A stretch of 64,000 nucleotides of DNA from Arthrobacter sp. MYb229 (lineage in GTDB: Bacteria; Actinomycetota; Actinomycetes; Actinomycetales; Micrococcaceae): positions 744,001 to 808,000 of the forward strand of contig NZ_PCPS01000002.1 of assembly GCF_002975405.1 (NCBI RefSeq), given 5' to 3'. Of the stretch, positions 1 to 64,000 are shown piece after piece. The position numbers and the translations under genes are program-made. How positions within the stretch are numbered: position 1 is the stretch's first letter; each line of letters begins with the position of its first letter. The notes beneath the pieces were generated by a model. It was not told the origin of the DNA and did not search any database. It saw nothing but the letters and a program-made list of their open reading frames with translations.

Positions 1-9
1 GCTAATCTG

Positions 10-26
10 CATCGGATTTTCAGATG
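10..26. promoter_or_regulatory. Imperfect LysR-type site at window edge
   Basis: CATCGGA, a TTT centre, then TCAGATG: six of seven arm positions pair. It contains a T-N11-A core ending in TTCAG, like the perfect sites at 4026-4050 and 5840-5858. It lies beyond the 3' end of aspA, so it would serve a gene to the left of the window. Nothing else is recognisable in 1-142. Confidence 0.4.
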
Positions 27-142
27 TAGAGTGGCGCTCAAACCAGGATGCCGGTGCGCCGATAGGCGATTCGAATTCCAGCCATCGAAGAATTCGCGGT
101 TAGGCAACCCAAGCTGAGCGGGAACGATGCTTCTGCGCTTTG

Positions 143-1600
143 CTATGCCAGCGGAACGCTCGCCGCGACGCCAGTTAAGTTAGCGGGCGAGAGCAAGGTA
201 TCGAGGAGGCCGGGATCCACCAGGCCGTAGGACAGCACTAATTCCTTGATGCCTTGCCCGCTGGCTAGGGATTCCTTGGCCAGGTTCGCCGCGTTCGCGT
301 AGCCGATATGGGGTGCTATTCCCGTGATGATGCTGACCGATTCGGACATGCGTCGTGCCAGAACTGGTTCGTTGGCCGTAATGCCGTCGACGCATCTGGT
401 GCGCAGGGTATGGCAAGCGGAGGCCAGCCACTGCAACGACTCGAGGAGGCAATCGACCATCACCGGTTCAAAGGCGTTCAGCTGCAACTGGCCGGCTTCT
501 ACTGCCATTGTCACGGTTGCGTCGGCACCCACCACCCGGAAGGCGACCTGGTTCACGACCTCCGGAATCACCGGGTTCACCTTCCCCGGCATGATCGAAG
601 AGCCGGCTTGGACCGCGGGCAGGAAGATTTCATTAAATCCTGTTTGCGGGCCGGAGGAAAGCAGGCGCAAATCATTGCAGATCTTCGACAGCTTGACGGC
701 CGAACGCTTGAGCACGCCCGAGAGCAGCATGAATACTCCGGTGTCGGAGGTCGCTTCAACCAGATCGCGGGCGGATACCAATTCCAGGCCGGTCAGGTTG
801 TTGAGTTCCCGAGTTACCAATGCGCGGTACTCCGGGTGGGCGGTGATTCCGGTGCCGATGGCCGTAGCGCCGAGGTTGATTTCCGATAAATGCGCCGGCA
901 GCTCGGATAACCGGGCCAAGTCTTCGCGCAAGGTTTCGGAAAATGCAGCAAATTCCTGGCCTAAGGTCATCGGGACGGCATCCTGCAGCTGCGTCCTGCC
1001 GATCTTGAGGATCTGGGCAAACTCGAGTCCTTTGGCCGCAAAGGAATCAACCAGGAGCTGGTGTTCGGCGCTGTAGTCTCGCAACGCCGAGAGCAAGGCG
1101 ATCTTCACCGCGGTGGGGTAGGTGTCGTTGGTGCTTTGGCCCATGTTGACGTGGTCAATCGGGTCGAGCTCGTGGTACGCGCCCTTGGCGAATCCCAGAA
1201 TCTCCAGTGCACGGTTGGCGATGACCTCATTGAGGTTCATATTGGTGCTGGTGCCGGCGCCGCCCTGGATGCGGTCAACGGGGAAATGCGCGTCGAAGAG
1301 CCCGTCGCGGACCTCCAACGCGGCTTGGTCGATGGCGGCCGAACGTTGCGGATCGAGCAGCCCCAGGCTGGTGTTGGCCCTGGCCGCTGCACACTTGACT
1401 GCGCCAAAGGCCCAGACCAGTGAGCGCAGGCTGCCCACGGGGCGCCCGCTGATGGGGAAGTTCTCGACGGCTCGGAGGCTGCTGATGCCCCAATAGGCAT
1501 CGGCCGGCACTAGGCGTTCGCCAAGCGAATCACGCTCAAGGCGTGTGGCGGGAACGTGGCGCTCTTCGGCTCCGGCGGCATTGGGTAGAGAGGTATTCAT
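143..1600 (-). CDS. aspA: Aspartate ammonia-lyase (aspartase)
   Basis: Converts L-aspartate to fumarate and ammonia in the cytoplasm. It belongs to the aspartase/fumarase superfamily: the signature loop GSSIMPGKVNP is intact in the C-terminal half, the substrate-site segment GQSTNDTYPT is present, and GRTQLQDAVPMTLGQEF is the aspartase rather than the fumarase version. The chosen ATG at 1600 lies 7 nt after the stop of the upstream amidohydrolase; an in-frame ATG at 1642 would overlap that gene by 35 nt. It is the last gene of a four-gene minus-strand operon, which suggests that aspartate, or something the enzyme can split like it, is an end product of the pathway. Confidence 0.9.
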   Translation of the reverse strand: MNTSLPNAAGAEERHVPATRLERDSLGERLVPADAYWGISSLRAVENFPISGRPVGSLRSLVWAFGAVKCAAARANTSLGLLDPQRSAAIDQAALEVRDGLFDAHFPVDRIQGGAGTSTNMNLNEVIANRALEILGFAKGAYHELDPIDHVNMGQSTNDTYPTAVKIALLSALRDYSAEHQLLVDSFAAKGLEFAQILKIGRTQLQDAVPMTLGQEFAAFSETLREDLARLSELPAHLSEINLGATAIGTGITAHPEYRALVTRELNNLTGLELVSARDLVEATSDTGVFMLLSGVLKRSAVKLSKICNDLRLLSSGPQTGFNEIFLPAVQAGSSIMPGKVNPVIPEVVNQVAFRVVGADATVTMAVEAGQLQLNAFEPVMVDCLLESLQWLASACHTLRTRCVDGITANEPVLARRMSESVSIITGIAPHIGYANAANLAKESLASGQGIKELVLSYGLVDPGLLDTLLSPANLTGVAASVPLA

Positions 1601-1607
1601 GATCGGT

Positions 1608-2792
1608 TCACTCGTTTCCTGCGTTTCGGGGTATCCCGACAAAATCCAGTGCCGTCAGCGCCAAAGCGATGGCACCGTCGTGGATGGCAAGGTTGGCCGC
1701 GCCGCCAATGCAATGTGCGGCAAATTCGGGTTGGTGATTGGCCGCAGGGAAGCAGCCCAACCCGATGTAGGGGTGGATCGCAGGGACTATTTGGGAGACG
1801 TTGCCCATGTCGGTTGAGGCGCGGTTCATGGTGGCTTGTTCTGGCGGGGCGTCGAAGGTTCGGCCCAGTGCCTGGGCATGGGCCGTATAGATATCCAGGG
1901 CCCGCTGCTCTGTGCGGAACTCCGAGTAGGGTTCGGACTCCGGGGTGATCTCCAGTTGGGCTCCGGTTGCCAAGGCCCCTGCTTCGAAGCACTTGTTCAC
2001 GCGCTCGTGCAGCGGTTCCAGTTCGGCCAGTGTTTCGGCGCGGACGTACCAGCGGCCCCGGGTGGTTTCCGGAATCGCGTTGGGCGCTTCCCCGCCCCGG
2101 GTCTGCACTCCATGGACGCGGGTTTCCTGGGGCAGCTGCTGGCGCAGCAGCCCCAGAGCCACCTGGGCGATGACAAAGGCATCGTTGGCATTGATTCCTT
2201 GGTCTGGATACGCCGCGGCATGGGCAGATTTCCCGCGGTACTCCACCTGCTGGTGGGCGACGGCGAAGGGATTCGCCACCGCGGAGTCAACGGGGCTGGG
2301 GTGGACCATCATCGCCAAGTCGAGGCCTTGGAACGCGCCCTTCTTGAGCATTTCGATTTTTCCGCCGCCGCCTTCTTCCGCCGGGGTTCCGTACAGCTCG
2401 ATGCACAGGTCGTACTCGTCGGCGAATCCAGCCAAGGCGCAGGCTGCGCCCACCGAAGCAGCGCTGATGATGTTGTGCCCACAGGCGTGGCCCAGCCCGG
2501 GCAGCGCGTCATATTCGGCCATCAGTCCGATACGGCGGCTTCCGGTGCCGAAACTGGCGCGCAGGGCTGTGGGAAAACCCAGGTATCCACCTTCGATGAT
2601 GAATCCGCGCTCCGCCAAGAATTCTGCGGTCCAGCCCGCGGCGCGGTGCTCTTCCCAACCGAGCTCCGGATTCGCATGAATCCTCTCGGAGTAGGCGACC
2701 AGCGCTGGCTGTTCCCGGCGGACGGCATCCATCACGCGTTCCCGATTGGTGGCGAGGCCTGCCGTCAAGGGCGATGGTGGATTATCGATCAT
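1608..2792 (-). CDS. M20D-family amidohydrolase/peptidase
   Basis: A zinc or manganese-dependent hydrolase of the M20D group (AbgB, hippurate and N-acyl-amino-acid hydrolases), about 394 residues. The metal-binding segment MAEYDALPGLGHACGHN and the downstream acidic run PAEEGGGGK are intact, and a dimerisation domain lies in the middle. The start at 2792 has GGAG nine bases upstream; an in-frame ATG at 2805-2807 is also possible. It follows a DUF1028 protein, overlapping its 3' end, and precedes aspartase. A plausible role is releasing an amino acid from an amide conjugate. The substrate cannot be read from sequence. Confidence 0.85.
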   Translation of the reverse strand: MIDNPPSPLTAGLATNRERVMDAVRREQPALVAYSERIHANPELGWEEHRAAGWTAEFLAERGFIIEGGYLGFPTALRASFGTGSRRIGLMAEYDALPGLGHACGHNIISAASVGAACALAGFADEYDLCIELYGTPAEEGGGGKIEMLKKGAFQGLDLAMMVHPSPVDSAVANPFAVAHQQVEYRGKSAHAAAYPDQGINANDAFVIAQVALGLLRQQLPQETRVHGVQTRGGEAPNAIPETTRGRWYVRAETLAELEPLHERVNKCFEAGALATGAQLEITPESEPYSEFRTEQRALDIYTAHAQALGRTFDAPPEQATMNRASTDMGNVSQIVPAIHPYIGLGCFPAANHQPEFAAHCIGGAANLAIHDGAIALALTALDFVGIPRNAGNE

Positions 2793-3453
2793 CGCCGGGC
2801 ACTCCATAACCCTCGGAGACCAGTGGATCCAAGCCGCGAGTCACGTAGGCATCTCGCTGCGGCATCCAGATTTCCAGCAGCTTGCCCAATTCGGCAATCG
2901 GGCGCTCGTGCCAATCCACGCGCAGATCGGTATCCCGCCACCCATGCCCAGAGACCACCGACATGCCTGCGGAATAGACCGGCCCGGCTTCGCCGCCCGC
3001 GGCGATGGCAGCCTGGAGGCCCGCCAGCAGCTGCTCTTCAAGTTCGCCATCGGCCGCTTCGAATGCGTCGCAGGCTGCCTGCAGAACTCCCGGGTCGGCC
3101 AGCATGTTGCCGGCCGCTACGCAGGAAGCTCCCTTGCCCTGTCCGTAGACGCCCAGCGTCCGGGATCCGTTGAAGACCGCGGAACCGCCCTGGGAGTCCA
3201 GGACGACGAGCTGTCGGAAGTCGATGTTTTCGGCCGAGTCGGCCACGGCGTCCAATGCCTGTTGGGCGCTGTCTCCCGCTTCGAGACGGTCAAGCAGGGC
3301 CGGCCCCAGCCGGGGGTCGGTGATGTTCTGCGAGCTGACTGCCCCGACCCCGTCGCGCAGATGGATGCATCTGGCCGCAACGGCAGGAGACGAGGAGCAA
3401 ACTGCCATGCCGAAGCGGCCATTGCCGTCGGTGCCTGCAATGCTGAAAGTCAT
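2782..3453 (-). CDS. DUF1028 family protein, putative Ntn-hydrolase
   Basis: A 223-residue protein starting MTFSIAGTDGNGRFGMAVCS, the conserved N-terminal block of DUF1028, a family assigned to the Ntn-hydrolase superfamily with poorly known substrates. The ASCVAAGNML segment also matches the family. The ATG at 3453 lies 5 nt after the ridA-like stop; the open frame runs further upstream but only through ridA in another frame. Family members often sit beside RidA-like proteins and M20 peptidases, as here, so an amide or imide hydrolase in the same pathway is a fair inference. Confidence 0.75.
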   Translation of the reverse strand: MTFSIAGTDGNGRFGMAVCSSSPAVAARCIHLRDGVGAVSSQNITDPRLGPALLDRLEAGDSAQQALDAVADSAENIDFRQLVVLDSQGGSAVFNGSRTLGVYGQGKGASCVAAGNMLADPGVLQAACDAFEAADGELEEQLLAGLQAAIAAGGEAGPVYSAGMSVVSGHGWRDTDLRVDWHERPIAELGKLLEIWMPQRDAYVTRGLDPLVSEGYGVPGDDR

Positions 3454-3458
3454 TTTCT

Positions 3459-3872
3459 CTATTCCCCCGAAAGCACTGCGGTGGCATCGATTTCGACAAG
3501 CCACTCGGGGCGGGCCAGCGCCGAGACTACCAAGCCGGTGGATACGGGGAAGACGCCCTTGAGCCAACGGCCCATGGTCCGGTATACGGTTTCGCGGTAA
3601 CGTGGGTCAATCAGGTAGACGGTCACCTTGACGATGTCCTCAAGTGATCCTCCGGCTTCCTCCAGCAGCATCTTGATATTGGCCATGGCCTTGTCGGTCT
3701 GTGCTTCCACATCGCCGAGGCCCACCGATTCGCGGGTGTCCAGATCCTGGCCGATCTGACCACGGAGGTATACGACGCCGCCGGCAACAACGGCCTGGCA
3801 CAGGTCGTTGTCCAAGTTCTGTTCGGGGTATGTCTCTTTGGTATTGAAGGTGCGGATACGAGTGTGCTTCAT
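3459..3872 (-). CDS. RidA/YjgF-family protein
   Basis: A 137-residue Rid-family protein with the typical core: VAGGVVYLRGQIG, QTDKAMANIKMLLEEAGG, DIVKVTVYL and a C-terminal ALARPEWLVEIDATAV. RidA proper hydrolyses reactive 2-aminoacrylate and other imines or enamines. Here the C-terminal arginine is one place out of register with the RidA catalytic Arg and one residue is missing before the conserved Glu, as in several Rid subfamilies, so deaminase activity is not certain. It is the first gene of the operon. Its start is preceded by AGAGGAAAAGG, and a LysR-type promoter lies about 100 bases upstream. Confidence 0.85.
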   Translation of the reverse strand: MKHTRIRTFNTKETYPEQNLDNDLCQAVVAGGVVYLRGQIGQDLDTRESVGLGDVEAQTDKAMANIKMLLEEAGGSLEDIVKVTVYLIDPRYRETVYRTMGRWLKGVFPVSTGLVVSALARPEWLVEIDATAVLSGE

Positions 3873-3972
3873 TGTTTTACAACCTTTTCCTCTGACGGGT
3901 GGATGTCGGAATGCGCGCTTGGTTAGGGGCCATTCGTTGCCTCGGCACCCGCGCCAGTTGGCACGCGTGCTT

Positions 3973-4050
3973 TGACTCCAGCATTCACCGCGCCATCAAA
4001 TCTGTCTAACAGTTTTTTTCGAGAAACTAAATCTGATATTCAGATTTAGT
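3973..4050 (-). promoter_or_regulatory. LysR-type promoter/operator of the ridA-aspA operon (module copy A)
   Basis: At 4026-4050 there is a perfect inverted repeat with 11-bp arms and a TAT centre, holding CTGATATTCAG in T-N11-A context. A second CTG-N5-CAG site, CTGTCTAACAG, is at 4002-4012, centre to centre 31 bp away. Read leftward, this second site overlaps a -35 of TTAGAC (4004-4009), followed after 18 bases by AATGCT (3980-3985) as -10. That is the classical LysR layout of a recognition site plus an activation site at the -35. The rest of 3873-4175 holds no gene. Confidence 0.65.
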
Positions 4051-4175
4051 GGAATTTGCTGGTTGGCTGCCACGCCTACGCGGATGGGGGCGCAGCCGGT
4101 TTCCGTTTTTCGATGTTGGCGGGCTGCAAGGACTGCCGGCGCGGTTGCCGTAGCCTGCGCGGCATTAAGCGTGGG

Positions 4176-5552
4176 CTAGTTCCTTTGAGGGGTTCTCGCG
4201 GGATCCTTCGCTTGCTCCGCGACGGTGAATCCGCGCTTGGCCGCATCTTCTCGATCCAGCGTCATCAAGTCGATGCCCTTGGTTTCTTTCATGGTCAGCA
4301 AGGTCGCCAGGCCGAGGATGCCGATGGCGATCATGTAGAAGGCCGGTGCCATGATATTTCCGGTTTCTGCGATGAGCCAGGTCAAGATCAGCGGGACGGT
4401 GCCGACGAAGATGGCTGCGGTGACGCTGTAGGCAATGGAAAGGCCGGATTGCCGGGTGCGCGTTGGAAAAATCTCCGCGACGGTCACTGCATGGACGCCA
4501 AGGACAATGGCCAAGATGACGCCCAGTCCAATGGTGCTCACCGTACCGGCCCACGCGGTGTCCAGCTGCATGATCGAAAAGAGCGGGTAGGAGCAAACGA
4601 TCATCAGCACCGCAGAGCCAACCATCAGTGGTTTGCGTCCAATCCGGTCGGACCAGGCGCCGAATAACGGCACAAGGACCAAGGCGGTCACAGAGGCGAC
4701 GGTCGAGAGCAATGCGGCCGACTCAATGCTCATGCCAATGAATTCTTCCTGGTAGGTCAGCAGGTAGACCAAGACGATGTAGAAGGCGACGTTCATCATG
4801 ATCTCGATGCCGCTGGTCTGCAGCAACTGTTTCCAGTTGTTCCGGAACACCTCCTTGAGCGGGCTTTGGGCGACTTCATCCAACTTCTCCAAGGCCTTGA
4901 ACTCTGGAGTGTCCTCTACCTTCGCCCGGATATAGAAGCCAATGATGCCCAAGGGAGCGGTCAGGATGAACGGAATGCGCCAACCCCAATCCTGCACTGC
5001 ATCGGGACCCAAGACGTTATTCATCAGCAGAACCATCAGCGAAGCGCCGAGGAAACCCAATAGGCTGCCGACCTCCAGCCAGCTGACGCCGAAACCGCGA
5101 TGCCTAGCCGGGGAGGCTTCCGCCAGGAACGCCGCGGCGCTGCCGAACTCGCCGCCTGCGGCCAAGCCCTGGACCATCCGGGCGGCGACCAGCAGGATTG
5201 GCGCCCAGATGCCGATCGTGTTGTAGCCCGGGAGCAACCCGACGACGAGGGTAGCGACGGACATGGAGATGATGACCATGGACAATGTGCGCTTGCGGCC
5301 GAACTTGTCGCCGATATAGCCGAAGAGCAGCGCACCCAAGGGGCGGACTCCGAACGAGACGGCAAAAACGGCAAAGACGGCCAGCAAGCCTGCGGTCTTG
5401 TCCTGTGCGGGGAAGAAGACTACGGCAATGGTGGAAGCCATGTAGGCATAGATGGCCCAGTCGAACCAGTGGACAAGCACGCCGATGGAGCCGGCGGCCA
5501 CTGATTTGCGCAGGCTCTTCTGTTCGATCGCAGGAGACGGTGGGATGCTCAT
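4176..5552 (-). CDS. MFS transporter, metabolite:H+ symporter (MHS) family
   Basis: A 458-residue 12-TM proton symporter of the ProP/ShiA type for small carboxylates or zwitterions. The loop between TM2 and TM3 reads GYIGDKFGRKR, and the MHS-type block RMVQGLAAGGEFG is present. ATG at 5552 has GAAGGGA just upstream; the open frame extends to 5660 but that extension runs through a palindromic control site. It has its own copy of the LysR promoter module. It is likely the importer for the substrate handled by the ridA-DUF1028-M20-aspA operon; substrate unknown. Confidence 0.85.
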   Translation of the reverse strand: MSIPPSPAIEQKSLRKSVAAGSIGVLVHWFDWAIYAYMASTIAVVFFPAQDKTAGLLAVFAVFAVSFGVRPLGALLFGYIGDKFGRKRTLSMVIISMSVATLVVGLLPGYNTIGIWAPILLVAARMVQGLAAGGEFGSAAAFLAEASPARHRGFGVSWLEVGSLLGFLGASLMVLLMNNVLGPDAVQDWGWRIPFILTAPLGIIGFYIRAKVEDTPEFKALEKLDEVAQSPLKEVFRNNWKQLLQTSGIEIMMNVAFYIVLVYLLTYQEEFIGMSIESAALLSTVASVTALVLVPLFGAWSDRIGRKPLMVGSAVLMIVCSYPLFSIMQLDTAWAGTVSTIGLGVILAIVLGVHAVTVAEIFPTRTRQSGLSIAYSVTAAIFVGTVPLILTWLIAETGNIMAPAFYMIAIGILGLATLLTMKETKGIDLMTLDREDAAKRGFTVAEQAKDPARTPQRN

Positions 5553-5637
5553 GGTGGTCCCTTCGGTGAAGATGAACGCGGGGTCGAAGCTGGCATGGCG
5601 GCGGCCCGCTGATGGTCGAATGCTTGGTTCGTCTAAA

Positions 5638-5660
5638 ATGCAGCTGAATTTCAGCTGCAT
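5638..5660. promoter_or_regulatory. Perfect LysR-type palindrome in the MFS leader
   Basis: ATGCAGCTGA, an ATT centre, then the exact reverse complement. The core CTGAATTTCAG matches the CTGATATTCAG cores at 4033 and 5844. It sits between the predicted MFS promoter (about 5784) and the MFS start (5552), so it would act as a downstream repression site or form a leader hairpin. Confidence 0.5.
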
Positions 5661-5783
5661 CGATCCGCGGCTCCGGTGCAGTCCCCGCAGCGGAGGCGAG
5701 CGTCGTGCCTTGTGGTTGACGTGCAGGAGGCTCAGGTCGAGTGAGTTGCGCCCAAGCGTGAAGTCCGCTGTCCGGCGGGCAGC

Positions 5784-5858
5784 TGACTAAAGTATTCACG
5801 GCGCCATGAAACCTGTCTAACAGTTTTTTCAGAGGGCTGGCATCTGATATTCAGATGC
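5784..5858 (-). promoter_or_regulatory. LysR-type promoter/operator between MFS and lysR genes (module copy B)
   Basis: The perfect 8-3-8 palindrome at 5840-5858 holds CTGATATTCAG. A second site, CTGTCTAACAG, lies at 5813-5823, centres 31 bp apart exactly as in copy A. Leftward -35 TTAGAC (5815-5820), 18-base spacer, -10 AATACT (5791-5796). The flanks (TATTCACGGCGCCATGAAACC) also resemble copy A. The right-hand palindrome abuts the lysR start region and so could serve autoregulation. Confidence 0.65.
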
Positions 5859-5865
5859 AGTGCTC

Positions 5866-5871
5866 TATGCT
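5866..5871 (+). promoter_or_regulatory. Candidate -10 of lysR; possible leaderless start
   Basis: TATGCT ends seven bases before the lysR ATG at 5878 and no spaced Shine-Dalgarno sequence is present, so the transcript may begin at the start codon. The palindrome at 5840-5858 would cover the upstream promoter half. Confidence 0.3.
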
Positions 5872-5877
5872 GTAGGG

Positions 5878-6804
5878 ATGGATGTCACTCTCACTCAAAT
5901 GAGGTATTTCGCCGAGGCGGCGGCCCGGCTGTCAATGACTGGCGCCGCCGAGCGGCTAAACGTCGCGCAGTCTGCGGTCTCCAGTGCCGTTGCCCAGCTC
6001 GAACGCCAAATCGGTTCGCAGTTCTTCATCCGCCAACGCTCCAAAGGGCTGGTGCTCACTCCCGCGGGTGAGTCATTCCTCAGGGACGCGCGAGCCGTCC
6101 TGGCCCATGTCGAAGAGACCGTGGAGCACGCCCGCGGTGAACAGACGGCGCTCGCCGGACGAGTGCGCCTCGCCTGCTTCAGCACCTTGGCGCCATTCCT
6201 GCTTCCCGGTGTGCTCGGCAGGTTGCATGCAGAGCATCCGGATCTTGAACTGGAAGTGGTGGAGGCCGATGCGGCGGGCTGCTCGGCGGCATTGCTGAAC
6301 GGCCAAGTTGACCTGGCGCTGTGCTATGACCTGGGGCTGCCAGAGGAGGTGGCCGCCACCTCGGTGCATGCGGCCCGCCCCTACCTGGCGTTGCCTCCGG
6401 AGCACCGTTTCGCGCAGCGCAAGGAAGTGGAGCTCAAGGAACTGCGCGATGAACCGTTCGTTTTGCTGGATCTGCCGCATACGCGGGAGCTGATGCTTTC
6501 CATCCTTGCCGCGGCGGGCCTGGAGCCGAATGTACGGTTCCGCTCTGGCAGCTATGAGACGGTGCGCACCTTTGTTGCCAACGGCCATGGGTATTCCATC
6601 TTGCATCAGCGCCCGCGCCATGACTTCACCTACGACGGCGGACGGGTGATACCGGTTGCGCTCAAGGGAAAGGTGCCGGAGTTGCAGACCGTCATTGCCC
6701 GATTGCGGATTCAGCGCCCGACGGCAAGAACGCGGGCGGTGGCGCAGGCGGTGCGGCAGCAGATCGCCGGGCTTCTGGCAGAATCCCCGGAGGGGTCCAG
6801 CTAG
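5878..6804 (+). CDS. LysR-family transcriptional regulator
   Basis: A 308-residue LysR regulator. The N-terminal winged HTH spans about residues 3-62 (MRYFAEAAARLSMTGAAERL, then a recognition helix with QSAVSSAVAQLE) and is followed by a periplasmic-binding-like effector domain. The ATG at 5878 gives the usual LysR length; an in-frame ATG at 5860 would sit next to the operator. It is divergent from the MFS importer. The two CTG-N5-CAG modules in front of the ridA operon and the importer make this the obvious local regulator; the effector is unknown. Confidence 0.85.
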   Translation: MDVTLTQMRYFAEAAARLSMTGAAERLNVAQSAVSSAVAQLERQIGSQFFIRQRSKGLVLTPAGESFLRDARAVLAHVEETVEHARGEQTALAGRVRLACFSTLAPFLLPGVLGRLHAEHPDLELEVVEADAAGCSAALLNGQVDLALCYDLGLPEEVAATSVHAARPYLALPPEHRFAQRKEVELKELRDEPFVLLDLPHTRELMLSILAAAGLEPNVRFRSGSYETVRTFVANGHGYSILHQRPRHDFTYDGGRVIPVALKGKVPELQTVIARLRIQRPTARTRAVAQAVRQQIAGLLAESPEGSS

Positions 6805-6812
6805 TTCTTCGC

Positions 6813-7403
6813 CTAGGAGATCCGCTCCAGCATGAAGTCGATCAGCCGGCGCTGGCGAGAGCCGCTCACGGTTTCTGGATCGAGCATCGCGGTGATGTGC
6901 AATCCCATCATCGTGTTCAACAGCTCGTGGGCAACCAGGTCGGGATCCCCGAAGGCCGCCTCCGGCCTGTCAGTTATTTCTTCTGCGAGGCAGGACATGA
7001 TGGCCGCATGCCATTGGGTAAGCGCATCTCGGCCCACCCTGCGTAATTCGGGGTCGCTCTGTGCCCGTTGCCAGAAGGATACGGCCACCCTGGCCTCCAC
7101 CGTGGTCAGGTCCTCGGCCGGGATGATCTCGAAGCACAGCGCGCGCAGGGCGTGCCGGCCCCGCTTGGCCTTCGTCGACAACGCAATGCGCTCATTGGTT
7201 CGTTGGCAGATGAGTTCATAGGCCGCTAGGAGCAGCGCGTTTTTATTGGGAAAGTAGTGCGCCAGGATCCCGGGGGCCGCGTATCCGCATTCGCGGGCGA
7301 TGTCACGCATGCTGGCGTTCTCGATGCCCTGCTCGGCAATGATTCTCCACGTAGTCTCGATGATGACTTTACGGCGTTCGGTGTGGTCAACTAACCGGGG
7401 CAT
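6813..7403 (-). CDS. TetR-family regulator, BetI-like
   Basis: 196 residues with an N-terminal TetR HTH (about residues 10-56: IIAEQGIENASMRDIAREC then HYFPNKNALL) and a BetI/TetR_C_6-type ligand domain. AAGGAG stands eight bases before the ATG. It lies downstream of the copper amine oxidase on the same strand, separated by a strong hairpin (7429-7459). The 19-bp palindrome at 9471-9489 in the divergent amine oxidase promoter region is a plausible operator, which would make it a regulator of amine oxidation. Confidence 0.85.
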   Translation of the reverse strand: MPRLVDHTERRKVIIETTWRIIAEQGIENASMRDIARECGYAAPGILAHYFPNKNALLLAAYELICQRTNERIALSTKAKRGRHALRALCFEIIPAEDLTTVEARVAVSFWQRAQSDPELRRVGRDALTQWHAAIMSCLAEEITDRPEAAFGDPDLVAHELLNTMMGLHITAMLDPETVSGSRQRRLIDFMLERIS

Positions 7404-7428
7404 GGAGTTACTCCTTGAAAGATGAGGG

Positions 7429-7459
7429 GCTGGTGGAGGCCCTGAGCGTCTCCACCAGC
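7429..7459 (-). terminator. Hairpin between amine oxidase and tetR
   Basis: A perfect 10-bp stem (GCTGGTGGAG with its complement) and an 11-nt loop. On the minus strand it is followed by CCCCTCATCTTTC, so it could terminate or attenuate transcription from the oxidase into tetR. Confidence 0.5.
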
Positions 7460-7497
7460 CGTCACTGTACCATCGCCGAAGGCGAGCGCTATGGCAA

Positions 7498-9444
7498 CTA
7501 TTCGCCGCTGCAGCCGGTGGGGGTGCAATGGCCTGTCGCCGAAGCCGGCAGATTCAGGGTTGGATTCTGGTCGAAGAATCCATGGGGCTTGAGTTTGAAG
7601 CCCGTGGTGTCAACCGGCATGATCGGCCAATCTTCGGGACGGGGGAAGTGCGTGAGCCCGAATGAGTGCCACAGCACCAGATCCTGGCCATCGATATCCC
7701 GATCCTGCGCGGCGTATGCGGGAAGGCCCGCTCCGCCGGGATGCTGGTTGACGAAGTCTCCGGCGGCGTAGAGCTCGTTTTCCGCGAAGCGGGTGACCCA
7801 CAGGTGGTGGCGGGCAAAGGCGGCGCGTGCGGCGATGGAGGAGTCCTCGGCCATGGCCAGGGTGGGGGCGCCTTCGGGGTAGAGGGTGTAGCCGACCGGC
7901 TCGTCCATCTGGTTCAGCGATTCCGGGTTGCTGATATGCCAAACCCTGCCCACGCTGCCGTCCGCGTCGCGGATGGCAGCGGTTTCGGAGCCCAGCACCT
8001 TCCGGGTTTGGGTGAACGCATTGCCGTGCGGATTGCCGGGCCCCTTGGGCAGGCGCTTCAGATCCAGCTCCTCCACGCGGTTGGTGGCCCCGTCGATCAT
8101 CATGTCCATGCGGGCGCTGAACAGGTGCTGGTGGTAAGGAGCGCCGAGGCCCGGCGCGATCTCCGAGGCATATTCGTAGCCCTTGTGCGGCAGCGCGGCG
8201 GTGAAGACGATGCCGGTGGCCTTGGCCTCGAACTCGATCGTGCCATCCAGATAGAGGTACCAGTAGAAGCCGTAGTCGTAGTTCCCCACGGTGGTGAAGA
8301 AGGAAACTACCAGGCGCCGGTTGCGGCGCACCTCGTTGGATCCGGCCCACTCGTCGGTGTGCTTCCACGCGATCCCGGCGTCTTCCTCGTGGATGCAGAT
8401 GCCATTGGGAATGGTCCGTGGATTGCCGAAGTCATCGGCCACCACGGGGGAGAGGTAGGTGATCTCGCCCAGGCAGTCGCAGCCGAGCTGCAACGAGTTC
8501 GCATCGCGGCCGACCAGGTATTCGCCTGAATCGAAGTAGTTCTGCCAGCTGCGGTAGGGCGCCGGGTCCCCGTAGGGGACGACCATTTCGGAGATGGCGG
8601 CCCGGTGCATCACCGGACGTCGCCGGCCGTCGAAGGTGTGGTGCAGCTGGTGCAGGACAAGTCCCTCGCGGGCGTCGAAGCCCACGCGCAGGTCCCAGCC
8701 TAGCCAGGACAGGTGGTTTCCCTCGAGGGTGAAGCTGGCGCCTTCGGGCTGGATGACCTCGATCGGCTTGAGGTCGGTGCGCAGCTCACCCTGAATTGCC
8801 GGATCGGTGTAGTTGCCGTTGACCTCCGGCACCGGGACCGGGCCGTCATCGATCAGGTGGTTCACGCGCCGGTTCTCCACGTCAACGAAGGCGACCAATC
8901 CGTCGATCGGGTGTGCCCAGGCGTGGTCCCCGGGATGGTCCTGGCGGAACCCCAGGCCGCGCAGCAGGCGCTTGCCGGTTTCGTTCTCGTACTCGAAGAC
9001 CCCTGCGGACAAGGGGGCAACCCGGACCTGCTCGGAGGTCAGCCCGCGGGAAGCCAATGCGGCGATCCACTGCTCATCCGCGGCCAGGATTTCCTCGATG
9101 ATCTCGAACTCTTCGAGCAGCACCGGCATTTGTCCATCCACCGCGGGGTCGAGCTCGCGCTTGGTGAGTACGGCCCGGCTGTCGAGGGACAGGGTGATGT
9201 CGAGGGAGCGGGATAGCGCGGCATCCCAGAGCATCACCCGGACACGGCGGTCAATATCGCTGGACGGGACTGGATACAGGGCTTCCTTGGCAGGTTCAAG
9301 CAGACCCACATAGGCGAACCTGGTCGAATCCAGCACCAGGCCTGCACCTTCCAATATGGCGCGAGTTGCCTGGTATTCGTCGGCTGTGAGCTGTTCCAGG
9401 GGATGCGCGGGGCGCGTCACTGCGCGATCGCTTTGGAGTGTCAT
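7498..9444 (-). CDS. Copper-containing primary-amine oxidase
   Basis: Oxidises primary amines (tyramine, phenylethylamine or histamine type) to aldehyde, ammonia and hydrogen peroxide, using copper and a self-made topaquinone. In this 648-residue protein the topaquinone precursor is Tyr389 in TTVGNYDYG, the catalytic base is Asp305 in NYFDSGEYL, and the copper ligands are His438, His440 (APYHQHLF) and His599 ([10 protein letters not shown]). Every one is offset by 7 from the Arthrobacter globiformis phenylethylamine oxidase. No signal peptide is seen, so it is cytoplasmic. The divergent aldehyde dehydrogenase would take the aldehyde product. Confidence 0.95.
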
Positions 9445-9470
9445 GGGGCTTCCTTAATGCATGGTTTTGA

Positions 9471-9489
9471 TGATACAACTGTTCAATCA
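9471..9489. promoter_or_regulatory. Candidate TetR operator between amine oxidase and its divergent operon
   Basis: TGATACAACTGTTCAATCA is a near-palindrome (seven of nine pairs, pattern TGATNNAACNGTTNNATCA). It lies 27 bases before the oxidase start and upstream of the divergent membrane protein and aldehyde dehydrogenase genes. Confidence 0.5.
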
Positions 9490-9579
9490 ACAATTTTATG
9501 TTACCCAAGTCACCCCCCTCTCGTAAAGGGGTGTCTTGAAAAGAATCAGCCACCTGCCCGGAGAAGTCGAGATCCGAAC

Positions 9580-10044
9580 ATGGACCCAAAAAACAAGAGC
9601 TCGAAAACGCTGTGCGCGCTGCGCTATTTGCTGAGCATCGTGGTGCTCGCGGTTTCGACCGCGCATGTGCTCGCCGCGTTTCAGGGGCCCAAGTCCATGT
9701 TTTTGGCCATGAGCGCGATGGGGGTCCTGTGCCTGGTTTGCCTGCCGCATCTCGTGTCGGCGACCTGCGAAATCGAGAAGTCGACGCTTCAGGTCATGCT
9801 CATGTCCGCTGCAATGGCAGTGGCCCATTTGCTCTGGATCAGCATGTCCGGCCACCAGGGGCACGGGCAGGCGCATGGGCACGTCGCCGATCGGCTCTCC
9901 CCGCTTGCGGCAGACGCTGCCGGGCAGCACTCCGCCACGATGCTTGGCCTGATTGCCCTCGAACTTGCGACGTTGGCGGTGGCATCCATCGTGTTGCGCG
10001 CCAGCCGTGCACTGCGCAATCAACCAGCTCTGCCAGTCAATTAA
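9580..10044 (+). CDS. Small His-rich membrane protein of unknown function
   Basis: 154 residues with about four membrane segments. Between the third and fourth lies a histidine-rich stretch, SGHQGHGQAHGHVADR. No family is recognised. The ATG at 9580 has GGAGAAG some 14-20 bases upstream; the open frame runs further upstream to 9403 without coding character. It is the first gene of the operon divergent from the copper amine oxidase and precedes the aldehyde dehydrogenase by 44 bases. The His-rich loop and the neighbour suggest, without proving, a role in copper handling for the oxidase. Confidence 0.7.
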   Translation: MDPKNKSSKTLCALRYLLSIVVLAVSTAHVLAAFQGPKSMFLAMSAMGVLCLVCLPHLVSATCEIEKSTLQVMLMSAAMAVAHLLWISMSGHQGHGQAHGHVADRLSPLAADAAGQHSATMLGLIALELATLAVASIVLRASRALRNQPALPVN

Positions 10045-10088
10045 CCTGTCACCCAACCAACCCAGATACCCAACCAATGGAGATCAAC

Positions 10089-11576
10089 ATGAGAAACCAA
10101 ACCCTTTCCTCCTGGGATGCCGCCGCAAATGCCCTGCGAATCGACGGGCGCGCCTTCATCGGCGGGCGGCGCCAGGAGGCCTCGTCGGGAATCCAGCGAC
10201 TGACCACCAGCCCTATCGACAACCGTGAGCTGGCCTTGCTGAGCTCGTGCGGCCAAGAGGAGGTCGATTTGGCTGTTTCTGCCGCCCGGCGTTCATTCCC
10301 GGCGTGGTCGCGTTCGGGGGCGGAGAGCAGGAAGGCTGTGCTTCTGGCCTGGGCGGACCTCATGGAAGCGCAGGCCGAGGAATTGGCCCTGCTTGAGAGC
10401 CTCGACAGCGGCAAGCCGATCCTGCAGACCAGCACGGTGGACGTTCCCGGCGCCATCTCCACCCTGCGCTGGTATGCCGAGGCCATCGACAAGCAATCCG
10501 GGGAATTGCCTGCTGTTCCGCCGGGAGCCACGGCACTGGTGACGCGCGAGCCGCTGGGTGTGGTGGCGGCCATCGTGCCGTGGAACTATCCGCTGGAAAT
10601 TGCCATGTGGAAGCTGGCGCCAGCGCTGGCAGCCGGGAACTCGGTGGTCTTGAAGCCCGCGGAGCAGACGTCGTTGAGTATCTTGCGTACCGCGGAGCTG
10701 GCGGCCGAAGCGGGGGTGCCCGATGGTGTGTTGAGCGTGCTAACCGGCTCTGGGCGAGAAGTGGGTTCGGCGCTAGCCCTGCACATGGATGTTGACGCCC
10801 TGGCCTTCACCGGCTCGACCGCCGTTTCGCGGACGCTGCTTGAAGCCTCGGGGCAGAGCAATCTCAAGCGTTTGAGCCTGGAGGCGGGTGGCAAAAGTTC
10901 CAATCTGATTTTTGCAGACACCGCCGATCTGGCGGCGGCCGCCGAGAAAGCTGCTTTCGGTGCTTTTTATAATCAGGGCCAGGTGTGTTCGGCAAATTCT
11001 CGGATTCTGGTCCAGCGGTCGGTCCATGATGAGTTCGCCGAGTTGCTCGAGCAGGCGACAAAAGCCTACCTGCCGGCCGACCCGCTGGCTGGGGTAGGCG
11101 GAAATGGGGCACTGATTTCAAGTGCGCACACGGATTCGGTCGAGGCGTGGATCGACCGCGGACGCAAAGAATCCGCAGTACTTTTCGGCGGGCGCAGGTT
11201 GGAGATACGCGGGTCAAGCGCGTATTTGGAGCCGACGGTGCTAGGCGGGCTGGATTCCGCGCATGACGTGCACCGGGAAGAGATTTTCGGGCCCGTGGCT
11301 GTGCTCCAATCCTTCGATACGGAAGCGGAAGCGATTGCCATGGCCAATGCCACCGATTATGGGCTGGCCGCTTCAGTGTGGACCGCCGATCTTGGACGTG
11401 CGCACCGGGTAGCTACGGAACTGGTGGCCGGTACGGTTTCCGTCAACACGGTTGACGCGCTGGGCAATACCACGCCGTTCGGAGGCTTTAAGCAGTCAGG
11501 GTTCGGGCGTGATCTTTCGCTGCACGCATTCGATAACTACACGGCCGCCAAGACCACCTGGATCCAATTCGGCTAA
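10089..11576 (+). CDS. Aldehyde dehydrogenase (aminobutyraldehyde/phenylacetaldehyde type)
   Basis: A 495-residue NAD(P)-dependent aldehyde dehydrogenase. PWNYPLEIAMWKLAPALAAG, the FTGS cofactor motif, the general-base Glu in LSLEAGGKSSN and the nucleophilic Cys in NQGQVCSANSR are all present, as is the C-terminal PFGGFKQSGFGRD. GGAG lies six bases before the ATG at 10089; an in-frame ATG at 10077 is the alternative. It is divergent from the copper amine oxidase, so it probably oxidises the aldehyde made by that enzyme to the acid. The closest families act on gamma-aminobutyraldehyde or betaine aldehyde; specificity is open. Confidence 0.88.
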   Translation: MRNQTLSSWDAAANALRIDGRAFIGGRRQEASSGIQRLTTSPIDNRELALLSSCGQEEVDLAVSAARRSFPAWSRSGAESRKAVLLAWADLMEAQAEELALLESLDSGKPILQTSTVDVPGAISTLRWYAEAIDKQSGELPAVPPGATALVTREPLGVVAAIVPWNYPLEIAMWKLAPALAAGNSVVLKPAEQTSLSILRTAELAAEAGVPDGVLSVLTGSGREVGSALALHMDVDALAFTGSTAVSRTLLEASGQSNLKRLSLEAGGKSSNLIFADTADLAAAAEKAAFGAFYNQGQVCSANSRILVQRSVHDEFAELLEQATKAYLPADPLAGVGGNGALISSAHTDSVEAWIDRGRKESAVLFGGRRLEIRGSSAYLEPTVLGGLDSAHDVHREEIFGPVAVLQSFDTEAEAIAMANATDYGLAASVWTADLGRAHRVATELVAGTVSVNTVDALGNTTPFGGFKQSGFGRDLSLHAFDNYTAAKTTWIQFG

Positions 11577-11610
11577 GCCTGTTGGTGCGGTAACCCCGAC
11601 CGGAGAGGCT

Positions 11611-11629
11611 GCATCTATTATTCAGATGA
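11611..11629. promoter_or_regulatory. Degenerate LysR-type site upstream of the NCS1 operon
   Basis: GCATCTATTATTCAGATGA matches GCATCTGATATTCAGATGC at 5840 in 16 of 19 positions and keeps the T-N11-A spacing. It lies 115 bases before the NCS1 permease and overlaps the long inverted repeat at 11626-11668. Confidence 0.35.
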
Positions 11630-11668
11630 CCCGCATCACACGAAACTTCTTTACGTGATGCGGGTCAT
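11626..11668. terminator. Perfect 14-bp inverted repeat downstream of aldehyde dehydrogenase
   Basis: ATGACCCGCATCAC pairs exactly with 11655-11668 across a 15-nt loop. There is no clear T-run on either side, so it could be a factor-dependent or weak terminator, or a protein-binding site for the NCS1 gene downstream. Confidence 0.5.
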
Positions 11669-11743
11669 AGCTTTAGCGTTGACCTAAGTTCACACCCCCG
11701 GTGCCGAGTTTGTTGCACGTTGCCGCTCCCAGTCAGGAATGCC

Positions 11744-13165
11744 ATGAGTACTCACAACTACTCCCAGTTATTTGAAATTGAGCAGGAATCCATCGCGCCC
11801 ATCCCTGAAAATGCCAGGCACGGCAAGGCAAAAGACCTGTTCACCATCTGGTTTGGCATGAACATGACGCCATTGACGGTAGTCACCGGCGCCACCGCCA
11901 CGACGTTGCTGGGCCTTCCGCTGCTTGGCTCGCTTATTGCGATCCTGCTGGGCCACGCGCTGGGCGGTGTCGGCATGGCTTTGCACGCCGCGCAGGGACC
12001 GGTGCTAGGCGTACCTCAGATGCTGCAGGCACGCGGGCAGTTCGGTTCCAAAGGTGCCAGCCTGATCGTGGCAGTGGCAATCCTGATGTTCGTGGGCTAC
12101 TTTTCGTCGAATCTCATTGTTTCTTCGGAATCGATTATGACGCTCCTGCCGGGCGCCAACAAGACGTTCTTGATTGTCGCCTGTGCAGCTCTAAGCTTTG
12201 TAATCGCCGCATTCGGCTACAACTTAGTTCGAAAGGTAACTCAGCTAGGCGCGGTCATCGTTGGCGGCCTAGTTGTGGTTTCCTTTATTGCCCTATTCCT
12301 GAACGGGGACTTTTGGGGCAACATATCCGCCGGAGCATTCACCTGGCCCGGGTTTTTCGCCATGCTGGCCATTGGCATCGTCTGGCAGCTGACTTACGCG
12401 CCGTACGTTTCGGACTATTCCCGCTATATGCCCGCCAGCTCGGGCACCAAGGGTGCGTTCTGGGGCACCTATCTCGGCTGCGTTATCTCCAGCGCGCTAC
12501 TTATGGTGCTCGGCGCGGGCGTCGGACTGGCGGTCAATGGCGTCGATGCGATGGCGGGCCTGCATGGAATCCTGGGTCCGGTTTTGGGCGCGCTGGTCCT
12601 GATCGGTTTTGCCCTTGTTGCTGCGTCGGGAAACGCCGTGAACGCATATTGCAGCGCGCTGTGCGCCTTGACGCTGGTCGAGACGTTCCGCACCGGCTGG
12701 CATCCGGGAGTCAAGGCCCGCCTGATGACTTCGACCATCCTGCATGTGCTCGGGGTCGGCTTGGCGGTGACGGCCGCCAGCAGTTTCGCTTCGTCCTACT
12801 TCAGTTTCCTGAGCGTACTGCTCTACGTGTTGATCCCATGGTCTGCCGTAAATCTGGTGGACTACTACATCATCCGCCATGGCTCCTACGCGGTCTCGGA
12901 ATTCTACGCTGCGGACGGTGGACGCTACGGCGCATGGAATACCGGAGCGTTGCTGGTATTTGCCGTCGGAGTGGCGGCCCAGATCCCCTTTATGGCGACG
13001 GCCTTCTACACCGGCCCGCTAGCGGCAGCATTGAACGGCATCGATATCGCATGGTTTATCGGCTTGACCGTCAGCTCGGTCGTTTATGTGGCAGTAGCCC
13101 GTTTTGCTCCCGCTCTGGTGCGTTTGGACAACAACACCGAGCCCACCAACTCCCTTCGAAAGTAG
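11744..13165 (+). CDS. NCS1-family cytosine/purine permease
   Basis: A 473-residue, 12-TM transporter of the nucleobase:cation symporter-1 family (cytosine, allantoin, hydantoin). The N-terminal IEQESIAPIPENARHGKAKD block followed by IWFGMNMTPLTVVTGA is typical, as is YAPYVSDYSRYMP in the middle. The start at MSTHNYS is preceded by AGGA. It lies 6 bases before a YtcJ-like amidohydrolase, so it probably imports that enzyme's substrate, a cyclic amide or other N-heterocycle. The substrate is not decidable. Confidence 0.88.
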   Translation: MSTHNYSQLFEIEQESIAPIPENARHGKAKDLFTIWFGMNMTPLTVVTGATATTLLGLPLLGSLIAILLGHALGGVGMALHAAQGPVLGVPQMLQARGQFGSKGASLIVAVAILMFVGYFSSNLIVSSESIMTLLPGANKTFLIVACAALSFVIAAFGYNLVRKVTQLGAVIVGGLVVVSFIALFLNGDFWGNISAGAFTWPGFFAMLAIGIVWQLTYAPYVSDYSRYMPASSGTKGAFWGTYLGCVISSALLMVLGAGVGLAVNGVDAMAGLHGILGPVLGALVLIGFALVAASGNAVNAYCSALCALTLVETFRTGWHPGVKARLMTSTILHVLGVGLAVTAASSFASSYFSFLSVLLYVLIPWSAVNLVDYYIIRHGSYAVSEFYAADGGRYGAWNTGALLVFAVGVAAQIPFMATAFYTGPLAAALNGIDIAWFIGLTVSSVVYVAVARFAPALVRLDNNTEPTNSLRK

Positions 13166-13171
13166 GCAGTC

Positions 13172-14821
13172 ATGACATACGCAGATCTGCTGTTCGCCAA
13201 CGGACCAGTTTTGACAATGGACACCGCCAACCCCCGGAGCCATGCGCTGGCGGTGAAGGATGGACGGATCCTAGCGCTGGGCGATCGAGCCCTCGGTCTT
13301 CGCGGTCCCGGAACACAGGTCATAGACCTTTCCGGAAAAGCACTGCTCCCTGGCTTCCAAGACGCCCACGTGCACCCGCTCATGGGCGGGCTGCAGATGG
13401 TGGCTTGCGACCTTTCTGAAGTGCATTCATTGTCAGAGTACCGAAGGATCATCGCAAATTATGCCCGCACGCATGCGGAACAAGACTGGATTGAAGGCGC
13501 CGGCTGGTATGGAGACGTCTTCGACGGTGGATTCCCGCACCGAGACTTGCTCGACGAGTTAGTCCCGGACCGCCCCGCCTATTTTCTGAGTCATGATGGA
13601 CACGGAGCGTGGGTCAATACCAGAGCCCTGGAATTGGCAGGGATCACCGATTCAACGCCTCACCCCGATGGGGGAATCATTGCCAGGGAAGAAAACGGCC
13701 GTGCGACCGGCATGCTCATTGAACACGCCGCCGATTTGGTGTCCAGAATGCTCCCGGCACCGGATAAATCCCATATTAGAAATGCCTTGCTAGAGGCGCA
13801 GAAGTTCATGCATTCCAAAGGGATCACCGCTTGGCAGGATGCCGCGGTGGGAGAGGCCCTCGGTTCCCCGGATGCTTTTGAGCACTATCTGGCATTGGAC
13901 GAACAAGGACTTCTGACCGCGACCGTGACCGGGGCGCTTTGGTGGCATCGCGAACAAGGACTGGAACAACTTGAGTTGTTCCGGGACCGGCGTTCCCGAG
14001 CTCGGGGCAGGTTCCGGGCATCGGCGGTCAAACTCATGCTGGATGGAGTGTGTGAAAATCTGACGGCCGCGATGACGCGTCCCTACGTGGGGCACCCGCA
14101 GCAGCGGGGAATGACGTTGATCGAGCCAGAAGTGCTGTGCGACATCACCCGATCGCTGGATGCCGAAGGGTTTGATCTGCATCTTCACGCGGTGGGCGAC
14201 CAGGCGGTTCGGGACAGCCTTTCGGCGTTGGAACTGCAGGCTAGGACGGGGTGGGATCCACGGCACCAGATAGCGCATCTGGATATCATCGACGCGGGCG
14301 ACATTGCGCAGTTCTCCCGGGTTGGGGCCATCGCCAATATCCAGCCGTTGTGGGCCCGGCAGGACCCGGTGCTGACGGAGACAAAACTTCCCTATCTCGA
14401 TTCAGCTCACCAAAGCATGCACTTTGCCTTCCAATCCCTTCACGAGGCGGGCGTGCCGCTGGCTATGGGCAGCGACTGGCCTGTTTCGAGCCCGGATCCG
14501 ATGTGGGGAGTCCATTCGGCGGTGAATCGTACGGCACCACCAGCCGATCCGCATGCCAAAGATGAACGATCGCAAAACAGCCCCCTGCTCGGGCACGAAG
14601 CTATTGCCCTGGATGCGGCCTTGCATGCGGCAACCGCCGGTGCTGCATTTGCCAACAGGCTTGATCAGGATCGTGGAACGCTTCGCGAGGGCATGATCGC
14701 CGATCTTGCCGTCCTGGAGGCTGACCCCTATGCCGTGCCCGCCCGCGCTCTCGGCGATTTAGCGGTTGAACGAACGTATGTGGATGGGGTGCTGATCTTC
14801 CATCGGGCAACTAGCGAATAA
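13172..14821 (+). CDS. Amidohydrolase 3 (YtcJ-like) metal-dependent hydrolase
   Basis: 549 residues. It has the short N-terminal beta domain (ADLLFANGPVLTMD), the first metal motif LPGFQDAHVHP, later histidines HLHAVGDQAV and QIAHLDIID, and the C-terminal Asp in MGSDWPVSSPDP. That order is diagnostic of the TIM-barrel amidohydrolase superfamily, YtcJ group. Members hydrolyse exocyclic N-acyl or formamide-like bonds and most are uncharacterised. It follows an NCS1 permease by 6 bases and precedes an APC permease, so the three probably form an import-and-hydrolysis operon. A second YtcJ-like gene lies at 42046. Confidence 0.85.
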   Translation: MTYADLLFANGPVLTMDTANPRSHALAVKDGRILALGDRALGLRGPGTQVIDLSGKALLPGFQDAHVHPLMGGLQMVACDLSEVHSLSEYRRIIANYARTHAEQDWIEGAGWYGDVFDGGFPHRDLLDELVPDRPAYFLSHDGHGAWVNTRALELAGITDSTPHPDGGIIAREENGRATGMLIEHAADLVSRMLPAPDKSHIRNALLEAQKFMHSKGITAWQDAAVGEALGSPDAFEHYLALDEQGLLTATVTGALWWHREQGLEQLELFRDRRSRARGRFRASAVKLMLDGVCENLTAAMTRPYVGHPQQRGMTLIEPEVLCDITRSLDAEGFDLHLHAVGDQAVRDSLSALELQARTGWDPRHQIAHLDIIDAGDIAQFSRVGAIANIQPLWARQDPVLTETKLPYLDSAHQSMHFAFQSLHEAGVPLAMGSDWPVSSPDPMWGVHSAVNRTAPPADPHAKDERSQNSPLLGHEAIALDAALHAATAGAAFANRLDQDRGTLREGMIADLAVLEADPYAVPARALGDLAVERTYVDGVLIFHRATSE

Positions 14822-14950
14822 ATTCTTAATCCAGTTTTTGATGTTTTTCAAACTAGCGGCAACGCAGATCTAGAACCAATTCCTAGATCGTGTCATTTCT
14901 CGGTCCCAGCGACCGCAAATTCCACAATCAGTTACGACAGAGGACTGAGC

Positions 14951-16474
14951 ATGAAAAATTCCGAATCGTCCACGTTTCTTGCACAGGAGCAGAGCAAGCA
15001 TCTGCAAAAATCCCTAGGCAGAATGGACATTCTCCTGCTGGTGGTTGCAGCAGTTATCTCCATTGAAGTCTTGGGCCAGGTCTCCGGTTTTGGAGGTGAG
15101 ACGTTTACCTGGACGTTGGTTCTCGCTATTACCTTCATGATTCCCTACGGGCTGATCTTTGCGGAGACTGGCGGTGCCTTCACCGAGGAGGGTGGCGTTT
15201 ATGTCTGGACGAAGATGGCCTTTGGCCGAGTAGTTGCGGCCATCGCTTCCCTCTTCACTTGGGTGACTCAGCCGGTATGGGTTGGCGGTGCGATGGCATT
15301 CGTTGCCGTGGAAACCTGGTCGGAGTACGTGGGGCACATTGAGGCTGGTGGGGTGGGCGATTATCTATTCAAGCTCGGGTTCATCTGGATCACGGTCACC
15401 TCGGCGGTTATCAGCCTCAAGCATGGCAAATGGCTGCCATCGCTTGGAGCGATACTCAAGATCCTCTTCCTTTTCTGCTTCTTGGTGGTAACCGCAATCT
15501 ATGGATTCAAGAATGGATTTAACGGTCTGAACCTGGGGTTCTTCTCGCCGACGATGGCCGGCTTCCTCGGGGTCACCCCCTTGCTGCTTTTCTCGTTCCT
15601 TGGCTTTGAATCGGGGAACAGCGCCGCAGGGGAGATGAAAAATCCTGCCAAGGATGTTCCGGTCTCTATCGCCCGCACATCCATGCTCGCAGCCGCGAGT
15701 TACTTGTTACCTGTCTTAGCTATTTTGCTGGTCGTTCCGCTGGACGAAATTACCGGTATCGGCGGACTCTTCGGGGCAATTGCGACGGTCTTCACGGTGT
15801 TCGGACCGGCCGCCGATGCCATGCTCGCGTTGTTTGCCATCGTATTCTGCTTTGTCCTGGTTTCGCAGGGCGCCGCCTGGATGATCATCAGCGACCGGAT
15901 GCAGGCCATGGCTGCTGCGGATGGGTCGTTCTTCGGTGGATTCTTCGGGCACTTCAATCCAAAACTCGGTACTCCAATCCGAGTTAATACTCTTTCGGGT
16001 GTAGTCGCTACCATCTTCATGCTTGCCGCAATGCAGATGTCAGGATCAAACGGGGCGATGTTCGGAGTGGTCCTGACCATCTCGATTTCGACGTTCCTCC
16101 TGAGCTATTTGATTGCGATTCCCGCCGTGGTGATGCTCCGGTTCAAGTACCCCTCGGTAGTACGCCCCTTTAGAGTTCCAGTTTCAAACTCAACGTTTGC
16201 GGTGCTCGGGGGTATCTGTTTCGCATGGATCCTCATCGGTTCCTGGATCGCCGTATTCCCAGGCAGCCTGGAATATGCCTTTGGCATGGACTATGACTTC
16301 GAAGCGATCTGGGGCCTTTCATGGAGCCAGTTTGAGTCGTTTGCGCTAGGCACCTTGGCCAGCATCCTCGCGCTGGGCATCGTCGGATATATTCTCGGCA
16401 GAAAAGTCCGCGAAGAAGAGCGAACCGAGGTGGACGCAATGGCGCCTCCGGAAGTTTCCGTTTCTCATAAATAA
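14951..16474 (+). CDS. APC-family amino acid permease
   Basis: A 507-residue, 12-TM amino acid/polyamine/organocation transporter. The TM1 region (LLVVAAVISIEVLGQVSG) has the helix break, LIFAETGGAFTEEGGVYVWT fits TM2, and LFSFLGFESGNSAAGEMKNP is the family segment in TM6-7. It lies 129 bases after the YtcJ-like gene. It could export or import the amine or amino acid made by the amidohydrolase; substrate unknown. A long hairpin closes the operon. Confidence 0.85.
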   Translation: MKNSESSTFLAQEQSKHLQKSLGRMDILLLVVAAVISIEVLGQVSGFGGETFTWTLVLAITFMIPYGLIFAETGGAFTEEGGVYVWTKMAFGRVVAAIASLFTWVTQPVWVGGAMAFVAVETWSEYVGHIEAGGVGDYLFKLGFIWITVTSAVISLKHGKWLPSLGAILKILFLFCFLVVTAIYGFKNGFNGLNLGFFSPTMAGFLGVTPLLLFSFLGFESGNSAAGEMKNPAKDVPVSIARTSMLAAASYLLPVLAILLVVPLDEITGIGGLFGAIATVFTVFGPAADAMLALFAIVFCFVLVSQGAAWMIISDRMQAMAAADGSFFGGFFGHFNPKLGTPIRVNTLSGVVATIFMLAAMQMSGSNGAMFGVVLTISISTFLLSYLIAIPAVVMLRFKYPSVVRPFRVPVSNSTFAVLGGICFAWILIGSWIAVFPGSLEYAFGMDYDFEAIWGLSWSQFESFALGTLASILALGIVGYILGRKVREEERTEVDAMAPPEVSVSHK

Positions 16475-16498
16475 GCATCAATTGCTATCTACGAGGCC

Positions 16499-16542
16499 GC
16501 CCGAGCAAGGGCGAATGGAAAATCATTCACCCTTGCTCGGGC
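16499..16542 (+). terminator. Strong hairpin after APC permease
   Basis: A 19-bp stem with one G-T type mismatch (GCCCGAGCAAGGGCGAATG and partner) and a 6-nt loop, 25 bases after the stop. No T-run follows. The rest of 16475-16796 holds no supported gene; a stop-free stretch of about 40 codons ends at 16720 without a start codon and may be a gene remnant. Confidence 0.6.
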
Positions 16543-16796
16543 ACCAAGTACGTGGGTGGTTCTCCGGTTGCCAAGACCTTCTATCGGTGGACTCCTAGTT
16601 CCCGGAGGTTTTCAGCTGAGGCAACGGGTTGATCGTCGGCTGCTGGAGCAGCTCGAAACCCCCAGTGCAGGTTGCGTTGCCGAGCTAGCCGAGGCCTTGG
16701 CGAACTACGCCGAATCGTGAATTCCAATGAGCAAGTGCCGCTGATTAATCACCGAAAGTCCACCTCGCGTTTAACCTGAAACCGTGGGTATCGGGC

Positions 16797-18497
16797 ATGA
16801 TTGGAGGCATGGAGAATACTGCTGCCCCGGCCTGGGTCGCCAACTATCAGCCGGGCGTCCCTGCCGAAATCAAGCTTCCTACCGAGTCGTTAAGCCATAT
16901 GTTCGAGCGTTCGGTCCGCGAGGCCGGCGAGAGCCCGGCCACCGAATTCTTCGGTCGACGGATGAGCTACCTCGAATTGGGCCGACAAGTCGAGAAGGCG
17001 GCCGAGGGGCTGCGCCAGCTGGGTGTGAAGCCCGGAGATCGGGTTGCGCTGGTCCTGCCCAATTGCCCGCAGCACGTCGTCGCGTTCTACGCGGTGCTTC
17101 GGCTGGGCGCGGTGGTTGTGGAGCACAACCCGCTGTACACCTCGCGCGAACTGCGCCACCAGTTCGAAGACCACCAGGCGCGGGTGGTGATCGCCTGGGA
17201 CAAGGTCGTGCCGAACCTGCAGCAGTTCCCCAAAGACGTGCGGATCGATACGATTGTCGCCGTCAATCTGCTCGAGGCATTCCCTGCGGTCAAGCGCCTG
17301 GCACTGAACTTGCCGGTGAAAAAGCTGCGCGAGACCAAGGACTCGCTGACCGCCTCCACGGCAGGCACCATGGCTTGGAGGCAATTGCTGAAATCCGGGC
17401 GATTAAATCCGGCACATCGATACCCCGAGGTTCAGGATCTGGCGGTCATCCAGTACACCTCGGGAACCACCGGGCGTCCAAAGGGCGCAATGCTTACCCA
17501 CTACAACCTGTATGCCAACGCGTTGCAGGGCGAAGCCTGGATGGAAGGCGCCGAAGAGCGCAAGGAAATCCTGTATGCGATCCTGCCGATGTTCCATGCA
17601 TTCGGAATGACCTTGTATCTGACCTTCGGGGTGAAAAAGCAGGGGCTGCTGGTGCTCTTCCCGAAGTTTGAACCGCAGATGATCCTGGATGCGTGGAAGA
17701 AGTCCCCGGCCACCGTGTACTGCGCGGTCCCACCGATCTACGAGCGTACCGCCATGGCAGCCAAAGAGCAGGGCATTTCGCTGCGTTCGGCCAAGTACTG
17801 CATCTCGGGTGCGATGAATCTGCCTGACCACGTGGTGGAGCTATGGGAGTCGATGTCCGGCGGACTGCTGGTCGAAGGCTACGGGATGACCGAATCCTCA
17901 CCGGTGGCCTTGGGCAACCCGTTCCACCCTTCGCGTCGAAACGGCACTATCGGGGTGCCATTTCCTTCGACGCTGATGAAGGTTGTGGATGTGGATGAAC
18001 CTGGCCGTGAGGTGGAACAGGGCGAAGCGGGCGAGCTGCTGATCAAGGGGCCCCAGGTGTTCCGCGGATACTGGAATAACCCGGAGGAGACCGCGAAAAC
18101 ACTTACCGAGGATGGCTGGCTGCACACCGGCGACGTAGTCACCGTCGACCAGGACGGGTTTACCCAGATCGTCGATCGCGCCAAGGAGCTGATCATTACC
18201 GGCGGATTTAATGTCTCGCCTAGCGAGGTGGAGAACGCGCTGCGCCAGCATCCTGCTGTCGCCGACGCCGCGGTGTTCGGCAAGGCGCTGGAACGCGGCG
18301 GCGAAATGGTGGTCGCCGCGGTACAACTCGACGAGGGGGCAACCCTGGACGAGGCCGACCTGCGCGAACACTGCCGCACCTTGCTGGCGGCCTACAAGGT
18401 GCCTAAGCGCATCGTTGCCATCGAGGAAATGCCCCGCTCGATGCTGGGCAAGGTGTTGCGCAAGCAGGTCCGCGAACAGTTCGGTGAAGGGCTCTAG
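16797..18497 (+). CDS. fadD: Long-chain fatty-acid--CoA ligase
   Basis: A 566-residue acyl-adenylate-forming enzyme that activates fatty acids to acyl-CoA. The AMP-binding P-loop is IQYTSGTTGRPKGAML, the A5 motif is EGYGMTESSP, the hinge region contains DGWLHTGDVV and the catalytic lysine is in the C-terminal MPRSMLGKVLRKQVRE. Two starts are close together (16797 and 16809); GGAGG lies too near the second, so the first is preferred with limited confidence. It is monocistronic and convergent with the peptide transporter operon. Confidence 0.9.
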   Translation: MIGGMENTAAPAWVANYQPGVPAEIKLPTESLSHMFERSVREAGESPATEFFGRRMSYLELGRQVEKAAEGLRQLGVKPGDRVALVLPNCPQHVVAFYAVLRLGAVVVEHNPLYTSRELRHQFEDHQARVVIAWDKVVPNLQQFPKDVRIDTIVAVNLLEAFPAVKRLALNLPVKKLRETKDSLTASTAGTMAWRQLLKSGRLNPAHRYPEVQDLAVIQYTSGTTGRPKGAMLTHYNLYANALQGEAWMEGAEERKEILYAILPMFHAFGMTLYLTFGVKKQGLLVLFPKFEPQMILDAWKKSPATVYCAVPPIYERTAMAAKEQGISLRSAKYCISGAMNLPDHVVELWESMSGGLLVEGYGMTESSPVALGNPFHPSRRNGTIGVPFPSTLMKVVDVDEPGREVEQGEAGELLIKGPQVFRGYWNNPEETAKTLTEDGWLHTGDVVTVDQDGFTQIVDRAKELIITGGFNVSPSEVENALRQHPAVADAAVFGKALERGGEMVVAAVQLDEGATLDEADLREHCRTLLAAYKVPKRIVAIEEMPRSMLGKVLRKQVREQFGEGL

Positions 18498-18521
18498 CCC
18501 AAACGATACGGTTCGAACCGG

Positions 18522-18555
18522 CCATGCCGCGGTTGCTAACGCAGCCGCGGCATGG
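18522..18555. terminator. Bidirectional hairpin between fadD and the ABC ATPase gene
   Basis: A perfect 11-bp stem (CCATGCCGCGG and its complement) with a 12-nt loop. It overlaps the last codons of the minus-strand ATPase gene and lies 24 bases after the fadD stop. Confidence 0.6.
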
Positions 18556-20128
18556 CTGTCAGCAGCGAGCGGGTGTACTCGTGCTGCGGGTCGCCGAACA
18601 CGTCGGCGGTAGCGCCCTGCTCGACGATGCTTCCCCGGTACATCACCGCTACGGTATCGCTCATATGCTCGATGACCGACAGATCGTGGCTGATGAACAG
18701 GTAGCTGGTTCCGGTCTCTTGCTGCAGCCGGTCCAGCAGGTCCAAGACGGTCGCCTGAATTGAAACATCCAGGGCCGAGACCGGTTCATCCAAGACGAGC
18801 ACCTTAGGTCTCGGTGCCAGTGCACGGGCGATCGCCAAGCGTTGGCGCTGCCCGCCGGAAAGCTCGCGCGGATTGCGCGAGCCCAGTGCCGGATCCAGTT
18901 CCACCTGTTCAAGGAGTCGGGAGACTTGGGTCCGGTAGCTCGCCCCGCGTTTGCTGCGACCGGCGGAGAGCGCATCGGTGAGCAACTGGCCCACGTTATA
19001 GCGTGGGTCGAAAGAACCCAGCGGGTTCTGGTAGATCGCCCCGATGTTTTCGCGCAGGTATCGGCGCTGGGCTTCGCGTTGCGGTGCAAAATGCTCGCCA
19101 AAGAGCCGCACCGAGCCGGTATCCGGACGTTCCAAGCCGAGCACCAGTCGGGCGGTGGTGGTCTTGCCCGACCCGGATTCGCCGACCAGGCCCAGCGTCT
19201 GTCCTTGCTGAACGACGAAACCGGCCCCCTGCACCGCGGCATGTTTGCCGAAGCTTTTGGACAGGTCCTCCACCACAAGAGCCGGCATCCGAGCAGGCTT
19301 CGCCGGTTCTTGTGCCACGACAGCCGCCTTCGGGGGAGCGAGGCTCAAGGGCTGAAAGCGGGGCACCCCGGACGGGATTGCACGTAAAAGAGTGCGCGTG
19401 TACTCGTGCTGCGGGCGGTTCAGCACCTGGTCGGTGTCGCCGGCCTCGACGATCTTTCCGGCACGCATCACCGCGATCCGATCCGCCAGCTGGGCAACCT
19501 GTGCCAGGTCGTGGCTGATCATCAGCACCGCCCGGCCCGCATTTTTGAGCGCCCGGAGTTGTTCGAGCACCAGGGCGGTCAGCCTGGAGTCCAAGGCGGT
19601 GGTCGCCTCATCGGCGATCACAACTTGCGGGTCCCCGATCATCGCCTGGGCAATGAGCACGCGTTGGCGCATGCCGCCGGATAATTGGGAGCTGCGCTGC
19701 TTCATCCGCCACGCAGGTTCGGGCAGATCCACCGCTTCCAAGGCCTCGCGGACCTTCGCCGTGCGTTCGGGCTTGGACAGCGAGCTGTGTTCCTTCAGCG
19801 CGTCGGCGATTTCGCGGCCCACCGGGCGCAAGGGATCCAAAGCCATGAGCGCATCTTGCAGAATCATCGCCACGGAATTTCCGCGCATCTGCTGCCAGGC
19901 CCGCTCGCTCATCGCGGTGGCGTCCTGCCCCAAGACCGAGAATTTCTCGGCGCTGACCTTGCCGCCGGACAGGCCCAGCAGGCTACGGGCGGTGACGGAC
20001 TTACCGGACCCGGATTCACCTACCAGCGCCAGGCATTCGCCGGCGGACAGCTCGAAGGACACCGAGTCCACCGCGAGCTGCCCGGCGAAGCCCACCGAGA
20101 GGTTCTCGACTTCTAATAAAGGACTCAT
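18536..20128 (-). CDS. Oligopeptide/dipeptide ABC transporter, double ATPase (DppD-DppF fusion)
   Basis: A 530-residue protein with two complete nucleotide-binding domains. The first has Walker A GESGSGKSVTA, signature LSGGMRQR and Walker B VVIADEAT; the second has GESGSGKTTTA, LSGGQRQR and VLVLDEPV. Each is followed by the QHEYTR(T/S)LL segment typical of peptide-transporter ATPases. The domains are joined by a proline/alanine-rich linker near residue 270. The ATG at 20128 overlaps the DppC stop by four bases (ATGA). It energises uptake by the two upstream permeases. The fused form is common in actinobacteria. Confidence 0.92.
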   Translation of the reverse strand: MSPLLEVENLSVGFAGQLAVDSVSFELSAGECLALVGESGSGKSVTARSLLGLSGGKVSAEKFSVLGQDATAMSERAWQQMRGNSVAMILQDALMALDPLRPVGREIADALKEHSSLSKPERTAKVREALEAVDLPEPAWRMKQRSSQLSGGMRQRVLIAQAMIGDPQVVIADEATTALDSRLTALVLEQLRALKNAGRAVLMISHDLAQVAQLADRIAVMRAGKIVEAGDTDQVLNRPQHEYTRTLLRAIPSGVPRFQPLSLAPPKAAVVAQEPAKPARMPALVVEDLSKSFGKHAAVQGAGFVVQQGQTLGLVGESGSGKTTTARLVLGLERPDTGSVRLFGEHFAPQREAQRRYLRENIGAIYQNPLGSFDPRYNVGQLLTDALSAGRSKRGASYRTQVSRLLEQVELDPALGSRNPRELSGGQRQRLAIARALAPRPKVLVLDEPVSALDVSIQATVLDLLDRLQQETGTSYLFISHDLSVIEHMSDTVAVMYRGSIVEQGATADVFGDPQHEYTRSLLTAMPRLR

Positions 20129-20922
20129 GCGGCGTTGACCTTTCCGCCCAGCGAACGCCCGATCAGCGTGGCCCCGGCCGCGACCACCACGATCGCCAAG
20201 CCAGGGAAGAAGCTCAGCCACCAGGCCAGATGCAGATAGGTGCGCCCGGCCGAGAGCATGGCACCCCATTCGGGAGCCGGTGGCGGGGTGCCCAGGCCGA
20301 GGAAGGACAGCGCGGCGGCCCAAATGACCGCCTGTCCAATGCCCAAGGTCACCAGCGCCAGCAAGGGGCGAAGGGCGTTGGGCACCAGGTGGTTTTGTAC
20401 CTTCAGCCAGGTGCCGCGGCCGAGCACCGTGGCGGCTTCCAGCATTTCGGAGTTCTTCACAGAACGGATCTGGCTGCGCACCAAGCGGGCGTAGCCCGGC
20501 GCGGTGGAAAGGCCAACGGCAACGATTGCCGGCCCTACCCCGGGGCCGGTAAAGGCGATGATCAGCAGTGCCAGCAGCAGCGAGGGCACCGCGTAGAGGG
20601 CTTCGAGCACACGCAAGATCGCTCCATCGAGCCAGCGCGGGGCAAGCGCCGCGGCGGTACCCAGGACTAGGGCAATGCCCATGCCCAGGGCCGTGGCGGC
20701 CAGGCCGATATACAGCGAGTCACCGGCGCCATGGATGACGCGGGTGAACACGTCGCGTCCCGATTCGTCGGTCCCCATCGGGTGCGCCAGGCTAGGCGCG
20801 TGGAATGCCTGCGCGGGGTCAACCGCCAAGGGGTCGCCCGGGGCGATGAGCCCCGGCGCAAGCGCGGTTAGCAGCCAGAAGAGGATAAAGACGGTGCCTA
20901 GAATTTTGGCGGTTCGGCTCAT
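20125..20922 (-). CDS. dppC: Peptide ABC transporter permease, DppC-like
   Basis: A 265-residue inner-membrane permease with an N-terminal TM, the LAHPMGTDESGRDVFTRVIHG block typical of DppC/OppC, and a BPD_transp_1 domain whose coupling loop reads EAATVLGRGTWLKVQNHLVPNA. It starts at 20922, overlapping the dppB-like stop by four bases; its own stop overlaps the ATPase start. The open frame continues upstream of the ATG only through dppB in another frame. Confidence 0.92.
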   Translation of the reverse strand: MSRTAKILGTVFILFWLLTALAPGLIAPGDPLAVDPAQAFHAPSLAHPMGTDESGRDVFTRVIHGAGDSLYIGLAATALGMGIALVLGTAAALAPRWLDGAILRVLEALYAVPSLLLALLIIAFTGPGVGPAIVAVGLSTAPGYARLVRSQIRSVKNSEMLEAATVLGRGTWLKVQNHLVPNALRPLLALVTLGIGQAVIWAAALSFLGLGTPPPAPEWGAMLSAGRTYLHLAWWLSFFPGLAIVVVAAGATLIGRSLGGKVNAA

Positions 20923-21851
20923 GACTCGGCCCCCGCCGGGTCGATGAGGCGTTCGATGGCTTCGGTCAGCGCCATCACCACGATATACACGAGGGCGGAG
21001 AACAGCGCGATGCCGGTGACCATGGGAATATCGCGGGAGAGCACCGCCGAAAGCAGGGAACGCCCCAGCCCCGGCCGGGCAAAGATCGCCTCGACAACCA
21101 CCGCTCCGGACAGCAAGGAGGAAAAGGCCCAGCCGGTCAACCCCAAGGCGGGCAACGCCGCGTGGCGCAATCCGTGGCGCCAGAACACCGTCAACCTGCT
21201 TTCGCCGCGGGTTCGGGCGGCCAGCGCGAACTGGCTTCCCAACGCGGTGGACAGCGAGTCGCGCATCAGCTGGGTGAGAAAACCTGCCAGCGGCAGCGCG
21301 AGGGTGAGCACCGGCAAGACCAGTCCCGCCCCGGTCCCGTTGTCCACCGCGGGGAACCAGCCGAGCATCGAGGAGAAAAGCATGATCAGCACCGCGCCGA
21401 GCCAGAAGTGAGGCACGGCCGCGGCGATGATCTCCACCGCGTTGCCGACGCACTGGCCGGCCCGGGTGGCTCGCATGGCCAGCATCGCAAAGATGAGCGA
21501 CAGCAGCCAGGCCGCCGCCAATGAGATGAGTGCCAGCGTGATGGTCGGCGGCAGCACCTCGGCGATCACCTGCAGAACCGGGTCCTTCAGCGCATAGGAG
21601 GTCCCGAAATCCAGGCGGATCAGCTTGGCCAGAAACATGAGGTACTGGGTAATCAGCGGAAGATCCAAGCCGTACTCGCTGCGCGCGGCGGCCAGGGCCT
21701 CGGCCGAGGCCTGCGAGCCCGGGCCGCCCATAATCGCCTCGGCCGGGTCGCCGGGGATCAGCCGCACGCCGATGAAGATGGCGGTGGCCACCAGCCACAG
21801 CACCACCAGCGCGCCGCCAACCTTGCGACCCAACCAAGCGAGCATTTTCAT
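20919..21851 (-). CDS. dppB: Peptide ABC transporter permease, DppB-like
   Basis: A 310-residue, six-TM permease. The N-terminal signature RLIPGDPAEAIMGG and the coupling loop AARTRGESRLTVFWRHGLRHA are typical of DppB/OppB. It follows the binding-protein gene by 19 bases and overlaps dppC by four, so SBP-dppB-dppC-ATPase form one operon for di- or oligopeptides or a related cationic substrate such as nickel. Confidence 0.92.
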   Translation of the reverse strand: MKMLAWLGRKVGGALVVLWLVATAIFIGVRLIPGDPAEAIMGGPGSQASAEALAAARSEYGLDLPLITQYLMFLAKLIRLDFGTSYALKDPVLQVIAEVLPPTITLALISLAAAWLLSLIFAMLAMRATRAGQCVGNAVEIIAAAVPHFWLGAVLIMLFSSMLGWFPAVDNGTGAGLVLPVLTLALPLAGFLTQLMRDSLSTALGSQFALAARTRGESRLTVFWRHGLRHAALPALGLTGWAFSSLLSGAVVVEAIFARPGLGRSLLSAVLSRDIPMVTGIALFSALVYIVVMALTEAIERLIDPAGAES

Positions 21852-21870
21852 CTCTGGATGTGTTCGTTGG

Positions 21871-23529
21871 CTACTTGTTCAGGAACACGTTGAAGTAGGT
21901 CGGTGAGGAGACCGCGGTGGTTTCACCCATGCCGTGCACGTTCTTCGAAAACAGGAAGTGGTTCTGCTGATCGTAGAGCGGGATCACGTAATAGCCGTCC
22001 AAGACGATCTGCTGCGCCCGTTCGTAGAGTTCTGCACGTTTGGCTTCGTCGTTGGTCTGCTCGGCTTCCACCAGCAACCGGTCCAGCTGCGGGTTTTTGA
22101 TCTGCGCGTTGTTTGCAAAGTAGCCGCTCGGCGCCGGGACGGTGGAATCCGAATGGAACAAGATGCGCAGCACGCTCGGACCGACCTTGGTATACGGTGC
22201 CGAAACGAGGTCGTACTCGTGTTTTGCCAGAGCGCCGTACCAGCTGGAGAGGTCCAGCAAGTCGATCTTAACCTCGATGCCAACATTCTTGGCGGCCGCC
22301 TGCATCTGCTCGAAGAGCGACTGCTCGGCCGGAACCGACTGGTTCGTGGATACCGGGAAGCTCAGGCTCAGGCGCTTGCCGTCCTTGAGCCGGTAGCCCT
22401 GTGCATCGCGTTCGGTCCAGCCTGCCTCGTCGAGGAGCTGGTTGGCCCGCTCAACATCGGTGCCGAATTTTTCTTCGGCCGAAATACCCAGCGGCTCAAC
22501 GCTTGAAAGCAGCGAGTAGCTGCGCTCGGCGGTGTTGAAGTACAGCGCGTCGATTCCGGTGTTCACGTCGAGGGAACGGATGAACGCCTCGCGCACCGAG
22601 GCGTCGTCAAAAGGCGCCTTGGAGCTGTTGAGCTCCACCCGGTTCGAGGCACCCGGACGCGGCGCCGCGAGGTGGCCCAGCCCGCTATCGGCGGCGGTGG
22701 CGATGGTGTCAGGCTGCGGATTGTCGATCACGTCGACCTCGCCGGACTGCAGAGCTGCATAGCGGCTGGCTGCCTCCGGGATGAAGCGCCAGGTAATGCC
22801 GTCCAGGTGCGCGGTGGAGCCGGCACGCTCGGGGTCAGCTGCCGGCGCGGCATAGTCTTCGTAGCGAACCAGATTGACGGCCTGCTGGCGGTCCCAGGAC
22901 TCAACCTTGAAGGGGCCGGTGCCTGCCGGGGCGGCGCAGTTCGCCGCCTGGTCGCGCTTGAGCCCCTCGGGGGACTGGATTGCCGTCCACGGCATGGACA
23001 GCGACTCGAGCAGCGCGTTATCCGGGGCGGAGAGTTCCAGCTGCGCGGTCAACTCGTCGACGATCGTGATTTCGGTGACCTTGCCGACGGCAAGATAACC
23101 GGTGGAGGAAGCCGTATTCGGATCCTGCAGGTGCTCGATATTTGCCTTGATGGCTTCGGCGGTGAGCGGGGTGCCGTCGTGGAAGCTGATCCCCTCACGC
23201 AGCGTGATGGTGCGCGTCAACCCATCCTCGGAGACCTCGGACTTTTCGGCCAGCCACGGGACGATTTCGCCCTTGGCGTCCTTGCTGAACAGCGATTCCA
23301 TGAACTGCGAGGCAACCAGCGCCTGCGGATAGTTTCCGCCCACATGCGGGTCCAAGCAGTTCGGCTCGGCATCACCCGATGCGTAAACCAGCGTCCCGCC
23401 GGCGACGGGCTTCAGATCCTCCGTGGCCGAGGGATCGGAGGTGGTGGAGCAGCCTGCGATGAGGGCCCCGGCCAGCGGGAGAGCTAATGCTCCGGTGAGC
23501 AGGCGGGTGGCGCGCTGTGTTCGTTGCAT
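21871..23529 (-). CDS. Peptide/nickel ABC transporter substrate-binding lipoprotein
   Basis: A 552-residue SBP_bac_5 protein. The N-terminus MQRTQRATRLLTGALALPLAG is a lipoprotein signal ending in the lipobox LIAGC, so the mature protein is tethered outside the membrane. FHDGTPLTAEAIKANIEHL is the family signature. The start at 23529 gives a normal signal peptide; an upstream in-frame ATG at 23583 would bury it. It is the first gene of the importer operon. The ligand cannot be predicted. Confidence 0.9.
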   Translation of the reverse strand: MQRTQRATRLLTGALALPLAGALIAGCSTTSDPSATEDLKPVAGGTLVYASGDAEPNCLDPHVGGNYPQALVASQFMESLFSKDAKGEIVPWLAEKSEVSEDGLTRTITLREGISFHDGTPLTAEAIKANIEHLQDPNTASSTGYLAVGKVTEITIVDELTAQLELSAPDNALLESLSMPWTAIQSPEGLKRDQAANCAAPAGTGPFKVESWDRQQAVNLVRYEDYAAPAADPERAGSTAHLDGITWRFIPEAASRYAALQSGEVDVIDNPQPDTIATAADSGLGHLAAPRPGASNRVELNSSKAPFDDASVREAFIRSLDVNTGIDALYFNTAERSYSLLSSVEPLGISAEEKFGTDVERANQLLDEAGWTERDAQGYRLKDGKRLSLSFPVSTNQSVPAEQSLFEQMQAAAKNVGIEVKIDLLDLSSWYGALAKHEYDLVSAPYTKVGPSVLRILFHSDSTVPAPSGYFANNAQIKNPQLDRLLVEAEQTNDEAKRAELYERAQQIVLDGYYVIPLYDQQNHFLFSKNVHGMGETTAVSSPTYFNVFLNK

Positions 23530-23667
23530 GAACGGTGAGTGACCTTTGAATAAGTGAGCGATGACGTACTCAACCTTAGTCAACCAAGGCCGAAAGGTCA
23601 GATCGTTTCCCTGCCAGAGGAAGCGAGAGCCGAGCCTTCGGTCTTGGCTGGCCGGGTGGCTGGCGTT

Positions 23668-24276
23668 TTACTTTTCGCTGGCGACGGTGAAGCGGCGGTT
23701 GTCGTGCACCGGGGTGTCGATTTCGTCGAGGATCGCTACGGCGAAGTCCTGGGTGGAAACGAAGTCGCCGGCAGGGGAGTTGGTGCCGAGGGTGTAGTTG
23801 CCGGTGCGGGTGCCCGGTGCGATCACCGGGGCAGGTGCGGCCATGGTCCAGGTAATCCCGGAGACCGAGGTCAACATGTCATACACGGCGCCACTGCTGA
23901 GGGCTTCGGCCTTGTATTCTTCGGGGAATCCGGGGGTGTCGTAGAGGCGGACTCCGTCGACTTCGGTAGCGCCGGCGCCGCCGACAACGATCAGACGTGC
24001 CGGGACGAGGGTTTCGGTGATCTCCTCGAAGGCGTCAAGGTATTCCTGGTGGTCGCCACCGGTGCGCGATGGCGGCACGGAGATCACGACGACGTCGTGG
24101 TTCTTTCCCAGATCGCGGTAGGCGGCGGTATCGTCGAGCTTGGCGGTGACCGCGCTGGTGCCTTCGACGGTTTTGCCGCTGCTGCTGACGGCGGTGACCT
24201 CGTGGCCGCGGCTCAATGCTTCAGAGGTGATCTGGCTGCCGACCATTCCGGTGGCTCCGTAGACTGCAATCTTCAT
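23668..24276 (-). CDS. NAD(P)-binding oxidoreductase, NmrA/YwnB-like
   Basis: A 202-residue Rossmann protein. MKIAVYGATGMVGSQITSEA holds the GxxGxxG dinucleotide motif of atypical SDRs, and LIVVGGAGATEVDG matches the NmrA/YwnB family, where it forms strand 4. The classical YxxxK catalytic pair is absent, as in that subfamily. It is divergent from an HxlR regulator with a palindrome between them, a common arrangement for redox or electrophile-responsive pairs. Confidence 0.85.
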   Translation of the reverse strand: MKIAVYGATGMVGSQITSEALSRGHEVTAVSSSGKTVEGTSAVTAKLDDTAAYRDLGKNHDVVVISVPPSRTGGDHQEYLDAFEEITETLVPARLIVVGGAGATEVDGVRLYDTPGFPEEYKAEALSSGAVYDMLTSVSGITWTMAAPAPVIAPGTRTGNYTLGTNSPAGDFVSTQDFAVAILDEIDTPVHDNRRFTVASEK

Positions 24277-24312
24277 GATGGTCCTCTCGTAGTTGTGTTC
24301 TTCGTGTTTATA

Positions 24313-24327
24313 GTATCCTTTAGATAC
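24313..24327. promoter_or_regulatory. Candidate HxlR operator
   Basis: GTATC, five bases, then GATAC in the 80-bp gap between the divergent oxidoreductase and hxlR-type genes. HxlR dimers bind such short spaced palindromes, so the site could control both genes. Confidence 0.5.
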
Positions 24328-24356
24328 CGACTACTTCAAAGGAACTTGGTTACCAA

Positions 24357-24722
24357 ATGGATAGCGCCCTCACCTACAACGTGCTTGCGCAAGACTGTCC
24401 CTCACGTGAAATTATGCAACGTTTGGGGGATAAATGGACCCCTTTAGTGATGCTTACCTTAGCCCGCGGGCCGCTACGTTTCTCCGCGTTACGCCAGCGG
24501 ATCGGTGCGGTGACGCCCAAGGTGCTGACCAGCACGCTGCGCACCCTGGAGCGCGATGGCCTGGTGGCTCGCACCGTCACGGCGCAGGTGCCGGTCCGGG
24601 TGGACTATGAATTGACCGATCTGGGTTCCAGCCTGCTCGAACCCATGGAGGCCATCCGCATCTGGTCCGAGGCGCACGCGGCCAAGGTGCTGGCCGCCCG
24701 AGAAATCTTTGACGATAAATAG
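24357..24722 (+). CDS. HxlR-family transcriptional regulator
   Basis: A 121-residue winged-HTH protein with the family pattern CPSREIMQRLGDKWTPLVMLTL, then RFSALRQRIGAVTPKVLTSTLRTLERDGLVAR and a C-terminal helix. It carries one Cys (residue 14) at the N-terminus, the position often used for redox or electrophile sensing. It is divergent from the NmrA-like oxidoreductase it probably controls. Confidence 0.88.
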   Translation: MDSALTYNVLAQDCPSREIMQRLGDKWTPLVMLTLARGPLRFSALRQRIGAVTPKVLTSTLRTLERDGLVARTVTAQVPVRVDYELTDLGSSLLEPMEAIRIWSEAHAAKVLAAREIFDDK

Positions 24723-24849
24723 GCCTCCTGCCGAGGCAAATTCAGCTGTTCGATTAGTTCCTTGATCGCGGCGGATATCCCACGAACAATGAGTGCGAAG
24801 AGCTCGATTCGCTGTGGCGCGAAGCGCCGCACTGTGGGAAGGAAGATCC

Positions 24850-26343
24850 ATGACCAACCAGGCAGTATCCAGCCGACCAAATTTCCTTGACCAGCTTCCG
24901 GCGCAACTATTCATCGCCGGGCAATGGCGCGAGGGGCGCAGTTCTTCCGTTCTGGTCACCCGCAACCCGTTCGACGACGCGGTGCTGGCAGAAATCCGCC
25001 AGGCTTCCATCGAGGATGTGGACGAGGCTTATTCGAGCGCAGCTCAGGCCCAACGCGATTGGGCTGCGCTCATTCCGGCAAAACGTGCTGCGGTGCTCAC
25101 CAAGGCTGCGGACTATCTGCAAGCCAACTACGATGACCTGGTTGCGCTGCAAGTGGCCGAATCCGGTTCGTCGGTGCTCAAGGCCAACGTGGAGGTTTCT
25201 GGCACGATCGCCGCAACGCGTGAGGCCGCCACCTTCCCGACTCGGGTGCACGGCCAGATCCTGCCGTCGAACAGTGCGGGTAAGGAAAACCGTGTTTACC
25301 GCGAACCGGTGGGCGTGGTGGGCGTGATTAGCCCGTGGAACTTCCCCATGCTGCTTTCCCAGCGCTCGGTGGCCCCTGCGCTGGCGCTGGGCAACTCGGT
25401 GGTGCTCAAGCCGGCCAGCGATACACCGCTGGTTGGCGCGCTGGTGCTGGCCAAGGCCTTCGAAGCAGCCGGGATCCCCCGGGGCGTGTTCAGCGTGGTT
25501 GTTGGTTCAGGTACCGAAATTGGGGACCACTTTGTGGCGCACGGCGTTCCTTCGTTGATTTCCTTCACTGGGTCCACCCCGGTGGGGAAAAACGTCGGCA
25601 AGCTCGCCGTTTCGGGCAAGCATATGAAGCGGGTCGCGCTGGAACTTGGCGGCAACGCACCATTTGTGGTGCTCGCCGACGCCAACCTCGAACAAGCGGT
25701 CCGCGCCGCTGCCATGGGCAAGTTCCTGCATCAGGGGCAGATCTGCATGGCAATCAACCGAATTATCGTTCAAGCCCCGGTCTATGACCAGTTCGTCGAG
25801 GAGTTCGCCGCCCATGCAGCCACCATCAAGTACGGTGATGCGGCGGAGCCCGCAAATGTGGTGGGGCCAATTATTAACGACGCGCAGCTGGCAAGCGTGC
25901 AGGGAAAGATCGCGCAGGCTCGAAGCGAGGGAGCCCGCGAGGTGCTCTCCGGCGAGGTCGTAGGCAGAGTGGTGCCGCCGCATGTTTTCGCCGATGTCAC
26001 CAGTGAGATGGAACTGTTCCGTGAGGAGATCTTCGGCCCGGTGGTTGGCATCACTAGGGCCGAAGATGAGGCGCATGCGCTCGAACTGGCAAATGACACC
26101 GAATTCGGATTATCCAGCGCGGTATTCACCACCGATATTGAGAAGGGTGTGCGCTTTGCCCGCGGGATCAAGGCGGGAATGACCCACATCAATGACATCA
26201 CCGTGAATGATGAACCACATGTGATGTTCGGTGGGGAGAAGAACTCCGGATTGGGCCGCTTTAACGGTGAGTGGGCTATCGAGGAATTCACCACCGACCA
26301 TTGGATCGGGGTGCAGAGCACCGATAAGCAGTACCCATTCTAG
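24850..26343 (+). CDS. Aldehyde dehydrogenase (benzaldehyde/vanillin type)
   Basis: 497 residues. [24 protein letters not shown], the general base in [11 protein letters not shown] and the nucleophilic Cys in [11 protein letters not shown] are intact. The FHQGQICMxINR style and the C-terminal [22 protein letters not shown] place it with aromatic aldehyde (benzaldehyde, vanillin, salicylaldehyde) dehydrogenases. AAGGAAG precedes the ATG at 24850. It is monocistronic, with a strong hairpin downstream. It follows the HxlR gene by 127 bases and might share its control. Confidence 0.87.
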
Positions 26344-26376
26344 GGATTGCCAAGGATCCTTCGAATGGCCAGGGGT

Positions 26377-26406
26377 CCCCGGAGCGGTGGTTCGTGCGCT
26401 CCGGGG
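26377..26406. terminator. Hairpin after aldehyde dehydrogenase
   Basis: A perfect 10-bp GC-rich stem (CCCCGGAGCG and its complement) with a 10-nt loop, 34 bases after the stop; no T-run. Confidence 0.5.
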
Positions 26407-26488
26407 CCTCGATGAGCAGGCACATGTGCTCTGCAAGGAATGCGGTAGTCATTAACGGAGTGTGAGAACTCCCGCGGGAGTTTGTGGA

Positions 26489-26523
26489 GCCCGAACTCCT
26501 GCCCCGTCGCCAGGGGTTCGGGC
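26489..26523. terminator. Hairpin between convergent genes
   Basis: A 12-bp stem with one mismatch (GCCCGAACTCCT with AGGGGTTCGGGC) and an 11-nt loop, next to a short perfect palindrome ACTCCCGCGGGAGT at 26468-26481. It serves the convergent aldehyde dehydrogenase and Nudix genes. Confidence 0.45.
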
Positions 26524-26564
26524 AGCGGTACTGCGCCAGCCAAGGGGTACCGGGCCAGGCGCGG

Positions 26565-27254
26565 CTAGCTTGTGCGTTCCTTCTTGGAATCCGCGGCCGG
26601 TGGCATGCGCTGGGGCCGGACCGTGACGATGGGCGTTTGCGAGCTCATGGCGGCTTCAACGGTTTCGAGCGCCGCAAGGTTGCGCAGGGTTGTGCGGGTG
26701 GGGGTCATCAAGCCCACTTCGCCGCGCTCGTAGGCGGAGAACAGCTTGGCGGGCTGGACCCATTCGGAGTTTGAGGCCTCGGTGGTCTGGTGCATGGGTG
26801 CTTGTCCATGCTGCACCTGGGCCACGTAGAAAAAGGTGTCGAAGCGTTTGGGATTATCCGGCGGCGTGATCCAGTTCGCCCACGGACGCAGCTGGCTCAC
26901 GTCCAAACGCGCGCCGGTCTCTTCGAAGATCTCGCGGCGGGCGGCGGCCAGCAGGGTTGCCGCATCGAGGATGGCCTGCTCTTCGCCGTCTTCCCAGATG
27001 GAGGAATCCTCCCAAAGCCGTGCGTGCTCGATGGCCAGCGCTTGCGGGATATTCCCCGATTGCGCCTCGGCCAGATCTTGAGCATCGACCCGACCACCGG
27101 GATAGACAACCATGCCGGCGGCGAAGTCCATGGTGGAAACCCGGTGTTGGATGAACACTTCCAAGCCTTCGCTTCCCTCGCGAATCATCAGGACGCTTGC
27201 GGCACGTCGCGGCGTCACCGGCTGCTTATTCGGGTCAGTAGAGGCGGAATCCAT
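26565..27254 (-). CDS. NUDIX hydrolase (NUDT7/NUDT19-like)
   Basis: A 229-residue Nudix protein that would hydrolyse a nucleoside diphosphate linked to another group; the NUDT7/19-like branch acts on CoA and acyl-CoA. The catalytic core is AARREIFEETGARL, with the REIxEExG heart intact but the leading Gly of the Nudix box not seen at its usual place. VVYPGGRVDAQD earlier in the chain fits the NUDT19-type insert. The start MDSAST at 27254 is chosen; the open frame extends upstream to 27446 without coding character. It is divergent from an acyl-CoA dehydrogenase, consistent with a CoA-related role. Confidence 0.82.
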   Translation of the reverse strand: MDSASTDPNKQPVTPRRAASVLMIREGSEGLEVFIQHRVSTMDFAAGMVVYPGGRVDAQDLAEAQSGNIPQALAIEHARLWEDSSIWEDGEEQAILDAATLLAAARREIFEETGARLDVSQLRPWANWITPPDNPKRFDTFFYVAQVQHGQAPMHQTTEASNSEWVQPAKLFSAYERGEVGLMTPTRTTLRNLAALETVEAAMSSQTPIVTVRPQRMPPAADSKKERTS

Positions 27255-27475
27255 AAGTCCAAGTATGGCCGAGAACCGAAACGGAACCGCGCACTGTGAC
27301 GATTGGGTGTTCCCCGGGACTGCCGAGAGCGGCTCGAACGGTTTTCTTGACGCGGTGGCCATATCTCGCATTACGAGAGTGAATCTCGGGGTAATTTCCC
27401 GCTGATGCCATCCAAAATCCTTCGCCATGGCTGTAGTGTGAGTCACAAGTAGCGGTGGTCAGATAGGGGTTAGCG

Positions 27476-28612
27476 ATGTTTGAACTAAATGAGGAGCAAC
27501 GCGAGCTGGTGGAGGCGGTGCGCGAATTTGCTGCGGAGAAAATCGCTCCGCATGCCCTGGAGTGGGACGAGAAGCAGCATTTCCCCGTCGATGTGCTTGC
27601 CGAAGCCGGCGAATTGGGGATGGGTGGCATCTACGTCAGTGAAGCCTATGGCGGTTCCGGGCTGAGCCGCAGCGACGCGGTGCTGATCTTCGAAGAACTG
27701 TCCAAGGCTTGCCCCACCATTGCGGCCTATATCTCCATCCACAATATGGTGGTGTGGATGATCGACAGCTTCGGCACCGAGGCGCAACGAGCCCAGTGGC
27801 TGCCGGGCATGGTGGCGATGCAGGACTTGGGATCCTATTGCCTGACCGAACCCGGGACCGGATCGGACGCTGCGGCGCTGACTACCAGTGCGGTCCGGGA
27901 TGGCGATGAATACGTGCTCAACGGGGTCAAGCAGTTCATCTCCGGTGCGGGTTCGTCAGCGCTCTATCTGGTGATGGCCCGCACGGCCGATACCGGCGGG
28001 CGGGGGATCAGCGCCTTCTTGCTGCCCGCCGACGCGCCGGGGCTGTCCTTCGGGGCCAAGGAGAAGAAGATGGGCTGGAATGCGCAGCCTACCCGTCAGG
28101 TCATCATGCAAGACGTGCGGATCCCCGTCGAGAACTTGTTGGGTGCCGAAGGAGATGGCTTCACCATTGCGATGCGCGGGCTCAATGGTGGCCGGCTGAA
28201 TATCGGTGCCTGCTCGATCGGCGGCGGCCAGCTGGCCCTGGAGAAATCCGTGGCCTACCTCAAGGAGCGTGAGGCCTTTGGCGGTCCGCTCACGCGCCAA
28301 GAGGCATTGGTCTTCAAGCTAGCCGACATGGATATGGAATTGGAAGCGGCGCGCACGCTGCTGCGCCGGGCGGCGGCAGCCTTGGACGCGCAGACCTCCG
28401 ATGCGCTGCGGCTGTGCGCGATGGCGAAGAAGGTGGCTACCGATGCCGGGTTCAACGCGGCCAATGCCGCGATCCAATTGCATGGCGGTTATGGCTACCT
28501 CAGTGAGTACGGGCTGGAAAAGATCGTCCGTGATCTGCGCGTGCATCAGATCCTGGAAGGCACGAACGAAATTATGCAGCTGATCGTGGGGCGCGGGCTG
28601 GTCGATTCCTAG
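27476..28612 (+). CDS. Acyl-CoA dehydrogenase (short/branched-chain type)
   Basis: A 378-residue FAD flavoprotein that oxidises acyl-CoA to 2-enoyl-CoA. CLTEPGTGSDAAA is the first family signature, QLHGGYGYLSEYGLEKIVRDLRV the second, and the catalytic base is the Glu in QILEGTNEIMQ, as in isobutyryl-, short-chain and methylbutyryl-CoA dehydrogenases. It resembles isobutyryl-CoA dehydrogenase, so valine or branched-chain catabolism is likely. No electron-transfer genes lie nearby. Confidence 0.9.
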   Translation: MFELNEEQRELVEAVREFAAEKIAPHALEWDEKQHFPVDVLAEAGELGMGGIYVSEAYGGSGLSRSDAVLIFEELSKACPTIAAYISIHNMVVWMIDSFGTEAQRAQWLPGMVAMQDLGSYCLTEPGTGSDAAALTTSAVRDGDEYVLNGVKQFISGAGSSALYLVMARTADTGGRGISAFLLPADAPGLSFGAKEKKMGWNAQPTRQVIMQDVRIPVENLLGAEGDGFTIAMRGLNGGRLNIGACSIGGGQLALEKSVAYLKEREAFGGPLTRQEALVFKLADMDMELEAARTLLRRAAAALDAQTSDALRLCAMAKKVATDAGFNAANAAIQLHGGYGYLSEYGLEKIVRDLRVHQILEGTNEIMQLIVGRGLVDS

Positions 28613-28840
28613 GACCTGAAATCACTGGCAGCACCGGGTGCCGCCGTGCACGATGGCTTTGCAAAAGCGCACACCCTTTTATGGTTTCCGTGCCTCAGAT
28701 CCGTTGACTCCTGCGACAGGTCGCCATAGTTTGGGGGTGTAACCAGAATCGCGGTTCGAGTTTTGTGCAAACGTGCACCGCACAATCTGACTTCGGGGCC
28801 AGCTGCAACAAGGGGAGCCCCACGAGGAAAGGCATCATTC

Positions 28841-30046
28841 GTGAATCGAACCCGCAAGGTTTTGACTGCGCTGTCCCTCGGCGCAGCAATGGCCTTGACC
28901 GCCTGCGCGCCCACCGCGGAACCCGGGAGCAACGGCGCTGCTGGGCCCGGGGCAGCCGAAGACTCGGTGAACATTGGGATCATCTACTCCAAGACCGGCC
29001 CGCTTGCTGCCGAGGGAGACGCCTACCTCGAAGGCCTGCAGGCGGGACTCGATTACGCCACCGATGGTACGGGCAGGGTGGGGGACTTCGAGCTGAACAT
29101 CACCTACCACGACGACGGCGGCGAGGCGGACCAGGCCGCCGCGGTAGCCGGCGAGCTGGTCGGCAAGGACTACAAGGTCCTGGCCGGAGCGGCCTCCTCG
29201 GAGATCGCGCAGAAGCTTGCCGGCCTGGCGGCCCAGGACAAGGTGCTCTACATTTCCGGCTCGGCCGCGACGGACGCCATCAGCGGCGCCAACAAATACA
29301 CCTTCCGCTCTGGACGCCAGTACATGCAGGACGCAGCCACCGCCGGCACCTTCCTTGATGATGTGAACGGCAAGAAGATCGCCGTTTTCACCCAGGACAA
29401 CGCGTTCGGGCAGGAACATCTCGCAGCGGCGGAAGCGGTCCTTGGGTTGCAAGGCGCCAATGTCAGCAACATTCTCGTGCCCGAAGACGTCACCGAATTC
29501 GCACCCTTCGCCCGGCAGCTGGTGGATGCAAAGCCCGACCTCATCTACGCGGCCTGGGCCGGAGCCTCCTCCGGTTCCATGTGGCAGGCGTTGGACCGGC
29601 AAGGAGCGTTCGACATTGCTCCCATCGTCACCGGGCTGGGCGAGGCAACAACCTATGGTGCCTTCGGCGGCGCGGGTGAGAAGATCTCCTTCTTCAGCCA
29701 CTACTTCCCGGGCGCTGCAGGCACCGACGTTGAAAAAGAGATGATCTCCGCTGTTGCGGAAGCGGGCAAAGAAGCCGGCCAGTTCTCCCCGGATGGATTT
29801 GTGGCAGGGCAGATGATTGCCCGGGCCGTGGGCGAAGGCGGCAACGACGTGGAGCAGATGGTCACCGCCTTGGAAGGCTGGAGCTTCGAAGGACCCCAGG
29901 GCGAAACCACCGTGCGCGCCTCGGATCATGGACTGGTGCAGAACATGTACCGGGTGTCCTTGGCCAGGGAGGGCGAGAATTGGATCCCGGAACTGCTGGA
30001 GACCGTGCCGGGCGAGGACATCGCCCCGCCCGAGATCGTCAACTAG
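28841..30046 (+). CDS. Branched-chain amino acid-type ABC substrate-binding lipoprotein (orphan)
   Basis: A 401-residue periplasmic-binding protein type 1 (Peripla_BP_6). The GTG at 28841 follows GAGGAAAGG and begins a lipoprotein signal, with the lipobox ALTAC. The mature part has VNIGIIYSKTGPLAAEG and GKKIAVFTQDNAFGQEHL. An upstream in-frame ATG at 28763 would place 26 residues ahead of the signal peptide and is rejected. No permease or ATPase gene accompanies it in the window, which is unusual for this class. Confidence 0.88.
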   Translation: MNRTRKVLTALSLGAAMALTACAPTAEPGSNGAAGPGAAEDSVNIGIIYSKTGPLAAEGDAYLEGLQAGLDYATDGTGRVGDFELNITYHDDGGEADQAAAVAGELVGKDYKVLAGAASSEIAQKLAGLAAQDKVLYISGSAATDAISGANKYTFRSGRQYMQDAATAGTFLDDVNGKKIAVFTQDNAFGQEHLAAAEAVLGLQGANVSNILVPEDVTEFAPFARQLVDAKPDLIYAAWAGASSGSMWQALDRQGAFDIAPIVTGLGEATTYGAFGGAGEKISFFSHYFPGAAGTDVEKEMISAVAEAGKEAGQFSPDGFVAGQMIARAVGEGGNDVEQMVTALEGWSFEGPQGETTVRASDHGLVQNMYRVSLAREGENWIPELLETVPGEDIAPPEIVN

Positions 30047-30275
30047 TCTTCGCGAGCCACGCAGTGTCCTGCTCGGAGTCAGGCCATGCGGCGGGTTGAA
30101 TTCGGTTCTCCCGAAGTGCTCCGTGGCCAGTGCATGAAAAACGTTGAGGGGAGTGTCCCGGGGTACAAGTTTCGCATCCCCGAGGTCCCCGATGAGGTGA
30201 TTGAAGAAAAGGCGAATTTATTGTCCGTGCGTTGCTATCAGTCGACGCGCAACCGACTGCGGAGGGTTGAGCCAC

Positions 30276-31055
30276 ATGGCCGAAATAAAGACACAGCACG
30301 GGCCGGTTGGCGGTGCATTGTCCGGACGTACCGCGTTGGTCACCGGGGGTGCTTCGGGGATCGGGCTGGCCTGTGCCAGAAGGCTGAGCGCCCAAGGTGC
30401 AGCAGTCACCGTCGCGGATCTGAACGAGCAGGCAGCCAGCGCGGCGGCCGACGAGCTGGGCGGCAAGGCCTGGGCGGTGGATCTGGCCGATACCAAGGCG
30501 CTGGAAGAGCTCAGCCTGGATACCGACATTCTGGTCAATAATGCCGGGGTGCAACGTGTTGCGCCGATCCACGAATTTGATCCCGAGGCCTGGCGGCTCA
30601 TACACCGGCTGATGCTCGAATCCCCATTCCTGCTCATCCGTGCGGCATTGCCCGGCATGTATGCGCGCGGGTTCGGGCGCATCATCAACGTCTCCAGCGT
30701 GCACGGCGTTCGAGCCAGTTCGTTCAAGAGCGCCTATGTGTCGGCCAAGCACGGGTTGGAGGGACTGTCCAAGGTCACCGCGTTGGAGGGGGCGGAGCAT
30801 GGGGTGACGAGCAACTGCGTCAACCCCGGCTACGTGCGCACCGCCCTGGTGGAGAAGCAGATCCGAGATCAGGCGCAGCTCCATGGCATCGCCCCGACCG
30901 AGGTCGTGGAGAAGATCATGCTCACCGAAGCGGCGGTCAAGCGGCTGGTGGAGCCGGAGGAAGTGGCATCCTTGGTGTCCTGGCTGGCCCAGGATGAGGC
31001 GGGGATGGTCACCGGCGCCTCCTATGCCATGGACGGCGGGTGGAGCGCCCGATGA
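30276..31055 (+). CDS. Short-chain dehydrogenase, 3-hydroxybutyrate dehydrogenase-like
   Basis: A 259-residue classical SDR: cofactor motif TGGASGIG, NNAGVQ, the catalytic Ser in NVSSVHG and the YxxxK pair in SAYVSAKHG. The segments VHGVRASSFKSAYVSAKHGLEGLSK and CVNPGYVRTALVEKQI match D-3-hydroxybutyrate dehydrogenases closely. GGAGGG stands ten bases before the ATG. It lies 229 bases after the orphan binding-protein gene. The reaction would be 3-hydroxybutyrate to acetoacetate with NAD. Confidence 0.85.
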   Translation: MAEIKTQHGPVGGALSGRTALVTGGASGIGLACARRLSAQGAAVTVADLNEQAASAAADELGGKAWAVDLADTKALEELSLDTDILVNNAGVQRVAPIHEFDPEAWRLIHRLMLESPFLLIRAALPGMYARGFGRIINVSSVHGVRASSFKSAYVSAKHGLEGLSKVTALEGAEHGVTSNCVNPGYVRTALVEKQIRDQAQLHGIAPTEVVEKIMLTEAAVKRLVEPEEVASLVSWLAQDEAGMVTGASYAMDGGWSAR

Positions 31056-31163
31056 GTACCGCCGGCGACCGTGCCGAAACGGTGGCTGGCCCATTACGCG
31101 GTCGGGACGCACCGCTGCGGCGGCGAATCCGAAGTGTTCTGATTTGTGGCTGAACACAGCAAA

Positions 31164-31207
31164 AAGCGAGGCCTTGCTCCCGTTCTCCGGGGAGCCGAGC
31201 CTCGCTT
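31164..31207 (-). terminator. Terminator of the shikimate-type transporter gene
   Basis: Outer stem AAGCGAGGC with its complement and an inner GCTCCC/GGGAGC stem. On the minus strand it is followed by a run of T's (CGCTTTTTGCT), which fits an intrinsic terminator for the gene ending at 31227. It also separates the convergent SDR gene. Confidence 0.75.
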
Positions 31208-31226
31208 ACTTGCTGCCTGGCGAGTG

Positions 31227-32567
31227 CTACTTTCGCACGAGCTCGGCAGTGGTACCCAGCTGCGCGGTTGGCACCCGGTAGGTTTCCTTGGCGGTCAGCG
31301 CCGAGATCGCCGCGATGAGCGCGATTCCCGCGGTGAAGAGGCTGATCTTGACCCAGCCGCCAGGTTCCAGGCCGCCCATGGCCGCCACGATGGACGGTGC
31401 GAAGCCAGCCATGAGGAAGCCGAGCTGGGTGCCGATGGCCAGACCGGAGAAGCGCACCTTGGAGGAGAACATCTCGGCATAGAAGCTTGGCCAGACCGCG
31501 TTGGCCGCGGAGTAGGCGCAGGAGAAGACCACCAGGGACAGCACGAACTGCAGCACCGTGTTGTCGGTTTCCATGCTGCGCAGGTAGAACGGCATGGCTG
31601 CCGCCGAGGCGAGCGCACCGTAGATGAACACCGGCTTGCGGCCAATGGCATCGGCCAGCATGCCGAACAGCGGCTGGGTGAGCAGCGCACCGATATTGCC
31701 GGCAACCACCAGCCACAGCGTGATCGAGGCATCGATATTGCCGATGTTCTTGCCGTAGGAGATGGCCAGGGTCCCGTACACGGTGGATACCGCGGCAATG
31801 AAGGCGCACAGCACCACGCGCAAGACGTCTTTCCAGTGGAACTTCAGCAGTACCGCCAGCGGCAGCTTGGCGATGTTATTGCTCTTCTTGGCTTCTTCGA
31901 ATTCCGGGGTCTCGTGCAGCGAGCGGCGGATGAAGAAGGTCACCAGCACCACAACGGCCGAGAGCCAGAAGGGGATGCGCCAGCCGATGCCGTACTTGAT
32001 GTCATCGGGCAGCGCCACCACGGGAATGAAGATCAAGGCCGCGAGGATCTGGCCGCCCTGGGTGCCGGTCAGGGTCCAGGAGGTGAAGAAGCTGCGTCGG
32101 CGATCCGGTGCGTGCTCCAAGGTCATCGAGGAGGCGCCGGCCTGCTCGCCGGCCGCGGAGAGGCCCTGGCAAAGCCGGGCGAGGACCAGCAGGATCGGGG
32201 AGAGCCAACCGACCTGGTCGAAGGTTGGCAGGCAGCCGATCGCGAAGGTCGAGGCGCCCATGAGCACCAGCGTGAACATCAGCACCTTCTGGCGCCCGAT
32301 GCGGTCCCCGAAGTGGCCGAGGACGACCGCGCCAATGGGCCGGGCAACGTAGGCGAAGCCGAAGGTGGCCAGCGACATCACCGAGGCATTGGCATCCGCG
32401 TCGGGGAAGAAGATGTGCGGAAAGATCAGCGCCGCAGCGGAGCCGAAGATGAAGAAGTCGTAGTATTCAACTGCGCTTCCCATGAAACTGGCAACGGCCG
32501 CCTTGACGGGGGTGCGTTTCCCGGTGCCGGGCACCTCGGACGCCGACGGTTCACGTGTGGATGGCAT
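31227..32567 (-). CDS. MFS transporter, MHS family (shikimate/quinate importer candidate)
   Basis: A 446-residue, 12-TM proton symporter. SAVEYYDFFIFGSAAALIFP is the ShiA/MHS TM1 block, GHFGDRIGRQKVL the TM2-3 loop and RLCQGLSAAGEQAGA the TM4 region. AAAGGAG stands eight bases before the ATG at 32567. It is divergent from the qsuD-qsuB pair across a gap with three spaced GTAC motifs, so it is most likely the importer for shikimate or a relative. Confidence 0.85.
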   Translation of the reverse strand: MPSTREPSASEVPGTGKRTPVKAAVASFMGSAVEYYDFFIFGSAAALIFPHIFFPDADANASVMSLATFGFAYVARPIGAVVLGHFGDRIGRQKVLMFTLVLMGASTFAIGCLPTFDQVGWLSPILLVLARLCQGLSAAGEQAGASSMTLEHAPDRRRSFFTSWTLTGTQGGQILAALIFIPVVALPDDIKYGIGWRIPFWLSAVVVLVTFFIRRSLHETPEFEEAKKSNNIAKLPLAVLLKFHWKDVLRVVLCAFIAAVSTVYGTLAISYGKNIGNIDASITLWLVVAGNIGALLTQPLFGMLADAIGRKPVFIYGALASAAAMPFYLRSMETDNTVLQFVLSLVVFSCAYSAANAVWPSFYAEMFSSKVRFSGLAIGTQLGFLMAGFAPSIVAAMGGLEPGGWVKISLFTAGIALIAAISALTAKETYRVPTAQLGTTAELVRK

Positions 32568-32627
32568 CGGAAAACTCCTTTGTTTGCTGAGTGACGAACG
32601 CTGAAAACATAAACAGTGTGCGCTATA

Positions 32628-32651
32628 CGTACAGTTGTACGGAATGTGTAC
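32628..32651. promoter_or_regulatory. Triple GTAC repeat, candidate IclR operator
   Basis: CGTACAGTTGTACG (32628-32641) is a perfect 5-4-5 inverted repeat; a third GTAC follows at 32648-32651. The GTAC cores start at 32629, 32637 and 32648. The cluster lies between the divergent importer and qsuD and is a likely target for the IclR regulator at 35473. Confidence 0.5.
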
Positions 32652-32725
32652 GTTGATATAGAGTAGATGCAAATCACAGCTGAGGCAATACCTGCGTCAA
32701 GCATGACGGAAAGTTGGGTAATACG

Positions 32726-33598
32726 GTGAGTACTCTTACGCAGTCATATCTAGTTGGACTCATAGGCGATGGCGTGTTGCCTTCGCTGACCCCGCCCATG
32801 CACGAGCGGGAAGCAGATGCGCATTCGCTGCGGTACCTCTATCGCCCCATTGATCTCACGGTTCTTGACCGCCCCGGCGAAGATGTGGGGAAGTTATTGA
32901 AGGCCGGTGCCGAATTGGGATTTAACGCCTTCAACATCACCCATCCCTGCAAGCAATTGGTGATCGAGCACCTGGACGAGATCAGCGACAATGCCACGGC
33001 CATCGGCGCGGTCAACACGGTGCTCATCAAAGACGGTAAATTCCATGGCTACAATACCGATGCCTCCGGATTCGGCTGGGCTCTGGCTACCGGGCTTCCC
33101 GGTGCAGCCTTGGGCAAGGTGCTGCAACTCGGTGCGGGAGGAGCCGGCGCGGCCGTCGCCTTTGCGCTGCTCGACGCGGGAGTCAAGGAACTGTTCCTGG
33201 TCGATCCGGATATCTCCCGGGCTAGCGAGCGAGCCAAGGAACTGGCCCTCCACTTCCCGAATGCCAGCATTACTCCGGCCAGCCCCGAAGAAGCGCCGGC
33301 GCTGCTGGCGAAGGTCGATGGGCTGCTCAACGCGAGCCCCATTGGAATGCATCACCACCCGGGGCTTCCCCTTGATATTTCCGGGCTCCACTCCCGGCAG
33401 TGGGTTGCCGACTGCGTGTATCGCCCGGTGGATACCGAACTGATCACCGCGGCCCGCGACCTTGGCTGCAGGGTGCTGGACGGCGGAAATATGGCGGTCG
33501 GCCAAGCGGTGGATGCCTTCGGCATCATCACCGGGCTGACCCCCGATGCGGCACGGATGCGCGCCCATCTGCTAGAGATGCTGGAAGCAGGACTCTAA
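32726..33598 (+). CDS. qsuD: Quinate/shikimate dehydrogenase (catabolic, QsuD-like)
   Basis: A 290-residue AroE-superfamily enzyme that oxidises shikimate, or quinate, to its 3-dehydro form with NAD(P). The substrate site LPSLTPPMHEREA is the quinate/shikimate dehydrogenase version, the catalytic Lys is in NITHPCKQ, Asn in GAVNTVL and Asp in GYNTDASGF; GAGGAGAA is the dinucleotide motif. The GTG at 32726 is favoured; a TTG at 32714 is also open but has GGAAAG abutting it. Its stop overlaps the qsuB start by one base (TAATG). Confidence 0.88.
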   Translation: MSTLTQSYLVGLIGDGVLPSLTPPMHEREADAHSLRYLYRPIDLTVLDRPGEDVGKLLKAGAELGFNAFNITHPCKQLVIEHLDEISDNATAIGAVNTVLIKDGKFHGYNTDASGFGWALATGLPGAALGKVLQLGAGGAGAAVAFALLDAGVKELFLVDPDISRASERAKELALHFPNASITPASPEEAPALLAKVDGLLNASPIGMHHHPGLPLDISGLHSRQWVADCVYRPVDTELITAARDLGCRVLDGGNMAVGQAVDAFGIITGLTPDAARMRAHLLEMLEAGL

Positions 33599-35448
33599 TG
33601 CGCACCTCAATCGCCACGGTGTGCCTCTCGGGCACGCTGGAAGAAAAGATGCTCGCCTGCGCCAAGGCAGGTTTTGACGGAATCGAAATCTTCGAGCAAG
33701 ACCTCACCGTCAGCCCCATGTCTCCCGAGGAGGTCAAGGCGCTTGCCCACCGTTTGGGGCTGACCCTGGACCTGTTCCAGCCCTTCCGCGACTTCGAAGG
33801 CGTGGAAGAAGAGCTGCTGCTGGCAAATCTGCGCCGCGCCGAAGCGAAGTTCGAGCTCATGCAACGCCTGGGCATGGATCTCATGCTGCTCTGCTCGAAC
33901 GTGGGAACCGCGACCATCGATGATGACGAGCTGTTCGCCGAGCAGATTCGCCGGTTGGCGGACGTGGCCGCCCGCTACGGGGTGCGCATCGCCTACGAGG
34001 CGCTGGCCTGGGGCAAATATGTGGACACCTACCAGCACTCGTGGGAGATCGTGAAGCTGGTGGACCGCGAGAATGTGGGGCTGTGCATCGACAGTTTCCA
34101 TATTCTTTCCCGCGGGGATGATCCGGCGCAGATCGCCCGGATTCCGGGGGAGAAGATCTTCTTCGTCCAGCTTGCGGACGCCCCGGTCCTGACCATGGAT
34201 ATCTTGTCCTGGTCCCGCCACTACCGGGTGTTCCCCGGTGAGGGCGGCTTCGAGCTGGATGCGTTCCTGGGCCACCTGGTGCGTTCGGGGTACTCCGGAA
34301 TTGTTTCGCTCGAAATTTTCAATGACGTATTCAGGCAATCGAATGTCGAGCGGACGGCCGTGGACGGGCTGCGTTCGTTGATCTGGCTGCAGGCCCGCAC
34401 GGCCGCACTGCTCGGAAGCGACGCGCAGGACTACCCGCTGGAACTTGATGCACTGCCCGGAGTCCAGCAAGCCCTCGGGTTCGACTTCGCCGAGATTCGC
34501 ACCGAAGACCCGGAACTGATCGCCGGAATGCTCGCCCAACTGGGGTTCGCGTTCCTCGGCCAGCATCGGCGCAAGCCGGTGCAGCTCTGGCGCGCCGGAA
34601 ACGCACGGATTATCGTCAACTCGCAACGCAGCCGCGGGGTGACCGCAACCGTCTCCGGCCTCGGCGTGCAGGTTCCGGACCCGGTCGCCGGGCGTGCGCG
34701 CGCAACCGACTTGCTGGCCAAACCGGTGCTGCGGCACCACACCAGGGACGAGCAGGAACTTGCGGGCTTCAGGGCCCCGGATGCCACCGAAGTGTTCTTC
34801 GGATCGGTTGCCGGGACACGCCTGTGGGAAACCGAATTCGGCGCGCACCGCCACTCACCGGAGGAAGCGCAGCGCGGGGGTATCACCGGGATCGATCATA
34901 TAAACCTCGCCCAGCCGTGGCAGGCTTTTGACGAATCGGTGCTGTTCTATACCAGCGTGCTGAATTTGCAGGCAAGGCCTGGAACCGAGGTGCCAAGCCC
35001 CATGGGCCTGGTCCGCTCCCAGGTGCTGCGCACCGAGGATGGCTGCGTGCGCCTGGCCCTGAATATTGTGCCCAAGGGGCTCGAAGCGGCGATCGAAAGC
35101 CACCACGAATACCCCGAGCACGTTGCCTTGCATACCGATGATGTGGTGGCCTTGGCGCGCCGGGCACAGCGGGCCGGCATGGAATTCCTGCAAGTTCCGG
35201 CCAACTACTATGAGGACCTGGCCGCCCGATTCAGCATTGATGAGCGGTCGCTGTCCACGCTGAAGGAGCTGAACCTGCTGTACGACAGGGATGAGCACGG
35301 AGAATTCCTGCATTTCTACACCGCCACGGTAGGCAACATGTTCTTTGAGGTGCTGGAACGCCGTGACGGCTACGATGGCTATGGGGCTCCTAACGCCCCG
35401 GTTCGCCTCGCAGCGCAATTCGAGCACAATCGTTTCGACCGGCATTAG
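33598..35448 (+). CDS. qsuB: 3-dehydroshikimate dehydratase (QsuB-like, TIM barrel fused to HPPD-like domain)
   Basis: A 616-residue enzyme that converts 3-dehydroshikimate to protocatechuate. Residues 1 to about 275 form the xylose-isomerase-like barrel, with metal ligands Glu134 (IAYEALAWG), Asp165 (LCIDSFH), Gln191 (FFVQLADAP) and Glu239 (VSLEIFND), the positions known for bacterial QsuB. The C-terminal half is a vicinal-oxygen-chelate (HPPD-like) domain with HINLAQ, VALHTDD and MFFEVLER. It is translationally coupled to qsuD and followed by an IclR regulator. No protocatechuate ring-cleavage genes are in the window. Confidence 0.93.
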   Translation: MRTSIATVCLSGTLEEKMLACAKAGFDGIEIFEQDLTVSPMSPEEVKALAHRLGLTLDLFQPFRDFEGVEEELLLANLRRAEAKFELMQRLGMDLMLLCSNVGTATIDDDELFAEQIRRLADVAARYGVRIAYEALAWGKYVDTYQHSWEIVKLVDRENVGLCIDSFHILSRGDDPAQIARIPGEKIFFVQLADAPVLTMDILSWSRHYRVFPGEGGFELDAFLGHLVRSGYSGIVSLEIFNDVFRQSNVERTAVDGLRSLIWLQARTAALLGSDAQDYPLELDALPGVQQALGFDFAEIRTEDPELIAGMLAQLGFAFLGQHRRKPVQLWRAGNARIIVNSQRSRGVTATVSGLGVQVPDPVAGRARATDLLAKPVLRHHTRDEQELAGFRAPDATEVFFGSVAGTRLWETEFGAHRHSPEEAQRGGITGIDHINLAQPWQAFDESVLFYTSVLNLQARPGTEVPSPMGLVRSQVLRTEDGCVRLALNIVPKGLEAAIESHHEYPEHVALHTDDVVALARRAQRAGMEFLQVPANYYEDLAARFSIDERSLSTLKELNLLYDRDEHGEFLHFYTATVGNMFFEVLERRDGYDGYGAPNAPVRLAAQFEHNRFDRH

Positions 35449-35472
35449 GCATGTGAGCGGCAAGATAACTGA

Positions 35473-36264
35473 GTGAAAATGGGGACCCCTATCGTGGCGG
35501 AGCAGCCTGACTATTACGTTAAGTCGGCGGAGAAGACCTTGGCGGTGCTTCTTGCGTTCAAAGGCGAAAACTCGGCCCTGACGGTCTCGCAGGTGGCAGC
35601 GGCTACCGATCAGACGCGTGCCTCTGCCCGCAGGTTCTTGCTCACCCTCGTTGACCTGGGATACCTCGCGGTCGTTGGGAACACCTACCAGCAGACTCCA
35701 CGAGTGCTGGATGTGGGCGCTTCGTACCTTTCGGGTCTCACCTTGCCGCGTGCCGCGATTTCACACCTGCAGCGATTGGCTCGCGAGCTGGATGAAACCA
35801 CTTCCCTATGTGTCCTCGAAGGCCAAGACATCTTGTACGTGGAGCGGGTTTCGGCTCCGCGCCTGCATCAGATGAACGTCTCGATTGGCAACCGGCTCCC
35901 GGCCTGGGTCACCTCGATGGGTCGCGTGCTGATCGCGAACCTGACCGCCGGAGAACGCGAAGATTTCTTGCAGGGCATTGAACTGCGCAGCTACACCGAG
36001 CATACGGTGGGCAGCCTGGAGGAGTTGCGCGCGGAACTGGAACGAGTAGCGGAGCAGGGCTGGTCGCTGGTCAACCAGGAGCTTGACGAAGGGCTGCGCG
36101 GGTTGGCGGTGCCGGTGCGCCGTGGAAACCAACTGCTCGGAGCGCTGAACGTGTCGGTACAGTCGGGCCGCGCCGACGCGTCGACGATTTCCGAAACCAT
36201 GCTCCCGGCCTTATTTCGCACGGCGAAGGATATCGCAGGCGACTTCGGAGGCCGGGTGGACTAG
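35473..36264 (+). CDS. IclR-family regulator (PcaR/PobR-like)
   Basis: 263 residues. It has a winged HTH (about residues 15-75: KTLAVLLAFKGENSALTVSQVAAATDQTRASARRFL split over two helices) and an IclR effector domain with SGLTLPRAA and NVSVQSGRAD. The LRGLAVPVRRGN segment resembles regulators of protocatechuate and 4-hydroxybenzoate catabolism. The GTG start at 35473 is the longest; ATG at 35479 is possible. It lies 24 bases after qsuB and probably controls the shikimate block through the GTAC repeats at 32628. Confidence 0.87.
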   Translation: MKMGTPIVAEQPDYYVKSAEKTLAVLLAFKGENSALTVSQVAAATDQTRASARRFLLTLVDLGYLAVVGNTYQQTPRVLDVGASYLSGLTLPRAAISHLQRLARELDETTSLCVLEGQDILYVERVSAPRLHQMNVSIGNRLPAWVTSMGRVLIANLTAGEREDFLQGIELRSYTEHTVGSLEELRAELERVAEQGWSLVNQELDEGLRGLAVPVRRGNQLLGALNVSVQSGRADASTISETMLPALFRTAKDIAGDFGGRVD

Positions 36265-36382
36265 CCTCGCCGGTCAAGATCATCGGCGTCATCCGCCCGC
36301 AAGTATTCTCGGCAAGGACACCGTTGGCCGCGCTGGAAGCGGGGCCCGTGACCTGTTCGGGGCAGATGTCTGGACCTCGGGC

Positions 36383-37444
36383 CTATGCGGGCGGGTAGAG
36401 CATGGTTCCACCAGCAGCGACGCATACGATGATCAGCGTGCCGAGCAAGCCCAGGAGCAACGCTTGGCCACCGGATTTCACGATGCTGCGGAGGTGCACA
36501 CCAAGGCCGAGCGCAAACATCGCGGCCGCAAGCAGCAACGTCTGTACGCTCTGCGCAATCGAGAGGGCGGAATCTGGGAGCAGGCCGGTGGTGCGCAACA
36601 GCATGGCAGCGATGAATCCCAGGACAAAAAGTGGCACGAGCGGAGGATTCTTGCCGCCTTCTACCGAGTGCTTGCGGCGCATGTAGATACCGAGCCCGGC
36701 GATGATCGGGGCCAGCAGGGCTACGCGTGCGAGCTTCACGGTCACTGCCACCGCCAGGGCCGCGGCGCTCACCGAACCGCCGGCGGCTACAACCTGGGCA
36801 ACCTCATGCGTTGAAGCGCCGATTAGCATTCCGGTGCTGCGATCGTCCAGGCCTAGCAGGGCTCCGAGCAATGGCATGGCAGGAATCATCAGCGTTCCGA
36901 AAAGCACGACCAAACCGATTGCGGTGGCCACTTGAGCCTGCTTGGCCCGTGTCACGTTTTCGGCCGCCGCCACCGCAGCCGCGCCGCAAATCGAAAATCC
37001 GGTGGCGATCAGTAGGCGTTGCGGTAGATCCATGCCCATCTTGCCGCCAATCCACAACGTCAGCGCAAAGGTGACGGAGACGGAGAGGAAAACTACCAGC
37101 AGAACTCCGGGGCCCAAGCCGAGGATCGTCCCAAGCGAAAGCTGCAGACCCAGCAGCACGATACCCATTCGCAGGAGTTGTTTCGAAGCGATGGCTATGC
37201 CCGGATCCAGCACCTGCGGGACCGGTGCGACATTGCGCCACACTGCGCCGAGGATGATCGCCAGCAAGAGCGCGCTGAGCCCGTTGAGGAATTGACTGGC
37301 GAATATGCACAGTAAGCCGGTGGCCAGGCAGGCCGCGAGACCGGGGAGCACCATCCGGAGTTTGCCTACCGTCGGTGGATGGGGGGAGGAGTTTGCGGGA
37401 CTGTGCTGCTCATTCATTCCCGGGGCCTGACTGTTCTGTGGCAT
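36383..37444 (-). CDS. yeiH: YeiH/UPF0324 family putative sulfate exporter
   Basis: A 353-residue membrane protein of about ten TMs in the YeiH family. LLAIILGAVWRN, LLRMGIVLLGLQLSLG, IATGFSICGAAAVAA and MLIGASTHEVAQVVAAG are family blocks. Homologues are called putative sulfate exporters, a name resting on limited evidence. It is divergent from a LysR regulator, the same arrangement as yeiH-yeiE in enterobacteria. The hydrophilic N-terminus is about 28 residues; MNEQHSP at residue 10 could be the true start. Confidence 0.85.
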   Translation of the reverse strand: MPQNSQAPGMNEQHSPANSSPHPPTVGKLRMVLPGLAACLATGLLCIFASQFLNGLSALLLAIILGAVWRNVAPVPQVLDPGIAIASKQLLRMGIVLLGLQLSLGTILGLGPGVLLVVFLSVSVTFALTLWIGGKMGMDLPQRLLIATGFSICGAAAVAAAENVTRAKQAQVATAIGLVVLFGTLMIPAMPLLGALLGLDDRSTGMLIGASTHEVAQVVAAGGSVSAAALAVAVTVKLARVALLAPIIAGLGIYMRRKHSVEGGKNPPLVPLFVLGFIAAMLLRTTGLLPDSALSIAQSVQTLLLAAAMFALGLGVHLRSIVKSGGQALLLGLLGTLIIVCVAAGGTMLYPPA

Positions 37445-37501
37445 ATATTCAACTTCTCACGCGAGCCTTGCGGCCGGTATTCCTTGATTCGCTATCACGG
37501 G

Positions 37502-37518
37502 CATATGATCATGATATG
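37502..37518. promoter_or_regulatory. Candidate LysR autoregulatory site
   Basis: CATATGATCATGATATG pairs at seven of eight positions and contains a T-N11-A core. It covers the start codon region of the lysR gene, which would fit autorepression. Confidence 0.35.
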
Positions 37519-38430
37519 GATCAGCATTCGAATGTCATGCAGGATATCGCCCAATGGATCCAGGTCTCATCGCTGACCTTGCTGGTAGGCATCGCGGACC
37601 ATGGCAGCCTCAGCGCCGGGGCGCGGGCTACCGGGATTGCGCAGCCTAACGCCACGCGGGCGCTGAAAACCCTCGAGCGTCGCTTGGGCTATCCGCTGGT
37701 CATCCGGAAGACTACCGGCTCAACGTTGACAGCCGAGGGCGTGCTCACGGTGCAGTGGGCTCGGGAGGTGCTCATTTCGCTGGAAAACCTGGCTGCCGGG
37801 GCACGCACGCTCGCCACGCCGGGAGAATCCGAGCTCGCATTCGGCGCCAGCATGACCGTGGCCGAATACCTCGCACCAACGTGGATCGGCACGCTGCATC
37901 GGAGGTTTTCGAAGGTCAAGCCGCGGATGCGGATCATGAACTCGCAAGATGTAATCTCGGCGGTTCAAAACGGCGAAATGAACTTCGGCTTCGTCGAGAC
38001 ACCTGAAGTTCCGCGGTCTCTGCGCTATCACAAGGTATGGAGCGATGAGATGGTGGTGGTTACCGCCCCATCGCACCCATGGGCACAACGCACAACGCCG
38101 CTCGGTCTCCATGAGCTGCAGAGCACGCCGCTGATCGAACGCGAGGACGGTTCTGGCACAAGGGCGTTTTTGGACTATATCGCCCACGTTGAACGCCCCG
38201 AACCGATCGCTGAGTTCAACAGCAACTCAACGATCTGCCAGTGCGTGGCCGCGGGCATGGGTCCGGCGGTACTGAGCCAGCTCGCCGTCGAGAGCCAGCT
38301 GAGGCTTGGGAATCTAGTTGAGATCCCCTTCGACGGGCCGAGCCTGCTCCGTGAATTTCGTGCGATATGGGTACACAGCCACTCGCTGAGCCCCACGGAG
38401 CAGGCCTTGCTGGACATCGCCAGCGCCTAG
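37516..38430 (+). CDS. LysR-family transcriptional regulator
   Basis: 304 residues from ATG 37516. The HTH is around residues 15-75 (LVGIADHGSLSAGARATGIAQPNATRALK across helices 2 and 3), then an effector domain with the LysR-type hinge. There is no clear Shine-Dalgarno sequence. The usual LysR serine in the recognition helix is replaced (QPNATRALKTLE). It is divergent from yeiH, which it probably regulates, and convergent with the aminotransferase gene 16 bases away. The open frame runs upstream to 37375, inside the yeiH coding region. Confidence 0.83.
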   Translation: MDQHSNVMQDIAQWIQVSSLTLLVGIADHGSLSAGARATGIAQPNATRALKTLERRLGYPLVIRKTTGSTLTAEGVLTVQWAREVLISLENLAAGARTLATPGESELAFGASMTVAEYLAPTWIGTLHRRFSKVKPRMRIMNSQDVISAVQNGEMNFGFVETPEVPRSLRYHKVWSDEMVVVTAPSHPWAQRTTPLGLHELQSTPLIEREDGSGTRAFLDYIAHVERPEPIAEFNSNSTICQCVAAGMGPAVLSQLAVESQLRLGNLVEIPFDGPSLLREFRAIWVHSHSLSPTEQALLDIASA

Positions 38431-38446
38431 CGCCCGGCGGATCCAG

Positions 38447-39694
38447 CTACTTCTGCAGCTTCGAAATCTCGGTTTCCAGCAGCGCCGACAAACGACGCAC
38501 ACCCTCAGCGATCGTCTGTTCATCCACCGCGCAAAAGGCCAGGCGCAGCTTGTGGTGCGCCGATTCCGAGGAGCTGAACGCGGCGCCGGGAATGAAGATT
38601 ACACCGGCTTTCACGCCTTCCTGCAATAGCTCATAGGTATCGATTCCGGCCGGAAGGGTCAGCCAGATAAAGAATCCGCCCTCGGGGTGCGTATGGGTGA
38701 TCCCTGCCGGAAGATATTTGGCCAAGGCTTCGAGCATTGCATCGCGTCGCGAACGGTAGAGCTCGTTGTAGGTCTGGATTTGCCCGCGCCAGTCATGCTC
38801 TTCGAGGTAGGCGCTGATGATCATCTGATTGAGCGTTGGCGGGCACAGCGCCACCGCCTCGCCAGCCAGGTAGAAACGGCGGAACAGGTGAGTTGGTACC
38901 GCGGCCCAGCCGATGCGCAACCCAGGGGAGAGGATCTTGGAGAAGGAGCCCATATAGATGACGTTCTGCTCGTCTAGGCTGCGCAGGGTCGGGGCGGCTT
39001 CGCCTTCGTAGCGCAGCATCCCGTAAGGATTGTCTTCGAGGATCAGCACGCCTTCTTCGCGGCAGATGTCCACGATTTCTGGGCGCCTCTCGGCGGCCAG
39101 CGTGATGCCAGAAGGGTTGTTGAAGTTCGGAATGGTGTAGAGGAATTTGATCTTTTCGCCGGCCGCACGCAATTCTTGGATCTTTGTCCGTAGCGCGTCC
39201 GGAACCAAACCGTTTTCGTCGGTGAGCACCGGGGCTGCCTTCACCTGATAGGCCTCGAAGGAGTTCAGCGCGCCCACGTAGGTAGGGTCTTCGCACAGTA
39301 CCGTGTCGCCGGGGTTGCAGAATACCTTGCAGGCCATGTCCTGCGCCGACTGCGAACCGTTGGTAATGACAACGTCTTCTACCGAAACGTTGGTAATTCC
39401 CTCGGCTGCCATGACTTCGAGAATCTGCGACCGCAATTCTGGAGTACCCAGTCCCGAGCCGTACTGCAATGCGACATGGCCCTGTTCGGTGATGATCCGC
39501 TTGGAGATCTCGCCAATCTTTTCAAGTGGCAGGACCTGGAGGTAAGGGTTGCCGCCGGCCAGCGAAACCAGCGAAGGATCCAACGACAGCTCGAAGACGT
39601 CGCGTACCGCGGACTGCTTGATCCCGGCAGCTCTATCGGAGAAAAGCGTTTCGTGCGTCGTGCGCAGTGCGTCGACTGACTGGTTCGTTGACAT
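38447..39694 (-). CDS. PLP-dependent class I aminotransferase (2-aminoadipate/MocR-domain type)
   Basis: A 415-residue fold-type I transaminase of the LysN/Aro8-like group. VSLAGGNPYLQVLPLE at the N-terminus, GDTVLCEDPTYVGAL, the NNPSG block, DNPYGMLRYEG and the PLP-lysine in YMGSFSKILSPGLRIGW are present, as is the C-terminal LRLAFCAVDE. GAGGAGG is placed well before the ATG at 39694; an upstream in-frame ATG at 39757 is not needed. It is probably active on aromatic or aminoadipate-like amino acids; specificity is not decidable. There is no HTH domain, so it is not a MocR regulator. Confidence 0.88.
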   Translation of the reverse strand: MSTNQSVDALRTTHETLFSDRAAGIKQSAVRDVFELSLDPSLVSLAGGNPYLQVLPLEKIGEISKRIITEQGHVALQYGSGLGTPELRSQILEVMAAEGITNVSVEDVVITNGSQSAQDMACKVFCNPGDTVLCEDPTYVGALNSFEAYQVKAAPVLTDENGLVPDALRTKIQELRAAGEKIKFLYTIPNFNNPSGITLAAERRPEIVDICREEGVLILEDNPYGMLRYEGEAAPTLRSLDEQNVIYMGSFSKILSPGLRIGWAAVPTHLFRRFYLAGEAVALCPPTLNQMIISAYLEEHDWRGQIQTYNELYRSRRDAMLEALAKYLPAGITHTHPEGGFFIWLTLPAGIDTYELLQEGVKAGVIFIPGAAFSSSESAHHKLRLAFCAVDEQTIAEGVRRLSALLETEISKLQK

Positions 39695-39841
39695 GGTCCT
39701 CCTCGACCGGCATCTGCCCGTGGGTAACGGGAAGAACAATTGTGCATGCGGTGGCATGCGAGCAAAGTTTTCTATTAGGCTACTTTGGTATTCCAGCAGG
39801 AAATTTACCAGATGACAAGAACCGGTGCTTTGTATATGGTG

Positions 39842-40243
39842 CTATTCCTTGTTTTCGGACCCCGCTGCCGGGCGCTGATCCAGCCAGGCTTGAACGTCGC
39901 TAGGTCGGATGCGTCGGTGCGTTCCGCGATACTCCACCGGAATAATGCCCGAATCGGCTAGCTTGCGCAGGTAGGAATTCGAGATCCCAGCCATCTGCGC
40001 GGCCTGCGAGGTGTTGAGCAATAATTCGGTTGTCCCGATGCTGACGGACTCGCCTGCCGCGAATCGATTGAGCACCTCAAGTAACGCGTCATGGGCGTCC
40101 TTGGGTAGCTGCAGTGCCGTGCCATTGACGAAGACCGTAGTGTCGCTGGACTCCGCTAGGGCGCGATGCAGCCGCTGCGTAGTTTTCTCATCCAGCGCTT
40201 CAAAGGTGCGAACCCGACCAAGGGCGGAAGTAGGTGATGCCAT
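39842..40243 (-). CDS. Excisionase-type HTH DNA-binding protein
   Basis: 133 residues. The C-terminal half is an HTH_17/excisionase-like MerR fold: LLNTSQAAQMAGISNSYLRKL, then VEYRGTHRRIRPSDVQAWL. The N-terminal half is alpha/beta without a recognised domain. This architecture is common in actinobacterial antitoxins and prophage regulators, but no toxin (PIN or HEPN) gene adjoins and no phage genes are seen, so it is best read as a solitary regulator. The start at 40243 has only a weak ribosome site; the open frame reaches 40396. Confidence 0.72.
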   Translation of the reverse strand: MASPTSALGRVRTFEALDEKTTQRLHRALAESSDTTVFVNGTALQLPKDAHDALLEVLNRFAAGESVSIGTTELLLNTSQAAQMAGISNSYLRKLADSGIIPVEYRGTHRRIRPSDVQAWLDQRPAAGSENKE

Positions 40244-40287
40244 GTATTCATCTTGCCCGAAGTGAGGTGTGGTGGCGAGCGACTGGC

Positions 40288-41235
40288 CTAGGCGGGCAGG
40301 CCAACTGTTCGGAAACCTGTGTTGCTGCTGGCGGAATCGGCCGTGTTGTAGCTTCGGGCGGAAACTCGATATCGATTGCAGTAAGATTCGTGGCAAAGGT
40401 GGGATCCTCCGCGCATGACCCGACCCCGTCCGATAGTTGGCCCCTGGGGGTTTAGCTCCGGGCTATTGCGATAGTACTTGGGCAGGAACCAATCCTGGCA
40501 CCACTCCCAGACGTTGCCAGCAATATCGAGGAGTCCCAGCGGATTCGGTGGAAAACTGCCCACTGGTGAAGTTCCGAGATAACCGTCTTGCAAAGTGTTT
40601 TCTCGCGGGAAATTGCCTTGCCAAATATTGCATTGGTGGACCGAATCCGGGGTGAGTTGATTTCCCCATGGGTAGCGTTGCCCTGGCTTTAGTCCGCGAG
40701 CGGCATATTCCCACTGCGCTTCGGTGGGCAGGGTTCTGCCGCTCCAATGACAGTAGGCTAAGGCATCGTTCCAAGAAACCTGCACGACGGGGTGATCTGG
40801 CAAATCCTGCCAGTGGGAGCCTGAACCAGTGGGGTGACGCCAGCTGGCGTTGCGCACGCCCAGCCACCAGTCGGTACCTTCCACCTTCCCCATGACCTCC
40901 TTCGCGGGTGCATTCAGGTAGGCATGGAAAACAGCCGAGTAGCCAAGTTGCTCTGACTCTGTGACGTATCCAGTGGCTAGTGCGAATCGCGAGAACTCGG
41001 TGTTGGTAACCGGGGATGCATCCATGTTGAACGTTGGCAGCGATACCCGGTGAACCGGACGCTCGCCATCGGCGGGATACCCCTCATCAAAGTGGTCGCC
41101 CATCATGAAGGTGCCGCCTGGCACGTCGACCAGCCGCATCGGCCGGTCGCTCATGATTGTGCAGGCCGGTATCTGCATAGCATCTGCCGGTGGGCTAGGT
41201 GTCGGTTCATTGCGTCGAGGCGCGCAGCAAGCCAT
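40288..41235 (-). CDS. Formylglycine-generating enzyme (sulfatase-activating)
   Basis: A 315-residue FGE/SUMF1-family enzyme that oxidises the active-site Cys of sulfatases to formylglycine, using copper and oxygen. The catalytic pair is Cys281 and Cys286 in GGSHLCHESYCNRYR, spaced as in human SUMF1 and followed by the conserved SARSYNTADSASSNTGFR. MVDVPGG-type start, PVTNTEFSRFA, LPTEAQWEYAARG, YPWGN and GNVWEWCQDW are all present. No signal peptide. The ATG overlaps the tetR stop by one base. The Cys-type sulfatase at 47190, in the divergent operon, is its obvious client. Confidence 0.93.
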   Translation of the reverse strand: MACCAPRRNEPTPSPPADAMQIPACTIMSDRPMRLVDVPGGTFMMGDHFDEGYPADGERPVHRVSLPTFNMDASPVTNTEFSRFALATGYVTESEQLGYSAVFHAYLNAPAKEVMGKVEGTDWWLGVRNASWRHPTGSGSHWQDLPDHPVVQVSWNDALAYCHWSGRTLPTEAQWEYAARGLKPGQRYPWGNQLTPDSVHQCNIWQGNFPRENTLQDGYLGTSPVGSFPPNPLGLLDIAGNVWEWCQDWFLPKYYRNSPELNPQGPTIGRGRVMRGGSHLCHESYCNRYRVSARSYNTADSASSNTGFRTVGLPA

Positions 41236-41864
41236 CAGCTATCCGAAGAGTTTGTTTGCGAGTGCAATAAGAACTTGATGGTGGCGCATAGCTGGTCGAT
41301 GAGCAGTGCGGAGCGATCTAGGTCGGGATCCGAAAGATGCTGAAGGTTGATGCCGTCGATGCTGGCGATTAGCATGCGGGAGACTGTCTCAACGTCAGCT
41401 TTCAAAACGGTGTTCGAGCTGGTGGCGGCCTTGCGGAAAACAGCGCTGGTGGACTGAACCCATGCCTCATACATTGACCGGTTGATCTTGTTGGATGCAG
41501 CAATGTCTTCGGGGTCGGCAAGGCGAGTGGTGCGTAGCAGCAGCTCGAAGGTCGTGACCTGTTCATGAGGTGCGTTGAGCATGCGCCGCCAGACGCGATG
41601 TATGTGCAGGTCTACGGCTTCGTCAAGGCCCACGGAATCGGGTATTGGGTCCAGATCACGAGCGTAGTCGCGGCTGAGGTGGTTATAGACCTCGTCTAGC
41701 AGGTCATCTTTGCTGCGAAAGCAATAATGTAGCGCGGCTAAGGGCGCGCCGGCCTCGGTGGCGATGCGCCGGGTGGTGGCTGCTGCGATCCCTTCCGAGG
41801 CAATTACGCGTGCCGCTGCTTCGATGAATTGCCTGCTGCGGTCTTCAACTGATATGCGCGCCAT
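41235..41864 (-). CDS. TetR-family regulator
   Basis: 209 residues. The TetR HTH spans about residues 8-55 (FIEAAARVIASEGIAAATT then LAALHYCFRSKDDLL), followed by an alpha-helical ligand domain. It is co-transcribed with FGE (TGATG overlap) and divergent from the amidohydrolase-ABC-sulfatase operon, with the palindrome ATGACTAAGTCAT between them. It is therefore the probable regulator of the sulfate-ester block. The ligand may be the ester or a breakdown product. Confidence 0.85.
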   Translation of the reverse strand: MARISVEDRSRQFIEAAARVIASEGIAAATTRRIATEAGAPLAALHYCFRSKDDLLDEVYNHLSRDYARDLDPIPDSVGLDEAVDLHIHRVWRRMLNAPHEQVTTFELLLRTTRLADPEDIAASNKINRSMYEAWVQSTSAVFRKAATSSNTVLKADVETVSRMLIASIDGINLQHLSDPDLDRSALLIDQLCATIKFLLHSQTNSSDS

Positions 41865-41964
41865 AGTTCCTGTCCCAAATCACTACTGTCTTTTGGACTC
41901 TAGCCGATCGGCTGGGGCCCTTCATGGAGGCTGCCTAAATTAATTTTCCCACAAAGCTGGTCAA

Positions 41965-41977
41965 ATGACTAAGTCAT
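41965..41977. promoter_or_regulatory. Candidate TetR operator of the sulfatase block
   Basis: ATGACTAAGTCAT is a perfect 5-3-5 palindrome, 101 bases from the tetR start and 69 bases before the amidohydrolase start. The first ATG of the long open frame lies inside it and has no ribosome site, so the palindrome is more likely control DNA than coding. Confidence 0.5.
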
Positions 41978-42045
41978 ACGACATACTACTTGGAGTTGTT
42001 ACTCGCATCACACGGCATGCGGGAAATTGGAAGAAAGGGGGACCC

Positions 42046-43749
42046 ATGGCTGACGAACTGGCTCAGTTGGTTATCCACTCGGGTGTAGTTCCTGGCATCG
42101 GACTCGCAGCCGACATCGATGCTGCGCATTGCGATGGACGGCCCAGTGCCGTAGCCGTCCGGGATGGCAGGATCATTGCCATTGGAGATGAAGATTTGCT
42201 TCGCCTGGCCGGGCCGGAAACCACGGTCATCGATGCTCGTGGAGGAGCCATCCTGCCTGGACTGAACGACGGGCATCTGCACTTCTCCGCCAGCGCGATG
42301 ATCCGCCACGCACACCTCTCGGTGGCGACCGCAGCGAACTGGACCGAGGTTGCAAAGCTCCTGGACACGGCCAAACCCGACGCCAGCGGCTGGGTACGTG
42401 CCGCAAGCTGGGACGAAGTCCGGCTAGGTAGCGTTGACTCCGAACTACTGCTGGCAGCTAACAGCCGGTGGCCAGTAGTCGCCTTCGATACGACGGGCCA
42501 TCAACTCCTGGTAAACGCCGTGGGCTTGAAGATCTTGGGTCTGGAACACATAGATGAACCTGTGCCTGGTGGGGTGATTGGACGACTCGCGGATGGTTCA
42601 CCCAGCGGGCTCTTCGGCGATGCGGCCATGCAGCTGGTAAACGACGGGCTGCCTAGTTTCACCGAAGATCAGCTGCGTACGGCCTTCATAAAACACCAAC
42701 AAGAGCTGCACTCTCTCGGGATCACTTCGCTCACGGAACCAGGTCTTGGACCCGGCGGCCGCACCTTGATGGCCGCAAGCTGTGGCACGCAGTCGTTGGA
42801 GATTCTTGCAGATTTGGCTCACGAGGGGCTGCTTAGTTTGCGATTGAACTGCCTGCTACTTTTTTCGGGCACTGGTGGTGAATCACTGGAAGCAGTGCGA
42901 ACCGGACTGGCAGGAGATCTTCCAACCATTGCGAAAGGGATAGATCCACTTCGCTTACGCATCGCGGGGGTAAAAGTATTCGCCGATGGTATCCCGCGTT
43001 CGGGAACTTCGTGGTTCCACGACGAATACCAACTCCCATGCGGACATGGGCATGGAGCCCTCGTGCTCCGGGGGAACAGTGACGCGGAAAAAGTCGCAGA
43101 ATTTCGACAAATCATTTCCGAGATCGAGGCGGCTGGTTTGCAAGCCGGGGTGCATGTGACCGGGGACGCCGCCACCGAAGCTCTGATCGAAGCGGTGGAA
43201 CAGCTCGATGTCGAAGCCGGGCCGCGGGGAAATCGCCACTACATCATCCACGGCGCCTTCCGGGATCATGAGCTATTGGACCGGGTGCAACGAGCCGGCA
43301 TGGGATACAGCACCAACCCAAAAATCCGTGCCGAAGCGGGCACGCTCATACGTCGGCTACTAGGGCCAGATCGATTCACCATGCAGCAGCCACTGGCCAC
43401 GGCAGCACTGCGGGGAGTAGCGGCCTCGTTGGCCTCCGATGCGCCGGTCACCAATCCGGACTGGCGCAACAGCATCATCTCGGCGGTTACCCGCGATACC
43501 AGTGCGGGACCGGGCGCGGACGATAGTGAACGAATCAGTCTGGCACAGGCATTGGCCATGATGACCCAGACACCAGCCTGGCAGGACCACGCGGAGCAAG
43601 ACAAAGGAAGCATCAAAGTGGGTCAGGTCGCCGATTTTTGTATCCTGCGCGACCCGCTTTCGACGGACATCCAGCAACTTGCGCAGAACCCTACAACCCA
43701 CACCATAGTCAACGGCGACGTGGTGTACCGACTTAACTCGCTCAATTGA
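42046..43749 (+). CDS. Amidohydrolase 3 (YtcJ-like) in the sulfatase block
   Basis: 567 residues in the YtcJ group of the amidohydrolase superfamily: an N-terminal beta domain, the metal motif LPGLNDGHLHFS, a barrel with GVHVTGDAA and YIIHGAFRD, and the C-terminal Asp in SLASDAPVTNPD. AAAGGGGG sits just before the ATG at 42046; the open frame from 41965 has no ribosome site and crosses a palindrome. It is the first gene of the operon, 22 bases ahead of the binding-protein gene. It could cleave an amide or ester in the same compound that carries the sulfate. It is only distantly like the copy at 13172. Confidence 0.83.
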   Translation: MADELAQLVIHSGVVPGIGLAADIDAAHCDGRPSAVAVRDGRIIAIGDEDLLRLAGPETTVIDARGGAILPGLNDGHLHFSASAMIRHAHLSVATAANWTEVAKLLDTAKPDASGWVRAASWDEVRLGSVDSELLLAANSRWPVVAFDTTGHQLLVNAVGLKILGLEHIDEPVPGGVIGRLADGSPSGLFGDAAMQLVNDGLPSFTEDQLRTAFIKHQQELHSLGITSLTEPGLGPGGRTLMAASCGTQSLEILADLAHEGLLSLRLNCLLLFSGTGGESLEAVRTGLAGDLPTIAKGIDPLRLRIAGVKVFADGIPRSGTSWFHDEYQLPCGHGHGALVLRGNSDAEKVAEFRQIISEIEAAGLQAGVHVTGDAATEALIEAVEQLDVEAGPRGNRHYIIHGAFRDHELLDRVQRAGMGYSTNPKIRAEAGTLIRRLLGPDRFTMQQPLATAALRGVAASLASDAPVTNPDWRNSIISAVTRDTSAGPGADDSERISLAQALAMMTQTPAWQDHAEQDKGSIKVGQVADFCILRDPLSTDIQQLAQNPTTHTIVNGDVVYRLNSLN

Positions 43750-43771
43750 GAAAGACATCGAAGGTACCAAA

Positions 43772-44767
43772 ATGCAAAAACGAGCTCTAGCAGCAGCTAC
43801 GACCCTCACCCTGGCCCTGTCTCTGACGGCGTGCTCCGCAGGGAGCGGCACCGCCGACGGAGAAGATGGGGGGATGGAGAAGTTCACCGTCGGTGTCATC
43901 GGGATAGGCTCGGACGCCGCTATCCAGACGGCCATCGACAAGGGATACTTTGCCGAGGAGGGCTTGGACGTGGAGACAACGGTTGTCGCGAATCCGCCTG
44001 CTGGAATAGCCGCGGCTCAATCCGGTCAGCTCGACGTTGCCTACACCCCGTCGATCCCGCTCATAAACGCACTTTCGCAGAATATAGAACTAAACGTCAT
44101 TGCGGCAGCGGACGGCTACGCAACAGAGGCCTTGGAAGGCAAGGACCCGGGAAAATCCGATGATACGGGGTTGTTCATACGGCCGGATAGCGGCATTGCC
44201 CGCGCGCGCGATTTAGCGGGCAAAAGGATTGCAGTGCCCGCCCGCAAGGCACAGCTTGAGGTCACCGTGGCCAACATGGTGTTGAAGGACGGGGGAGACC
44301 CCGCGAGCATCAATTGGATGGTGCTGGATCCTGCCAGCTCACTGCAGTCGTTGCAGCAAGAACGCGTCGATGCGGCCGGTTTAGTGGCACCTTTCACCAC
44401 TAACGCACAAGCTGAGGGAATGAAGCTGCTCGGAAGCCCTGGAATCGAGTTTTTTGAGGCCGGGGCCGTAGGGCTATGGGTGGCTGGGGCCAAGCAGATA
44501 GCCGAAGAACCCGAAAGCGTTGCCGGCTTCCAACGCGCTATCTATAGGGCAAACGCCTACGCCAACGAACACCTGGATGAGATGGACGAACTGGCTTCAG
44601 AAATTACCAGCCTCGATTTGGAAACTATCAAAAACGGCGCCGATCCGTACTGGCCGAGCAGCGTTGAACTCAAGGACTTGCAGCGTGTCGACTCCAACCT
44701 GGTCAACCTTGGGTACCTGAGCCAGGAGGTGGGGCTTGATGAAACGCTCATCCACGGTGCCCAGTAG
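43772..44767 (+). CDS. ABC substrate-binding lipoprotein, SsuA/NMT1-like
   Basis: 331 residues. A lipoprotein signal (MQKRALAAATTLTLALSLTAC, lipobox LTAC) is followed by an acidic Gly-rich linker and a type 2 periplasmic-binding fold of the NMT1/THI5/SsuA group, with IGSDAAIQTAIDKGYFAEEGLDV and AGIAAAQSGQLDVAYT. Relatives bind sulfonates, taurine, nitrate or pyrimidine precursors. Its 3' end overlaps the next permease gene by 29 bases. In this context it should capture the sulfate ester handled by the sulfatase. Confidence 0.88.
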   Translation: MQKRALAAATTLTLALSLTACSAGSGTADGEDGGMEKFTVGVIGIGSDAAIQTAIDKGYFAEEGLDVETTVVANPPAGIAAAQSGQLDVAYTPSIPLINALSQNIELNVIAAADGYATEALEGKDPGKSDDTGLFIRPDSGIARARDLAGKRIAVPARKAQLEVTVANMVLKDGGDPASINWMVLDPASSLQSLQQERVDAAGLVAPFTTNAQAEGMKLLGSPGIEFFEAGAVGLWVAGAKQIAEEPESVAGFQRAIYRANAYANEHLDEMDELASEITSLDLETIKNGADPYWPSSVELKDLQRVDSNLVNLGYLSQEVGLDETLIHGAQ

Positions 44768-45602
44768 ACGAGACGGGCAGACGCTCTCGCAAAAGCCCGG
44801 CAACCAGAATGAGGCTCGTGGAATCAACTACGAGTCGCCAGCAGCCAAGTTCGGCTTCGGGATCCTCGGTGCTGTTTTGCTACTCGGGCTGTGGCAGTTT
44901 GCCGCGATCCGCGGAACTTTCGGGAATGGGCTTCCAACGGTGTCCGCAACACTGATCGAGCTCTTCGCCCTGTTCGGTAATCCCGAATTCTGGACCGACA
45001 CTTTCACCACTATCTGGCTCGCGGTCTTGGGCATGGTCATCGCGGTGGTTGCCGGCGTGATGCTCGGCCTTCTGATCGGCACCATCGATTGGGTGCGATA
45101 TGCAACTCTGGCTGTAACCGAATTCTTCAAGCCCATACCGCCGATCGTCGTGCTGCCGCTGTGCGTGATGATCTGGGGCCCAACAAATACCATGGCACTC
45201 GCCCTAGTGCTGCTCGGAACCGTCCTGTCAACCACTATTCAGGTAATTGCGGGAGTAAACGACACCGACCCGGTGGCGCTGAGTACTGCCCGTTCCTACG
45301 GGATGGGCCGTGTCGAACGCCTGCTGCGCGTCACCCTTCCATCAGCTTCGCCTTACATCGGTACGTCCGTACGCATCGGAGCCCCCGCGGCCCTGATCAT
45401 AGTGGTGGTTGCAGGTTTGCTCGGCGGAGCGCCGGGCTTGGGAAGCGCGATTTATCGTTCCCAGTCTGCCGGGGATTTCCCGCAAACCTACGCGCTGGTT
45501 CTGGTGCTTGGTGTGTTGGGGCTCGTTGCCCAGAATCTTTCGAGCATGATCGAACGACGTGTGCTTCATTGGCACCCGGCCTTCCGGGAGGACGTAAAGT
45601 GA
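44739..45602 (+). CDS. ABC transporter permease, SsuC-like (first)
   Basis: A 287-residue inner-membrane permease with about six TMs and a BPD_transp_1 domain; the coupling segment is STARSYGMGRVERLLRVTLPSA. AGGAGGT lies exactly eight bases before the ATG at 44739, which overlaps the binding-protein gene by 29 bases. The hydrophilic N-terminus is about 35 residues. It pairs with the next permease as a heterodimer. Confidence 0.88.
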   Translation: MKRSSTVPSRRDGQTLSQKPGNQNEARGINYESPAAKFGFGILGAVLLLGLWQFAAIRGTFGNGLPTVSATLIELFALFGNPEFWTDTFTTIWLAVLGMVIAVVAGVMLGLLIGTIDWVRYATLAVTEFFKPIPPIVVLPLCVMIWGPTNTMALALVLLGTVLSTTIQVIAGVNDTDPVALSTARSYGMGRVERLLRVTLPSASPYIGTSVRIGAPAALIIVVVAGLLGGAPGLGSAIYRSQSAGDFPQTYALVLVLGVLGLVAQNLSSMIERRVLHWHPAFREDVK

Positions 45603-46375
45603 AACGCCACCTATTCAACCTAGCCTTGGCCATCACGGCCCCCTTTGTGCTGATCCTCGCGTGGTTCAAGGCATCCAGCCAGTCGACCAATGCGTTTTTC
45701 CCGCCGTTGAGTGATATTTTGGTTCGTTTTGCCGACTTATGGATTTTTGAACACTTTGTTAGTGACATCATCCCGAGCATGCGTAACTTGATCATCGGCT
45801 TCGCCCTGGCTGCGGTGCTCGGTGTGGTCATCGGATTCATCCTTGCTACGGTGCCAGTTCTGCGCGTCTTGTTCGAGCCATCGTTGCACCTGCTACGTGG
45901 TATTCCGCCGGTGGCTCTGGTTCCGATCCTGATTACTCTGGTCGGTTTCACCGACCAGATGCGCATTTCATCAATCGTGATCGCTGCGGTCTTCCCGACT
46001 TTGATCGCGACCATGGATGGGATCAAGGCTGTAGATGCTTCGTTGAAAGACGTGTGCACCGTCTACCGGCTCGATCGCAAAGACCGGTTGCTGTCGGTGT
46101 ATCTGCCCTCGGCCAGTCCACAGATTGCCGCAGGCATGCAAGTTAGCTTATTAGTGGCATTCATTGTGATGATCGCTTCCGAAATGATGGGCACCGCACA
46201 GGGCATCGGCGCGATGACCCTGCTTGCGCAACAGACCTTCATGGCTGCTGACATGTGGGCCGGGATACTCTTACTCGGCCTTATCGGCTTTCTGAGCAAC
46301 GTCCTTTTCGACCTCGTCAAAAACCGGGCACTGTCCTGGTACATCGGATCCAAGAAAATGGAGAAGGTATCGTGA
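45599..46375 (+). CDS. ABC transporter permease, SsuC-like (second)
   Basis: 258 residues. The GTG start at 45599 overlaps the previous stop by four bases (GTGA) and follows GGGAGGA. Six TMs and the coupling loop CTVYRLDRKDRLLSVYLPSASP mark it as a BPD_transp_1 permease of the nitrate/sulfonate/taurine class. Most SsuABC-type systems use one permease as a homodimer; two distinct ones here are less common. Its stop overlaps the ATPase start. Confidence 0.87.
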   Translation: MKRHLFNLALAITAPFVLILAWFKASSQSTNAFFPPLSDILVRFADLWIFEHFVSDIIPSMRNLIIGFALAAVLGVVIGFILATVPVLRVLFEPSLHLLRGIPPVALVPILITLVGFTDQMRISSIVIAAVFPTLIATMDGIKAVDASLKDVCTVYRLDRKDRLLSVYLPSASPQIAAGMQVSLLVAFIVMIASEMMGTAQGIGAMTLLAQQTFMAADMWAGILLLGLIGFLSNVLFDLVKNRALSWYIGSKKMEKVS

Positions 46376-47193
46376 ACTCCACCATCCCCACCACTACACA
46401 GCCCAAAGCAGGGTCCACACCTGTCGCGCGACTAGAAGTTCAAGGCCTTGCCAAAACATACGGACACGGACCGAAATCCGTTGAGGTCATCAAAGACCTG
46501 ACGTTTTCGATACATGCTGGCGAAGTGGTGTGCATTGTTGGGCCTTCGGGCGTCGGCAAAACCACCCTGCTCAAGTGCTTGGCAGGACTTCAGCCTTCAA
46601 GCGGCGGGACCATGAAGATCGATGGACACCAAGTCTCCGGCCCACCGGCCGAGATGGCGTTGGTGTTCCAGGACTACTCGCGGTCGCTGATGCCGTGGCT
46701 GACAGTTGAGAAAAACCTGCTCCTGCCGCTGCGCCATTTGCATCTCCCAGCGGCCGAGGTTCGCACTCGGATCGAGGAAGCGCTGAATGAAGTAGGACTG
46801 TCCCACGCAGCGAAACGTTATCCATGGCAGCTCTCGGGCGGGATGCAGCAACGTGTGGCGATCGCTCGGGCATTGGCCTACCGCCCGGAGATCCTGATCA
46901 TGGATGAGCCATTCGCGTCGGTGGATGCGCAGACCCGATTCGATTTGGAGGACTTATGCCTGAAGATCCGCGATGAGCTAGGAATGACGATCTTGCTCGT
47001 CACGCACGATATCGACGAAGCTGTCTATTTGTCGGATCGAATTGTTGCCATCGGCAACAAGCCGGCCCAAGTCCTCGAAGTCTTGCCCGTCGATCTTCCC
47101 CAGCCGCGCAATCAGATCACCAGCCGTGCATTACCGGAATTCTCCGGTCTGCGCACGAAGGTCCTGTCATTGATTCGGCAGTCCGAATCATGA
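46372..47193 (+). CDS. ABC transporter ATPase, SsuB/TauB-like
   Basis: A 273-residue ATPase: Walker A GPSGVGKTT, Q-loop VFQDYSRSLMPW, signature LSGGMQQR, Walker B ILIMDEPF and the H-loop THDIDEAV. The Q-loop with LMPWLTV is typical of nitrate/sulfonate/taurine ATPases. GTG start at 46372 in a GTGA overlap; its stop overlaps the sulfatase start (ATGA). It powers import through the two upstream permeases. Confidence 0.92.
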   Translation: MNSTIPTTTQPKAGSTPVARLEVQGLAKTYGHGPKSVEVIKDLTFSIHAGEVVCIVGPSGVGKTTLLKCLAGLQPSSGGTMKIDGHQVSGPPAEMALVFQDYSRSLMPWLTVEKNLLLPLRHLHLPAAEVRTRIEEALNEVGLSHAAKRYPWQLSGGMQQRVAIARALAYRPEILIMDEPFASVDAQTRFDLEDLCLKIRDELGMTILLVTHDIDEAVYLSDRIVAIGNKPAQVLEVLPVDLPQPRNQITSRALPEFSGLRTKVLSLIRQSES

Positions 47194-48791
47194 GCGGACC
47201 AGAGGTGACGCGCCCAAACATTCTAGTTTTCATTGCTGACCAACTACGTGCAGACCATTTGGGAGCATATGGAAATGATGAAGTGCGTACCCCAAACCTC
47301 GATCGGTTAGCAGAACGGTCCACCGTGTACGAGAACGCACATGTGGCGAATCCGACCTGCATGCCCAACCGGGCCAGCCTGCTGACAGGACGCTGGCCGA
47401 GCGCGCACGGCACGCAGTACAACGGTATTCCCGTTGATCCCGAGGCTTCGACGTTTGTTCGCCAACTGGCCAGTTGTGGATACCGAACCTCAGCGGTAGG
47501 AAAATTACACCACCAGAACATGGGATGGGACTTTGAGCCAGAACAGCTTGAACAGATCAGGGCCAGTGCTCCGGGGCTGATGGACCCTCGATTGCCCGAT
47601 GCATTTAACCGACTCCGAGAACCAGGCTGGGATCAGTGTGAAAACCGGGAACGTCATGCTGCTTCGTTCATTCCGATGCCCGAAGACTATTACGGTTATC
47701 AGAATGTAGACCTTGTCATTGGGCATGGCGATGCTCCGGGCGGACATTGGGCTCACTGGGCCCGCGAACAAGGCATAGATCCCGAGTTGCTGGGCGGCTC
47801 AAAAGCCGGTACCAATGTGCTTGATAGCTGGGAACAAGTTTATACGTCATCGATTCCTGCCTCTGCACACCCGACTAGGTATATCGGGGTGAAGGCCAGC
47901 GAGCAGGTGCGCAAAGCAGCTGGCGAAGACGATCCTTTTTTCATGTTCGTTTCTTTTCCCGACCCGCATCATCCCTTTGCCCCGCCGCGTGAATACTCGC
48001 GTCGGTACGACCCCGACAGTTTGTCGCTTCCGGTTGGATTCGGCCAAGACCATTCGCGTTCTCCAGAGCACATTCGGAAGATGATCGCTCAACGCGGGCA
48101 ACCCAACGGAGATCCAACCATGACGTTTTCGGTGACGGAGACGCAATATCGGATGGCAGCCGCCGCTCAGTATGGCCTGATCGAGTTTATGGACGAGCAA
48201 ATTGGCGAAGTACTTCAGACTCTGGAAGAAACTGGGCAGGCAGATAACACCATTGTGGTATTTACTTCCGACCACGGTGACCTCTTCGGCGATCATGGAT
48301 TGATGCTCAAGCACTTCGTCCATTACCGAGCCGTCACGAGGGTCCCGCTGTTGATTCACATGCCCGGGCAGAAGGTCGCAGAGCACAGGGCCGATTTGAT
48401 TTCCAGCGCCGATCTGGCCCCGACATTTATGGATCTGGCACAGGTTCCAGCATTCCGAGGAATCCAGGGGCGGAGCCTGTCAGAAAACGGTGAGCTACGT
48501 GTCGGCGACGGTGCACGCGCTTTGCTGATCGAAGAGGACCAGCCGTTTTCACTGGAGGGACTGCCTGCGCCGGTTCGCATGCGCTCGGTCATCACCCCCG
48601 AAGGGAGGCTGACTAAGTATTTCGGTACCGATACCTACGAACTCTATGATCATCGGAACGATTATGACGAGATGGAAAACCTAGCGGGTTTGCAACAGGC
48701 TCAGGGCCTCAAGCATCGACTTGAAATGGCGTTGAATGAAGAATTGGTGAATCTAGCATCTGCCCAAGTCAGGCCAGTGGCGTCGGCTTAG
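47190..48791 (+). CDS. Cytoplasmic type I sulfatase (formylglycine-dependent)
   Basis: A 533-residue S1-type sulfatase of the alkaline phosphatase superfamily that hydrolyses sulfate esters. The metal ligand Asp17 is in NILVFIADQLRADHLG. The site to be turned into formylglycine is Cys57 in NPTCMPNRASLLTG, a CxPxR motif with Met and Asn at the variable places. Later FTSDHGDLFGDHG and LMLKHF carry metal and sulfate ligands. There is no signal peptide, so it works inside the cell on imported substrate. ATGA overlap with the ATPase gene. Choline-sulfatase-like overall, but the substrate is unknown. Confidence 0.92.
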   Translation: MSGPEVTRPNILVFIADQLRADHLGAYGNDEVRTPNLDRLAERSTVYENAHVANPTCMPNRASLLTGRWPSAHGTQYNGIPVDPEASTFVRQLASCGYRTSAVGKLHHQNMGWDFEPEQLEQIRASAPGLMDPRLPDAFNRLREPGWDQCENRERHAASFIPMPEDYYGYQNVDLVIGHGDAPGGHWAHWAREQGIDPELLGGSKAGTNVLDSWEQVYTSSIPASAHPTRYIGVKASEQVRKAAGEDDPFFMFVSFPDPHHPFAPPREYSRRYDPDSLSLPVGFGQDHSRSPEHIRKMIAQRGQPNGDPTMTFSVTETQYRMAAAAQYGLIEFMDEQIGEVLQTLEETGQADNTIVVFTSDHGDLFGDHGLMLKHFVHYRAVTRVPLLIHMPGQKVAEHRADLISSADLAPTFMDLAQVPAFRGIQGRSLSENGELRVGDGARALLIEEDQPFSLEGLPAPVRMRSVITPEGRLTKYFGTDTYELYDHRNDYDEMENLAGLQQAQGLKHRLEMALNEELVNLASAQVRPVASA

Positions 48792-48804
48792 CTTGGAACT
48801 TATG

Positions 48805-48848
48805 AGCAGGCGGGAGCGTTGTCGTTTCAATCGGTGCTCCCGCCTGCT
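48805..48848 (+). terminator. Terminator of the sulfatase operon
   Basis: A perfect 13-bp stem (AGCAGGCGGGAGC and its complement) with an 18-nt loop, 14 bases after the stop; no T-run. The remaining 48849-49153 is the upstream region of the malic enzyme gene, where I see no supported gene. Confidence 0.65.
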
Positions 48849-49153
48849 GATAAGACCGAATGCGACGAACGGGGGTTGTGCCACGTTCAGCGGTTCCCGT
48901 ATGGTGGAAATTGTAGGTCTAAAGAAAGTACTGACCAACCATCATCCGGCACACCGCGACGGAGCGTTTCGCCTTACCTGGCAACGACGCCGCGGGAATT
49001 GTGTAGATGGAAGCCTGATGTCCACCTTAAATGCGTTGGTTCGGGTTCCTTTGCGGTCGGATGAATGGTCATGCGCGTTCCTACGCTATGCCACAAGTTT
49101 CGTGGGTACTGCGTTTTCGTCATTCAGAACTTTCTTGAAAGTAGAGTATTTCA

Positions 49154-50329
49154 ATGTCTATTGAAGCCAGCAAAGACCTAAAGACCATCACCGACGAAGA
49201 GATCTTCAACGCCCATCTTGGCGGCAAGCTCACCGTTCAGTCGAAGATGCCACTGAATTCCAAGCGCGATCTTTCCATTGCATATACCCCGGGCGTAGCC
49301 AAGGTTTCCCAGGCGATCGCCGATGACCCAGCCATGCACGCCACCCATACCTGGGCCTCACGCATGGTCGCCGTCGTTTCGGACGGCACCGCTGTCCTTG
49401 GCCTCGGCGACATCGGTGCCGCCGCATCGCTTCCGGTGATGGAAGGCAAGAGCGCATTGTTCAAGGAATTCGGCGGCTTGGATTCGATCCCGCTGGTGTT
49501 GAACACCACCGACGTAGATGAAATCGTCGAAACCGTGATCCGCCTCCGCCCAAGCTTCGGCGCGGTCAACCTCGAAGACATTTCGGCGCCGCGCTGCTTC
49601 GAAATTGAAAAGCGTCTGATCGAAGCCCTGGATTGCCCGGTCATGCACGATGACCAGCACGGCACCGCTGTGGTGGTGCTGGCGGCCCTGATCGGTGCTG
49701 CTCGCCAGACCAAGCGAGAAATCAGCTCGCTGAAGGTTGTAGTTTCGGGTGCCGGGTCGGCCGGTGTCGCGGTCACCAACCTGCTGCTGCAGGCAGGCGT
49801 TGATGATGTGATCGTGCTCGATTCGCGCGGCACCATCCACCGCGACCGCGATGACCTGAACTCGGTCAAGGCGGAACTGGCGGCACGCACCAACCGTGAA
49901 GACGTCATGGGCGGCCTCGCCGAGGCATTGGACGGAGCAGACGTCGTTGTCGGGCTGTCCTCCTCGCAGTTTGATGAGTCAGCGGTGGCCAAGATGAACG
50001 AGAACGCGATCATCTTCGCCCTGTCGAACCCCACCCCGGAGATCATGCCGGAGGTTGCCAAGCGCTACGCGGCCGTGGTGGCCACCGGACGCAGCGACTT
50101 CCCGAACCAGATCAACAATGTGCTGGCCTTCCCCGGGATCTTCCGTGGTGCCTTGGATTCGGGCGCCAAGAAGATCACCGAGGCGATGAAGGTGGCCGCG
50201 GCACACGCGATCGCCGATCTGGTCGGCGAGGACCTCGCCGCGGATTACATCGTTCCTTCGGCGATCGACGACCGTGTGATGCCGGCCGTTGCCGCCGCGG
50301 TGGCCGCGGAAGCTAAGAACGCGAAGTAG
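49154..50329 (+). CDS. NAD(P)-dependent malic enzyme (short form)
   Basis: A 391-residue malic enzyme that decarboxylates malate to pyruvate. YTPGVAKVSQAIADDP is the N-terminal signature, the catalytic Lys lies in MEGKSALFKEFGGLDSIP, the metal ligands are in NLEDISAPRCFEIE and VMHDDQHGTAVV, and the Rossmann motif is SGAGSAGVA. The length and absence of a phosphotransacetylase domain mark the short bacterial form. It is monocistronic, closed by a 17-bp hairpin. NAD versus NADP preference cannot be told. Confidence 0.93.
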   Translation: MSIEASKDLKTITDEEIFNAHLGGKLTVQSKMPLNSKRDLSIAYTPGVAKVSQAIADDPAMHATHTWASRMVAVVSDGTAVLGLGDIGAAASLPVMEGKSALFKEFGGLDSIPLVLNTTDVDEIVETVIRLRPSFGAVNLEDISAPRCFEIEKRLIEALDCPVMHDDQHGTAVVVLAALIGAARQTKREISSLKVVVSGAGSAGVAVTNLLLQAGVDDVIVLDSRGTIHRDRDDLNSVKAELAARTNREDVMGGLAEALDGADVVVGLSSSQFDESAVAKMNENAIIFALSNPTPEIMPEVAKRYAAVVATGRSDFPNQINNVLAFPGIFRGALDSGAKKITEAMKVAAAHAIADLVGEDLAADYIVPSAIDDRVMPAVAAAVAAEAKNAK

Positions 50330-50346
50330 GCTTATTGCGCAACGCA

Positions 50347-50395
50347 ACGCAGCGCACCTGCTCAGACCGATACGGCGAGAGCAGGTGCGCTGCGT
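50347..50395 (+). terminator. Terminator of malic enzyme gene
   Basis: A perfect 17-bp stem (ACGCAGCGCACCTGCTC and its complement) with a 15-nt loop, 18 bases after the stop and followed by CGTTT. From 50396 to 50801 I see no supported gene; short open frames there lack family resemblance. Confidence 0.75.
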
Positions 50396-50801
50396 CGTTT
50401 AAGGCTAGTTATCGCTGGACGGGCGGCGGTGACTCTCGCCAGGGGCAGCACTTGTGCATGGACACTTTCTGGCTCACTCATAGTCAGGTTGCTCCATGGG
50501 GTAGGAGGCCTTGTTTGAAACGCCGGCTCTGTTCGGATTCGCTGCTGGCACCGTGAAACTGCGTAAATCCGAACCAAGCGGTGACGGGAGGTACGAAAGC
50601 CAGCCAGAGGCGGCATGCGGGGAATGCTGCGGGTCAACGCGGTGAGCCAACCGTGCTCGGGAGATGCGCCAACCACGAGCATCCGCGCGAGCGCGCCTTC
50701 GCGGCACAAGCAGTGTGACGGTTGCTCCAGATTACCCAGTGCACCGCCCCGCCAGCTGAATAGATGAAGTCACTCGGGAATGCCGTGTACGACCGGGAAA
50801 A

Positions 50802-50834
50802 CCAGTTCCCACGCACGGAATGCGCGGGAACTGG
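50802..50834 (-). terminator. Terminator of the small secreted protein gene
   Basis: A 14-bp stem with one mismatch and a 5-nt loop. On the minus strand it is followed by TTTTCCC, as expected for an intrinsic terminator of the gene ending at 50858. Confidence 0.7.
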
Positions 50835-50857
50835 CAGATCGCAGGAAGATCCGTACG

Positions 50858-51190
50858 CTAGCTGATCGGGCCGCCGTCCGAGTACATCACCGAATAATGC
50901 GAAATATCCTTGCCCGAGGAATGCCAGTTGGTCACGCTGGAAACTCCCGGATCATAGTATGTGTATTCGGGTCCATTGCCTTGTTTGGCCGAACCTGCCT
51001 TGACGCAGACGGCAGTAATGACCATGCCCTCGGGGGCCATGATGGTTGCCGTTCCGCCGCCGGAACCGTCGATATGCCCGGTGTCCCAACTTGGGCATAC
51101 CGCGCCAGCAGGCGGGGCCGCGCTGGCCGGTGCGACAGCACCTAGTGCGGAAAGTGCGGCCACTGCGGCCACTGCGAGTAATCGCTTCAT
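50858..51190 (-). CDS. Small secreted protein of unknown function
   Basis: 110 residues with a Sec signal peptide (MKRLLAVAAVAALSALGA, cleavage after ASA near residue 25). The mature part is small, with two cysteines and the pattern ICVKAGS-like, GPEYTYYD, VTNWHSSGKDISHYSVMY. The KAGS and GKDISHYSV segments recur in exported actinobacterial proteins of unknown role. No anchor is seen, so it is probably released or wall-associated. Monocistronic, with its own terminator. The 471 bases upstream (51191-51661) hold no other supported gene. Confidence 0.75.
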   Translation of the reverse strand: MKRLLAVAAVAALSALGAVAPASAAPPAGAVCPSWDTGHIDGSGGGTATIMAPEGMVITAVCVKAGSAKQGNGPEYTYYDPGVSSVTNWHSSGKDISHYSVMYSDGGPIS

Positions 51191-51661
51191 TGTTCACTCC
51201 TGAATCGGTAGCGAGTAGGTGGCCGCGAACCGAAGGCCCGTGGCTTCTGCGCGCCGGTTGGTGAAGTTCGGGGCGCTGTCCTTGAAGCGTGGCGCAGGAA
51301 TTCCCCACGCGTTTCCCAACTACCACCCAGCACGTGACAGGCGAGCAATGACACAAGGCGCCCGCGAATACGCAATGAATTGTTAGAACTTAAGCTAGGC
51401 GGAAAAATACTCGCTTGGCGCGCATGCGGGACACTTGATTTCCTGCTTTTCTCGGATAGGTACTACTTGATCATGCTGCTATTCGAGGTGCGCTGGCTGC
51501 CCGGCACGGATGCAGGCCAACGAGAGGTCGGCCAGCGGTCGATCGAAAGTTGTCCAGAGATGCTGCCGGAGTTATCCACAAATTTCGAGTTGCTTGTCGC
51601 CAAGCTCAGCTGCGGGTCAACACTTGGAGTGTCAATAGGACGAAGCCCAAGGAGACCAGCC

Positions 51662-52399
51662 ATGTGCTTGCAATGTGATGGATTTTCAAACGAAGAAGTC
51701 GAACTGCAGATCACAAACACGATTCGCATGTACGGCAACGCGGTGCAATTCATCGAAAACCCCGACCCGACCAAGACCTTCGGCTACACCGTCGGACTGA
51801 CCGCACACGGGCACCCGGAATTCCTGGTGCGAGGCCTGGATATGGTGACAACCTGCGAGCTGCTGAATCCATTGGCCCAGCGGGTCATTAAAACCGGTGA
51901 AATCTTCGGGCACCAGCATACTGCCCACTACCTCGGGCAGCAGCTGCTCTATTTCATGCGCCTCCCTGATGCCGGCGCACACCTGTTGGAGGCCGTTGTG
52001 CGCTACGGTACCGCGATGACGGCATTGGAAATTCACATCATCGATTCCTGGCCGCCACCACCTGAGCTGTTGGCCGAAGCCGCCAGGAGGGATGGCACCG
52101 GCTGCGGCTCTGACACGTCTTGGTGGGGCAGACCCTCAGCAAACAAAACGGCCTGGCAACTCTGGATTCGTCGGTGTTCCGGTTCTCATGGACGTGTATT
52201 CCGCGTGCACTGCACGCAATTGAGTAGGCGCATTGAACTACGGATCTTCAGGGGCGACGGCGACCCGCACTACGAGAAACCGTGGCCGCGTGACCAGAAG
52301 GGCCATGAGGTTATCGATCTGCGTGCCCCCGGCCTAGAGGACGAACGCCAAGGTAGAACTGTGCCATGCGGGGTGCACCCATATTGTCTTGCACCTTGA
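51662..52399 (+). CDS. DUF4262 domain protein with an unusual C-terminus
   Basis: 245 residues. The first 130 match DUF4262: MCLQCDGF, IRMYGNAVQFIENPD, FGYTVGLTAHGHPEFLVRGL, then YGTAMTALEIHIID. AAGGAG stands eight bases before the ATG at 51662; the open frame upstream to 51380 has no coding character. The family usually ends with a GxWPWD-type tail soon after this point; here it is followed by about 110 low-resemblance residues rich in Arg and Trp. Either the C-terminus is lineage-specific or a frameshift has joined noncoding sequence. Function of DUF4262 is unknown. Confidence 0.65.
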   Translation: MCLQCDGFSNEEVELQITNTIRMYGNAVQFIENPDPTKTFGYTVGLTAHGHPEFLVRGLDMVTTCELLNPLAQRVIKTGEIFGHQHTAHYLGQQLLYFMRLPDAGAHLLEAVVRYGTAMTALEIHIIDSWPPPPELLAEAARRDGTGCGSDTSWWGRPSANKTAWQLWIRRCSGSHGRVFRVHCTQLSRRIELRIFRGDGDPHYEKPWPRDQKGHEVIDLRAPGLEDERQGRTVPCGVHPYCLAP

Positions 52400-52452
52400 G
52401 TACGGGGAACTACCGCAACACTTAGACATGTAGCCCGACTTCGCTTGGGCAT

Positions 52453-52752
52453 TCAGTAGCGAAGAGGCGGAACAGTTCCCCCAACGCGTACCAAACATGC
52501 GGAGTTGAGAACCGCGAAATCCACCACACCAGCGGCTGATCCTGCAAGGATCAAACGATCCGACAACGGTGGCCTGACGGAGTATGTTCTCTGGGTCCTT
52601 ATCTTCCGCTGCGGTGACCCCATGCCGCCGATTCCGACGAGGGCGAAGGCTGCAATCTGGACTCCGCGACCAAACCCATGATTCCTTGGGGGAACAAGCC
52701 ACCATGCCCCGGTTACGGAGGCAGAGCCTGTAACAATCATGACAAGCCCCAC
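52453..52752 (-). pseudogene. Possible remnant of a small membrane protein gene
   Basis: A GTG-initiated frame of 99 codons. Its start has a convincing TM segment (GLVMIVTGSASVTGAWWLVPP), then a second hydrophobic stretch (GVQIAAFALVGIGG); a third weak one lies near the end. No family is recognised and no ribosome site is seen. It lies in the same frame as the open frame at 52813-53262, separated by two TAG codons, so both may be pieces of one decayed gene. Confidence 0.25.
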
Positions 52753-52812
52753 AACGAGAAACGTCCATACAGCGATGTTCTTGGCCGGTGGGAACTAGGA
52801 TTCGGTTTCACC

Positions 52813-53262
52813 CTAAGCCTTCGCCCCGCGCAACCTTGGTCCCGCAGTCGGCAAGATGCGGCCTGAAACCGGGGACCACGGCTTTTGCTCTGTCCAACAG
52901 AATCCAGTGCATTGTGCGATCGCGGACACATTCGCGATCCTAGCCACCACCGAATGGAACAAGTGGGAACATCTGCTGAAAACCCAATCCATGCTCCGAG
53001 CAGGTGACCCCGCGGATTCAGAGAATATCTTGTAGTCCAGCTTGTTCGGCAGCGTCTGATCCAAGGCGCGAATGGCGAAGAACTGCTTGAATCCAAGGAT
53101 CTTCAAGGCATCATTGACCGAGGGGCCGTCGCACACTGTGCCGCCCGTTCCACGAATCATCAGCTGTCGAATATCGCGACTGAAAAAGCCTCGTTCTGTA
53201 TCTTGCAGTTCTTGTAGGCGATGAGTTTCCTCGGCCGAGGCGACACGCAGTGCTCCGTTCAT
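52813..53262 (-). pseudogene. Unrecognised open frame in a gene-poor stretch
   Basis: An ATG frame starting MNGALRVASAEETHRLQELQ whose first 80 residues look protein-like (helical, then LGFKQFFAIRALDQTLPNKLDYKIF). The remainder, from about SESAGSPARS on, is Cys, Ser and Arg-rich and looks out of frame. No family is recognised. It could be a genuine lineage-specific gene or a frameshifted remnant. The rest of 52400-53444 shows nothing I can support. Confidence 0.3.
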
Positions 53263-53444
53263 GAGCTGCCCTCGCATGGCAGAAGGGGTGCATTTTGGAG
53301 ACCGGACAAAACCCGTGCAATTAGCGACCCTTGGTCTGACCACACGCGGTCATGTTTCACTCCAAATTTGGGATGCGGTGCAAGTAGTGCTTGTGGATGA
53401 GTGTCGGTGGAAGGCCGGCCAGAAAAGTGAGTAGGCTTGTAATT

Positions 53445-54290
53445 ATGGCTTTCCGAAATCGTCGCGCTGCGGCTCTCCCAGCAAAATTATCCCGTTCGTG
53501 GCTTCTGGTCAACGCCGCCAAAGAAGAAGACTTCGGACCCGGCCTAGCTTGTGAAGCGGACTCGGTAATTTTTGATATGGAAGCTGCCGTTCCGGACGAC
53601 AAAAAGGCCTTCGCCCGTGACAACGTGGTGCGCGCTCTATCCAACGGCATGACCGCCTGGGTGCGCGTTAACGGCACCGACACCGACTTCTGGGCCGATG
53701 ATCTCGCGGCTCTCGCGGAAACCCCGGGCCTGCGCGGGGTCATGCTGGCCATGACCGAAAAACCAGAGCAGGTCACTTACACCGCGATGCGCTTGCGCGC
53801 AGGCACCCCGGTGCTCGCGCTGATCGAAACCGCCGTAGGCATCGAAAACGCCACGAACATTGCCTCGGCTCCGGGCACCTTCCGCCTGGCCTTCGGCGTG
53901 AACGACTTCCGCAAGGACACCGGTGTCTCCGATGACCCGTTGGCCCTGGCCTATGCCCGAGGCAAGCTCGTCATGGCTTCCCGCGTGGGTAAGCTGCCCG
54001 GCGCTATCGACGGCCCGCCGCCTGCCGGTGCGAGCGCCGCGAAGGTTACCGAAGATACCCTGGTAACCGCATCGATGGGCATGACCGGGAAGCTCTCCCT
54101 TTCCCGCGACCACGTCGACGGCATCAACGCCGCACTCGCACCAAGCGAGGACGAACTGTCCTGGGCCATGGAGCTGCTCGAAGCTCACGCGGCCGGTGCG
54201 TCGGTAGGCGACGGTTCCTACCTGCCGCGTCTAGCCCGTGCACAGAAGATCGCAGATCTGGCCGACTCCTACGGATTGTGGAACGCCTAG
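53445..54290 (+). CDS. HpcH/HpaI aldolase/CitE-family lyase
   Basis: A 281-residue citrate-lyase-beta-like TIM barrel enzyme. SWLLVNAAKEEDF at the N-terminus, DSVIFDMEAAVPDDKKAFAR with the metal-binding Glu, WVRVNGTDTDFW and VLALIETAVGIENA match CitE-like proteins. Such stand-alone enzymes cleave or form CoA thioesters of malate, citramalate or similar acids. The ATG at 53445 is the first giving a normal family N-terminus. It is convergent with alanine dehydrogenase. Reaction not decidable. Confidence 0.85.
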   Translation: MAFRNRRAAALPAKLSRSWLLVNAAKEEDFGPGLACEADSVIFDMEAAVPDDKKAFARDNVVRALSNGMTAWVRVNGTDTDFWADDLAALAETPGLRGVMLAMTEKPEQVTYTAMRLRAGTPVLALIETAVGIENATNIASAPGTFRLAFGVNDFRKDTGVSDDPLALAYARGKLVMASRVGKLPGAIDGPPPAGASAAKVTEDTLVTASMGMTGKLSLSRDHVDGINAALAPSEDELSWAMELLEAHAAGASVGDGSYLPRLARAQKIADLADSYGLWNA

Positions 54291-54328
54291 TCCGCAACTG
54301 CACTCCATTACCTCTCGTGCGCAATGGA

Positions 54329-54357
54329 ACGGCCGGTAATCTGCATTCACCGGCCGT
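54329..54357. terminator. Hairpin between convergent CitE-like and ald genes
   Basis: A perfect 9-bp stem (ACGGCCGGT and its complement) with an 11-nt loop, between the convergent stops at 54290 and 54400. Confidence 0.5.
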
Positions 54358-54399
54358 GCCACGACGAGCGGGCCTAGATACCCCTTCGGTCGCCGCGAA

Positions 54400-55527
54400 T
54401 TAGACGAGCGACGCCGTACCCAGCAGCTCTTCGATGGGCAAGTGGGGCAGGGAAAATTCGTCCGCCACCGATTTGAAGGTCACTTGGCCGTCGTGCACGT
54501 TCAGGCCGTTGGCCAGACCGGCGTCTTCGCGCAGCGCCTGCTTCCAGCCCTTGTCCGCGATACGCAGCGCATAGGGCAGGGTGGCGTTGGTCAGTGCCGC
54601 GGTGGAAGTCTGCGGGACGGCCCCGGGCATGTTGGCCACGCAGTAGTACACGGCGTCGTGGACCTTGAAAGTCGGTTCGGCGTGCGTGGTCGGGCGCGAA
54701 CCTTCGAAGCAGCCGCCCTGGTCGATTGCGATATCCACGAGCACGGAGCCCGGGCGCATGTGCTCGACCATATCGCGGGTGACCAGCTTTGGCGCAGCCG
54801 CGCCCGGGATCAGCACCGAACCGATGACCAGATCGGCGGCGGCCACCTCGGAGGCAATCGACAGGCGCTGCGAGGCCAGGGTCTTGATGCGGCCCATGAA
54901 AGCCAGATCGATTTCGCGCAGCCGGGAGAGGTTGATATCGATGATGGTCACGTCGGCCCCCATCCCCATGGCGATGGTGGCCGCATGCGTGCCGGCCACG
55001 CCGCCGCCGATCACCACAACCTTGGCCGGGCGCGTACCGGGCACGCCGCCCATCAGCACGCCGGCGCCGCCGTTGGGCTGCTGCAGCTGGACGGCACCAA
55101 TCTGGGCCGCAAGGCGCCCGGCGACCTCGGACATCGGAGCCAGCAACGGCAAGGTGCGCCCCGACGCGACGGTCTCATAGGCGATGGCGGTGGAACCGGC
55201 GGCCAGCAGCGCGTCGGTGCACTCTCGCGAGGCGGCCAGATGCAGGTAGGTGAACAGCAGCTGTCCGGAGCGCATGCGATGGTACTCCGCGGCGATCGGC
55301 TCCTTGACCTTCAAGATCATCTCCGCCTCGGCCCAGGTGGCATCCGCGCCGGCGGCGATGCGCGCGCCGGCCGCGAGATAGGCCTCGTCGGCATTCCCCG
55401 AGCCGACGCCTGCACCGGTTTCGACGATCACATCGTGGCCGCGGGTCACAAACTCGGACACGCCGGCTGGTGTCATGGCGACGCGAAATTCGTTATTCTT
55501 GATTTCCTTTGGGACACCAATGATCAT
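54400..55527 (-). CDS. ald: Alanine dehydrogenase
   Basis: A 375-residue NAD-dependent enzyme that deaminates alanine to pyruvate and ammonia. MIIGVPKEIKNNEFRVAMTPAGV is the family start, the catalytic Lys is in ILKVKEP and the catalytic His in YLHLAAS; VVVIGGGVAGTHAA is the Rossmann motif and VDIAIDQGGCFEGSRPTTH the C-terminal site. It lies downstream of an AGCS alanine symporter on the same strand (527 bases apart), a natural uptake-and-use pair. No Lrp/AldR gene is adjacent, although ald is often under such control. Confidence 0.95.
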   Translation of the reverse strand: MIIGVPKEIKNNEFRVAMTPAGVSEFVTRGHDVIVETGAGVGSGNADEAYLAAGARIAAGADATWAEAEMILKVKEPIAAEYHRMRSGQLLFTYLHLAASRECTDALLAAGSTAIAYETVASGRTLPLLAPMSEVAGRLAAQIGAVQLQQPNGGAGVLMGGVPGTRPAKVVVIGGGVAGTHAATIAMGMGADVTIIDINLSRLREIDLAFMGRIKTLASQRLSIASEVAAADLVIGSVLIPGAAAPKLVTRDMVEHMRPGSVLVDIAIDQGGCFEGSRPTTHAEPTFKVHDAVYYCVANMPGAVPQTSTAALTNATLPYALRIADKGWKQALREDAGLANGLNVHDGQVTFKSVADEFSLPHLPIEELLGTASLV

Positions 55528-55978
55528 GGCAGTCAGTCCTCTCGTGAGACATGTCGGGCAAGGACATCGAATCGATATCGGGACGATGCTCGCCGTAGTA
55601 GTTACTCACCAGATTAGAGTTTACAACGGGTTTTGCGGGGCTCTGCCGAATAATCTACGGTTATATCTAGAAAATCTGTTTTATATCGCAGAAGTTTTCC
55701 ACTGAGTGGGCTGCGTCACCGTCAGATCTACGGGCTCCATAATCTGTGGCAATAGCTCGCCGACTTAGGAGAGCAGTTGTCGAGACTGGCCCGGCGCTGG
55801 AGGTTCCCTGAGCTGGCTGTCAGGCAATTTTCGGCTCTGGGCCATCACGTCGTGCGCCGTCGCTGGAGCAAAGCGGCGTCAATCCCTCGGGCATCAGCCT
55901 TTTGACGGCTCCGACCCGGAAGACGGCTGCTCCCGCGATGGTGGGACCAGCCAACTGCGTATGCGCTGAGCAGCAAAA
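55528..55978. other. Gene-free region upstream of ald
   Basis: About 450 bases without a supported gene. The part next to ald (about 55600-55690) is AT-rich for this genome, with TTATATCTAGAAAATCTG and nearby runs, a likely promoter and regulator-binding region. No clean palindrome stands out. Confidence 0.5.
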
Positions 55979-56026
55979 AGGACTGCCGCCGTAGCGGCCC
56001 GACAGGGCCGATACAGCGGCAGTCCT
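55979..56026 (-). terminator. Terminator of the AGCS symporter gene
   Basis: A perfect 11-bp stem (AGGACTGCCGC and its complement) enclosing a smaller GGCC-rich hairpin. On the minus strand it is followed by TTTTTGCTG, as expected for an intrinsic terminator. Confidence 0.8.
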
Positions 56027-56054
56027 CGCAATGCGCGGTGCGGTTGCTTAGCGC

Positions 56055-57569
56055 TTAGCGTCGAGGCTCTGGATCATCCTGAACTTCGTGTGCTCCGCGA
56101 TGGTGCGAAGAGCCAACCACGTTGCCGGCCTTCCACTCGGCCCAGCCTGGACGGCCGGACATGAAGTCCTCGATCTGGTCCTTGTTGGCTTCCAACTTCG
56201 GGTCATTCTTCAGGTACCAGCGAGTTTCGCGAGCCACCATGCCGGAGAGGATCAGCAAGCCGATGAGGTTTGGCAGGGCCATCAGGCCGTTCATCATGTC
56301 CGAGAAATTCCAGACCGGGGTCAGCTCGGTGGTGCAGCCAACGTACACGACCAGCGAGAAGATCACGCGGAAAGGCATGACGCCCTTGCGGCCAATGAGG
56401 CGCTCGATGTTGCGCTCACCGTAGTAGCACCAGCCCAAGATGGTGGAGAAGGCGAACATGACCAGGCCCAGGGTCACGATCCAGTGGCCCCATTCGCCCG
56501 GCAGGCCGTTGGTGAATGCCTCGCCGGTCATCAGCGAGGCGGCGATCTGTTCGCCGGTTGCCTCATCGATCAGCTTCCAGGTGCCGGTGGTGATGATGAC
56601 CAGTCCGGTGCAGGTGACCACGATGATCGTATCGATAAAGGTCTGGGTCATGGAGACTAGGCCCTGGCGAACCGGGTGCGTGGTCTGCGCCGCGGCTGCG
56701 GCGATAGCTGCCGAGCCCATGCCGGATTCGTTGGAGAAGATACCGCGAGCCACACCGAACTGGATGGCGATGATGATGGCCGAGCCGACGAATCCGCCGA
56801 CCGCCGAGGAGCCGGTGAAGGCGTCGGTGAAGATCTGGCCGAAGGCAGCTGGGATGCCGCTGACGTTGGAGATCAAGATGAAGATCGCTGCGGCCACGTA
56901 GAACACGATCATTACCGGAACGAATGCCGCGGTGACTCTGCCGATGGACTTGATGCCACCGACCAGAACTGCGATCGACAAGATGGTGAGAACCACGCCG
57001 GTGACCCATGGGATCACGTTGAAGGAGTTCTCCAGGTTGGCTGCAATCGAGTTGCCCTGGGTCATGTTGCCGATGCCGAAGCTGGCAAGGGTCGCCGCAA
57101 TAGCGAAGAACAGCGCAAGGAACTTGCCGAATGGCCCCTTGATGCCGCGCTCAAGGTAGTTCTGCGGACCGCCGGACTTTTCACCAGCCGTGTCGGTGCC
57201 GCGGAAACGGACACCCAAGTAGGCTTCGGTGTACTTCGAAGCCATGCCGAGCAGGCCGGTGACCCACATCCAGAACAACGCGCCGGGGCCACCGATGCCG
57301 ATGGCCGTGGCAACGCCGACGATGTTACCCGTCCCGACGGTGGCCGCCAGTGCGGTGGTGAGCGCCTGGAACTGCGAGACGTCGCCATCGGCGCCCGGGT
57401 CCTTGCGCTTGAAGATTCCTAGCCTGAGTGCCGGGATGAGTTTGATGAACTGCAATCCGCCGAGGCGGATGGTGAGGTAGAGGCCGGTGCCCAAGAGCAA
57501 CGGGATGAGGACAAACGGTCCCCAAATGACCGAGGAGATATCTCCGAAGAGTGTTCCCAATGAGTCCAT
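56055..57569 (-). CDS. Alanine/glycine:cation symporter (AGCS family)
   Basis: A 504-residue sodium-coupled symporter for alanine or glycine. ALTTALAATVGTGNIVGVATAI is the AGCS signature; GGPGALFWMWVTGLLGMASKYTEA and ARGIFSNESGMGSAAIAAAAA are further blocks. The start at MDSLG (57569) has AAGGA ten bases upstream; an ATG at 57638 is also open. The C-terminal 50 residues are hydrophilic. With ald downstream it suits growth on alanine. Confidence 0.92.
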   Translation of the reverse strand: MDSLGTLFGDISSVIWGPFVLIPLLLGTGLYLTIRLGGLQFIKLIPALRLGIFKRKDPGADGDVSQFQALTTALAATVGTGNIVGVATAIGIGGPGALFWMWVTGLLGMASKYTEAYLGVRFRGTDTAGEKSGGPQNYLERGIKGPFGKFLALFFAIAATLASFGIGNMTQGNSIAANLENSFNVIPWVTGVVLTILSIAVLVGGIKSIGRVTAAFVPVMIVFYVAAAIFILISNVSGIPAAFGQIFTDAFTGSSAVGGFVGSAIIIAIQFGVARGIFSNESGMGSAAIAAAAAQTTHPVRQGLVSMTQTFIDTIIVVTCTGLVIITTGTWKLIDEATGEQIAASLMTGEAFTNGLPGEWGHWIVTLGLVMFAFSTILGWCYYGERNIERLIGRKGVMPFRVIFSLVVYVGCTTELTPVWNFSDMMNGLMALPNLIGLLILSGMVARETRWYLKNDPKLEANKDQIEDFMSGRPGWAEWKAGNVVGSSHHRGAHEVQDDPEPRR

Positions 57570-57700
57570 GAGTTCTAGATCCTTCGATGCGAGTGAGAAG
57601 CGATGATGACTGTCATCGTAGGTGACATCCTCAGTCATCCTACGTGATGGTGAGAGTCAAGTCACAAACGCTGTTTCGTGTCGCATTCGAGGTTAAAACG

Positions 57701-57733
57701 TTTCCCCGAGCCGGTGGGTGCGGCTCGGGGAAA
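57701..57733 (-). terminator. Terminator of the FAH-family gene
   Basis: A perfect 12-bp stem (TTTCCCCGAGCC and its complement) with a 9-nt loop. On the minus strand it continues CGTTTTAACC, a short T-run. Confidence 0.75.
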
Positions 57734-57750
57734 CTGGAATCCTGAAAGTA

Positions 57751-58602
57751 CTAGGCGGAGGTGAACTTGACCGCCGAGGTGCCGAGCCCCTCGATGCTCG
57801 TTTCCAAGATGTCACCGGCCTTGAGCCACGGGCGTCGCCCATGCTCGTCGCGGCGTCCCAAGGCAACGCCCGCTGGGGTGCCGGTGAGGATTAGGTCCCC
57901 GGGTTGCAGCTCGTTGATCACCGACAGGTAGGAGACCAGCTCGGCCGCGGAGAACACCAGATCATCGGTTGAGTCTTCCTGGACTACCGCGCCATTGACC
58001 TTCGTGGTGATTTTGGCTCCCGGGGTGAACTCTTCGGAGGTGACCAACCATGGACCCACCGGAGTCGACTTATCCCAGGCCTTGCCCTGCAGCCATTCGG
58101 TGGTTCGTCCCTGGAAGCCGCGCATGGAGACATCGTTGGAGACCGCGTAGCCGGCGATATGATTCTCCGCGTCTTCGATCGAGATCCGGCGTCCGGGTTT
58201 GCCGATGACGATGGCCAGCTCACCCTCATAGTCCATCCGGTAATCTTCGGCAGGAATTTCGACGGTGTCATTTGCTCCGCAGAGCGTGGAGGCGAACTTC
58301 GCGAAGACCGTGGGGAACTCAGGTTCTTCCGCTCCCACCTCGGCGATGTGGTTGCGGTAGTTCAGCCCAATGCAGTACACCTTGGCGGGGGTTGGGATCA
58401 GTGCGGCATAGTCTGCCTCGCCTTCGGCGATCGAATCGCCTACCAGCGCCCGGGCGACGACTTCTTGCTGCGTTGCATTATCGAGGCGCAAGAATTTTTG
58501 AACGTTGGCGAGATTTTCCAGATAGTAAAGACGGCCCTCTTCGATGACGGCCGCTGTCGTCAGGCCCGGTTCGGTGGTCAGTCGCACGGTAGCTAGTTTC
58601 AT
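57751..58602 (-). CDS. Fumarylacetoacetate hydrolase family protein
   Basis: A 283-residue FAH-family enzyme. IGLNYRNHIAEVGAEEPEFPTVFAKF leads into the catalytic domain, the metal ligands lie in MDYEGELAIVIGK, NDVSMRGFQGRTTEW follows, and LILTGTPAGVALGR is the C-terminal block. The family includes fumarylpyruvate and acylpyruvate hydrolases, oxaloacetate decarboxylases and hydratases of aromatic meta-cleavage products. No pathway neighbours narrow this. Monocistronic. Confidence 0.9.
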   Translation of the reverse strand: MKLATVRLTTEPGLTTAAVIEEGRLYYLENLANVQKFLRLDNATQQEVVARALVGDSIAEGEADYAALIPTPAKVYCIGLNYRNHIAEVGAEEPEFPTVFAKFASTLCGANDTVEIPAEDYRMDYEGELAIVIGKPGRRISIEDAENHIAGYAVSNDVSMRGFQGRTTEWLQGKAWDKSTPVGPWLVTSEEFTPGAKITTKVNGAVVQEDSTDDLVFSAAELVSYLSVINELQPGDLILTGTPAGVALGRRDEHGRRPWLKAGDILETSIEGLGTSAVKFTSA

Positions 58603-58818
58603 GTTCCTATCTCACTACATCCGCACCGTCTTGGCTAGCCTGCTGAGGGGGCTAAATAGGCCAAAACGACACTCATATTCGGCCAAGTCAAGCAGAGGTT
58701 TATCAAAACGGTACTAAGGGAGTGGTGCATCGCCACGTAAACTTGGGAGAAAAGCTGAGGCGAGGAACCTCCTCCGAGTCAGTGGTTGAAACGAAACTAA
58801 AGTGAAGCAGGTCTTAAT

Positions 58819-59460
58819 GTGGGTGACTTTTTCGGCGAGCGATATCGCCAAATTCTATTCGCCTCTTGGCAGCATTTGTGGTTGGTAGCCCAGTGCCTTG
58901 TCCTGGCGACGATCATTGCCGTGCTGATCGCCGTATTGGTGTATCGCAGTAAATCTTTATCCGGAGTGGCCAACGGAATCAGCGCCATCGGGCTGACCAT
59001 CCCATCTTTCGCACTGATCGGTCTGCTGATTGTGCCTTTCGGCTTCGGCGTCTTGCCGGCGGTGATCGTGGTGACATTCTTCGCCGCCCTTCCGATCCTG
59101 CGCAATGCCATTGTGGGGCTGAACAACATCGAACCCACCGTCGTCGAATCGGCGAAGGGCATCGGGATGAGCCGCATGAAAACGCTGATCTCCGTTGAAC
59201 TGCCTATGGCCTGGCCGGTGATCCTCACCGGGGTTCGCATCTCGGCGCAGATGGTGATGGGCGTGGCGGCAGTGGTGTCCTACGCGCTGGGCCCAGGACT
59301 CGGCGGCTACATCTTCTCCGGCCTTTCCCGTCTAGGTGGCGCAAACTCCCTTGAATCCGTCATCACCGGCGTGGTCGGGGTCGTCATTCTGGCGCTCATT
59401 CTTGATTTGATCTTGCTCGGCATTGGCCGACTGACTACCCCGCGAGGTATCCGTGTCTGA
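58819..59460 (+). CDS. Osmoprotectant ABC transporter permease (OpuCB/OpuCD-like, first)
   Basis: A 213-residue permease with about five to six TMs and the BPD_transp_1 coupling loop ESAKGIGMSRMKTLISVELPMA, typical of the glycine betaine/choline OpuC family. GTG start at 58819; its stop overlaps the ATPase start by eight bases. It is the first gene of a permease-ATPase-permease-binding protein operon. The upstream 58603-58818 is its promoter region, with no other gene seen. Confidence 0.9.
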   Translation: MGDFFGERYRQILFASWQHLWLVAQCLVLATIIAVLIAVLVYRSKSLSGVANGISAIGLTIPSFALIGLLIVPFGFGVLPAVIVVTFFAALPILRNAIVGLNNIEPTVVESAKGIGMSRMKTLISVELPMAWPVILTGVRISAQMVMGVAAVVSYALGPGLGGYIFSGLSRLGGANSLESVITGVVGVVILALILDLILLGIGRLTTPRGIRV

Positions 59461-60712
59461 AAATAAAGTCGAAACCAGTAACGAAAATAGCGTCACCGGG
59501 GCATCGATCATGCTTCAGGAGGTCACCAAGACCTACCCGGGCCAGAAGAAATCTGCGGTCGGTGGGCTCACCCTTGAGATCCCCGCCGGTTCGATCGTGA
59601 TGTTTGTCGGCCCTTCGGGCTGCGGCAAAACTACCACGCTGAAAATGATCAACCGGTTGATCGAACCGACCTCCGGCGAGATCGTGATCAACGGCGAAGA
59701 CGTCACCGACATGGATGGCGACGAGCTGCGTCGCCGCATCGGGTATGTCATTCAGGCCGGAGGGCTGTTTCCGCATATGACCGTGGCGACAAATATCGCG
59801 ATGGTGCCGAAGATGCTTGGCTGGTCCAAGGAGAAGATTGCCGCGCGCGTCGACGAGCTGCTGGAGTTGGTCTCACTGGACCCGGAGCTGTACCGCAACC
59901 GCTTCCCGAAGGAGCTCTCCGGGGGCCAGCAGCAACGCGTGGGCGTGGCCCGTGCACTGGCAGCAGACCCTCCGGTGTTGCTGATGGACGAGCCCTTCGG
60001 TGCGGTCGACCCGATTACCCGTCAGCGTCTGCAAGATGAGCTGCTCAATATTCAGTCGGAAGTCCAGAAGACCATCGTTTGCGTGACCCACGACTTCGAC
60101 GAAGCCGTGAAGCTGGGGGACTGGATCGCGATCTTCAATGAAGGCGCACAGCTGGAACAGTACGATTCCCCCGAGCGCATCCTGGCCAACCCCGCCAGCG
60201 AATTCGTGGAGAACTTCATTGGATCCGGTGCCGGCTTGAAGCAGTTGACGCTGACCCGCGTGCACGAGGTGGAACTGTCCGAAGCCATCACCACCACCGC
60301 CGGGAAGAACGCTTCCGAGGTGCTTTCGCAGCTGCAAGGCGCCGGACGGAAATATGCGGTGGTCCTGGACTCGCGCGGCCGCCCGTTGCGTCGGCTCACC
60401 CGGCGCCAACTCTCCCGTGCGGAGATTATCGATGGCACCTATGATCCGGATTTGCCGGTTGTCGGCGAGCAGGCGACCTTGAACGATGCGCTGGACACCA
60501 TGCTGGTGGCAAGCACCGAATCTGCGTTGGTGACCGGGCGTCGCGATGTGCTTCGGGGCATCATCACGGTGCAGACGGTGATGGAAGCGATCTCTGCGAG
60601 CAACGCCAACCTGGACGATGACCACGATGCACCGGTAGGCCTGAACTCCGGCGCCATCAATGTGGCAGACATCCAGACGGACCGCGGTCAAACCGGTGGT
60701 GAATCTTCATGA
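59453..60712 (+). CDS. opuCA: Osmoprotectant ABC transporter ATPase (OpuCA-like) with CBS domains
   Basis: 419 residues: Walker A GPSGCGKTTT, Q-loop VIQAGGLFPHMTV, signature LSGGQQQR, Walker B VLLMDEPFGAVD and THDFDEAVKLGD, then a C-terminal CBS pair (about residues 265-390) that in OpuA-type transporters senses ionic strength or nucleotides. YVIQAGGLFPH is diagnostic for the glycine betaine/choline type. GTG start overlapping the first permease; ATGA overlap with the second. Confidence 0.93.
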   Translation: MSENKVETSNENSVTGASIMLQEVTKTYPGQKKSAVGGLTLEIPAGSIVMFVGPSGCGKTTTLKMINRLIEPTSGEIVINGEDVTDMDGDELRRRIGYVIQAGGLFPHMTVATNIAMVPKMLGWSKEKIAARVDELLELVSLDPELYRNRFPKELSGGQQQRVGVARALAADPPVLLMDEPFGAVDPITRQRLQDELLNIQSEVQKTIVCVTHDFDEAVKLGDWIAIFNEGAQLEQYDSPERILANPASEFVENFIGSGAGLKQLTLTRVHEVELSEAITTTAGKNASEVLSQLQGAGRKYAVVLDSRGRPLRRLTRRQLSRAEIIDGTYDPDLPVVGEQATLNDALDTMLVASTESALVTGRRDVLRGIITVQTVMEAISASNANLDDDHDAPVGLNSGAINVADIQTDRGQTGGESS

Positions 60713-61437
60713 ATGCCGAAAAACGAGGGCTGATCTACCAGCTCCTTGGCATCGCCGCGGCCTTCGGCATCCTGGTGATCTGGTTGGTCACCGCGAACCT
60801 CACGGAAACCGAACGGCAGACGCTGGATCCGGCAACCATTTGGGGCTATACGCTGGATCACCTGAAAATCACGGTGATCTCAGCGGTGATCGTGCTGATC
60901 ATTGCGATTCCGCTGGGCATCATCTTGACCCGTCCAGCGTTTCGCAAGGCGGCGCCCGGGGTGCGTGCCGTCGCCAACTTCGGCCAGGCTGCCCCGGCCA
61001 TCGGCGTGGTCGTGCTGTTGGCCTTCTGGCTTGGATTCGGTCCGAATACGGCCATCGTGTCCTTGGTGATCTATGCGATCCTCCCGGTCCTTTCAAACAC
61101 CATTGTGGGCTTGCAACAGGTCGATGAACGACTGGTGGAAGCCGGGCGCGGCATTGGCATGAGCCAGATGGCGGTCTTGTTCAAGGTCGAGCTTCCACTC
61201 GCGGTCCCGGTGATGCTCTCCGGCATCCGCACCGCCTTGGTGCTGCTGGTAGGAACCGCCACCTTGGCCACCTTCATTAACGGTGGAGGATTGGGAATTC
61301 TGATTACCACCGGGGTGAACCTGAATCTGAACGTGGTGCTGATTGCAGGTTCGCTGCTGGTGGCCTTGCTGGCATTGACCATCGACTGGCTTGGACGAGT
61401 CGTGGAACAGGTCGCCCGGCCGAAAGGACTCTCATGA
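60709..61437 (+). CDS. Osmoprotectant ABC transporter permease (second)
   Basis: A 242-residue permease with about six TMs; the coupling loop is EAGRGIGMSQMAVLFKVELPLA, very like that of the first permease. Translationally coupled on both sides (ATGA). Forms a heterodimeric channel with the product of 58819. Confidence 0.92.
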   Translation: MNAEKRGLIYQLLGIAAAFGILVIWLVTANLTETERQTLDPATIWGYTLDHLKITVISAVIVLIIAIPLGIILTRPAFRKAAPGVRAVANFGQAAPAIGVVVLLAFWLGFGPNTAIVSLVIYAILPVLSNTIVGLQQVDERLVEAGRGIGMSQMAVLFKVELPLAVPVMLSGIRTALVLLVGTATLATFINGGGLGILITTGVNLNLNVVLIAGSLLVALLALTIDWLGRVVEQVARPKGLS

Positions 61438-62411
61438 ATCGGAAATTGAAACTTGGAGCCCTATCCTTCGCGGCCCTTTTAGGCCTGACAGGCTGCGGGC
61501 TGAGCCCCTCCACCGGCACGGTGCCCGATGCCAACCCGGGAATCATTGAAGAAATTCCAGATCTGGCCGATGACGCCAAGGTCACCGTCACCTCGAAGGC
61601 ATTCACCGAGCAATTGATCTTGGGAAAAATCTCGGTGATTGCCTTGGATGTTGCCGGTTATGACGTCACGGATCTGACAAATGTGCCCGGATCCCAACCG
61701 GCACGCGAGCTGTTGCTCTCCGGGGACGCCAGCGCCTTGTGGGAATACACGGGTACCGCATGGCTGACCTATCTGGGCTATGAAGAACCGGTAGCCGGTG
61801 CCGAAGAGCAGTGGGAAGCGGTGCGCGAGGAAGATGTGGCCAACGGCATCGTCTGGGGAGAACCGGCGCCGCTGAACAACACCTACGCCATGGCCATGAA
61901 CCGGAAGGTGGCTGATCGCTTGGGCATCACCAAGCTTTCGGAAATGTCCAAACTTGATTCGGACGAGCTGACCTTCTGTGTCGACCCGGAGTTCAACTCG
62001 CGCCGTGATGGGTTGACCCCGATGCTCGAGCACTACGGGATCGACCGCGGCAGCCAAGTCAAGGAAGAGAACATCGGTTTGTACGACGTGGGCGCCATCT
62101 ACCAGGCAACCGCCGAGGGCGCTTGCAACTTCGGTGAGGTGTTCACAACCGACGGTCGCATCAGGGCGCTGGATCTTACGGTGCTGGAAGACGACAAGCA
62201 GTACTTCCCGAGCTATAACGCGGCGCCAGCGTTCAACGCCGAATTCTTGCAGGAAAATCCCGGGGTCAAAGACGTGATGGCGCAGATTGCGCCAATGCTG
62301 ACCGATGAGGTGCTGCTGGAACTGAACTACCAGGTGGATGTTGAGGGGCGCGAGCCCGCCGATGTCGCCTATGAATGGATGCTGAACGAAGGTCTTATTA
62401 GCGCACCTTAG
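61434..62411 (+). CDS. opuCC: Osmoprotectant ABC transporter substrate-binding lipoprotein (OpuCC-like)
   Basis: 325 residues. A lipoprotein signal with lipobox LTGC, then the OpuAC-type binding domain: VTVTSKAFTEQLILGKISV, LLSGDASALWEYTGTAWLTYLG and a C-terminal ELNYQVDVEGREPADVAYEWM. Choline, glycine betaine, carnitine or ectoine are the usual ligands. Last gene of the operon, followed by a 15-bp hairpin. Confidence 0.92.
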   Translation: MNRKLKLGALSFAALLGLTGCGLSPSTGTVPDANPGIIEEIPDLADDAKVTVTSKAFTEQLILGKISVIALDVAGYDVTDLTNVPGSQPARELLLSGDASALWEYTGTAWLTYLGYEEPVAGAEEQWEAVREEDVANGIVWGEPAPLNNTYAMAMNRKVADRLGITKLSEMSKLDSDELTFCVDPEFNSRRDGLTPMLEHYGIDRGSQVKEENIGLYDVGAIYQATAEGACNFGEVFTTDGRIRALDLTVLEDDKQYFPSYNAAPAFNAEFLQENPGVKDVMAQIAPMLTDEVLLELNYQVDVEGREPADVAYEWMLNEGLISAP

Positions 62412-62427
62412 TGAAGCAACCGGCGTG

Positions 62428-62464
62428 ATGGCCGTTCCAAGGATAGGTTCCTTGGAACGGCCAT
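62428..62464 (+). terminator. Terminator of the osmoprotectant operon
   Basis: A perfect 15-bp stem (ATGGCCGTTCCAAGG and its complement) with a 7-nt loop, 16 bases after the stop, followed by TTGCGG. Confidence 0.75.
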
Positions 62465-62595
62465 TTGCGGTTAATGACCCAGGCAAAACTTGCGCAGTGT
62501 TCACCCGCAGTTGGTTCGCCCGGTGGCCTTGCGCCGAGATACTGGATTAGTTAGCGTCCGGGGGCGCAAGATAGTTGTGTCGGTCCGGATGGTTT

Positions 62596-62754
62596 CTAGG
62601 AACCGTCGCGGGTACCGAACTTGCCGTCGACTTCGTCGGCAGACTTGGTGGCTTCGGCGGTAGTGGGGGACTCTTCCTGCCAGATCTCTTCCAGATCCGC
62701 GGCTAGTTCGGCTTCCTGCGCTTTTTTATTAGGTGCGTTCGGATCACTGGTCAT
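62596..62754 (-). CDS. Small acidic protein, 52 residues
   Basis: An ATG-to-TAG frame. The protein begins MTSDPNAPNKKAQEAE, continues LAADLEEIWQEESPT and ends DEVDGKFGTRDGS. It is strongly acidic, probably helical in the middle, with one Trp and no Cys. No family is recognised and the ribosome site is weak. Amino-acid composition, compact length and stop-bounded frame in an otherwise empty 568-bp gap support a real gene; the rest of 62412-62979 is terminator and promoter DNA. Confidence 0.6.
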   Translation of the reverse strand: MTSDPNAPNKKAQEAELAADLEEIWQEESPTTAEATKSADEVDGKFGTRDGS

Positions 62755-62885
62755 GCGCCCAGTCTAGCCAGAATTACTGGGATCGGAGAGGGCTGAGTAG
62801 AAAAATTTTTGGAAATTAAATTACTAGTCAGAGCTGAAATGGCCCACCTTCTTTGAAATCGAGGAAAAGTTTGTTGCGCGACATG

Positions 62886-62946
62886 GTTGACGCTTCAACT
62901 TAAATAGTGCAATACTGGTACCAGCAAAACAAATTGAAACGTCAAC
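62886..62946 (+). promoter_or_regulatory. Promoter of the YceI gene inside an inverted repeat
   Basis: -35 TTGACG (62887-62892), 18 bases, -10 AATACT (62911-62916). The 13-bp element GTTGACGCTTCAA (62886-62898), which holds the -35, recurs inverted at 62934-62946 with one mismatch. CTGGTACCAG at 62916-62925 is a perfect palindrome near the start point. The layout suggests repression by a dimer pair. Confidence 0.5.
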
Positions 62947-62979
62947 TACAGTGTTGGCGATGACGACAAGGAACTGAAA

Positions 62980-63537
62980 ATGACTGTATCTGCAACTTCA
63001 CCACTGACCGTCGGCGCCTGGACCCTGGACGCTTCGCACTCGGAAATCGGATTCTCGGTTCGCCACGCAGGTGTTTCCAAAGTTCGCGGCAGCTTCCAGG
63101 ATTTCGAGGCAACCTTGAACGTTGGCCAGAGCCTGGAAGAGTCCTCGATCGAAGCTACCGTTCAGATCGCTTCGGTCAACACCAAGGATGCAAACCGTGA
63201 CGGTCACCTGACAAGCGCGGACTTCTTCAATGCCGAGGAATTCCCGGTTATGACCTTCAAGTCCACCGGCACCAAGGGCGACGCTGAAGACTTCGTTCTC
63301 GTTGGCGACCTGACCATCCGCGGCGTCACCAAGCAGGTTGAGTTCGCAGCTGAGCTCGGCGGCCAGGTGGTAGACGCCTTCGGCGCAACCCGTGCAGGCT
63401 TCTTCGCCTCCACCACCATCTCCCGCAAGGAATTCGGTATTACCTGGAACGCGGCTCTCGAAGCAGGCGGCGTTTTGGTCAGCGACAAGGTCAAGATCGA
63501 AATCGACGCTTCTTTCGTCCTGCCAACCGCAGAATAA
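62980..63537 (+). CDS. YceI-family lipid-binding-like protein
   Basis: A 185-residue YceI protein, a lipocalin-like barrel that in characterised members binds polyprenoids. WTLDASHSEIGFSVRHAGVSKVRGSF is the family start, KDANRDGHLTSADFFNAEEFPVMTFKST the middle and RKEFGITWNAAL the end. No signal peptide, so cytoplasmic. The codon choice is strongly biased to C-ending codons, hinting at high expression. Monocistronic, ended by an 18 to 19-bp hairpin. Confidence 0.92.
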   Translation: MTVSATSPLTVGAWTLDASHSEIGFSVRHAGVSKVRGSFQDFEATLNVGQSLEESSIEATVQIASVNTKDANRDGHLTSADFFNAEEFPVMTFKSTGTKGDAEDFVLVGDLTIRGVTKQVEFAAELGGQVVDAFGATRAGFFASTTISRKEFGITWNAALEAGGVLVSDKVKIEIDASFVLPTAE

Positions 63538-63581
63538 GCTCCCGAAGCCATCTATGGGGGATGGCAAAGGGCCGATACAGG

Positions 63582-63623
63582 CAGAGACCTGGCGATGCGC
63601 GAAAGCGCATCGCCAGGTCTCTG
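63582..63623. terminator. Perfect long hairpin between yceI and the DUF4190 gene
   Basis: A 19-bp perfect stem closed by a GAAA tetraloop (63601-63604), between convergent genes. A GNRA loop on a long GC-rich stem makes it very stable; no long T-run on either side. Confidence 0.8.
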
Positions 63624-63657
63624 TCGTTAACCGTGCTAGGCGGACGGTGCGCAGCGA

Positions 63658-64000
63658 TTACGAGAATTCGGAGTACATGGCATCGGTTCCGGCAAAGGTG
63701 ACCGCCATGACGATCATCAAAATTATGTAGAGCAACCCGATAATTCCGAATATGGTCCCGATCCAGCCGGTCACCTTGCCGACCGTGGCGTCGGTGTTGA
63801 ATTCCCGTTCGGCCCTTTTGGCCTTCGAAATGGCGATTGGCCCCAAGATGATGCCTACGACGAATAGCGAAATGATACCCAAGATCATCGATGTCTGCGC
63901 CAACTGGGAACCTTGGACATGCTGCTGCGGATAAGCGTATCCGGGGTAGCCCGGTGCTGCACCAAATTGCTGGTTCTGGCCAGGGGTCTGGTACGGGTAC
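63658..64000 (-). CDS. DUF4190 membrane protein, N-terminus outside the window
   Basis: The visible 113 residues begin inside a Pro, Gly, Gln and Tyr-rich tail (YPYQTPGQNQQFG, then PGYPGYAYPQQ) and continue into a DUF4190 domain with two TMs: ILGIISLFVVGIILGPIAI, a basic loop SKAKRAEREFN, then GWIGTIFGIIGLLYIILMIVMAV. The true start lies beyond 64000. Such proteins are common in actinobacteria; function unknown. The basic loop faces the cytoplasm by the positive-inside rule. Confidence 0.82.
   Translation of the reverse strand, partial: YPYQTPGQNQQFGAAPGYPGYAYPQQHVQGSQLAQTSMILGIISLFVVGIILGPIAISKAKRAEREFNTDATVGKVTGWIGTIFGIIGLLYIILMIVMAVTFAGTDAMYSEFS

Follow-up and report, generated by a model that had tools for sequence, protein, structure and literature searches.

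A conserved actinobacterial gene cluster for the probable import and desulfation of a sulfate ester, with a possible link to phenolic arylethylamines

In Pseudomonas, the ats system places the SsuA-type importer AtsRBC beside AtsA, a cytoplasmic formylglycine sulfatase. Enteric bacteria secrete their arylsulfatase and use a different activator for it, and the arylsulfatases SpAS1 and SpAS2 are not known to be partnered by an importer or an amidohydrolase. In animals and insects, phenolic amines are eliminated as sulfate and acyl conjugates; little is known about how environmental bacteria reclaim such compounds. Choline sulfatase (BetC) has a C-terminal tail that helps to build its active site (PMC5870055). 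The tyramine oxidase of E. coli is controlled by FeaR, an AraC-family regulator (PMC4640556), and papers by Murooka and co-workers, cited in PMC4640556 and PMC8070173, report in their titles that enteric bacteria regulate tyramine oxidase and arylsulfatase jointly. A literature search for a named system combining a sulfatase, an amidohydrolase, an NMT1-type binding protein and TauE found none, and a preliminary description of the locus reported here likewise knew no name for it.

The locus lies in a 64,000-nucleotide stretch of DNA from Arthrobacter sp. MYb229 (the window). The genome measures 4.0 Mb and is assembled into 23 contigs. The locus comprises eight genes, all of the families first assigned to them, with two running in one direction and six in the other. 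The genes for the formylglycine-generating enzyme (FGE; 40288..41235, minus strand) and a TetR-family regulator with a weak BetI-type C-terminal domain (41235..41864, minus strand; PF00440), the presumed cluster repressor, share one base, as re-reading of the starts on the sequence showed. On the plus strand follow a YtcJ-type amidohydrolase of 567 amino acids (42046..43749), a substrate-binding lipoprotein (43772..44767), ABC permease A (44739..45602), ABC permease B (45599..46375), an ABC ATPase (46372..47193) and a type I sulfatase (47190..48791). The lipoprotein gene overlaps that of permease A (start ATG 44739) by 29 bp, and overlaps of 4 bp join permease A to B (GTG 45599), permease B to the ATPase (GTG 46372) and the ATPase to the sulfatase (ATG 47190). 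As had been noted, every junction but one overlaps, the exception being the 22 bp gap between the amidohydrolase and lipoprotein genes. The amidohydrolase most likely starts at ATG 42046, because the upstream ATG 41965 falls within a conserved operator and promoter region.

To assess conservation, we screened 295 genomes of the family Micrococcaceae for the orthologous sulfatase. It was found in 26, with identities of 58–76% (the window's own copy aside), and a sharp gap separates these orthologues from the next tier of matches in the 295 genomes, which reach about 34% identity over part of the length. Seven genes, namely those for TetR, the amidohydrolase, the lipoprotein, both permeases, the ATPase and the sulfatase, form a conserved core with identical order and orientation in 24 of the 26 carriers. 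In the other two, the core runs into contig ends, and a separate contig holds the operator and neighboring genes; the arrangement is therefore not a product of chance. Wherever a Micrococcaceae locus is contiguous, TetR adjoins the rest of the core, and the same seven genes occur in one genome from another family of the same taxonomic order. Freshwater Actinobacteria carry six of the genes, without TetR and in a changed order, at 33–62% identity. A search for plasmid copies gave relatives with less than 40% identity and nothing closer. Sulfatase relatives from Proteobacteria were considered as members of the same system and rejected, because their neighbors are importers of the TRAP, tripartite or MFS kinds and no amidohydrolase accompanies them.

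The sulfatase (PF00884 and PF16347) carries no signal peptide, and its CMPNR motif at residues 57–61 contains Cys57, the predicted target of FGE; both features had been recognized from the outset. The C-x-P-x-R pattern is kept in all relatives compared. All ten active-site residues compared with choline sulfatase are present, among them D17, R61, N78, K105, H107, H260, D361, H362 and K374, which correspond, in an alignment made through a Marinobacter BetC, to D14, R58, N75, K102, H104, H201, D296, H297 and K309 of the S. meliloti enzyme. In a phylogenetic tree with 66 other relatives, the sulfatases from the Micrococcaceae, the other-family and the freshwater loci group as a single clade (SH-aLRT 99). 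While the catalytic residues are common to all, four stretches (111–116, 308–311, 375–376 and 451–453) contain residues whose strict or near-strict conservation is confined to the cluster clade, and this pattern suggests one common substrate. The predicted model has a sound fold, with a pLDDT below 50 in the loop around Cys57, so the pocket is not read from it.

The FGE belongs to its family by both profile score (PF03781, above the cut-off at 272 bits) and active site. It matches the S. coelicolor enzyme with an E-value of 1e-112, and alignment with the structure of the latter (2q17) places the two catalytic cysteines that had been attributed to it at C281 and C286, within GGSHLCHESYC; both are invariant across 18 cluster FGEs. 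FGE genes occur in 25 of the 26 genomes with the sulfatase versus 54 of the 269 without it (P 4e-15, relatedness ignored). They stand beside the unit in 19 of the 26, with both side and orientation varying. Six of the remaining seven genomes encode FGE elsewhere, and the last shows just a weak match plus an FGE fragment where a contig ends. The cluster-local copies fail to form one group in the FGE tree, so the linkage probably arose several times. In one genome (L048), an FGE fragment lies on one side of the unit and a full copy on the other. We therefore discarded the idea that FGE is a constant member of the operon, given its variable position, its absence beside the unit in those seven genomes and its repeated recruitment, and treat it as accessory to the core. 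Contig C22 of the window's genome carries a second pair of FGE and sulfatase, which is divergent. Hence the preliminary picture of a self-contained island with its own FGE was overstated. Lack of conservation of the gene set had been named as a finding that would refute that description; the set withstands this test through its seven-gene core, and FGE falls outside it.

The substrate-binding lipoprotein (PF09084; lipobox LTAC) has the two-domain NMT1-type fold. TauA and SsuA are its nearest solved sequences, and a Foldseek search with its AlphaFold model (pLDDT 88) gave TauA as the best match, with E-values of about 1e-17 to both proteins. It scores 80.5 bits against the SsuA family model TIGR01728, below the cut-off of 163.5. 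As judged by alignment, its pocket differs from the sulfonate pocket: Gly61 and Gly79 of TauA align with invariant or near-invariant prolines, and the Ser/Thr loop of TauA aligns with the segment PARKAQ, which carries the invariant Arg158. Because these TauA pocket residues are replaced, the lipoprotein is probably a binder of its own kind. Asp205, which binds the amine in TauA, corresponds to Gly234; SsuA also has glycine here. The ATPase (PF00005) is of the SsuB/TauB/NrtD type, with the NCBIfam ntrCD and TauB models below their cut-offs. Two distinct permeases had been described, and there are indeed two genes (both PF00528), but their products are homologues with 25% identity and would most simply be halves of one heterodimeric channel. 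Since the FGE-dependent sulfatase is cytoplasmic and coupled to an ABC importer, the sulfate ester is probably imported intact, as first proposed.

The amidohydrolase belongs to PF07969 (Amidohydro_3; 212 bits) and has its complete metal site, with the HxH pair, lysine, two further histidines and aspartate (H77, H79, K310, H370, H402 and D465) invariant in 29 orthologues. Its nearest full-length solved relatives are uncharacterized proteins. Homology to YtcJ does not reveal the chemistry, and we consider that the enzyme probably cleaves an amide or acyl group. Its constant presence fits the earlier suggestion of a substrate bearing both a sulfate ester and an amide-type bond.

The intergenic regions between the TetR and amidohydrolase genes share a conserved putative operator, CTGGTCAAATGACTAAGTCATACGACATACT (41957..41987), with two tandem GTCAnnTGAC-like boxes that overlap a putative −35 (TGGTCA) and −10 (CATACT) element. 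The consensus block across relatives reads CTGGTCAAnTGACnnAGTCATnCGACATACT, and its core pattern is present in 25 of the 26 genomes. Genome searches found sites with zero or one mismatch at the cluster only, with no further such site that would indicate a wider regulon; a reversed control pattern gave no site. The regulon is thus probably the cluster alone, and TetR would act as its repressor.

The flanks of related loci, which lay outside the view of the preliminary description, offer a lead to the substrate. In 11 of 27 genomes, against an expectation of 0.26, no more than 12 kb separates the unit from a copper amine oxidase gene (PRK11504, PF01179), and a gene for HpaE, of the homoprotocatechuate pathway, is that close in 5 of 27, in several arrangements (0.19 expected); the Poisson P values for these linkages are too small, as related genomes are not independent. 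The amine oxidase adjacency takes at least four different arrangements, with the amine genes beside TetR in one genus and beside the sulfatase elsewhere, in differing order and strand. These flanks often also hold FeaR-like AraC regulators, amino-acid permeases and aldehyde dehydrogenases, the best models for the last including aminobutyraldehyde and phenylacetaldehyde dehydrogenase, all below cut-off. In Arthrobacter sp. B6, an aldehyde dehydrogenase gene directly follows the sulfatase gene, and the cluster with its FGE is contiguous with genes for phenol 2-monooxygenase, an HpaG-like protein, HpaE, HpaD, HpaH, an HpaI-like aldolase and amine oxidase; HpaD, HpaE and HpaH score above their cut-offs. 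The search of genomes with the HpaG model gave no match above cut-off and was set aside. One freshwater locus has HpaD-, HpaE- and HpaG-like genes nearby, below cut-off. In 14 of the 27 genomes, a search out to 30 kb from the unit showed no amine oxidase gene; these include the window's own, most of one genus and some draft contigs. The nearest one in the window (7498–9444) is 32 kb from the cluster, so the lead rests on the relatives.

TauE-family genes directly follow the sulfatase gene in two lineages. The two lineages' proteins share only 25% identity, and the gene was therefore probably acquired twice. This neighborhood fits sulfate or sulfite as waste; the genome search for TauE, taken alone, says little because each genome holds so many copies. 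YeiH (PF03601), considered separately as a partner exporter, is a weak lead, as it neighbors the cluster in the window and in just one other genus.

Import and desulfation of a sulfate ester by this unit are well supported. Based on the linkage to amine oxidase, FeaR-like and Hpa genes and on the enteric co-regulation, we hypothesize that the substrates are sulfate esters of phenolic arylethylamines of the tyramine or dopamine type, or their N-acyl conjugates. That the cluster serves the TetR-controlled import, deacylation and desulfation of such conjugates is our leading reading, held at a little short of an even chance. In this scheme, the lipoprotein and the two-permease ABC importer would carry the intact O-sulfated molecule into the cytoplasm, where the amidohydrolase would remove the amide or acyl group. 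FGE would convert Cys57 of the sulfatase to formylglycine, and the activated enzyme would release sulfate through S–O cleavage. Copper amine oxidase and then aldehyde dehydrogenase could turn the freed amine into hydroxyphenylacetate, which would enter the homoprotocatechuate meta-cleavage pathway. Because the product would feed this pathway, the compound would serve as a carbon and nitrogen source, with sulfate as a by-product. The N-acyl group is suggested by the membership of the amidohydrolase in the core. Against the leading reading stand the genomes without a nearby amine oxidase gene, the general tendency of catabolic genes to cluster, and a binding protein that has neither the amine-binding Asp of TauA nor the sulfonate pocket. 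More tentatively, as a reading rather less likely than not, we envisage a dedicated cytoplasmic pathway of soil and freshwater Actinobacteria that handles phenolic arylethylamines with an O-sulfate and an N-acyl group, for example N-acetyltyramine or N-acetyldopamine sulfate; in it, importer, deacylase and FGE-activated sulfatase would lead to amine oxidase and the homoprotocatechuate pathway.

The unit could also import and desulfate another amide-bearing or cyclic-amide sulfate ester with no arylethylamine link, the closeness to amine genes then reflecting catabolic islands. Amidohydrolase, importer and sulfatase make up the core in every case, and the amine-gene linkage is missing in about half of the genomes, with most freshwater carriers lacking an amine oxidase gene altogether. 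An adjacency that recurs in 11 of 27 genomes and at least four arrangements, in the company of a FeaR-like regulator, an aldehyde dehydrogenase and a permease, argues against this possibility, which we regard as real but somewhat doubtful. General scavenging of sulfur from sulfate esters under sulfate scarcity, in the manner of ats or ssu, is unlikely: the SsuA/TauA-type importer and cytoplasmic sulfatase do recall the pseudomonad ats arrangement, whereas a dedicated TetR with a unique operator, the TauE-family neighbors of the sulfatase in two lineages and the linkage to carbon catabolism point elsewhere.

The identity of the ester cleaved bears on two further readings. Phosphonate monoester hydrolases are among the fold relatives of the sulfatase, but action on phosphonate or phosphate esters instead of sulfate esters is very improbable, as Lys105 and His107 are kept as in choline sulfatase, the PehA model NF045661 gives 155 bits against a cut-off of 900, and TauE-family genes adjoin. 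A choline-O-sulfate pathway is still harder to credit. The choline sulfatase model TIGR03417 is the second NCBIfam match, and elsewhere betC adjoins choX, so that a choline sulfatase can neighbor importer genes; yet the score of 220 bits is under the cut-off of 433, the protein is 42 alignment columns shorter than BetC and lacks the C-terminal tail, and betaine genes were not seen in the cluster. E448 aligns near Glu386 of choline sulfatase, which contacts the quaternary ammonium group, and glutamate is also found here in nearly all relatives.

Overall, the preliminary interpretation is partly supported, and the arylethylamine proposal extends it. If the proposal is true, two clades without an assigned function, one of sulfatases and one of binding proteins, would gain one, and the pairing of sulfatase and tyramine oxidase in bacteria that are not related would become easier to understand. 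Culturable strains suited to testing it include Paenarthrobacter aurescens TC1 and Arthrobacter sp. B6.

Set beside the known systems, the cluster is a real, conserved import-and-desulfation unit and a variant of sulfate-ester utilization, not a new category. It differs from ats in its two permeases, fixed amidohydrolase, TetR with unique operator and, in relatives, amine and Hpa links. It resembles TauABC and SsuABC in the fold and nearest solved sequences of its binding protein. With BetC it shares active-site residues, fold group and the capacity of the gene to adjoin importer genes, but not the tail, the family score or choline genes. SpAS1 and SpAS2 (4upi, 4upl) are among the nearest solved relatives of the sulfatase in sequence and fold, at only about 24% identity in structural alignment. 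Some of the relatives' loci place a copper amine oxidase gene near the sulfatase, which may parallel the enteric association of sulfatase with copper tyramine oxidase; in enteric bacteria, however, the two are jointly regulated and not part of one locus, whereas here an FGE-type cytoplasmic sulfatase is combined with an importer and an amidohydrolase.

On the FGE side of the cluster, a gene for a PLP aminotransferase (window 38447–39757) adjoins FGE and is retained beside it in a same-genus relative (locus L037), with 82% identity. It is preceded by genes for a YeiH-type (PF03601) membrane protein and a divergent LysR regulator (window 36383–38430), a pair that also adjoins the cluster in two loci of another genus (L040 and L042), but on the cluster's other side. 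Closely spaced within window 6813–16474 are genes for a TetR regulator, a copper amine oxidase, a nucleobase-type permease, a second YtcJ-type amidohydrolase, which shares 27% identity with that of the cluster, and an amino-acid permease.

The same genome carries a divergent second sulfatase/FGE pair (461–2689 of locus L036, contig C22), showing 34–38% identity to the window's sulfatase and FGE. An HpaE gene (homoprotocatechuate pathway) is located on this contig at 17876–19336.

In locus L048, an FGE fragment (2994–3527) lies downstream of the sulfatase, and an intact FGE is found on the TetR side. A stretch of locus L203 looks locally duplicated, since a 126-residue protein with an identical sequence start occurs twice within 6 kb (6378–6758 and 11629–12009).

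Freshwater-type versions of the cluster also occur in three records titled as a Bifidobacterium breve MAG (L082, L085, and L090). These versions and a Nanopelagicales sequence group together, and the record titles are probably wrong. The sulfatase relatives of Prescottella and Tomitella (L094 and L095) are placed behind an AMP-ligase and a putative ABC importer, which resembles the peptide type. This arrangement is a further importer/sulfatase pairing.
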